Below are positions 1 to 34,387 of a DNA stretch of 34,387 nt, one piece after another. A program made the translations under genes and the position numbers. The DNA is from Gammaproteobacteria bacterium (GTDB lineage Bacteria > Pseudomonadota > Gammaproteobacteria > JAKDMP01): NCBI GenBank assembly GCA_030452225.1, contig JAKDMP010000005.1:1-34387 (forward strand). Direction: 5' to 3'. Position 1 is the stretch's first letter. Each line of letters starts with the position of its first letter. The notes under the pieces were generated by a model. That model searched no databases. It saw only the letters and a program-made list of their open reading frames with translations, and had not been told where the DNA came from.

Positions 1-2
1 CG

Positions 3-164
3 GGGCAGCGCTCTCGACCGAACGAGCCGGACTCGGCATTGCAGGCGCAGGTTCGCGCACTGCTCAAGCAAGAGGCGATCGAGTCATGCCAGACTCACAG
101 AGAGCCATCAACCGCCAGCTCGTCGATGTCGGCAACCGTTTCGTGGCGCGGTAGAGAAAAATGA
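3..164 (+). other. possible 3' end of an upstream gene
   Basis: The window opens inside possible coding sequence. One plus-strand frame is open from base 3 to a TGA at 162-164 and includes a helix-like stretch (ALQAQVRALLKQEAIE). A second frame is open to a TAG at 152-154. No product is recognisable. The TGA at 162 overlaps an ATG at 161, as in translationally coupled genes, but such overlaps also arise by chance. The frame cannot be settled without the sequence to the left. Confidence 0.2.
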
Positions 165-444
165 GCCATGAGACACGGATGCCGACGGGCGGAAAAAACG
201 AACAGGCGGTCTATACTGCCTATACGCGCGACCGGGAAGGCGGCGCGGCGGCGAATGCGCGCGAGTTTTCGCGGCTGAGCGGGCGGCTACGCCGGCACTC
301 GAAGGCGTTCCTGAGACGCCCCGTCGCGGCCAGCGGCGTCTCCTGCAGTGACGGTACGGACGCCGCCTACGCGGATTTCATGGGGAAAGCGCACGAGCGT
401 CTCGCCACATCGAGGACACAAACAACGACACAAGGACCACGCTG

Positions 445-445
<1 letters not shown>
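161..445 (+). CDS. doubtful small ORF (94 aa) upstream of tkt
   Basis: This is an unrecognised 94-residue ORF, basic and low in hydrophobic residues. Its ATG overlaps the stop of the preceding open frame and its TGA overlaps the tkt ATG (TGATG), so it could be a coupled small gene. Third codon positions are GC-rich in the first two thirds but become A-rich near the end (aca, caa, gga), which looks like leader rather than coding sequence. No domain, signal peptide or membrane segment is visible. The same stretch may instead be the untranslated leader of the tkt operon. Confidence 0.2.
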
Positions 446-2514
<2,069 letters not shown>

Positions 2515-2523
2515 GAGGGAACA

Positions 2524-3603
2524 GTGACACACGCGACCGCGAAGCTCCACGAGCTGGGCCAGAGCCTCTGGCTCGACAACATTACGCGCGAGCTGCTCGA
2601 CTCCGGGCAGCTCCAGACCTACATCGACGACTACTCGGTGACCGGACTCACGTCGAACCCGTCGATTTTCGACAAGGCGATCGCGGGCGGTGGCTACGAC
2701 GACGGGATTTCCGAGAAGGCCGCCACCGGGATAGACCGGGAGGCCCTCTTCTTCGAGCTCGCGCTCGAGGATCTTCGCCGCGCGGCCGACCTGTTCGCGC
2801 CGATCCACGAGCGCACTGGCGGAGTCGACGGCTGGGCCTCGCTCGAGGTCTCGCCGCTCCTTGCCTACGACACGCAGAGCACCGTGCGCGCGGTCACCTC
2901 GCTCCATGCGCAGGCCGAGCGCGACAATCTCTTCATCAAAATCCCCGGCACCGCGCAGGGGCTGCCCGCGATCGAGGAGGCGATCTTCGCCGGCGTTCCC
3001 GTGAACGTCACCCTCCTCTTCTCGCCCGATCACTACCGCGCGGCGGTGGACGCCTACATGCGTGGGGTCGAGCGCCGGGTCGAGGCCGGGCTCGATCCCG
3101 CCGTCGGCTCGGTCGCCTCGGTCTTCATGTCGCGCTGGGATGTCGCCGTCAGCGACAAGATGCCGCATGAGCTCAAGAACACGCTCGCGCTTGCGATCGG
3201 CCTGAAGACCTATCAGGCCTACCGCGAGCAGATGGACTCGCAACGCTGGCAGAAGCTCGAGAGCTCGGGCGCGCGCATGCAGCGCCTGCTCTGGGCGTCG
3301 ACGGGCACGAAGGATCCGAGCGCACCCGAGGATCTGTACCTCCACTGCCTCGGCGCACCGTTCACGATCAACACGATCCCCGAGGGCACGCTGCACGCGT
3401 TCCACGACCATGGACACGTCGGCACGCCGATGCCGAGCGACGGTGGCGATGCGGACAAGACGCTCACCGCCCATAAAGCGGCCGGGATCGACCTCGACGC
3501 CCTCGCCGCGAAGCTGCAAAACGACGGCGCGGCGGCCTTCGTCAAGTCCTGGAACGACCTGATGAGCCTCATCGACAAACAGAGCGCGGCACTGCGCGCC
3601 TAG
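2524..3603 (+). CDS. tal: transaldolase
   Basis: Transfers a dihydroxyacetone unit between sedoheptulose 7-phosphate and glyceraldehyde 3-phosphate in the non-oxidative pentose phosphate pathway. At 359 aa it belongs to the longer transaldolase type common in actinobacteria and cyanobacteria. Visible family motifs are SLWLDNITRELLDSGQL and TGLTSNPSIF at the N-terminus, FIKIPGT with the Schiff-base lysine at about residue 139, and VNVTLLFS. The start is a GTG 9 nt after the tkt stop, with a strong AGGAGGGA Shine-Dalgarno that overlaps the tkt TAG, indicating co-translation. Only a transaldolase domain is present; this is not the Tal-Pgi fusion known elsewhere, since pgi follows as a separate gene. 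Confidence 0.95.
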   Translation: MTHATAKLHELGQSLWLDNITRELLDSGQLQTYIDDYSVTGLTSNPSIFDKAIAGGGYDDGISEKAATGIDREALFFELALEDLRRAADLFAPIHERTGGVDGWASLEVSPLLAYDTQSTVRAVTSLHAQAERDNLFIKIPGTAQGLPAIEEAIFAGVPVNVTLLFSPDHYRAAVDAYMRGVERRVEAGLDPAVGSVASVFMSRWDVAVSDKMPHELKNTLALAIGLKTYQAYREQMDSQRWQKLESSGARMQRLLWASTGTKDPSAPEDLYLHCLGAPFTINTIPEGTLHAFHDHGHVGTPMPSDGGDADKTLTAHKAAGIDLDALAAKLQNDGAAAFVKSWNDLMSLIDKQSAALRA

Positions 3604-3624
3604 CCCGAGCTCAGAGGAGTCCGG

Positions 3625-5268
3625 ATGGCCACCGCCGATCCCACAGCGACGACCCCGCTGCGCGAGCGCGCGGCCTGGAGGGCGCTCGAGGCGCACCACG
3701 CGCAGCTCCGTAACCTGCACCTGCGCGAGCTGTTCGCCGAGGATCCCTTACGTGGCGAGCGCCTCGCGGCCGAGGGTGCCGGGCTCTACCTCGACTATTC
3801 GAAAAACCGCATCACTGACGAGACCCTGCGCCTGCTCATCGAGCTTGCGCGGGAGTCGGGCCTCGCCGCGCGGACCGAGGCGATGTTCCGCGGCGAGCGC
3901 ATCAACGTCTCCGAGAACCGCTCGGTGCTGCACATCGCGCTGCGCATGCCCAAAGGCACGCCCTTGGTCGTCGAGGGCGTGGATGTCGCGGCGCAGGCAC
4001 ACGCGGTGCTCGAGCGCATGGCGGCGTTTTGCGAGCGCATTCGCTCGGGCGAGTGGAAAGGCCACACGGGCAAGCCGATCCGAAACATCATCAACATCGG
4101 AATCGGCGGCTCCGACCTCGGGCCGGTGATGGCCTACGAGGCACTGCGCCACTACACGCGGCGCGATCTCACCTTCCGCTTCGTCTCAAACGTCGATTCG
4201 ACCGATTTCGCCGAGGCGACGCACGACCTCGCCGCCGAGGAGACGCTCTTCATCGTCGCCTCGAAGACGTTCACCACCCTCGAGACAATGACGAACGCGC
4301 ACACGGCGCGCGCGTGGTCGCTGAGCGCGCTCGGCGAGGAGGCGGCCATCGCGAAGCACTTCGTCGCGCTCTCGACGAACGCGGATGAGGTCGCGGCCTT
4401 CGGCATCGACACCGATAACATGTTCGGCTTCTGGGAGTGGGTCGGCGGGCGCTACTCCATGGGCTCGGCGATCGGCCTCTCGACCATGCTCGCGATCGGC
4501 CCGGGCGCGTTTCGCGACCTGCTCGCGGGCTTTCACGCCATGGATGAGCACTTCCGCACGGCGCCGCTCGAGCGCAATCTTCCGGCGCTGATGGGCCTGC
4601 TCGCCGTTTGGTACGGCGATTTCTTCGGCGCGCAGACCGCGGGCGTGATGCCCTACAGCCAGTACCTGAAGCGCTTCCCGGCCTACCTCCAACAGTTGAC
4701 GATGGAGTCCAACGGCAAACACGTCACACTCGACGGGCGGCGGGTGGACTACGACACCGGGGCCGTCTACTGGGGCGAGCCGGGCACGAACGGCCAGCAC
4801 AGCTTCTACCAGCTCATCCATCAGGGGACGAAGCTCATTCCCGTCGACCTCATCGGCTTTGCCAAGAACTTGAACCCGATCCGGGACCATCATGACATCC
4901 TCATGTCGAACGTGTTCGCGCAGGCCGAAGCACTCGCCTTCGGCAAGACCGAGGAGGACGTGCGCGCCGAGGGTACGGCGCGGGCGATCGTTGCGCATCG
5001 CGTCTTCGAGGGCAACCGCCCGACGAACGTGATCCTCGCGCAAAAGCTCACCCCGCGCACGCTGGGCGCCCTCGTCGCCCTCTACGAGCACAGCGTGTTC
5101 ACGCAAGGCACTGTCTGGAGCATCGACTCCTTCGACCAGTGGGGCGTAGAGCTCGGTAAGGTGCTCGCAAAGCGGATCATCCCCGAGCTCGAGTCGCAAG
5201 ACGAGCCCGAGCTCGACCACGACTCCTCGACGAACGCGCTCATCCGCCGATATCGGAGACTTCGATGA
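3625..5268 (+). CDS. pgi: glucose-6-phosphate isomerase
   Basis: Interconverts glucose 6-phosphate and fructose 6-phosphate, linking glycolysis to the pentose phosphate pathway. At 547 aa it is close to the E. coli enzyme in length. Two SIS sugar-isomerase domains are present: [17 protein letters not shown] for phosphate binding, and the family signature [19 protein letters not shown]. The catalytic region includes [22 protein letters not shown] and [14 protein letters not shown] (active-site lysine). The ATG at 3625 follows GAGGAG. Its TGA overlaps the ATG of the next gene (ATGA), so translation is probably coupled. Nothing suggests damage. Confidence 0.96.
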
Positions 5269-6071
5269 GCATCAAGCTGCTGCTCGCCGACGTCGACGGC
5301 ACGCTCGTCAAGACGGACAAGTCGCTGGCGGAGGCGACCGTCGACGCGGTCCACCGGCTCCACGGCGCCGGCATCCACTTCGCGGTCACGAGCGGCCGCC
5401 CCCCGCGCGGGATGGCCATGCTCGTCGAGCCGCTGCAGCTCAAGGCCCCGCTAGCCGCGTTCAACGGCGGGCTGATCGTGGAGCCGGACATGACGCTCGT
5501 CGAGCAGCGGACCATCCCCGACGATCTCGTTGTGCCGATCATCGAGCTGCTCGATGCGTCCGGGCTCGACGCCTGGGTCTACCGAGGGGCCGCCTGGCTC
5601 GTGCGCGATGACCAAGCGCCGCATATCGAGCGCGAGGCCACCACGGTTCGCTTCCAGCCAACGGTCGTGGCGAGCTTCGAGGGCTTCGACAGCGATGTGG
5701 CGAAGATCGTCGGGGTCAGCGACGATTACGACCGGGTCGAGTCCGCGGCCGCGGCCGCTCGGGAGAGATTCGAGGACCACGTCTCGGCCGCGCGCTCGCA
5801 GCCCTATTACCTCGACGTCACCCATCCGCGGGCGAACAAGGGCGACGTCGTCAAGCTCCTATCGGCGAAGTACGGGATCCCGCCGAGCGAGATCGCGACC
5901 ATCGGCGACATGCCGAACGACGTGCTCATGTTCGCCCACTCGGGCCTCTCGATTGCGATGGGGCAAAGCGGCCGTGAGGTTCACCGCGCGGCGCGGTGCG
6001 TGACCACGTCCAACGACGAGGACGGCTTCGCGAACGCCGTCGAGCGTTTCATTCTCAGACAGAGGAGCTAG
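5265..6071 (+). CDS. Cof-type HAD phosphatase
   Basis: A haloacid-dehalogenase superfamily hydrolase of the Cof/HAD-IIB type, 268 aa. Motif I is [11 protein letters not shown] with the nucleophile and acid/base aspartates, motif II is AVTSGRPP, the motif III lysine is in NKGDVVKLL, and motif IV is [12 protein letters not shown]. The C2 cap sits between motifs II and III. Members usually dephosphorylate sugar phosphates or related metabolites, with loose specificity. The position between pgi and gnd, with an ATGA overlap to pgi, suggests a sugar-phosphate substrate or repair of a damaged pathway intermediate. That specific role is inference. Confidence 0.88.
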
Positions 6072-6074
6072 AGC

Positions 6075-7109
6075 GTGCCAACCGACACTCCCATGCAGCT
6101 TGGAATGGTCGGGCTCGGCCGGATGGGCGCGGGCCTCGTGCGCCGGCTCATGCGCGACGGGCATCGCTGCATCGGCTATGACGTGTTCCCGGACGCCGTG
6201 AAGGCGATCGAAGCCGATGGTGCGCTAGGCACGACCTCGCTCGAGGACTTCGCGGCCAAGCTCGACAAACCGCGCACGGCCTGGGTGATGGTGCCGGCCG
6301 GCGAGACCACCGACAAGACGATCACCGCGCTCGCTGAGGTGCTCGAGCCGGGCGACACGATCATCGACGGCGGCAACACTTACTACCACGACGACCTGCG
6401 CCACGCGGCCGCGCTCGGGGAGAAAGGCATACACCACGTCGACGTCGGGACGAGCGGCGGCGTCTGGGGATTCGAGCGCGGGTTCTGTCTGATGATCGGC
6501 GGTGAGAAGGAGGTCGTCGACCGGCTCGGCCCGATCTTTGCCTCGATCGCTCCCGGCCTCGATACGGCGCCACGCACGCCGGGTCGTACGGGCGAGCCGA
6601 CAACGGCGGAGCACGGCTACTACCACTGCGGTCCGAACGGCGCGGGGCACTTCGTGAAGATGGTGCACAATGGCATCGAGTACGGACTCATGGCCGCGTT
6701 CGCCGAGGGTCTGAACATCATCAGGAACGCCGATGCCGGCAAGCGCGCCCGGGAGATGGACGCCGAAACCGCGCCGCTCGAGAACCCGGAGCACTACCAA
6801 TACGACATCGACACGACCGAGGTGGCCGAGGTCTGGCGGCGGGGCAGCGTCATCGGGTCGTGGCTGCTCGACCTGACCGCCGCGGCGCTCTACGCCTCCC
6901 CGCGGCTCGAGGAGTTTGCCGGCCGCGTTTCCGACTCCGGCGAGGGACGCTGGACCTCAATCGCGGCCATCGACGTGGGAGTCCCGGCACCGGTTTTGAC
7001 CGCCGCGCTCTACTCGCGCTTCACCTCCCGTGGACTCGCCAACTTCGCCGACAAGCTCCTCTCGGCGATGCGTAAGGAGTTCGGCGGCCACGACGAGAAG
7101 AAGGCTTAG
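6075..7109 (+). CDS. gnd: 6-phosphogluconate dehydrogenase, decarboxylating (short type)
   Basis: Oxidatively decarboxylates 6-phosphogluconate to ribulose 5-phosphate. At 344 aa it is the short GntZ/YqeC-like type rather than the roughly 470-aa enterobacterial form. Visible motifs are the Rossmann GLGRMGAGL, IIDGGNTYYHDD, the substrate loop DVGTSGGVWGFERG, and GPNGAGHFVKMVHNGIEYG with the catalytic lysine. The residue after the second beta strand is Asp (GYDVFPDA), where NADP-dependent enzymes usually have Asn-Arg, so NAD use is likely (inference). The GTG start at 6075 has AGAGGAG seven bases upstream; an ATG at 6093 is an alternative. It follows the HAD gene after 3 nt. Confidence 0.93.
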   Translation: MPTDTPMQLGMVGLGRMGAGLVRRLMRDGHRCIGYDVFPDAVKAIEADGALGTTSLEDFAAKLDKPRTAWVMVPAGETTDKTITALAEVLEPGDTIIDGGNTYYHDDLRHAAALGEKGIHHVDVGTSGGVWGFERGFCLMIGGEKEVVDRLGPIFASIAPGLDTAPRTPGRTGEPTTAEHGYYHCGPNGAGHFVKMVHNGIEYGLMAAFAEGLNIIRNADAGKRAREMDAETAPLENPEHYQYDIDTTEVAEVWRRGSVIGSWLLDLTAAALYASPRLEEFAGRVSDSGEGRWTSIAAIDVGVPAPVLTAALYSRFTSRGLANFADKLLSAMRKEFGGHDEKKA

Positions 7110-7112
7110 GCA

Positions 7113-7778
7113 ATGGCGCTCGAGATCGAGATCCTCCCCAACGCCGCGGCCGTCGCCGAGCGTGGCGCGCAGATCGTCGCGCAGCGCGCGCGGGCGGCCG
7201 TGGCCGCCCACGGCCGGTTCAACTTCGCCGTCAGCGGCGGGCGAACCCCTTGGGCCATGTTCGCCTGCCTCGCCGGGAAGATGCCTTGGGAGAAGGTAAC
7301 GATCTTCCAGGTTGACGAGCGGATCGCCCCCGACGGCGATCCCGATCGCAACCTCACTCACCTGCGCGCGAGCCTCGCGCCCGCGGGCGCGGTCGAAATC
7401 CGCGCGATGCCGGTCGCAGCACACGAGCTCGACGCCGCGGCGGCCGAGTATGCGGCAACGCTTCCCGACGCGCTCGACCTCGTCCATCTCGGGCTCGGGC
7501 CGGACGGCCACACGGCCTCACTCGTTCCCGGTGACCCGGTGCTCGACGTCGCGGATCGTGACGTCGCGCTAACGCGCCCGTACCAGGGACACCAGCGCAT
7601 GACGCTCACCTTCCCCGCTTTGAACCGCGCCCGCGGCGTCCTCTGGCTCGTCACGGGCAAAGACAAGGTCGAGGCGCTGCGGCGTCTGCGTGCGGGCGAC
7701 AGCTCGATCCCCGGCGGGCGGATATCGAGCGAGCACGCGATCGTCGTGGCGGACGTGGCGGCCGCGGGCTCCAAATGA
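7113..7778 (+). CDS. pgl: 6-phosphogluconolactonase
   Basis: Hydrolyses 6-phosphogluconolactone, the product of Zwf, to 6-phosphogluconate, the substrate of Gnd. At 221 aa it has the normal length for the NagB/DevB family. Motifs include FAVSGGRTPWAMF for phosphate binding, FQVDERIAPDGDPDRN, the signature HLGLGPDGHTASLVPGD, and LTFPALNRARG near the C-terminus. The ATG is 4 nt after the gnd stop with only a weak ribosome site, consistent with re-initiation by terminating ribosomes. The TGA overlaps the ATG of cyoA (ATGA) although the two genes have unrelated functions and different codon style; see the finding on the cyo block. Confidence 0.94.
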   Translation: MALEIEILPNAAAVAERGAQIVAQRARAAVAAHGRFNFAVSGGRTPWAMFACLAGKMPWEKVTIFQVDERIAPDGDPDRNLTHLRASLAPAGAVEIRAMPVAAHELDAAAAEYAATLPDALDLVHLGLGPDGHTASLVPGDPVLDVADRDVALTRPYQGHQRMTLTFPALNRARGVLWLVTGKDKVEALRRLRAGDSSIPGGRISSEHAIVVADVAAAGSK

Positions 7779-8782
7779 CTAGCCGGTTGCGCCAAGCACG
7801 CCCGCCCTATGTCGGCGTGGCCATATTGTCTAGCACACTGCTGCTGCTCAGCGGATGCGCCGAGAGCGGCGTCTATCTGAGCTTTCTCAACCCGCAAGGA
7901 CCCATTGCCGCCGCCCAGCGCTGGCACCTCATCGAGGTGGTGGTGCTGCTCGGGGTGTTCGTGGCGCTACCCATATTTGTGCTCCTGCCGCTGCTGGTGT
8001 GGCGCTATCGCTATGGCGCGAAATCGCCGCGCTACACGCCCAAATGGCAGGATTACCTACCACTGGAAGTCATGGTCTGGGCGGGTCCAATCGCCATCAT
8101 CTGTGTGCTGGGCTTTCTGGTCTGGCACTACACGCACGCGCTGGACCCCTATAAGCCGATCGCACCCCACGGGCGGCCTTTGCAAGTGCAGGCGATCGGC
8201 TACGACTGGAAGTGGCTCTTTATCTACCCGGACCAAGGTATCGCAACCGTTGGCGTGCTGGCGATTCCGGTGGAACAGCCGGTTGCCATGCGTTTGACAT
8301 CGGCCACGGTCATGCAATCCCTGCTGATTCCCGCGCTGGCCGGCCAGATCTACGCCATGGGCGGCATGGTCACGCAGCTCCACCTCAAGGCCACGAAACC
8401 GGGACGCTCGCTCGGTGAGAACACCATGTACAACGGGAACGGATTCCACCACCAGAAGTTCACCGCGCTCGCTATGCCGCCCGAGGAATTTAAAGCGTGG
8501 GTTAGGAAAGTCCGAGCGAGCGGCGTTGCGCTGGATGCCCGCGCCTACAAGGCGCTCTCGCAGCGCGGCACCGTGGCGGAGCTGGTCGCTGCCCTGCCGC
8601 GGGCCTCGCACGAGGGCAACATTTATCTGACGCAGGTGAGCGCTGCCCTGTTTCCCGCGGTCGTCGAGGCGACCATGACCGGTACTCCTACCGCGCTGGG
8701 CCATGTCTTGGTGGCTCCGGCAGGATTGCCGGCGCCTGTAGTCCGCAAGACCGCCGCATCGTCAATGGAAAATGCGCCATGA
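7775..8782 (+). CDS. cyoA: cytochrome o-type quinol oxidase subunit II
   Basis: Subunit II of a heme-copper quinol oxidase, 335 aa. The N-terminus is a lipoprotein signal with lipobox LLSGC and the modified cysteine at residue 28, followed by two transmembrane segments (around VVLLGVFVALPIFVLLPL and VWAGPIAIICVLGFLVW). The periplasmic cupredoxin domain follows, with GYDWKWLFIYP and SLLIPALAGQIYAMGGM, typical of CyoA. The CuA-binding Cys-x3-Cys-x3-His of cytochrome c oxidases is absent where expected (GFHHQKFTALA), so the donor should be quinol. The ATG start overlaps the pgl stop. It is the first of four ATGA-coupled genes. Confidence 0.94.
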   Translation: MTSRLRQARPPYVGVAILSSTLLLLSGCAESGVYLSFLNPQGPIAAAQRWHLIEVVVLLGVFVALPIFVLLPLLVWRYRYGAKSPRYTPKWQDYLPLEVMVWAGPIAIICVLGFLVWHYTHALDPYKPIAPHGRPLQVQAIGYDWKWLFIYPDQGIATVGVLAIPVEQPVAMRLTSATVMQSLLIPALAGQIYAMGGMVTQLHLKATKPGRSLGENTMYNGNGFHHQKFTALAMPPEEFKAWVRKVRASGVALDARAYKALSQRGTVAELVAALPRASHEGNIYLTQVSAALFPAVVEATMTGTPTALGHVLVAPAGLPAPVVRKTAASSMENAP

Positions 8783-10890
8783 ATGCCGCCGCCATCATTG
8801 AACAACCGCTGGGGCGCTTGGGGATGGATTCACTGCCGTTCTGGGAGATGCTGCAGCACCCCACGGAGGAGAACCTGATCAACGGCTTCATCGGGGGAGG
8901 CGCGGCATGCGTGGTCGTAATCGGGATCGTGGTTGTCTGCGCGCTGATCACTTTCTTCGGCAAATGGCGCGCACTGTGGTCCGAGTGGCTGACCAGCCCC
9001 GATCACAAGAAGATCGGCATCATGTACGTCGTGGTGGCCTTGGTGATGCTGGCCCGGGCCGTGATCGAAGCGATACTGATGCGGTTGCAGCAGGCGGTCG
9101 GGCTGGGTGGCGGCTTTCTCGCGCCCGATCATTTTGCGCAATTGTTCAGTACTCACGGCACGATCATGATCTTTTTCATGGCCATGCCGTTTCTCATCGG
9201 CGTCATCAATTACGTGATGCCGCTGCAGATCGGTGCGCGCGACGTTTCCTTCCCCGTGCTCAATTCCATAAGCCTGGGATTGACCGCGGCCGCCGCGATG
9301 CTGGTGATGGTTTCACTGGTCATCGGCCAGTTCTCCACCGGTGGCTGGTTCGGCTACCCGCCCTATACCGAGACGGCTTTCACCCCCGATGTCGGACCGG
9401 ATTACTGGATCTGGGCGCTTACGCTGTCGTCGGTGGGGACGACGTTGACCGGCATCAATTTCGCCGTAACCATCTACAAGGAGCGCGCACCGGGCATGAC
9501 GTTGATGCGGATGCCGTTGTTCACATGGACCGCGCTATGCACCAGCATCCTGATGATCTTCGCGATGCCGCCTCTGACCGTCGCCACGGCGCAACTGGCG
9601 CTGGACCGTTACCTGGGCTTTCACTACTTCACCAATGCCCTGGGCGGCAACATGATGAATTTCATGAATCTGTTCTGGCTGTTCGGCCATCCGGAAGTCT
9701 ACATCCTAATACTGCCGTCATTCGGGATCTACTCCGAGGTCGTTGCGACTTTTTCCGGCAAGGCGTTGTTTGGCTACCGCTCGCTGGTGCTGGCTACCAT
9801 GACCATTGCCGTGCTGTCATTCACCGTGTGGGTGCACCACTTTTTCACCATGGGCCAGAGCGCGAACATCAACGCGGTATTCGGCATTGCCTCCATGCTG
9901 ATCGGCATTCCCACGGGAGTGAAGATCTATGAATGGATGGCGACGATGTACCGTGGCCGGGTGCGTCTGACCGTCCCAATGGTGTATGCGATCGGTTTCA
10001 TCCTGCTGTTCGTGCTCGGCGGCATCACCGGGATTATTCTGGCCAACCCCGCGATCGACTATCAGGTGCACAACACGGTGTTTCTGGTGGCGCACTTCCA
10101 CAACGTCGCCATCCCTGGTGTGCTCTTTGGCCTGCTCGCCGGCTACCATTTCTGGTTTCCCAAGGTGTTCGGCTTTCGCCTTGACGAACGCTGGGGGATG
10201 ATCTCGGCGTTGTGCTGGCTGTTTGGATTCATGCTCGCGTTTTTCCCGCTTTATGCCCTCGGCCTGATGGGGCTGCCACGGCGCACCGTCGCCTACTTCA
10301 ATCCTGCTTACCAGCCGCTGGAGATCGTGGCCTTCCTTGGTGCACTGCTAATTGGCTGTGCGCTCCTTGCGCTCCTAATCCAGGGCTGGGTTTCAATCAA
10401 GCATCGCAACGAGAACCGGGTGTTCGCGGGCGATCCCTGGGACGGGCGCAGCCTGGAATGGGCGGTCTCGGCGCCGCCGCCCGAATACAACTTTCCGGTC
10501 TTGCCCGTGGTCAATGATGCGGACGCTTTCGCGGCCGCCAAGGAGTTCGGCGTGGCCTATCAGCAACCCGACGAGTTTGTGGACATCAAGCTCCCCAGGA
10601 ACAGCGCCATGGGCCCGGTGCTTGGCGGCCTCGGTTTCGTCATGGCATTCGGGCTGGTCTGGCATATCTGGTGGCTGGTGATCGTTTGCGCCCTCGGCAC
10701 ACTGGCGGCGATCATCGTGCGCGGATTCGCGCGCGATACGGTGCAAACCGTGCCGGCGAGCGTCGTCAAAGAGGAGCACGGGCGCTGGCTTGATGCTGTC
10801 CAGCATGCCGCCGCGATCTCACGCGCCGCTGAATGCGATCCCGCCAATGAAGGCCTTGCCGAGCAGGGCGCCGCGGGGGCCACGTCATGA
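8779..10890 (+). CDS. cyoB: cytochrome o-type quinol oxidase subunit I
   Basis: The catalytic, proton-pumping subunit of the heme-copper oxidase, 703 aa and strongly hydrophobic. Heme and CuB ligand motifs are intact: FSTHGTIMIFF (low-spin heme His), GHPEVYILILPSFG (CuB His and the cross-linked Tyr), VWVHHFFTMG (CuB His pair) and LVAHFHNVAIPG (heme His pair). The D-channel aspartate region (MPLQIGARDVSFPVLN) and the K-channel lysine (IPTGVKIYEWMATM) are present, so this is an A-type proton-pumping oxidase. The start overlaps the cyoA stop (ATGA). It is slightly longer than E. coli CyoB because of its C-terminal region. Confidence 0.96.
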   Translation: MNAAAIIEQPLGRLGMDSLPFWEMLQHPTEENLINGFIGGGAACVVVIGIVVVCALITFFGKWRALWSEWLTSPDHKKIGIMYVVVALVMLARAVIEAILMRLQQAVGLGGGFLAPDHFAQLFSTHGTIMIFFMAMPFLIGVINYVMPLQIGARDVSFPVLNSISLGLTAAAAMLVMVSLVIGQFSTGGWFGYPPYTETAFTPDVGPDYWIWALTLSSVGTTLTGINFAVTIYKERAPGMTLMRMPLFTWTALCTSILMIFAMPPLTVATAQLALDRYLGFHYFTNALGGNMMNFMNLFWLFGHPEVYILILPSFGIYSEVVATFSGKALFGYRSLVLATMTIAVLSFTVWVHHFFTMGQSANINAVFGIASMLIGIPTGVKIYEWMATMYRGRVRLTVPMVYAIGFILLFVLGGITGIILANPAIDYQVHNTVFLVAHFHNVAIPGVLFGLLAGYHFWFPKVFGFRLDERWGMISALCWLFGFMLAFFPLYALGLMGLPRRTVAYFNPAYQPLEIVAFLGALLIGCALLALLIQGWVSIKHRNENRVFAGDPWDGRSLEWAVSAPPPEYNFPVLPVVNDADAFAAAKEFGVAYQQPDEFVDIKLPRNSAMGPVLGGLGFVMAFGLVWHIWWLVIVCALGTLAAIIVRGFARDTVQTVPASVVKEEHGRWLDAVQHAAAISRAAECDPANEGLAEQGAAGATS

Positions 10891-11510
10891 GCTACGAAAC
10901 CTTCCGGTATCCCGGGCTGAACCTCGGCCGCGCGCACCCCGAAGCGCACGATGCCGCGGAGACCCTGATGTTTGGTTTCTGGGTCTTCATGATGAGCGAT
11001 GCCATTTTGTTCGGCATGGTGTTCGGGACGTACGTGATACAGTTGGATGCCACCGCCGGTGGACCCGGGCCGCGCGACATCTACGACATCAAAAGCGTCC
11101 TCATCCAAACCATGCTGCTATTGGCTAGCAGCTTTACCTTCGGTATGGCATCGCTGTCGAATAAACACAAGGGCAGCCCGCCGCGCCTGCTTGCCTGGCT
11201 GGTAGTGACCTTGTTGCTGGGCGTGGGTTTCCTGGTTTTCGAAGTTCGCGATTTCCTGTCGATGTTTGACATGGGCGCTGTTCCGAGCCGCAGCGGCTTT
11301 CTCTCCGCGTTTTTCGACCTGGTGCCACTGCATGGCCTGCATGTCACCTGTGCCTGCATTTGGCTGATTTGCCTAGTCGGTCAGATCGCCCGTTACGGCC
11401 TCGACACCGACGTCAAGTTGAGCGTTATGCGACTCGCACTGTTCTGGCACTTTTTGGACATCATCTGGATTGCAATTTTCTCGGTGGTTTATTTGGCGGG
11501 GCTGGCATGA
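10887..11510 (+). CDS. cyoC: cytochrome o-type quinol oxidase subunit III
   Basis: Subunit III of the quinol oxidase (COX3 family), 207 aa with five predicted membrane helices, starting with LMFGFWVFMMSDAILFGMVF and ending with FWHFLDIIWIAIFSVVYL, a typical subunit III C-terminus. It stabilises the catalytic subunit. The ATG at 10887 overlaps the cyoB stop and its TGA overlaps the cyoD ATG, so all four subunits are translationally coupled. Confidence 0.94.
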   Translation: MSYETFRYPGLNLGRAHPEAHDAAETLMFGFWVFMMSDAILFGMVFGTYVIQLDATAGGPGPRDIYDIKSVLIQTMLLLASSFTFGMASLSNKHKGSPPRLLAWLVVTLLLGVGFLVFEVRDFLSMFDMGAVPSRSGFLSAFFDLVPLHGLHVTCACIWLICLVGQIARYGLDTDVKLSVMRLALFWHFLDIIWIAIFSVVYLAGLA

Positions 11511-11938
11511 GCGAGCAAGTTCATTACCCGGATGAACAGGCGCGCGATCAGCGCGGGGAGTCTTGGACGGTTTTCCACGCCGCGATTGCTCCCCTCAAAA
11601 GAGAGGAAAAAATGCGCGCGCAGCGCCGGGAGCAGCGCCAAGAGTTTTGGTCCTATTGTTGGGGTCTCGTTCTGGCGCTGGTGCTCACGCTGGTACCGTT
11701 TGCCATGGTCTACTGGGCCGTCTTGCCGCGCTTTTCTCTGCTCATCGTGATCGGCGTTTTCGCGCTGGCGCAGATCATCGTCCACATCCGCTTTTTCCTG
11801 CGCATTGGCGTCAGGCAAAAGCGTGAAGACCTGCAGCTAATCCTGTTCTCGGCGCTGTTGTTGATCATCATGGTCGCGGGCACGATCTGGATCATGTTCA
11901 ACCTCGCGGATCGAATGAGCATGCCCATGCATCCCTGA
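11507..11938 (+). CDS. cyoD: cytochrome o-type quinol oxidase subunit IV
   Basis: The small subunit IV of the oxidase (CyoD family), 143 aa. The ORF track starts this frame at 11360, inside cyoC; the real start is the ATG at 11507 that overlaps the cyoC TGA. An N-terminal cytoplasmic, charged stretch of about 45 residues (LKREEKMRAQRREQRQEF) is longer than in E. coli CyoD (about 109 aa). Three membrane helices follow, including VIGVFALAQIIVHIRFFLRI, which is characteristic of the family. No heme O synthase gene (cyoE) follows; an unrelated propeller gene begins 27 nt downstream. Confidence 0.9.
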   Translation: MSEQVHYPDEQARDQRGESWTVFHAAIAPLKREEKMRAQRREQRQEFWSYCWGLVLALVLTLVPFAMVYWAVLPRFSLLIVIGVFALAQIIVHIRFFLRIGVRQKREDLQLILFSALLLIIMVAGTIWIMFNLADRMSMPMHP

Positions 11939-11965
11939 TGTACAAACCAATTGTAGGAGCATGCT

Positions 11966-12922
11966 ATGCGAGCGTTTTTCACAACGATCTCAATAGCACT
12001 GGCGCTTGTGCCATCGGCACGCGCGGCTGAATCCGAAGTATTCCCTGCCCCGGTTTACGTGACTTTGCAGGCTGCCAATGCCGTAGAGGTGCTGCCCGCG
12101 GGCGCAACCTGGGAGGGATTGGATGGCGCGCACTACAATGCAATCAGCCCCGATGGCACGCGCCTGCTGGTCAGCAGCAAGAATACGAACAATGTCTATG
12201 TGGTCGATACAGGGACCGGCAAGACGCTCGCCACGTTTGACATTGGCGCGACCCCACAAGGTGTGGCGATCGGCCCGCGTGGTCAGTGGGGCCTGGCAGT
12301 CAGTGCTGGGACGGATGCGCTGGCGGTCATCGATCTCGAGAATTTGAAAATAGCCAAAACCATTAAGGTTGGCAAGATACCCCACAACGCCCGTTTCTCG
12401 GGGGACGGCCGGCTTGCCTATATAACCCTGCAGGGTGGCCAGAGCGTGGCGGTGGTGAACATGCAGACCTTGGCGAAGGTCAAGGAAATTCCCGTGCCGG
12501 GACTTCACGGCCCGCACAACTTGGATATCTCCGCGGACGGCAGTGTGTTGTGGATACGTGGTGTCGCCGGCAAGGTGGCGGCCGTTAATATTGAGACAGG
12601 CGAGCAACTGGCGCTGATCGAAGTGGGCAGCGGCCATGCGGGTATTGACGTCATACCCGGAGGCCGGTACGTGTTCACCGGTGCCATAGCCGATGACATC
12701 GTGAGCGTGATCGATTCAAAGAGCTTTGAGCTCATCAAGCACATTGATGTCGGGCCGGGCTCCCACGGTGTGCGCGCGAGCCGCGATGGGCGCTGGGTCT
12801 ACGTCGGCATGACTAGTACCGATGAGGTAACCGTGATTGATACCCAGAGCCTCGAAGTCGTGCGTCAAATTCCTACCCAAGGGCAACTACCGTTTTGGAT
12901 CAGCGTGGTCGGTAATAATTGA
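11966..12922 (+). CDS. exported YVTN-type beta-propeller protein
   Basis: A 318-aa protein with a cleavable signal peptide (MRAFFTTISIALALVPSARA, probable cut before AES). The remainder is built from repeated blades of the YVTN/cytochrome-d1-like propeller type: NVYVVDTGTGKTLATFDIG, ALAVIDLENLKIAKTIKVG, SVAVVNMQTLAKVKEIPV, VSVIDSKSFELIKHIDVG and VTVIDTQSLEVVRQI, about seven in all. Histidines recur at blade starts (GAHYN, IPHNARF, GPHNLDI, GSHGVRA). No CxxCH heme-c motif is present. TAGGAG lies upstream of the ATG. It starts 27 nt after cyoD and is probably co-transcribed, so a periplasmic role connected with the oxidase is possible, but the function is unknown. Confidence 0.85.
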   Translation: MRAFFTTISIALALVPSARAAESEVFPAPVYVTLQAANAVEVLPAGATWEGLDGAHYNAISPDGTRLLVSSKNTNNVYVVDTGTGKTLATFDIGATPQGVAIGPRGQWGLAVSAGTDALAVIDLENLKIAKTIKVGKIPHNARFSGDGRLAYITLQGGQSVAVVNMQTLAKVKEIPVPGLHGPHNLDISADGSVLWIRGVAGKVAAVNIETGEQLALIEVGSGHAGIDVIPGGRYVFTGAIADDIVSVIDSKSFELIKHIDVGPGSHGVRASRDGRWVYVGMTSTDEVTVIDTQSLEVVRQIPTQGQLPFWISVVGNN

Positions 12923-12928
12923 CATCAT

Positions 12929-13022
12929 TCATTGCTCAGAGCGTTGCTGCGCCCGGCCCTTCTTGCGCTGCAGTCTCGGATGGCACGCGGTATCGATGGG
13001 CCCGACCCGTGGCGATGTGCGC
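12929..13022 (-). pseudogene. decayed C-terminal remnant of a second GH15 gene
   Basis: Read on the minus strand, this segment aligns with the last ~30 codons of the intact GH15 gene at 19443-21248. From 12927, the first 80 bases match the plus-strand sequence starting at 19441 without gaps at 60 positions (my hand count, 75%). The same reading frame is retained: VGPIDTACH here against VGLINTAHH there, then a shared G-x-AQ-x2-x-EQ before a stop codon in the equivalent place. Similarity fades after about 13022 and an in-frame stop follows. It lies 6 bp beyond the propeller gene and upstream of zwf. Confidence 0.7.
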
Positions 13023-13161
13023 GGTAACGGCCGTGGGGGAACCGGCACGCCGTTGCCGTTGCCTCAAACGAGGCTCGGCCCTGAGCAGCGCCGCGATCGA
13101 CGTAGCAGCGTTGCGCGTCCGCACAGAGTGCTCAACGAGAGCTCGGAGAAATTGCTGAATC

Positions 13162-14547
13162 ATGAGCGTCCCATCCAGCTGCGACATCTTTGTGATCTTC
13201 GGTATCACCGGCGATCTCGCGAAGGTCATGACGTTTCGATCGCTCTACCGCCTCGAACGGCGCAACCTCCTCGACTGCCCGATCGTCGGTGTCGCCGTGG
13301 ACGACTGGAGCGTCGACCAACTCATCCAGCGCGCCCGTGAGTCGATCATCAGCAGCGGGGAGCCGCTCGACGAAGCGGTGCTCGCTCGGCTGGCAAAGCG
13401 ACTCTCATATGTGCCGGGTGATTTCGCGGACGATGCCACCTACGAGCGCGTGGGTGCCGCGATCAAAGGCTTCGCACGGCCCGTCTTCTACCTCGAGATC
13501 CCGCCCGCGCTGTTCGCGATGGTCATCAAGGGCCTCGCTACCGCGGGGCTCACGAAGAGCGCGCACATCGTCGTCGAGAAGCCCTTCGGGCACGACCTCG
13601 CATCGGCACGCGCGCTCGCCGCGGAGCTGCACCAGTACGTCGACGAGTCGCAACTCCTGCGCATCGATCACTTCCTCGGCAAGATGGGCCTGGAGGAAAT
13701 CCTCTACCTGCGATTCGGCAACACCCTGCTCGAGCCGGTCTGGAACCGCAACTATGTCAAGAGCGTCCAGATCACGATGGCCGAGGACTTCGGTGTCGCG
13801 GATCGCGGCCGCTTCTACGACCCCGTCGGCGCGCTGCGCGACGTCGTCGTCAACCACCTCATGCAGGTCGTGGCGGCCGCCGCGATGGAGGCGCCCGCCG
13901 GAGCCGAGGCTGAGACCATCAAGGACTCGCAACTCGCCGTGTTCCGCTCCGTGCTCACGGCTGATCCCGCCCACTACGTCCGCGGCCAGTACGAGGGCTA
14001 CCGCACGATCGACGGCGTCGCACCCGATTCCAGCACCGAGACCTTCGCCGCCCTGCGTCTCGACATCGAGAACTGGCGCTGGTCCGGTGTGCCCTTCTAC
14101 ATCCGCACCGGGAAGTGCCTGCCGGTCACCCAGACTGAGCTCCGGCTCGTGTTGAAGAGCCCGCCTCGCCTTGGCCTCGGGCTCCGAGGCCCCGCTTCCG
14201 AGCCCGACGAGCTCGTGATCAGGCTGGATCCGGCGACCGGCATCCGCTTCCGACTCGAGGCCCGACTGGCGAAGAGCCGTGAGGCGCGGCCTATCACGCT
14301 CGACATGACGTTCGCCGAGGAAGGCGGCGAGGGGGCCACGCCCTATGAGGTCTTGCTGCACGCGGCCATGGTCGGTGAGACCACGCGCTTCACCCGCCAA
14401 GATGGCGTCGAAGAGGCATGGAGGATCATGCAGCCCCTCCTCGACTCACCACCCACGGTCCATCCCTACCCCCAGGGCTCGTGGGGCCCGAAGGAAGCGA
14501 GTGAGTTGGTGGCGGGGTATGGCCGCTGGCACGATCCGTGGCTCTAA
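13162..14547 (+). CDS. zwf: glucose-6-phosphate 1-dehydrogenase
   Basis: Catalyses the first oxidative pentose phosphate step, glucose 6-phosphate to 6-phosphogluconolactone. At 461 aa it is somewhat shorter than the usual 480-500. The N-terminal nucleotide-binding motif is FGITGDLAK, the substrate motif [10 protein letters not shown] is present, and the active site reads [14 protein letters not shown] with the catalytic His. [20 protein letters not shown] and [12 protein letters not shown] follow as expected. The active-site signature is slightly unusual (DHFLGKM instead of DHYLGK followed by E, Q or K). A weak GGAG lies 12 nt before the ATG. Codon style resembles tkt-pgl rather than the intervening cyo genes, suggesting it once adjoined pgl. 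Confidence 0.93.
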
Positions 14548-14678
14548 GCAATAAAGGGCGTTTCTGCTTCGCAAAGCGCGTTGGCCATGCTGTTCCGCGG
14601 GAGCGCGGCGGCTCGTGACGGTTATCGGGTCGGCACTTGATGATAGCAGCCGGGCGGCATGGGCCACGGGAGAGATTG

Positions 14679-16214
14679 ATGCAGTCCTACGATGCCGTGG
14701 TCATCGGCGCCGGGCACAACGGCCTCGCCTGCGCCTGCTATCTCGCCAGAGCCGGCATGACCGTGCTCGTAGTCGAGCGCAACGCTACGATCGGCGGCAT
14801 GACGAGCACGAAGGAGCTGGCGCTTGCGGGATACCATACGGACGTCCACGCCAGCGGCTATCAGCTCGCTGCCCTGTCCTCGGCGGCGGACGAGCTGCGC
14901 CTCGCGGTCTACGGCCTGGAGCTCATCCGGCCGGCGGTTTCGCTTGCCAAGGTCTTTGCCGACGAGCGCTGCCTCGCCATCATGGCGAGGATCGAGGACA
15001 CCTGCGCCAACCTGGCGCAGTTCTCCAAGCGCGACGCCGACACCTGGCGAGCCCTTTTCACTGGCTATCTCGCGCAACGGGACGAGTTGCGGCGCGAGCT
15101 TGAAAGCCCTCCGGCCTCTCCTGCGACCATCGAGGCGCGGCTGAAGCGCGAGCCGGGCGGCGTGGCGCGCATCCGTTTCCGGGCGCAATCGGTGCGCTCG
15201 TGGACGACCGAAACCTTCGAATCGGAGGAAATGCGTGGCCTGATGGCGGATTTTGCCGCCCATGCCGGCTTCGCGCCGGACGATGCCGGCGGCGCCGCCT
15301 TCGCCTTTGTCTTTCTCTCGGTCATCCAGGACGCCGGCAACCGAGCGGTCAAGGGCGGCATGGGCCGGCTGCCCGCCGCGCTCGCCGCCTGTTTCACCGA
15401 GGCCGGCGGCGCGATTCGCACCGGCGCGGCGGTCGCGGCAATCCGCGTCGACGACGGCCGGGCGAACGGCGTGCGGCTTGCGGACGGCTCGGAGATTGCG
15501 ACCGAATGCGTGGTTTCGAGCGCCCATCCCCGCCATCTCGTCCTCGACCTTCTCGCCGAAGCGGCGCTCGACCCGCGGATCACCGCCGAGATGGAGCGCT
15601 ATGATCTCGGCGCCTCGCAGATGGGCATCCATCTCGCCCTCTCGGCGCCCGCGACCTATGCCGCCGGCGCCACGGCAGCGCAGGCGACGCAAGTGCACGT
15701 CATGCCGACGACGACGGCCGGCCTCGCCGATGCCCTCTGCGCCGTCCGCGCCGGCCGCCTGCCCGCGGAGCCGCCGGCCTTTATCGTCAACGAGGCCGCG
15801 GTCGACCCGGGCCGCGTGCCGGAGGGCCGCTCGTCCCTCAAGATCATCCTGACGGCAGTGCCCTACGACATTGACTGGGGCGAGGCACGGACGCGCTACG
15901 CCAGCGCCGTCATCGAGCGGATCGCCACGGCCCACATTCCCGACCTCGAGCAGAAGATCGTCGGCACCGCGATCCTCTCGCCGGTCGACTACGAGGCGGA
16001 CGTCGTCTCGGCGCTGCACGGGACGGTGACCCACGGTGCCATGGTGCCCTATCAGCAGGGCGCCATGCGCCCGACGCTCGGCCTAGGGCAGTACCGCGGG
16101 CCGATTCGCGGCCTCTATCTCTGCGGCGCCGACAGCCATCCGGGGCCCGGGGTCTCGATGATGCCCGGGCGTAACGCCGCGCAAGTAATCGTGGGTGACC
16201 TCGGACGGGGGTGA
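14679..16214 (+). CDS. phytoene-desaturase-like FAD oxidoreductase
   Basis: A 511-aa flavoprotein of the CrtI/PYROXD2-like amine-oxidase superfamily. The N-terminal dinucleotide motif is VVIGAGHNGLACACYLARAG followed by VLVVERNATIGG. The C-terminal FAD motif is GLYLCGADSHPGPGVSMMPG, typical of phytoene-dehydrogenase-related proteins. The track begins at a TTG at 14637, but the ATG at 14679 is preceded by GGGAGAGA at good spacing and gives the expected N-terminus, so I prefer it. No carotenoid genes (crtB, crtE) lie nearby, so carotenoid synthesis is not supported; the substrate is unknown. Its codon style is unlike that of zwf, which may indicate separate acquisition. Confidence 0.85.
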   Translation: MQSYDAVVIGAGHNGLACACYLARAGMTVLVVERNATIGGMTSTKELALAGYHTDVHASGYQLAALSSAADELRLAVYGLELIRPAVSLAKVFADERCLAIMARIEDTCANLAQFSKRDADTWRALFTGYLAQRDELRRELESPPASPATIEARLKREPGGVARIRFRAQSVRSWTTETFESEEMRGLMADFAAHAGFAPDDAGGAAFAFVFLSVIQDAGNRAVKGGMGRLPAALAACFTEAGGAIRTGAAVAAIRVDDGRANGVRLADGSEIATECVVSSAHPRHLVLDLLAEAALDPRITAEMERYDLGASQMGIHLALSAPATYAAGATAAQATQVHVMPTTTAGLADALCAVRAGRLPAEPPAFIVNEAAVDPGRVPEGRSSLKIILTAVPYDIDWGEARTRYASAVIERIATAHIPDLEQKIVGTAILSPVDYEADVVSALHGTVTHGAMVPYQQGAMRPTLGLGQYRGPIRGLYLCGADSHPGPGVSMMPGRNAAQVIVGDLGRG

Positions 16215-16277
16215 TAGCCATGCCTTCACGCATGGCTTTATCACGCTGCACCTTCGCGAGGCGTTAGGGCACGGCCG

Positions 16278-16451
16278 GCAGACATCGAGCGCATACATCT
16301 CGATAACTTCTACCTCGACGGCCTGCGCCAATCCGTGCGCATCACCGTTGGCCGGGCGAAGCTCGAAGCCTCGTGCAGGCAATATGGAATTCCCGCTCCG
16401 CTCCTCACAAACTCCGCGGTCGCAGTAGCGCGTTTGCTCGCTTCTACCTAG
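16278..16451 (+). pseudogene. short coding remnant, product not recognised
   Basis: A plus-strand frame open from a stop at 16215 to the TAG at 16449-16451 encodes a coding-like stretch (ADIERIHLDNFYLDGLRQ, then RAKLEASCRQYGIPAPLL). Its third codon positions are rich in C and G. No ATG lies in this frame, so it looks like the 3' tail of a lost gene rather than a live one. It fills most of the gap between the FAD oxidoreductase and the MFS gene. I do not recognise the family. Confidence 0.3.
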
Positions 16452-16460
16452 GCTCGGAAA

Positions 16461-17918
16461 ATGAGCAAAACGGCCTTCAGCACCGATATCCCGGCGCGCC
16501 TTGACCGGCTGCGCTGGTCGCGTTTTCACACGCGTTTGATCGCGGCGCTCGGCACGAGCTGGATCGTGGACGGGCTCGAGGTCACGCTCGTCGGCTCGCT
16601 CGCCGGCGTGCTTACCCTGCCCTCGACGCTCGGCCTGAGTGCGGCCCAGGTGGGTTTGGCCGGGAGCATTTATGTCGTCGGCGCGGTAATCGGCGCGATC
16701 TTTTTCGGCGGCTTTGCTGACCGGTACGGCCGGCGCAAACTGTTCTTCATCACGCTCGGTCTGTACTCCGCGGCGACGATCGCCTCGGGTTTCGCGCCAA
16801 ATTTCTATGTGTTTGCGGCGCTGCGTTTTCTTACCGGGGCGGGCATCGGCGGCGAATACGCGGCGATCAACTCGGCAATCCAGGAGTTCATGCCGGCACG
16901 CCTTCGCGGGCGCATTGACCTTGCGGTGAACGGCAGCTTCTGGATCGGCGCTGCGATCGGCGCCGCCGGCGCGGTGCTGGTACTCGACTCGGGCTGGGTA
17001 CCCGAGCAATGGGGCTGGCGCATCGCCTTCGTGGTCGGCGGCGGGCTCGGGTTCGCCGTCCTGCTGCTGCGCAGGTATGTGCCGGAGAGCCCGCGCTGGC
17101 TGTTGCTGCATCGCCGGCGCAAGGAAGCCAAGCACGTCGTCGCGCGCATCGAGACGCAAGCCGCCGTCGTCCCGGGAAGCGCACCGCCTGCAAAGATCAT
17201 CCTCGACCCCTCGGGGGATGTCGGCTGGTTTGCGCTCTTCGGCGTGCTTCTCGAGCGTTACCCGGGCCGCGTCACGCTCGGTCTCAGCCTGATGAGCGCC
17301 CAGGCGTTTCTCTACAACGCGCTGTTTTTCACCTACGCCCTGGTGCTCACTCGTTACTACGGGGTGAACGAGGCGCGCGTCGGTTTGTTTCTCCTGCCGT
17401 TCGCGGCCGGTAATTTTCTCGGTCCGCTCCTGCTCGGCCCGCTGTTCGACCGCATCGGCCGGCGCGTGATGATCACCGCAACCTACGCGCTCGCGGGCAT
17501 TCTGATCATCGCCACCGGTCTTTTATTCAAGGCGGGCATCTTGAGCGCGACGACGCAAACGCTGGCCTGGAGTGTGGTGTTCTTCTTCGCTTCGGCGGCG
17601 GCGAGCTCAGCTTATCTCACCGTGGGCGAGAGTTTTCCGCTCGAAGTCCGCGCGAGCGCCATCGCCTGGTTCTACGCCATCGGCACGGGACTCGGCGGCA
17701 TCGCCGGCCCGGCGTTGTTCGGTTATCTCATCGCCTCGGGGGCGCGGGCCGAGCTGTTTGCGGGTTATGCCCTCGGCGGTGCACTCATGATCGGCGCCGC
17801 AATCGTTGCGGCGTTTCTTGCGGTCAATGCCGAGCGACGCTCGCTTGAATCCGTCGCCGCCCCGCTTTCCCTGCGCGCAAATGCCCAATCATTTATAGCC
17901 GGTTCCTCGCTCAATTGA
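16461..17918 (+). CDS. MFS transporter, sugar-porter-like
   Basis: A 485-aa, 12-helix major facilitator superfamily permease of the inner membrane. The loop 2-3 signature GGFADRYGRRKL, the second-half equivalent GPLFDRIGRRV, and the VPESPRWLL motif found after helix 6 in sugar and aromatic-acid porters are all present. Helix 1 contains SWIVDGLEVTLVGSL, a form common in proton symporters for organic acids. Substrate could be a sugar, a sugar acid or an aromatic acid. The ATG at 16461 has only a weak upstream GGA. Its neighbours do not fix the substrate, though the sugar-catabolic surroundings favour a carbohydrate or aldonate. Confidence 0.88.
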   Translation: MSKTAFSTDIPARLDRLRWSRFHTRLIAALGTSWIVDGLEVTLVGSLAGVLTLPSTLGLSAAQVGLAGSIYVVGAVIGAIFFGGFADRYGRRKLFFITLGLYSAATIASGFAPNFYVFAALRFLTGAGIGGEYAAINSAIQEFMPARLRGRIDLAVNGSFWIGAAIGAAGAVLVLDSGWVPEQWGWRIAFVVGGGLGFAVLLLRRYVPESPRWLLLHRRRKEAKHVVARIETQAAVVPGSAPPAKIILDPSGDVGWFALFGVLLERYPGRVTLGLSLMSAQAFLYNALFFTYALVLTRYYGVNEARVGLFLLPFAAGNFLGPLLLGPLFDRIGRRVMITATYALAGILIIATGLLFKAGILSATTQTLAWSVVFFFASAAASSAYLTVGESFPLEVRASAIAWFYAIGTGLGGIAGPALFGYLIASGARAELFAGYALGGALMIGAAIVAAFLAVNAERRSLESVAAPLSLRANAQSFIAGSSLN

Positions 17919-18020
17919 GCAGCGATTTCGCGCGCGCGCGCCGGGCATGCACCACGCTCGGTACGTCGTAATGTCACGAAGGCAGAATAAGCGAGTCGCC
18001 GGGTTAGGCTCGTATTGTGC

Positions 18021-18054
18021 GTGGGTACCCGGCTCCGGCAGAACCGGGCTCACC
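18021..18054. repeat. imperfect inverted repeat between MFS and ndh
   Basis: CCCGG at 18028-18032 pairs with CCGGG at 18044-18048, and the flanks (GTGGGT and CTCACC) extend the pairing imperfectly. It could form a hairpin acting as a terminator for the MFS gene, although no T-run follows. Confidence 0.35.
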
Positions 18055-18075
18055 TTGGGTCGCGGGGCGGATATT

Positions 18076-18110
18076 GCGCTGCTGCCCGTGAATCATGCGT
18101 GCAGCAGCGC
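18076..18110. promoter_or_regulatory. perfect 10-bp inverted repeat upstream of ndh
   Basis: GCGCTGCTGC at 18076-18085 and GCAGCAGCGC at 18101-18110 are exact reverse complements separated by 15 bases. The element ends 59 bp before the ndh start and just upstream of a TATACT hexamer at 18124-18129, so an operator, or a hairpin ending upstream transcription, is plausible. No T-run follows, which argues against a standard terminator. Confidence 0.45.
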
Positions 18111-18169
18111 CGAAAGGAGCGTTTATACTTTCGATACTCATCGTCTGCTAGCGCAACTGGAGGAAAGAC

Positions 18170-19423
18170 ATGAGTGAGCGAGCGCGCGTTCTCATCCTCG
18201 GTGGGGGGTTCGCCGGAGTCGGCGCCGCCAAGAAGCTCCGGCGCGCCGACGCCGAGGTCGTTCTGGTCGACCGGCACGACTACCACACCTTCCAACCGTT
18301 GCTGTACCAGGTTGCGACTGCCCTGCTCGAGCCGACGGTCGTCGGTCACTCTCTTCGCGACCTGCTCGATAGGCAGGACAACGCCACCGTCCACCAGGCA
18401 ACCGTCACCGGTGTCGACCTCGACGCGTGCGAGGCCCGCTTCGACGAGCTCGCGCCGATTACCTACGACTTCCTCGTTCTCGGCGTCGGCGCCGAGGTCA
18501 ACTTCTTCGGCACCGAGGGTGCGGCCGAGCACGCGTTCCCGATGTACACGCTCCCGCAGGCGGTTCGCCTCAAGGACCACCTGCTCGAGCGATGGGAGGC
18601 CGCCGACCGCGACCCGAGTCTGGTGGAGGATGGCGTGCTCGACGTCGTCGTCGTCGGCGGGGGGGCGACCGGGGTGGAGACTGCCGGGGCGATCGCCGAG
18701 CTCTACCGAGCGGTCTTCGCGCGGGACTATCCGGGGCTGCCGCAGCAGAAGGCGCGCGTGGTCCTTGTCGAGGCCGGGCCGGAGCTGTTCTCGATGTTCA
18801 AGCCGAGGCTTCGCAGCTACGCGGCGACGGCGCTGGGGGAGCGCACGGTCGAGGTGATGACTGGCGCGCGGGTCTCATCTGTCTCGCCGACCCGAGTAAC
18901 GCTCAACACTGGAGAGGAGCTAAAGGCGCACACCCTGATCTGGGGCGCCGGCCTGCAGGGCAACCGACTGGTGCAAGGCCTCGGGATCGAGCTCGCGCGC
19001 GGGCATCGTCTCGCCGTCGGGGCCGATCTTACCCTGCGCAGCCACCCGGAGGTCTACGCGCTCGGCGACGTCGCCGAGATCACGGACGCCAGAACCGGGC
19101 AGGTCTTGCCTCAGCTTGGCTCGGTGGCGTTCCAAGCGGGGGAGCACGCCGGAGAGGCGATTGACCGCCGCCTCGCCGGCAAGGAGGTCAAGCCCTTCCG
19201 GTACAGCGACAAGGGCACGATGGCGATGATCGGGCGCGGCGCCGCCGTCGTGCAGGTGCTCGGCGGGCACACGATGACCGGAAAGGCGGCGCAGGCGGCC
19301 TGGGAAGCGGTGCATCTGGCGCTGCTGCCGACCAACGAGGACCGCGCGAAGGCGGTCCTCGACTGGGCTGGGGTCACGGCAAGCCACCAGCGCGCCGACA
19401 GAATCACCATCGGCGACGAGTAG
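18170..19423 (+). CDS. ndh: type II NADH:quinone oxidoreductase (NDH-2)
   Basis: A single-subunit, non-proton-pumping flavoprotein (417 aa) that passes electrons from NADH to quinone at the inner membrane face. The FAD-binding motif is LILGGGFAGVGAAKKL, followed by HTFQPLLYQVATALLEP, the NDH-2 signature. The NAD-binding motif is VVVGGGATGVETAGAIAEL, and the C-terminal FAD contact is VYALGDVAEI. A strong GGAGGAAAG precedes the ATG. The C-terminal region lacks an obvious membrane helix, consistent with monotopic binding. The sequence looks actinobacterial in style (impression only). It converges on the GH15 gene with 19 bp between the stop codons. It could feed the same quinone pool as CyoABCD. 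Confidence 0.9.
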   Translation: MSERARVLILGGGFAGVGAAKKLRRADAEVVLVDRHDYHTFQPLLYQVATALLEPTVVGHSLRDLLDRQDNATVHQATVTGVDLDACEARFDELAPITYDFLVLGVGAEVNFFGTEGAAEHAFPMYTLPQAVRLKDHLLERWEAADRDPSLVEDGVLDVVVVGGGATGVETAGAIAELYRAVFARDYPGLPQQKARVVLVEAGPELFSMFKPRLRSYAATALGERTVEVMTGARVSSVSPTRVTLNTGEELKAHTLIWGAGLQGNRLVQGLGIELARGHRLAVGADLTLRSHPEVYALGDVAEITDARTGQVLPQLGSVAFQAGEHAGEAIDRRLAGKEVKPFRYSDKGTMAMIGRGAAVVQVLGGHTMTGKAAQAAWEAVHLALLPTNEDRAKAVLDWAGVTASHQRADRITIGDE

Positions 19424-19442
19424 ATGTGCTCTACGGTGAAAT

Positions 19443-21248
19443 TCATTGCTCAGCGTGATGCTGCGCCGGACCATTGCCCTCCTCCAGGCTCAGATGGTGC
19501 GCGGTGTTGATGAGCCCGACGTGCGAGAATGCCTGCGGAAAATTGCCCAGCAGGCGCTTTTCCCGCGGGTCATATTCTTCTGCCAGAAGACCAACGTCGT
19601 TGCGGATCGCAAGCAGACGATGGAACAGCTCCCGTGCTTCGTCTTTGCGCCCCATGAGCGCCAGATTATCGGCGAGCCAGAACGAGCAGAGAATGAACGC
19701 GCCCTCGCCACCGGCCAGCCCATCGTCGCCTTCCTCCAGCGAATAGCGCATGACGAAGCCGTCGTTCATTAGGTTTTTCTGAATGGCCTCGACGGTGCTT
19801 TTGATGCGCGGATCCTCGGCCGGCAGAAACCCCACCAGCGGCATCAACAGTAAGGCCGCATCGAGTGGCTCGCCGCCGTAGTACTGCACGAACGTATTGC
19901 GCTTCTTGCTAAACCCCTTTTCGCAGACCTCGTCATGGACGGTCTTGCGCAGCGCGCGCCAGTGCGCGGCGTCGCCTTCAAGGCCGAAGTTCTCGATGGC
20001 CTTGACCGCGCGGTCGAACGCCGTCCACGCCATCACCTTGCCATGAGTGAAATCGCGCGGCGGACCGCGCATCTCCCAGATCCCTGAGCCTTCGTCTGGC
20101 CAGTGGACTTCGAGATACTTCAGCAGCTCGAGCTGCAAGAGCCAAGTATCGTCGTCCGGCTGAATGCCGTGCCGCCTCGCGGTGTACAGAGCGTCGATGA
20201 CCTCGCCGTAAATGTCGATCTGGACCTGAGTGTAGGCGCCGTTGCCTATGCGCACCGGGCGGCTGCCCTCATAGCCGCTCAGCCAGTCGAGCTCGAGCTC
20301 GGGCAGCCGGCGCTCGCCGCCGATGCCATACATGATCTGCACTCTTCTCGGATCGCCGGCCACCGCGCGTAGCAGCCATTCACGCCACCGGCGGGCTTTC
20401 TCGTGGTAGCCCGATAGCAATAAGGCCTGCAGGGTAAAGGCCGCATCGCGCAGCCAGGTGTAGCGATAGTCCCAATTGCGGGTGCCGCCGATCAGCTCCG
20501 GCAGCGAGGTGGTCGGCGCGGCCACTATGCCGCCGGTCTCGCTGTCGGTCAGCGCTTTCAGCGTGATCAGCGAGCGCACCACCGGCTCGCGGTACTCGCC
20601 CTGCGTCTTGCAGTGCGCGCTCCAATCGCGCCACCAGCGCTGCGCCTGCTCGAGCGCCGCGCCGGCGTCAAGCACCGCGGGCGCATCGTGCCAGGACAGG
20701 TACCAGTCCAGCACGCAGGGCACGCGCTCACCGGCCGAAATGGTGAACTCGGCCACTGTGGTCTTGTCGCGGCCGTGCAGCTCCAGCGGTGTGTGCAGTT
20801 GTAGCGCATCCGGGCCAGCGATCGCCTGCAGCCCAAAATCCTGGTGGCGCACCCATGGTGCGACTCTGCCGTAGCCGAAGCGGAAGATTATCTCCATTTG
20901 CATAGCCACGCGCCCTTGCCGGCCCTCGACGATGCGCACTACGTCAATGACGTCATTGCCGTCGCGCGGCAGCGGCATGAAATCGATCAGTGCTACCGTG
21001 CCGGAATCCGTCTCGAATAAGGTTTCCAGGATCAAGGTTTCGTCGCGGTAGCGGCGCGTGATCTTCTTGGTTGCTTCTTTAGGCGCAATCAGCCAGCGGC
21101 CATTGTCACGCTCGCCGATCAGTGCGGCGAAACAGGCGTCGGAGTCGAAGCGCGGCAGACACAACCAGTCGATCGAGCCGTCGCGGCCGACCAGCGCGGC
21201 GCTGCGCATGTTGCCGATCAGCGCGTAGTCTTCAATACGTTGGCTCAT
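19443..21248 (-). CDS. glycoside hydrolase family 15 (glucoamylase/trehalase type)
   Basis: A 601-aa GH15 enzyme that removes glucose from alpha-glucans or splits trehalose by inversion. The N-terminal trehalase-like beta domain (DYALIGNMRSAALVGRDGSI) precedes the (alpha/alpha)6 barrel, which has the hallmark RYTWLRDAAFTLQALL. The general-base region is LLAEEYDPREKRLLGNFPQA, with the glutamate pair near residue 557, and the C-terminus is SHVGLINTAHHL. There is no signal peptide, so it acts on internal substrate such as glycogen or trehalose. The track starts at 21299, but the ATG at 21248 is preceded by AAAGGA and begins at the conserved MSQRIEDYALIG. A decayed paralogous tail lies at 12929-13022. 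Confidence 0.92.
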   Translation of the reverse strand: MSQRIEDYALIGNMRSAALVGRDGSIDWLCLPRFDSDACFAALIGERDNGRWLIAPKEATKKITRRYRDETLILETLFETDSGTVALIDFMPLPRDGNDVIDVVRIVEGRQGRVAMQMEIIFRFGYGRVAPWVRHQDFGLQAIAGPDALQLHTPLELHGRDKTTVAEFTISAGERVPCVLDWYLSWHDAPAVLDAGAALEQAQRWWRDWSAHCKTQGEYREPVVRSLITLKALTDSETGGIVAAPTTSLPELIGGTRNWDYRYTWLRDAAFTLQALLLSGYHEKARRWREWLLRAVAGDPRRVQIMYGIGGERRLPELELDWLSGYEGSRPVRIGNGAYTQVQIDIYGEVIDALYTARRHGIQPDDDTWLLQLELLKYLEVHWPDEGSGIWEMRGPPRDFTHGKVMAWTAFDRAVKAIENFGLEGDAAHWRALRKTVHDEVCEKGFSKKRNTFVQYYGGEPLDAALLLMPLVGFLPAEDPRIKSTVEAIQKNLMNDGFVMRYSLEEGDDGLAGGEGAFILCSFWLADNLALMGRKDEARELFHRLLAIRNDVGLLAEEYDPREKRLLGNFPQAFSHVGLINTAHHLSLEEGNGPAQHHAEQ

Positions 21249-21348
21249 TGGTCTTGTCCTTTGTACTTGCGGGACGCGTCGGGCGAAGCGAGGTATCACC
21301 TTTGCGCCGGATGTTGCCAGTCTTCATCCGCGCAAGGTCATTTTCAAG

Positions 21349-21369
21349 CATTGCGTTAGCTGAGCAATG
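21349..21369. promoter_or_regulatory. inverted repeat in the divergent GH15/galM region
   Basis: CATTGC and GCAATG, separated by nine bases centred on TTAGCTGA, form a palindrome in the 281-bp region between the divergently transcribed GH15 and galM genes. Position and symmetry suit a repressor operator serving both genes, but no regulator gene is nearby. A second small hairpin (CAGCCC/GGGCTG) lies at 21395-21411. No confident promoter hexamers were identified. Confidence 0.3.
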
Positions 21370-21529
21370 CAGAGAGTCGGCGGCGCCACGGTCGCAGCCC
21401 AATGAGGGCTGGAACTCCAGGTGGCGGGCACGGTCTAGATTATTCAACCGGCGACCGGGGTTGTCGTAGCGAATGCTGTGACCTTCCCAGAACGGGGAGT
21501 TTACCCAATCGAGCGGCGCTCGGCGGCGA

Positions 21530-22618
21530 ATGTCAACAGGAGATGTTGTGATAAAGGAAACGGCGTCCATAGCCAACGTCTTCGGAGAGACACCCGACGG
21601 GCGCGCCGCGGCCTTGTACGTGCTCCAGAACAAGCACTTGCGCACGCAGATTACAGATTACGGTGGCCGCATCGTCTCGCTGGAGGTCCCGCACCGAGGT
21701 GGTGCGCGTAGGCACGTCGCGTTGGGCTTCGATCGGGTCGCGGATTACGTCAGAGCCGGAAAACCGTTTGGTGCGTTGCTTGGGCGCACTTCGAACCGCA
21801 TCGCCGGCGGGCGTTTCTTGCTGGATGGGCGCAGCTACGATCTCGTGCAGAACGAAGGCGACAATACGCTGCATGGCGGCGGGGTCTTCGGCAACGTGTT
21901 CTGGCTCGTATCCGAAGCAAGCGCCACGCAGCTCGTTCTCACACATGTCAGCCCCGACGGCGATCAGGGCTTTCCTGGCGAGCTCACGGTGCGCGCGGCC
22001 TACCGGCTTGACGGCACGACACTGTGGCTGGAGCTCGAGGCACAAACGAGCAAGCCTACAGTCGTCAGTCTGAGCGCGCATCCCTATTTCAATCTTGGCG
22101 GCCTGCAAGCCGGGAGTGTGCTCGATCATGAGCTCACCATCGCCGCCGAGACTTACCTGCCGACCGATGCCGCACAGATTCCCACGGGCGAGCGCCGTTC
22201 GGTCGCTGGAACGCCGTTCGATTTCCGCAAGCCGATGCCCGCCGCCGCGCGCATCCGTGATCCGGATCCGCAGCTTCTCTATGGCAAGGGCTATGACCAT
22301 TATTTCATTATCGATGCAGCCAAGGGAGGCACGCCAAGTTTCGCCGCACGCGCCAGAGACCCCGCAACCGGATGCACCCTGGATGTTTACACGACACAGC
22401 CCGGTCTGCAGTTCTACACTGGAAACAATCTCGATGCGACCATTGCCGGCCGTGGTGGCATTTACCGTCAATCCGCCGGTTTCGCGTTCGAGCCGCAAGG
22501 TTTTCCCAACGCGCCGAACCAAAAGGAATTCCCAAGCACGATCTTGCGGCCCGGCGAAACCTATCGACACAGCATCGGTTATGCTTTCAGCCTCACCGAG
22601 CCGGAGCCCGGAAGCTAA
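21530..22618 (+). CDS. galM: aldose 1-epimerase (mutarotase)
   Basis: Interconverts alpha and beta anomers of glucose, galactose or related aldoses; 362 aa. Visible family motifs are ITDYGGRIVSLEVP, GRTSNRIAGGRFLLDG, NTLHGG with the first catalytic His, SLSAHPYFNLGG with the second, GYDHYF, and LQFYTGNNLD. The catalytic Glu lies in FEPQGFPNAPNQ. No signal peptide is seen. The ATG at 21530 lacks a clear ribosome site; a GTG at 21548 is preceded by AGGAG at five bases and may be the true start. It is divergent from GH15 and convergent with the GMC gene (2 bp between stops). It would supply the correct anomer to glucokinase or to a sugar dehydrogenase. Confidence 0.92.
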   Translation: MSTGDVVIKETASIANVFGETPDGRAAALYVLQNKHLRTQITDYGGRIVSLEVPHRGGARRHVALGFDRVADYVRAGKPFGALLGRTSNRIAGGRFLLDGRSYDLVQNEGDNTLHGGGVFGNVFWLVSEASATQLVLTHVSPDGDQGFPGELTVRAAYRLDGTTLWLELEAQTSKPTVVSLSAHPYFNLGGLQAGSVLDHELTIAAETYLPTDAAQIPTGERRSVAGTPFDFRKPMPAAARIRDPDPQLLYGKGYDHYFIIDAAKGGTPSFAARARDPATGCTLDVYTTQPGLQFYTGNNLDATIAGRGGIYRQSAGFAFEPQGFPNAPNQKEFPSTILRPGETYRHSIGYAFSLTEPEPGS

Positions 22619-22620
22619 CC

Positions 22621-24267
22621 TCAAAGGCTGCCTTGCGCCGCCATCGCCCGAATTCGATCCGCGGTGCGGCAGGCGATTGCCTGAATAGTGAGCGACGGGT
22701 TGACCCCGCCGACGGTCGGGAACACCGAGCCGTCACAGACCCACAAATTGGGGATATCCCAACTGCGGCAATCGGCATTGACGACGCTGGTGCGTGGATC
22801 GTCGCCCATGCGCGCGGTGCCGTTCAGATGACAGGTGTCGTCACTTTCGGTCCATATGTCGCGCGCACCGACTACCGAGAGGCTTTGCGACATGAAATTC
22901 AGCGCGTGCTTAACCAGTGCCTTATCGTTGTCGCACAGCGAGTAAGTCACCCGCGCGATCGGCAAGCCGTATCGATCCTTCTCGTCGGCCAGTGCTACGC
23001 GGTTGCGTTCCTGCGGCAACACTTCGCCGACGATCTTCAGACCCGCCTGGTGGTTGTACTTTTCCATTGCGCGCAGCAGCGCATCGCCCCACAGCCCGCG
23101 ATTACCCGCGAGGGAGGAAACCCAAGCCCGCGGCAGCGGCCCCTGACTCATGTACGCGTAGCCGCCGAAGAAATCCTTGCCGGTGTCCGTATAGTTCCAG
23201 TGCTCGGTCACGGCCAGCGACGGCGGCCCTTTGTACCAACGAATCTCGTCTTCCATCACACCCCAGGCCGCCTGGTTGGTTTGCGCCATCAGATTTTTGC
23301 CCACCAGACCGGAGCTATTCGCGAGCCCGTCCGGAAACTGCGAATTGGCCGAGCTCAATAATAGCCGCGGCGTTTCGATCGCATAGCCTGCGACGACGAC
23401 GTTACGGGCGCGCTGGAAGCGCCATTGGCCTTCGCGATAGTAGTGCACCCCCGTGACGTAACCGGCGTCGTTGGTTTCGATCCGGCCTGCCATTGCCAGA
23501 TCCCGGATTTCGGCGCCGGCCTTCACCGCGCGTGGAATCCAGGTAATCAGCGCGCTCTGCTTGGCGTTGGTCGAGCATCCACTTACGCAGAAGCCGCGAT
23601 AGACGCAAGGAGGCGAGCGCCCGCGCGGGGCGGAGACCGTGGCGAGCGGCGTCTCCGACCAGGGAATGCCCATTGCTTCACAGCCTTTGGCGAGCACCAG
23701 AGCGGCGGCATTAAGCTCATGCGCGCGGTAGGGGTAGCGCGGCCGCGGTGGCCCCCACGGATAATTCACCGGCCCTGCGATCTTTAGCGCCTGTTCGACT
23801 TCGGTGTAATAGCGCCACATCTCGCGCCAATCGAGCGGCCAATCAGCGCCGTAACCAAGGAGGCTGCGCGACTTGAGCCACTCAGGGCGAAAGCGCAGCG
23901 ACACCATCGCGAAATGCACGGTCGAGCCGCCTATGGCCTTGCCACTGTTGTTGCTGCCGAGCTTGAGCGGATTGTCCCCGTCGCAGATGCGCTCGTCGGT
24001 CCAGAAAAGTTTTTCCTGGTGTGTTTCATCCGAAGCGAATTCCTCGAGCGGGCGCCACCAGGCGCCGGCGTCGAAGCCGACGACCGAGAAGCCCGCCTCC
24101 GCCAGCTTGCAGGCCAGCGTCCCGCCGCCGGCGCCCGTGCCGACGATGGCGAAATCGACTTCGTCATTCTCGCCATATTGGCGCATCGGCATCCAGCCGC
24201 CGACGCGCAGGGGGTCAGGCGCGCGCCCATCCTTGCCGCGTGGGCTGTGCAGCGCCTCATCCAACAC
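22621..24267 (-). CDS. GMC-family FAD dehydrogenase, large subunit of a sugar/aldonate dehydrogenase
   Basis: A 548-aa flavoprotein of the glucose-methanol-choline family. The FAD motif is FAIVGTGAGGGTLACKLAEA, the catalytic His region is HLNGTARMGDDP, and the C-terminal signature is VGGVNPSLTIQAIA. At residues 221, 227 and 231 three cysteines form C-x5-C-x3-C (CVYRGFCVSGC). That spacing matches, from memory, the cysteines holding a [3Fe-4S] cluster in the catalytic subunit of Burkholderia FAD-dependent glucose dehydrogenase. It has no signal peptide. The GTG start at 24267 overlaps the end of the subunit-3-like gene by 11 bp, so the two are co-translated. Likely substrates are glucose, gluconate or another aldose, with quinone or an Fe-S route as acceptor (inference). 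Confidence 0.88.
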   Translation of the reverse strand: MLDEALHSPRGKDGRAPDPLRVGGWMPMRQYGENDEVDFAIVGTGAGGGTLACKLAEAGFSVVGFDAGAWWRPLEEFASDETHQEKLFWTDERICDGDNPLKLGSNNSGKAIGGSTVHFAMVSLRFRPEWLKSRSLLGYGADWPLDWREMWRYYTEVEQALKIAGPVNYPWGPPRPRYPYRAHELNAAALVLAKGCEAMGIPWSETPLATVSAPRGRSPPCVYRGFCVSGCSTNAKQSALITWIPRAVKAGAEIRDLAMAGRIETNDAGYVTGVHYYREGQWRFQRARNVVVAGYAIETPRLLLSSANSQFPDGLANSSGLVGKNLMAQTNQAAWGVMEDEIRWYKGPPSLAVTEHWNYTDTGKDFFGGYAYMSQGPLPRAWVSSLAGNRGLWGDALLRAMEKYNHQAGLKIVGEVLPQERNRVALADEKDRYGLPIARVTYSLCDNDKALVKHALNFMSQSLSVVGARDIWTESDDTCHLNGTARMGDDPRTSVVNADCRSWDIPNLWVCDGSVFPTVGGVNPSLTIQAIACRTADRIRAMAAQGSL

Positions 24268-24898
24268 GTTCGTTGGCCTTGCGTGCCGCAGCCTCGTGGC
24301 CGGGCTTCGCTTCCACCGCTTCCCAGGAATCGCGCCGATTGAAATTCATGCGCACGTAGCCGCGCGGACTCGCCGGGCCGCCGAAACCGATCTCGTTCCA
24401 CGAGCTCGAGTGGGAATAGTAGGCAGCGAGGATGTCATGGGCGAGGCGCTCGCTGAAGAAGGTGTGAGCCGGCATACCATTCCACTCCGGTCCACTCAGT
24501 TCGCCGTTTTGCATGGCTTTCAGCAGCACGTCTTGCTTGACCGCGGCGATGGCGTGGAAAGGCGCGCCATGGCTGGCGCGGGCCGCGGCATCCAGGGCGG
24601 CGAGCCCGCGCTGCCACGCTTGCTGCATCTTCGGCATGCTGGCCTGGCGGTAGCCGTCGCGCTCGTCATTCGTCATCTTGCGGTCGACCAGCGCCGCGAT
24701 CGGAACTGGGGCACGGTCTTTGGGCTGCGGCACGATGCGATCGCAGATTGCGGTCAACGTCTCCCATTCCTGCATAGTGAAAAAACGCGGCTCGTTCGGA
24801 ATCGACAATCGTGCATCGATCACTCGGCGGGTAGGTTCGTTCCACGACGGCGTGGCGCGCTTTGCGAGGACGTCGTAGCCGGGATAGCGCTCAGGCAT
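24257..24898 (-). CDS. gluconate 2-dehydrogenase subunit 3 family protein
   Basis: A 213-aa small subunit that accompanies GMC dehydrogenases such as gluconate 2-dehydrogenase and FAD-dependent glucose dehydrogenase (gamma subunit). The family start FFTMQEWETLTAICDRIVPQ, the VDRKM segment and the C-terminal HPHSSSWNEIGFGGPASPRG-like region (here SHSSSWNEIGFGGPASPRGY) are recognisable. The track begins at 25045, but the ATG at 24898 has AGGA eight bases upstream and overlaps the preceding stop by 8 bp. Known gamma subunits often carry a Tat signal that exports the large subunit; none is visible here, nor any hydrophobic N-terminus, so this complex may stay in the cytoplasm (inference). Confidence 0.85.
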   Translation of the reverse strand: MPERYPGYDVLAKRATPSWNEPTRRVIDARLSIPNEPRFFTMQEWETLTAICDRIVPQPKDRAPVPIAALVDRKMTNDERDGYRQASMPKMQQAWQRGLAALDAAARASHGAPFHAIAAVKQDVLLKAMQNGELSGPEWNGMPAHTFFSERLAHDILAAYYSHSSSWNEIGFGGPASPRGYVRMNFNRRDSWEAVEAKPGHEAAARKANERVG

Positions 24899-25907
24899 CG
24901 GGGTGTTCCTCCAACAACCCGAGCGCGGCGAGTCCAGCGAGCGCAAGGCCGGTAAAGCTCGGCGGCGCGGGGATCGGCGGCCCGTTGAGCACGTTCTGGC
25001 TCCAGTTGCGCCAACCGCCCATGTTGCGCTGGACGCCATAGGCATGGAAGCCGGCGCCCGCGAAGCCGAGGAGCGCCGTGAGGCGCAGCCACCAGCGGGT
25101 GAGGCGGCGCGGCCGGCGCGGGCGACTCAGCGCGGTTTCACCCAGCAGCGCGCCGGCCAGCGGCGGTACAGTTACTGGCGCGAACATGAAGGGGTTGTGA
25201 TAGGCGCCGCGAAAGTGCAGCAATCCCGCCTCGCCAGCCGTCGCGAGTAGGCCGACGCCGCTCAGTGCCGCGAGCGCGCGGCCGGCGGGCAGCCCAAAGA
25301 CCTTTGGTATCTTGTCGGATTCATTGTCGCGCAAGCGCTCCGAATAATAGCCGAGCAATCCGGATAACGCGACAGCCCCCGGCGCACCGAGCGGCGAGCC
25401 ATAGAACAGGTTCTGCCATGAGAAGCCGCCCGGACGCTTGGCGATGTTATAGATATGAAAGCCGGTGCCGGCGATACCCGTCAGCGCCGCCGCCAGGTAG
25501 GTTGCGTCGCGGACTCCATGCGCGATGGGGCGTTTGTCGCGGGTGCCGTGCGCACTCACCGCCAACATCAACGCCGAGACGATCAACGGCGTGTACATAG
25601 CCTTGTTCTGGAACGAGCCGCGGTAATGCTCAACCGCGCTGTCCAATAATGTGGACGTCCCGAGTAAGCCCGCGGCGCGATTTAAACGCCGCGCGGCCTT
25701 GACCTGCGGCGGCTCATCGACCCGCAAGGGGCTGCGCTTCTGACGCGCATGCGTTCTCGCGCCGGCGAGCGTCTCCCGGCCGGTTTGCGGTGTAAAACCC
25801 CGTCGAAGCAACGCAACTCCAAGGCCAAGCGCGATGGCACCAACGGCGCCACCCACTAGTTGACGGGTCGCCGCCGTAGATAGATCCCCAGCGTTGTTCG
25901 CTGCCAT
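24891..25907 (-). CDS. unrecognised polytopic membrane protein with internal duplication
   Basis: A 338-aa integral membrane protein and the first gene of the GMC operon, ending 8 bp inside the next gene. One N-terminal helix (about residues 17-35) is followed by two homologous halves, roughly residues 80-190 and 217-333. Each half has an H(Y/F)RG motif (His94, His231), then N-x-x-M(Y/F)-x-P, then GFHxY (His151, His288), then GG(F/W)...N(L/V)(F/L)xG(S/P)P. Both His-His distances are exactly 57 residues. I do not recognise the family. The operon suggests a membrane anchor or quinone-side electron acceptor for the GMC dehydrogenase; paired histidines could bind heme b, but this is speculation. 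The start is an ATG with weak upstream GGAAA. Confidence 0.75.
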   Translation of the reverse strand: MAANNAGDLSTAATRQLVGGAVGAIALGLGVALLRRGFTPQTGRETLAGARTHARQKRSPLRVDEPPQVKAARRLNRAAGLLGTSTLLDSAVEHYRGSFQNKAMYTPLIVSALMLAVSAHGTRDKRPIAHGVRDATYLAAALTGIAGTGFHIYNIAKRPGGFSWQNLFYGSPLGAPGAVALSGLLGYYSERLRDNESDKIPKVFGLPAGRALAALSGVGLLATAGEAGLLHFRGAYHNPFMFAPVTVPPLAGALLGETALSRPRRPRRLTRWWLRLTALLGFAGAGFHAYGVQRNMGGWRNWSQNVLNGPPIPAPPSFTGLALAGLAALGLLEEHPDA

Positions 25908-26376
25908 AGCAGAGTTTCCATAGCTACCTACTTTGAAACGCGCTTTAAGGCGGGCGCGCCGACTGGTGCGCGAGCTGGATTCAACTGGCGCAGAACGCCT
26001 GTTATCTCGTCTGCCCCGGAACCCGGCTCGGTGGCTTTGACTGGAAAGACCCGATACAGGTGATCGTCATACCTATGCAGTTAGTTCCTAACCTGTGCAC
26101 TTAGTTCCGACGCATTTGCGCAGGCTGCGCTGGGAAAACGAGGCTCGCATTCGGCGAGCAGGCGCTGGCAATTGCATGCAAGCTTCGAAACGCTTGCCGC
26201 GCCGCAAATATCTTTCATGGCTACGTCATTATGAGCGCAATGGGTGCAATGAGCGCAGTGGTTCTCCAGGAACCAATGGCCCGCCTTCTTGTCTGATTCA
26301 TTTGCGCGGCTGACGGCACGACCGACCAGCACGCGGCGCGCGATTCCAAAAAATTCTGTCCTGGAGGCCGGACATC
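25908..26376. other. 469-bp intergenic region between divergent operons
   Basis: This region separates the minus-strand GMC operon from the plus-strand ThDP enzyme gene. I see no convincing gene in it. It holds a pair of 18-bp direct repeats (listed separately) and, near its right end, the CTGGAGG ribosome site of the ThDP enzyme. Promoters for both operons must lie here but none was identified with confidence. Confidence 0.6.
26071..26108. repeat. two 18-bp direct repeats with 20-bp period
   Basis: ACCTATGCAGTTAGTTCC (26071-26088) and ACCTGTGCACTTAGTTCC (26091-26108) match at 16 of 18 positions and are separated by two bases. A 20-bp period is about two helical turns, as expected for tandem protein-binding sites. 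The pair could be an operator or the remaining end of an insertion sequence. Confidence 0.6.
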
Positions 26377-28170
26377 ATGGGTGAATTGGTCAGCGATTTC
26401 CTGCTTAAGCGGTTATCCGAATGGGGCGTCAAGCGCATCTTCGGCTTTCCCGGGGATGGCATCAACGGCATTCTTGGTGCGCTCGGCCGCGCCGGCGACC
26501 GCTTCGACTTCGTGCAGGTACGCCATGAGGAAATGGCCGGGTTCATGGCCTGTGCCCATGCCAAGTTTACCGGCGAGGTGGGCGTTTGCCTGGTGACCTC
26601 CGGTCCCGGCGCGATCCATGTGCTGAACGGTCTCTACGACGCCAAAAAAGACCACCAGCCGGTGCTCGCAATCATCGGGCAGCAAGCCCAGAGCGCGCTC
26701 GGTGGCGATTATCAGCAGGAGGTCGATCTGACCACGCTGTTCAAGGACGTCGCGCACGAATACGTGCATATGGCGACCAGCCCGGCGCAGGTGCGCCATC
26801 TCATCGATCGCGCGCTGCGTATTGCCAAGGACCAGCGTACCGTCACGGCTCTGGTGTTTCCGAGCAACCTGCAGGAAATGCCGGCGGTGGAGGCGCCGCC
26901 GCGCGCACACGGCACCGTTCACTCCGGTGTCGGCTATACGCCGCCGCGTATCGTGCCGGAAGAGGATGATCTCAGGCGCGCCGCGCTGGTGCTGAACGAG
27001 GGCAAGAAGGTGGCGATGCTGGTCGGCGCCGGCGCCCTGAACGCAACCGACGAGGTGATCGAGACGGCCGAGCTGCTGGGTGCCGGAGTCGCTAAGGCGC
27101 TGCTCGGCCGCGCCGCGGTGCCGGATGACCTGCCTTATGTGACCGGCTCCATCGGCCTGCTCGGCACCAATCCGAGCTGGGAGCTAATGACCGGCTGCGA
27201 CACGTTGCTGATGGTTGGCTCGGCGTTCCCATATTCCGAATTTTTGCCCAAGGAAGGCCAGGCCCGCGGCGTGCAGATCGATATCGACGGGCGCATGGTC
27301 AGCATGCGCTACCCGATGGAAGTGAACTTGGTCGGCGACAGTGCCAAGACGCTGCGCGCGCTGATCCCGCACTTAAACCGTAAGACCGACCTTTCTTGGC
27401 AGGACCACATCAAGGAGGAAGTCGCGCACTGGTGGAAGATACTTGAAGCGCGCGCGATGACGAGCGCCAACCCGATCAACCCACAGCGCGTGTTCTGGGA
27501 GCTCTCGTCGCGGCTGCCGGACAACTGCATCCTGACCTGCGACGCCGGCTCGGCAGCCAACTGGTACGCGCGCGACCTCAAGCTGCGCCGCGGCATGATG
27601 GCCTCGCTCTCCGGCGGACTGGCCACGATGGGGCCGGGCGTGCCGTATGCGATCGCGGCCAAGTTTGCGTATCCTGATCGTGCCGTTATCGCGATGGTCG
27701 GCGACGGCGCGATGCAAATGAACGGCATCAACGAGCTGATTACGATTGCGAACTATTGGAAGCGCTGGAGCGATCCGCGCCTGGTCATCCTGGTGCTCAA
27801 TAACCGCGACCTGAACCAGGTGACCTGGGAGCAGCGGGTGATGGCCGGCGATCCAAAATACGAAGCCTCCCAGAACGTTCCCGATTTTCCGTATGCGAGC
27901 TACGCCGAGCTGATCGGCCTGCGCGGCATCAAGGTCGAGGAGCCGGACGCAGTCGGCGGCGCGTGGGACCGTGCGCTCAGCGCCGACCGCCCGGTGGTGC
28001 TGGAAGCCGTTACCGACCCGGACGTGCCGCCAATGCCGCCGCATATCAAGCTGGAGCAGGCGAAGGCGTACATGTCCGCCCTGCTGCACGGCGATCCCGA
28101 CGCGATGGGCATCATCAAAGCCTCGGCTAAGGACTTCCTCAAGACCTTCGTGCCGACCGTAAAAGGCTGA
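26377..28170 (+). CDS. pyruvate-oxidase-like thiamine diphosphate enzyme
   Basis: A 597-aa ThDP-dependent enzyme of the pyruvate oxidase/acetolactate synthase superfamily. The PYR domain has FGFPGDGINGI and VRHEEMAGFMA with the activating glutamate; the middle domain has AMLVGAGAL and a nucleotide-binding core; the PP domain has the ThDP motif VGDGAMQMNGINEL ending at LNNRDLNQV. The closest type by eye is quinone-linked pyruvate dehydrogenase (PoxB), which decarboxylates pyruvate to acetate and reduces quinone, because EVDLTTLFKDVA resembles that family. A 2-keto-acid decarboxylase role is an alternative. GGAGG lies nine bases before the ATG. The next gene follows after 3 nt, so the two are co-transcribed. 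Confidence 0.85.
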   Translation: MGELVSDFLLKRLSEWGVKRIFGFPGDGINGILGALGRAGDRFDFVQVRHEEMAGFMACAHAKFTGEVGVCLVTSGPGAIHVLNGLYDAKKDHQPVLAIIGQQAQSALGGDYQQEVDLTTLFKDVAHEYVHMATSPAQVRHLIDRALRIAKDQRTVTALVFPSNLQEMPAVEAPPRAHGTVHSGVGYTPPRIVPEEDDLRRAALVLNEGKKVAMLVGAGALNATDEVIETAELLGAGVAKALLGRAAVPDDLPYVTGSIGLLGTNPSWELMTGCDTLLMVGSAFPYSEFLPKEGQARGVQIDIDGRMVSMRYPMEVNLVGDSAKTLRALIPHLNRKTDLSWQDHIKEEVAHWWKILEARAMTSANPINPQRVFWELSSRLPDNCILTCDAGSAANWYARDLKLRRGMMASLSGGLATMGPGVPYAIAAKFAYPDRAVIAMVGDGAMQMNGINELITIANYWKRWSDPRLVILVLNNRDLNQVTWEQRVMAGDPKYEASQNVPDFPYASYAELIGLRGIKVEEPDAVGGAWDRALSADRPVVLEAVTDPDVPPMPPHIKLEQAKAYMSALLHGDPDAMGIIKASAKDFLKTFVPTVKG

Positions 28171-28173
28171 GCC

Positions 28174-29292
28174 GTGGCCGAGCGCACGGCGAGTCCTGGG
28201 AGGGCGGCAGCACCCATCGAGACGATCGAAGTCTCCGCCTACGAGATTCCGACCGATGCGCCAGAGTCGGACGGCACCTTGGAATGGGATTCGACCACCA
28301 TGGTGCTGGTCGAGGTAAGCGCCGGCGGCAAAACCGGGGTCGGTTACACGTATGGTCATCAGGCGATCGCGACACTGATTCGCGACAAGCTCTCTGGTGT
28401 CATCAGCGGTCGTGATGCGATGGATGTCGGCGACTGCTGGCTGACGCTGGTCAAATCGATCCGCAATCTCGGCCGCCCCGGTATCTGTTCGATGGCGATC
28501 GCCGCGCTCGACATCGCGCTCTGGGATTTGAAGGCGCGCTTGCTCGATCGACCGCTGGTGGGGCTGCTGGGTGCATTTCAGGCGATGGTGCCGGTGTATG
28601 GCAGCGGCGGCTTCACCTCGTATTCCGAGGCGCAGCTGCGCAATCAGCTAGCCGGCTGGGTCGATGCCGGTATCCCGCGTGTCAAGATGAAGATCGGTCG
28701 CGAGCCGGAGCGCGACCCAGCCCGAATGAAATCTGCGCGCGCCGCGATCGGCTCGGCCACCGAGCTCTACGTCGACGCGAACGGCGCCTATGACCGCAAA
28801 CAGGCGCTCGCGATGGCCGGGGTCTTCCTCGAGCACGGCGTTACTTGGTACGAGGAGCCGGTAACCTCCGATGATCTCGCCGGCCTGCGTTTGCTGCGCG
28901 ATCGGGCGCCCGCGATCACTGAGATCGCGGCCGGCGAATACGGCTATGACCTGCCTTATTTCCGCGCCATGCTCGAAGCCGGCGCAGTCGATGTGCTGCA
29001 GGCCGACATCACCCGTTGCGCCGGCCTGACCGGCTTTCTTGCCGTCGCCGCGCTTGCCGAGGCGCATGAGGTGCCGTTATCCGCGCACTGCGCGCCCGCC
29101 CTGCACCTGCACCCGTGCTGCGCAATCAAGCCGCTGCGCCATCTGGAATATTTCTACGATCACGTGCGCATCGAGCGCATGTTGTTCGATGGCACGCAGG
29201 AGCCGGATGGTGGAGCGCTGCGCCCGGATTTGTCGCAGCCCGGCTTGGGACTCGAATTCAAACGTGTGGACGCGCAGGCGTATCGGTTGTGA
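28174..29292 (+). CDS. enolase-superfamily sugar-acid dehydratase/racemase (mandelate racemase subgroup)
   Basis: A 372-aa enolase-superfamily member. The N-terminal capping domain (TIEVSAYEIPTDAP) is followed by the barrel with the KxK base motif (RVKMKIG), metal ligands in YVDANGAY, WYEEPV and AAGEYGYD, an aspartate in VDVLQADITRCAG, and the histidine region SAHCAPALHLHP. This arrangement is typical of the mandelate racemase subgroup, which includes many acid-sugar dehydratases. The GTG start is 3 nt after the ThDP gene, with AAAGG upstream. Given the nearby GMC dehydrogenase, an aldonate dehydratase is my preferred reading. The pairing with a ThDP enzyme also recalls mandelate racemase with benzoylformate decarboxylase, so the substrate remains open. 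Confidence 0.85.
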   Translation: MAERTASPGRAAAPIETIEVSAYEIPTDAPESDGTLEWDSTTMVLVEVSAGGKTGVGYTYGHQAIATLIRDKLSGVISGRDAMDVGDCWLTLVKSIRNLGRPGICSMAIAALDIALWDLKARLLDRPLVGLLGAFQAMVPVYGSGGFTSYSEAQLRNQLAGWVDAGIPRVKMKIGREPERDPARMKSARAAIGSATELYVDANGAYDRKQALAMAGVFLEHGVTWYEEPVTSDDLAGLRLLRDRAPAITEIAAGEYGYDLPYFRAMLEAGAVDVLQADITRCAGLTGFLAVAALAEAHEVPLSAHCAPALHLHPCCAIKPLRHLEYFYDHVRIERMLFDGTQEPDGGALRPDLSQPGLGLEFKRVDAQAYRL

Positions 29293-29294
29293 GT

Positions 29295-29322
29295 GTGAGG
29301 AGTGAGGAGTGAGGAGTGAGGA
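29295..29322. repeat. tandem repeat, four perfect copies of GTGAGGA
   Basis: Four exact 7-bp copies run from 29295 to 29322, starting 3 bp after the dehydratase stop codon. The last base is the A of the following ATG, so the repeat itself supplies the purine-rich Shine-Dalgarno sequence (GAGG) of the next ORF. A change in copy number by slippage would alter that ribosome site. Confidence 0.9.
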
Positions 29323-29474
29323 TGCGCGATACGATCAAATTCGACGACGTCGAGCGCATGACGCTGAAGGATCATTACGAGGAAAGCGAGATCGACGCGA
29401 CCATTGCCGCCGCCGATCACGTGCCGGTCATCATGCACGATCGCCCGATCGCCCGATCGCCCGATCGCCCTTGA
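29322..29474 (+). CDS. short ORF of 50 aa, probably a truncated gene
   Basis: A 50-residue ORF below the track cut-off. The first ~40 residues are acidic and look coding (IKFDDVERMTLKDHYEESEI, DHVPVIMHD), but the last ten are encoded by the GATCGCCC octamer repeat (RPIARSPDRP) and end at a TGA. It is probably the beginning of a larger gene truncated when the octamer array arose or when a deletion fused it to the downstream Fe-S remnant. It starts directly after the GTGAGGA repeat, which provides its ribosome site. The family is not recognised. Confidence 0.45.
   Translation: MRDTIKFDDVERMTLKDHYEESEIDATIAAADHVPVIMHDRPIARSPDRP
29439..29470. repeat. tandem repeat, four perfect copies of GATCGCCC
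   Basis: Four exact octamers occupy 29439-29470 at the 3' end of the 50-aa ORF. Eight is not a multiple of three, so gain or loss of one copy shifts the frame and bypasses the TGA at 29472. Confidence 0.9.
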
Positions 29475-29851
29475 GGGTATCGATTCGGGTGCGTCGCGGT
29501 GCGCTGTGTTGGTGTTGGCAAATGCCGCGGCGAAGGCGTCACGATGTGTCCGAGCTACATGGTCACGCGCGAGGAGAAACACGCGGGCGCGCGCGGCTGC
29601 TGTTCGAGATGATGCAAGACGACGTGCTGACCGACGGCTGGCGTTCCGAGGCGGTTTAGGTATCGCTCGATTTGTGCCTCTCCTGCAAGGGTTGCAAGAG
29701 CGACTGTCCGGTCAATGTCAATATGGCGGCCTACAAGGCGGAATTCCTGTCGCATTACTACAAAGGCTGGCTTGAAGCCGATCTCGGCTTGCGCGTTCGG
29801 CCTGATCGAGCGCTGATCGCGGCTCGCCTTGCCTGCGGTGGAGTAAATGGC
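29475..29851 (+). pseudogene. remnant of an FAD/Fe-S oxidoreductase, Fe-S domain only
   Basis: An internal piece of the large FAD-linked oxidase plus ferredoxin-type fusion proteins (GlcD/GlpC-like) remains in broken form. It runs RCVGVGKCRGEGVTMCPSYM, a frameshift near 29580, then LLFEMMQDDVLTDGWRSEAV, an in-frame TAG at about 29657, then the four-cysteine cluster motif CLSCKGCKSDCPVNV and AAYKAEFLSHYYKG. A further frame change leaves AFGLIER, a stop and SRLAL. The N-terminal FAD domain and the C-terminal domains are missing. The ORF track joins its last 60 residues to the following SDR as one 400-aa protein; that join is an artefact. Confidence 0.75.
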
Positions 29852-30874
29852 ATGGACGTATACGAAAAGTCCGAAGTCGTCGTCATCACCGGCGCAAGCG
29901 CCGGCGTTGGCCGCGCGACGGCACGTGCGTTTGCCAAGCACGGTGCGCACATCGGCCTGATTGCACGCGATACCGCTCGGCTGGAAGCGGCGCGCGGTGA
30001 AGTCGAAGCTCTGGGCGGCAAGGCGCTCGCCGTCAGTGTCGACGTGGCCGACGCAGCCGCGCTCGAACGCGCGGCTGAGACGATCGAGAGCAACCTCGGG
30101 GAGATCGACATCTGGATCAATGCCGCGATGACAACCATTGTCGCACCGCTCGCCGAGATCGAGCCAGGCGAATTCAAGCGCGTCTCAGAAGTCACCTATC
30201 TCGGCAACGTTTACGGCACAATGGCCGCGCTGAAGCGCATGCTGCCGCGCAACCGCGGCACGATCGTTCAGGTGAGCTCCGCACTCGCCTACCATTCAGT
30301 GCCGTTACAGGCGCCGTACTGCGGCGCCAAGCACGCGATCAACGGCTACACCGACTCGCTGCGCGCCGAGCTGCTGCACCGCGGCAGTCATGTCCACGTC
30401 ACCGCCGTCGATTTGCCGGGGCTCAATACGCCGCAGTTCGACTGGGCCCTTAACAAGATGCCGCAGCGCCTGCGTCCAGTCGCGCCCGTCTACCAGCCCG
30501 AGGTTGCCGCGCGCGCGATCGTCTGGGCCGCGCATCACCGCCGGGCGCGGCTGTACGTCGGGCTGTCGGCGTTGTTGATGATTTGGGCCGATAAGTTTGC
30601 ACCGGGGCTGCTCGATCGCTATATGGCCCGCAGCGCCGTTAGTGGCCAGCAAACGGCTGAGCCCGCCAATCCCGACCAGCCGAACAACCTTTGGCAGCCG
30701 GGTTCCGGCGATCATGGCGCGCGCGGCCGCTTCAGCGCTGGAGCCTACGAGCACAGCGTCCAGCTCTGGGCGACCACGCACCGCGGTTGGCTTGCGCTTG
30801 CCGGTGCCGCGCTCGCCGCTGGTGCCATCTGCGCGAGCGCCGCCCGGCGGCGGCGAAGACATGGACTACCGTAA
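29852..30874 (+). CDS. SDR family oxidoreductase with C-terminal membrane segment
   Basis: A 340-aa short-chain dehydrogenase. The cofactor motif is ITGASAGVGRATARAFAKHG, the active site has QVSSALAY and PYCGAKHAINGY (Tyr-x3-Lys), and a conserved C-terminal extension (NNLWQPGSGDHGARGRF, then WATTHRGWL) leads into a hydrophobic segment (ALAGAALAAGAICASAA) that probably anchors it in the membrane. The track start at 29672 lies in the Fe-S remnant; the correct start is the ATG at 29852, preceded by GGTGGAG. The substrate is unknown. It is co-directional with the ThDP enzyme and dehydratase but separated from them by the broken genes. Confidence 0.88.
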   Translation: MDVYEKSEVVVITGASAGVGRATARAFAKHGAHIGLIARDTARLEAARGEVEALGGKALAVSVDVADAAALERAAETIESNLGEIDIWINAAMTTIVAPLAEIEPGEFKRVSEVTYLGNVYGTMAALKRMLPRNRGTIVQVSSALAYHSVPLQAPYCGAKHAINGYTDSLRAELLHRGSHVHVTAVDLPGLNTPQFDWALNKMPQRLRPVAPVYQPEVAARAIVWAAHHRRARLYVGLSALLMIWADKFAPGLLDRYMARSAVSGQQTAEPANPDQPNNLWQPGSGDHGARGRFSAGAYEHSVQLWATTHRGWLALAGAALAAGAICASAARRRRRHGLP

Positions 30875-31021
30875 CCCCGTAACCGTACCCTCAAATCTGA
30901 GGAGACGCTGATTAGATCATTTCTTGTCAATTCGGCAAAAGCAGAGATCTGAAAAAGGCAAAAAGATGGACCTCGGCCTGCGCCGGCGTTGACGGCTATG
31001 CAAAATGCCCTGTACATCGTC

Positions 31022-31041
31022 ATTCTGGCGCAGGCCGGAAT
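31022..31041. repeat. dispersed palindromic repeat (ATTCTGGC-GCAG-GCCGGAAT)
   Basis: ATTCTGGC and GCCGGAAT pair with one G-T wobble around a four-base loop, followed by CCATCTT. This resembles the common proteobacterial intergenic element that is often mistranslated as 'IPACAGM' or 'GLRQNDD' peptides. Confidence 0.6.
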
Positions 31042-31116
31042 CCATCTTAGCCTTTCGCCCCAGAGCACGCGCATGAAGCTGTACAATGTTCGATAAGGCC
31101 TCTGCCCCCTGGGACC

Positions 31117-31183
31117 GCGGACATCTTGCCCGCATACGGCCCGGCAGGGCCGTTTTGCCTCGCCCAGCGGGCAGGATACCCGC
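31117..31183. repeat. inverted pair of GCGG-N9-CCGC elements
   Basis: GCGGACATCTTGCCCGC (31117-31133) and GCGGGCAGGATACCCGC (31167-31183) are inverted copies of one element; the second reads GCGGGTATCCTGCCCGC on the minus strand. They are 33 bp apart, and similarity extends a few bases on one side. Each copy can also fold on its own. This looks like a dispersed repeat in head-to-head orientation. Confidence 0.6.
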
Positions 31184-31200
31184 GCTCCTAGCCCGCGCAG

Positions 31201-31226
31201 GGCGCAATAGCGCAGCGCATTGCGCC
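31201..31226. repeat. palindrome GGCGCAAT-N10-ATTGCGCC
   Basis: A perfect 8-bp inverted repeat with a ten-base GC-rich loop (AGCGCAGCGC), 17 bp beyond the previous element. The sequence and its neighbour TAATGCGCCCTACGA, about 60 bp downstream, resemble another widespread proteobacterial intergenic repeat. Confidence 0.6.
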
Positions 31227-31374
31227 GCATGCTTCTGCAGCTCGGCGATCCCAGACATTCGGCGTATTACGGCCTGATCGCCCTAATGCGCCCTACGACA
31301 ACTGGTACCAGCCGCGCTGTGGGTAAGCCCCAGTAGAAGCCAGCTCCACACGCGCAACAAAACTGAGCTTTGCA

Positions 31375-32724
31375 TCAGTCTGGCGGCGCGGGCTCGTTGG
31401 CTAATTTCTTGAAAGGCGTAACAGTGCCATCCTTGGCCACTTGGATCGTTCTGCGGAAATGCCAGGAAAACAGCGCGATTGCCAGCACCCCGTAGAGCGC
31501 CGATAGCACGATGATTGTGATCTGGTTAATCTGCTGGCCGGCGAAGATGCTGACGAAGAATTGCACCAGGAACAGCGACAGCAGCGCGGTCGCGCCGCGG
31601 AAGGTGAGACTCTTGTCCACTAGGAGGGCCACCGCGAACAGCGATTGGGCACCGGTAATGAGCAGTTCAAGGCGTTGGTGATAATCGATCGGCAGCCCGC
31701 GGAAGGCCGTCGCCGAGATGGCAAAGACTATGGGCAGACTGCCGACGAGTAGAGTCCACTGGTTAACCTTGCTTGATAACAGCGTGCCTAGGGAGTCGTC
31801 GGCCTTGAGTCGCCACGCATAAAGGCAGGCCACGATCAGCTCGGGTGACTCGCTCGCCAGCGGCGCAACCCACTGCACCAATAGGAACTCTGAGATCCCA
31901 AGCTGCTGGCCGGTATTAACCAGGTTTTCAGCGAAGTGCTCGGCAGTCAGAAGGATCACCACCGCGGCGAACACGAACATGGCGCTCACCCAGGCTCGGC
32001 GCGGGCGCTTATCCTTATCACCGACCCACTGCGATACCCCAAGCAGCTCCGGTTTGGTTGGCTGCATCTTCGAGAGCCGCCATCCATATACTGCGAAAAT
32101 CCCTATGAACACCAGCGAGTCCCATAACATGAGGTTGCTCTTCAGCGGCAGGGTCAGCGAGTACAATGTGGCAATACCGAGAAAGACGATCTCAACCGAC
32201 ATATTCGGCGCCAACCGGACCTCTCCGGCACTAGTCGATTTCGATGTGATTTCTTTGTTGCCGGATCGGCGTGCCCTCCACACTGCAAGGCTGGCCACCA
32301 GGACTACGAGCGGCCAGCCGACGCCCACCAGTACCCGGTTCGCACCGGTCATGTTCGCCAGCGCCAGAGAGCAGACGTTCGACTCACCGGTAAGGCCGGG
32401 CGAGCCCTGCGCGTATATCCCGCCGCATTGCCAGGTGAACACGAAATCGACGGCGTACTCGGGCAAAACCGCTAGCAATGCCAGCAACGCCAACGCCAGC
32501 CCCGCGTTGATATCCACCTGTGCCGCTTCCGCGGCCCACGATAGGATGAAGGCCCCGCCGATGATCGCGATACCGAAAACCAAGGCGGCGAGCGCGGGCG
32601 CCAGCGTGAGACTAGGCAGGCTAAAATAGGCTGCCGCGCCGAGGTAGCTGCCCGGCAAAGTGGCCAGTGCTGCCAGCCACAACGGAAACGGAGGTAGGTG
32701 GGGTCTGTGGCGCTTTGCAGTCAC
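31375..32724 (-). CDS. Na+/Ca2+ exchanger family (CaCA) cation antiporter
   Basis: A 449-aa inner-membrane antiporter with two homologous halves of about five helices. The alpha-1 repeat reads AVLPEYAVDFVF followed by LANMTGANRVLVG, and the alpha-2 repeat reads APLASESPELIVAC followed by LLSSKVNQWTLLVG. These carry the paired acidic residues and Asn/Ser positions that bind the ion in CaCA proteins. A hydrophilic loop between the halves (about residues 150-175) is the usual cytoplasmic linker. The start is a GTG with GGGAG 11 bases upstream, so it is not certain. It is divergent from mosB and convergent with the SDR. Ca2+ export in exchange for protons or Na+ is likely. Confidence 0.85.
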   Translation of the reverse strand: MTAKRHRPHLPPFPLWLAALATLPGSYLGAAAYFSLPSLTLAPALAALVFGIAIIGGAFILSWAAEAAQVDINAGLALALLALLAVLPEYAVDFVFTWQCGGIYAQGSPGLTGESNVCSLALANMTGANRVLVGVGWPLVVLVASLAVWRARRSGNKEITSKSTSAGEVRLAPNMSVEIVFLGIATLYSLTLPLKSNLMLWDSLVFIGIFAVYGWRLSKMQPTKPELLGVSQWVGDKDKRPRRAWVSAMFVFAAVVILLTAEHFAENLVNTGQQLGISEFLLVQWVAPLASESPELIVACLYAWRLKADDSLGTLLSSKVNQWTLLVGSLPIVFAISATAFRGLPIDYHQRLELLITGAQSLFAVALLVDKSLTFRGATALLSLFLVQFFVSIFAGQQINQITIIVLSALYGVLAIALFSWHFRRTIQVAKDGTVTPFKKLANEPAPPD

Positions 32725-33286
32725 TCTCGCGTAGCTCCCATTCGCTAATTTGGCACGAGCACAATCTTGACCCGGCCTCGCCTATCGATTTTGCTGCGCT
32801 TGTGCACCGATTGCGGCAGCCCAGCCTTCGGCTGCAGTGAACCGCGGATACCTGCCAAGGACAATAGGGATAACTCCGTAACGACCCGAGGGTAACTCCC
32901 TATGCCTGCTGTTTACCGAACAATTAAACGGTGGCAACTGCTCACCCATCATCTTTGCGGAGCTCCGCAGCAGGGCGGTCCTGGCAACCGCGCTTCGCGC
33001 ACTGGGAGCGCGGGCATCGACAATACAAGGTACCTGCTCACTCATCTCCTTCTGCGCAGGAGGACTTTTCTTGGATAAGCGTTAGCGCATGGCCTTCCGA
33101 TTCGGAGGCTTGTCGGTGGATGCGCTGCGCTCTCATTCCATCCGGGGCTCTCTTTTTATCTCTATTATTCAATGAGGTGGCGATTAAAGACGTGCGCTTC
33201 CTCGCTGTCCCTTGATTTGCCCCCATATTGCCCCACGGAACCAGACAGAGGCGCTTCACAGCCGCCGGACATAGATATTCCAAGTA

Positions 33287-33305
33287 CTATAGGGTAGCGT
33301 TATAG
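33287..33305. promoter_or_regulatory. candidate regulatory site 1 upstream of mosB (Mo-box-like)
   Basis: CTATA-N9-TATAG forms an inverted repeat that includes GTAGCGTTATAG. The CGTTATA core resembles half of the binding sequence of ModE-type molybdate regulators (CGnTATA). It lies about 105 bp before the mosB start. The resemblance is to a short core only. Confidence 0.35.
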
Positions 33306-33359
33306 CTCACGTCACATAGCGCTCTTGATCGCAAAGCGCTGTTGTTCACATCATATAAA

Positions 33360-33373
33360 GAGTAGCGATATAG
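33360..33373. promoter_or_regulatory. candidate regulatory site 2 upstream of mosB (Mo-box-like)
   Basis: GAGTAGCGATATAG matches site 1 (GGGTAGCGTTATAG at 33292-33305) at 12 of 14 positions, in the same orientation and 68 bp further on. It also carries the CGnTATA core and lies 35 bp before the mosB start, where it could overlap the promoter. Confidence 0.35.
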
Positions 33374-33408
33374 TCCACATTCTGACAAATCAAGACCTGG
33401 AGATAGAT

Positions 33409-34221
33409 ATGGCAAATGCATCGAGCGCCATCGAATCCATACTAAGTGGAGGCTCTCTGACCGACGTCGATGTCCTCAAGGCAACGGAAAGTTTCCCCGA
33501 CTACGCGGTGCTTCCGGATGTGAGCGTCGTAAAGGTTGGCGGGCAGAGCCTCATCGACCGCGGCAAAGCGGCGGTCTTCCCGGTCGTGGAAGAGCTCGAG
33601 AGCGCACGTAAGAAGTACCAACTGCTTATCGGCACCGGCGCCGGAACGCGGGCGCGCCACCTCTACGCCTTGGCGGCGGATCTCGGCCTGCCGACCGGTG
33701 TGCTCACCGATATCGGCACCGCGGTCGCCGGCGAAAATGCCGCCATCCTCGGCTACCTGATGGCGAAGTACGGGGTACCGGTGGTCAACATCTCCGAGTT
33801 CGCGGCACTGCCCTTGTTCCTTGCCGAGCGCAACGCGGCGATCTTCCCCGGCATGCCGCCCTATGACATGTGGCAGCACGTGCCCAGCGAGGGGCTCATC
33901 CCGCCCTACCGCACCGACGCCGGCTGCTACCTCGTCGCCGAGGTCTACGGCTGCGGGCAGATGATCTACGTCAAGGACGAGGACGGCCTGTATACCGCCA
34001 ACCCCAAGCAGGATTCGAATGCCAAGCTGATCCCCAAAGCAACGGTCGACGAGGTCATCGCCATGGACCTGCCCGATCTGGTGATCGAGGGACCGGTTCT
34101 AGAGCTGATGCGCCATGCCCGTCACGTGAAATCGGTACAGGTGATCAACGGCCTAAAGCCGGGCCTGCTCACCAAAGCCCTGGCCGGCGAGCACGTCGGC
34201 ACCATCATCACCGCAGCCTGA
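33409..34221 (+). CDS. mosB: molybdenum storage protein, beta-type subunit
   Basis: An amino-acid-kinase-fold protein of 270 aa, recognisable as the MosB-like subunit of the molybdenum storage protein (MoSto), the (alpha-beta)3 cage that uses ATP to store molybdate as polyoxometalate clusters. Hallmarks are VVKVGGQSLIDRGKAAVFP, LLIGTGAGTRARHLYALA, NAAIFPGMPPYDMW, IPPYRTDAGCYLVAE, KDEDGLYTANPK and the C-terminus ALAGEHVGTIITA. The length equals that of the Azotobacter subunit. The track start at 33325 is too early; the ATG at 33409 has GGAGA five bases upstream and gives the family N-terminus. mosA follows after 25 nt. It is related in fold to UMP kinase but clearly of MoSto type. Confidence 0.93.
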   Translation: MANASSAIESILSGGSLTDVDVLKATESFPDYAVLPDVSVVKVGGQSLIDRGKAAVFPVVEELESARKKYQLLIGTGAGTRARHLYALAADLGLPTGVLTDIGTAVAGENAAILGYLMAKYGVPVVNISEFAALPLFLAERNAAIFPGMPPYDMWQHVPSEGLIPPYRTDAGCYLVAEVYGCGQMIYVKDEDGLYTANPKQDSNAKLIPKATVDEVIAMDLPDLVIEGPVLELMRHARHVKSVQVINGLKPGLLTKALAGEHVGTIITAA

Positions 34222-34246
34222 CCGTAGATACCGGGAGAAACCTACA

Positions 34247-34387
34247 ATGACCAGCGATACCACCGCACGACACGTTCCCTCGGCGCTGATGCGCCAGACG
34301 CTCCTAAACCGTGACTTGGTAAGGCCCGCCACCAACCGGCCGGTGATACGGATGCTGCCGCAGCTACGCGTCGTCAAGCTCGGCGGC
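34247..34387 (+). CDS. mosA: molybdenum storage protein, alpha-type subunit (5' part)
   Basis: The first 47 codons of a gene that runs off the window. The N-terminus (SALMRQTLLNRDLVRPATN, then MLPQLRVVKLGG) matches the start of the MosA subunit, which begins with a similar flexible arm (LARQTLQDRDLTRPVAG in Azotobacter, from memory) before the VVKIGG strand. GGGAGAAA lies seven bases before the ATG. Together with mosB it forms a two-gene operon, beta before alpha. Confidence 0.88.
   Translation, partial: MTSDTTARHVPSALMRQTLLNRDLVRPATNRPVIRMLPQLRVVKLGG

Follow-up and report, generated by a model that had tools for sequence, protein, structure and literature searches.

A candidate new family of membrane subunit encoded beside GMC-type oxidoreductases in several bacterial phyla

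Results

The window (the whole stretch of DNA that was analysed, 34,387 nucleotides from a gammaproteobacterium) carries at 22621-25907 three minus-strand open reading frames, called here MEM, SUB3 and GMC, which overlap by 8 bp (MEM/SUB3) and 11 bp (SUB3/GMC), just as an initial annotation of this DNA had described them:

24891..25907 (-), MEM, polytopic membrane subunit of 338 aa, no family matched
24257..24898 (-), SUB3, small subunit of the Gluconate_2-dh3 family (PF13618), 213 aa from the ATG at 24898, without a Tat signal
22621..24267 (-), GMC, FAD oxidoreductase large subunit of 548 aa, GTG start, catalytic His480/Asn523
23575..23607 (-), Cys221/Cys227/Cys231 of GMC

Each of the three genes has a GC3 of 0.77 (against a GC2 of 0.50-0.56), and the ribosome-binding site GGAGGA precedes SUB3; an Rfam scan of the window gave no match. 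The PF13618 profile covers SUB3 (profile positions 2-135 of 135, E 1.1e-25), and the GMC protein is matched by PF00732 and PF05199 (GMC_oxred_N and GMC_oxred_C) and, in the PDB, by 6a2u (E 6e-66) and 7w2j (E 1e-61).

The known sugar dehydrogenases of the GMC/3Fe-4S type are exported and linked to cytochrome c, and they find use in glucose sensors; in FAD-dependent glucose dehydrogenase (FAD-GDH) the electrons of the 3Fe-4S cluster continue to heme c. The present unit shares with the B. cepacia FAD-GDH (BcGDH, alpha-beta-gamma) and with the fructose dehydrogenase FdhSCL a GMC large subunit with the His/Asn pair (His480 and Asn523 are invariant in 22/22 GMC proteins) and the C-x5-C-x3-C ligands, together with a PF13618 small subunit encoded in the same operon. 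The three cysteines, likewise invariant in 22/22, align with Cys212/218/222, the 3Fe-4S ligands of B. cepacia FAD-GDH (PMC6719666), and by comparison with 6a2u the triad of this type of heterotrimer is present in GMC. The Tat signal on the small subunit and the multiheme cytochrome c of such heterotrimers are both missing here: unlike BcGDH and FdhSCL, the window-type small subunit has no Tat signal (for hitchhiker export), and the third place is taken by MEM, not by a triheme cytochrome c. The cysteine spacing is no special mark of the MEM-linked branch, since it is also found in about one third of other PF13618 loci. Nor do we take the replacement by Val/Ala of Cys213, which in BcGDH makes an inter-subunit disulfide, as a sign of the cytoplasm, since this disulfide is unconserved in exported relatives too (PMC6719666).

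The claim that cytochrome c, CxxCH motifs and Tat signals are lacking was borne out. There is no CxxCH in MEM, SUB3, GMC or the 13 other window proteins checked, and the Tat motif (RR) is absent from the window SUB3 and GMC and from the N-termini of about 75 relatives; more generally, no Tat or Sec signal was seen on SUB3, GMC or linked genes in about 75 loci, whereas a like check made RR signals visible in about half of 29 unrelated PF13618 loci. The initial annotation had also named two findings that would speak against it, a Tat signal and cytochrome partner encoded elsewhere, and MEM homologues lying mostly apart from GMC/SUB3 genes; both were checked, and neither told against it. As to the first, cytochrome c matches in the genome amount to one di-heme and one mono-heme protein, with no triheme protein and no other GMC gene. 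As to the second, the homologues do not lie mostly apart, the exceptions being a single locus, L008, and a short remnant in Embleya.

On the contrary, MEM is followed by SUB3 and then GMC in 77 of the 78 relatives whose loci have enough downstream sequence, and this order is also present in four further genomes. Among plasmid records, good matches to SUB3 and good matches to MEM fall in the same 26 records, which span Pseudomonadota, Deinococcota, Acidobacteriota and Actinomycetota, and across 13 whole genomes MEM units occur only in this one gene. A second copy of the unit lies elsewhere in the genome of the window; as almost every relative shows the order too, the arrangement is not due to chance. 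In Deinococcus D7000 a SUB3-GMC fusion adjoins a protein made of a single 4-TM unit, and Frondihabitans has a lone 4-TM unit of 156 aa.

The trio thus described is real, and the earlier picture of it missed two things: an internal duplication of MEM with four invariant histidines (see below), and a larger cluster. The unit usually has five genes, namely MEM, SUB3 and GMC together with genes for a TPP enzyme resembling PoxB and for a dehydratase of the enolase superfamily. In the window, the neighbours are:

26377..28170 (+), TPP enzyme, pyruvate-oxidase-like (NCBIfam PRK08273), in 65/81 loci, divergent here
28174..29292 (+), enolase-superfamily (MR_MLE) acid-sugar-dehydratase-like protein, in 63/81 loci, divergent here
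29672..30874 (+), SDR oxidoreductase (PRK07109), a frequent neighbour
21530..22618 (+), aldose 1-epimerase, convergent with GMC; an aldose 1-epimerase gene also adjoins the Frondihabitans cluster
19443..21299 (-), GH15 trehalase/glucoamylase-like hydrolase without signal peptide, a frequent neighbour (23 loci)
7775..11510 (+), subunits II, I and III of a cyo-type quinol oxidase, a possible electron sink, 11 kb away

The TPP gene is sometimes inserted between MEM and SUB3, and a bd oxidase adjoins the Burkholderia cluster. The GH15, SMP-30 lactonase, dehydratase, TPP enzyme and SDR partners look like a soluble sugar-acid pathway; the literature searched yielded no description of a pathway for the dehydratase/TPP/GH15/lactonase cluster, and no link to the general stress response (PhyR). 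The second genomic copy has neither TPP nor dehydratase neighbours; linkage to the pathway is therefore optional.

MEM itself, currently annotated merely as "hypothetical", was modelled with AlphaFold2 (pLDDT 84) as one variable N-terminal helix followed by eight helices, which form two 4-TM units:

25317..25709 (-), unit 1 (residues 67-197), invariant H94 (25626-25628) and H151 (25455-25457)
24894..25298 (-), unit 2 (residues 204-338), invariant H231 (25215-25217) and H288 (25044-25046), unit model pLDDT 88.9

That these arose by internal duplication is indicated by a self-alignment score of 131 (shuffles, 32 +/- 5.6). The two histidines of each unit, 100% conserved in repeat 1, repeat 2 and the single-unit proteins, are on helices 1 and 3, at about equal depth and diagonal to each other, and the pairs of both units are on the same membrane face, as are conserved loops, among them Gly-Pro-Pro loops; Arg96, Arg233, Arg294 and Arg300 are also invariant. 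The opposite, variable face is richer in K/R in 80 of the 81 MEM proteins, which, by the positive-inside rule, suggests that it is cytoplasmic and that the histidine face is periplasmic.

No match above cut-off was obtained for MEM in Pfam (40 members plus diverged members) or NCBIfam, and PDB sequence profiles gave no relative. Foldseek gave nothing significant, either with the full model (PDB and BFVD) or with the unit model (PDB): the best-scoring neighbours, namely the 3d19 metalloprotein, copper storage proteins, CydDC and p22phox, were rejected as relatives (E > 0.05, low TM-scores). The b-type cytochrome families (SdhC/FrdC, FdnI, cytochrome b) were matched in none of Pfam, PDB sequences and Foldseek, nor was NrfD/PsrC in Pfam or by fold. 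The uncharacterised polytopic protein noticed earlier as third member of the unit is therefore outside these known families and, judged by sequence and predicted fold, represents a family undescribed until now, probably of membrane subunits.

Discussion

The conserved order, the gene overlaps and the SUB3-GMC fusion of Deinococcus D7000 support the stoichiometric complex suggested by the initial annotation, and we infer that MEM, SUB3 and GMC physically associate. Because MEM is nearly confined to places beside SUB3/GMC across several phyla, it probably carries the electrons of the enzyme into the respiratory chain by a new route.

On balance, we lean towards a membrane-bound sugar dehydrogenase. 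An aldose, glucose most likely, would be oxidised at the FAD of GMC by the His/Asn pair; electrons would move on to a 3Fe-4S cluster on the surface of this subunit, then to MEM in place of heme c, and from MEM to ubiquinone, the quinol being reoxidised by a quinol oxidase. SUB3 would have been retained as a chaperone or interface subunit, its export role lost and the enzyme presumably staying in the cytoplasm, and the lactone or acid produced would feed the linked dehydratase and TPP enzyme. This mechanism is supported by the gene linkage, the invariant histidines of MEM, the Fe-S triad and His/Asn pair of GMC, the lack of signal peptides, the scarcity of cytochrome c and of other GMC genes in the genome and the apparent soluble sugar-acid pathway of the cluster partners, and further by the cyo-type oxidase in the window, the bd oxidase in Burkholderia and the cyo-2-like expression reported in Asaia. 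Against it, the second genomic copy has no TPP or dehydratase neighbours, the complex and the quinol oxidase of the window lie 11 kb apart, the positive-inside rule sets the histidine face in the periplasm, which is ill-matched to a cytoplasmic GMC, and the histidine pairs, being all on one face, provide no path across the membrane. Of the cytoplasm-facing sugar or aldonate:quinone oxidoreductase with a new membrane subunit proposed at the outset, the new family and the lack of cytochrome c and of a Tat signal stand, with the cytoplasmic face, the quinone and the substrate (glucose or aldonate) as putative features.

The histidine pairs of MEM are candidate ligand sites, placed like the bis-His of a b-type heme, and we tentatively propose, with rather more doubt than confidence, that MEM belongs to a previously unknown family of b-type cytochromes integral to the membrane, derived from a duplicated one-heme 4-TM unit, which would let a non-exported GMC reduce quinone directly. 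MEM would then, like NrfD/PsrC, FrdC/SdhC, FdnI and cytochrome b anchors, take electrons from an Fe-S protein by means of two 4-TM units and paired histidines, without being a member of any of these families by sequence, profile or Foldseek. No match to a cytochrome b, whether by family, by fold or by sequence, backs the heme, and we consider, as a somewhat unlikely alternative, that MEM is a heme-free quinone-binding anchor of the NrfD/PsrC type, in which the histidines, arginines and Gly-Pro-Pro loops would form quinone sites by the 3Fe-4S cluster. The two 4-TM units recall eight-helix anchors, the invariant residues and conserved loops share one face, and MEM resembles no heme protein; however, a bis-His heme would require just such histidines, set at roughly equal depth in helices 1 and 3 of each unit, and NrfD/PsrC is unmatched in the Pfam and PDB scans.

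It is unlikely, in our opinion, that the whole complex is periplasmic, SUB3 and GMC being exported by an unrecognised route and docked on MEM at its conserved outer side. The K/R distribution in 80/81 MEM proteins would fit such an arrangement, the characterised cytochrome c-linked relatives are all periplasmic (PMC6719666, PMC9727119) and this location was first favoured by the Asaia bogorensis authors (PMC4596401). But export of a folded protein with FAD and an Fe-S cluster would depend on Tat, and neither Tat nor Sec signals are seen in about 75 loci, though Tat is readily visible in other PF13618 loci; the cluster partners lack signal peptides as well.

We find it improbable that MEM stands outside the enzyme, as a transporter or a metal-binding membrane protein that is co-transcribed with it and serves the same pathway. 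Gene linkage alone cannot prove a complex, and the weak Foldseek neighbours (none significant) include a metalloprotein and copper storage proteins; yet MEM is linked far more tightly to SUB3/GMC than to the pathway genes, GMC has no alternative membrane partner, and no transporter family matches MEM. Least of all do we believe in an oxidase system for pyruvate (or a 2-oxo acid) with the PoxB-like TPP enzyme as main dehydrogenase and GMC, SUB3 and MEM as accessory respiratory subunits, since, for all that the TPP gene occurs in 65/81 loci and at times between MEM and SUB3, GMC is equipped with an FAD, a catalytic pair and Fe-S ligands of its own, no TPP gene lies near the second copy in this genome, and the PoxB of E. 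coli needs no partner to reduce quinone.

The latter reading does agree with the naming in the Asaia genome paper, and the gene order is not wholly new: it was already noted in 2015 in Asaia bogorensis as a "pyruvate oxidase operon", Asbog_02184-02187 (PMC4596401). Like the window cluster, this operon comprises a PoxB-like TPP enzyme, a polytopic protein (with "seven transmembrane helices"), a PF13618 protein and a GMC oxidoreductase; most loci share this four-gene order, the TPP gene of the window being adjacent but divergent. For that paper the system was a pyruvate oxidase confined to Asaia, the membrane protein being left unanalysed, and the expression of this probable operon resembles that of cyo-2 (PMC4596401). 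From gene order, Asbog_02185 would be homologous to MEM.

If the sugar dehydrogenase reading is true, a widespread branch with an unclassified membrane subunit represents a second way to wire GMC/3Fe-4S sugar dehydrogenases to respiration, and if MEM is a b-type cytochrome, direct quinone reduction by a non-exported GMC would replace the periplasmic cytochrome c route. A "hypothetical" membrane protein thereby gains a name and a testable role, and is tied to a cluster of dehydratase, TPP enzyme, GH15 and lactonase. On the cytochrome reading, the presumed ancestral 4-TM unit is still single in Deinococcus and Actinomycetota.

Three genes and their conserved order

The initial annotation had described a three-gene operon, and this observation is confirmed.

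The three genes and the two that adjoin them
24891-25907, minus strand: MEM, a 338-residue polytopic membrane protein with no family match
24257-24898, minus strand: SUB3, the small subunit, matched by PF13618 over its full length
22621-24267, minus strand: GMC, the FAD oxidoreductase large subunit, with both GMC domains matched
26377-29292, strand opposite MEM: TPP enzyme and enolase-superfamily protein, adjoining MEM

The genes lie where they had been placed, with overlaps of 8 bp (MEM/SUB3) and 11 bp (SUB3/GMC), codon composition is of the coding type in all three, and SUB3 is preceded by a good ribosome-binding site. We preferred its start at 24898 over a longer ORF since relatives share the N-terminus MxxRYPGYDVLxKRxxPSWN.

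Scanning genome contigs with MEM brought up 140 relatives, and we retrieved the best 80; these come mainly from Acetobacteraceae, Bradyrhizobium, Burkholderia, Rhizobiaceae and soil MAGs. SUB3 lies downstream of MEM on the same strand in 77 of the 78 loci that extend 0.9 kb or further downstream, and GMC follows in 75/75 loci with enough sequence (including L015, excluded by a distance filter, yet with a GMC match beginning 52 bp past SUB3). Compared by hand, the 26 records of a plasmid collection with a good SUB3 match are the same 26 that match MEM; they take in Deinococcus, Granulicella and Frondihabitans, and therefore three phyla beyond Pseudomonadota. The remaining plasmid SUB3 matches are weak or partial (Sphingobium, Methylobacterium, Deinococcus gobiensis), and the remaining MEM match is a 59-residue remnant in Embleya (L151, about 5958-6135), inside an unrelated-looking reading frame with SUB3 and GMC absent nearby. 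The MEM unit is confined to one gene in each of 13 whole genomes, within the MEM-SUB3-GMC cluster, and a 399-genome sample of the phylum added four MEM genes, each with SUB3 and GMC. The possibility, raised initially, that MEM homologues occur mostly away from these partners thus finds no echo in the loci, plasmids or genomes. The sole clear exception, L008, has unrelated genes downstream of MEM and looks like an insertion or a MAG chimera; apparent DNA-methyltransferase/restriction-type genes (8774-12993) stand where SUB3-GMC would be expected.

The family is rare in the window's own class (1/274 genomes). The window's genome has a second complete copy on another contig (L150, about 3000-6319; MEM 70% and GMC 87% identical), where the TPP and dehydratase neighbours are absent and a HemC-like gene is next.

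A duplicated membrane protein as candidate electron acceptor

GMC is close to FAD-dependent glucose dehydrogenase (FAD-GDH) and fructose dehydrogenase (6a2u, E 6e-66). Its Cys221, Cys227 and Cys231 correspond in the alignment to the 3Fe-4S ligands of the Burkholderia cepacia FAD-GDH, Cys212, Cys218 and Cys222 (PMC6719666). The three GMC cysteines are invariant (22/22), and so are His480 and Asn523. The 3Fe-4S cluster of FAD-GDH hands its electrons to a heme c in the third subunit, 7-8 A away (PMC9727119), whereas the window's operon has no heme c third subunit. The absence of CxxCH noted initially holds for all three proteins, and that of a cytochrome partner for the operon; a search of the genome (assembly 97% complete) turned up just two cytochrome c matches, one with two domains and one with a single domain, and no third GMC gene. 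MEM is the only candidate acceptor located beside the SUB3/GMC genes. The initial interpretation is partly supported, and we regard the enzyme as a variant of the GMC/3Fe-4S dehydrogenases.

By sequence comparison, MEM is the product of an internal duplication: aligning residues 67-197 with 204-338 scores 131 (shuffles 32 +/- 5.6). The AlphaFold2 model, which is confident (pLDDT 84; single unit 88.9), has four helices per unit plus a variable additional N-terminal helix. At MEM's place, Frondihabitans and two Deinococcus strains encode just one unit, as a protein of about 156 aa; SUB3 and GMC of Deinococcus D7000 form one fused chain. D7000 also has a VKOR-like 132-aa protein (L099 5030-5428; E 4e-5, under the Pfam cut-off) between an SDR and the single-unit gene, and strain AJ005 an ORF of similar size.

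Both repeats and the single units conserve two histidines (H94/H231 and H151/H288), a Pro, several Gly, GG, N and AP. The two histidines of each unit, 57 residues apart in either, lie near same-side ends of helices 1 and 3, and nothing else in MEM is nearly as conserved as the loops on this face. A bis-His heme b site would have this appearance; the arrangement would suit a quinone or a metal site equally well.

Location of the enzyme

The initial annotation's lack of a visible Tat signal extends to about 75 loci, with neither Tat nor Sec signals at the SUB3 or GMC N-termini; such signals are frequent in other PF13618 loci. The enzymes linked to the cluster also look cytoplasmic, and we consider that SUB3/GMC is probably cytoplasmic, as first proposed. 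MEM, however, points the other way: K/R are more numerous on its variable face in 80/81 proteins (mean 15.7 vs 7.9). By the positive-inside rule, the histidine face would then be periplasmic. Net charge separates the faces less clearly than this count (54 vs 22); on the conserved face, several K/R are invariant and may have a functional role.

Previous reports and genomic neighbours

The gene order is already in the literature, since the Asaia bogorensis genome paper reports an operon of identical order (PoxB-like protein, seven-TM protein, PF13618 protein, GMC), named pyruvate oxidase by its authors, with expression resembling that of quinol oxidase cyo-2; they left the product's location undecided and the membrane protein unstudied (PMC4596401). 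We found no other description in the literature searched, and as far as that search goes, what is new is the wide spread of this order and the recognition that MEM, with its invariant histidines, belongs to a duplicated and unclassified family tied to SUB3/GMC.

Many loci being cut by contig ends, the pyruvate-oxidase-like TPP enzyme (PRK08273) is present in 65/81 and the enolase-superfamily protein in 63/81, mostly immediately upstream of MEM; the TPP gene stands between MEM and SUB3 in L044, L045, L055, L065, L069 and L081. Other recurrent neighbours are GH15 (23 loci), an SMP-30 lactonase (15 loci) and an SDR. The window also carries GH15, SDR, aldose 1-epimerase, oxidative pentose-phosphate genes and a cyo-type quinol oxidase, and in Burkholderia multivorans a cytochrome bd quinol oxidase directly follows the cluster. 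Elsewhere in the window, a compact same-direction run (445-14547) comprises transketolase, transaldolase, PGI, a HAD phosphatase, 6-phosphogluconate dehydrogenase, 6-phosphogluconolactonase, the cyo-type oxidase and G6PD, and a carotenoid desaturase/CrtO-like FAD protein (14637-16214) lies between G6PD and an MFS transporter.
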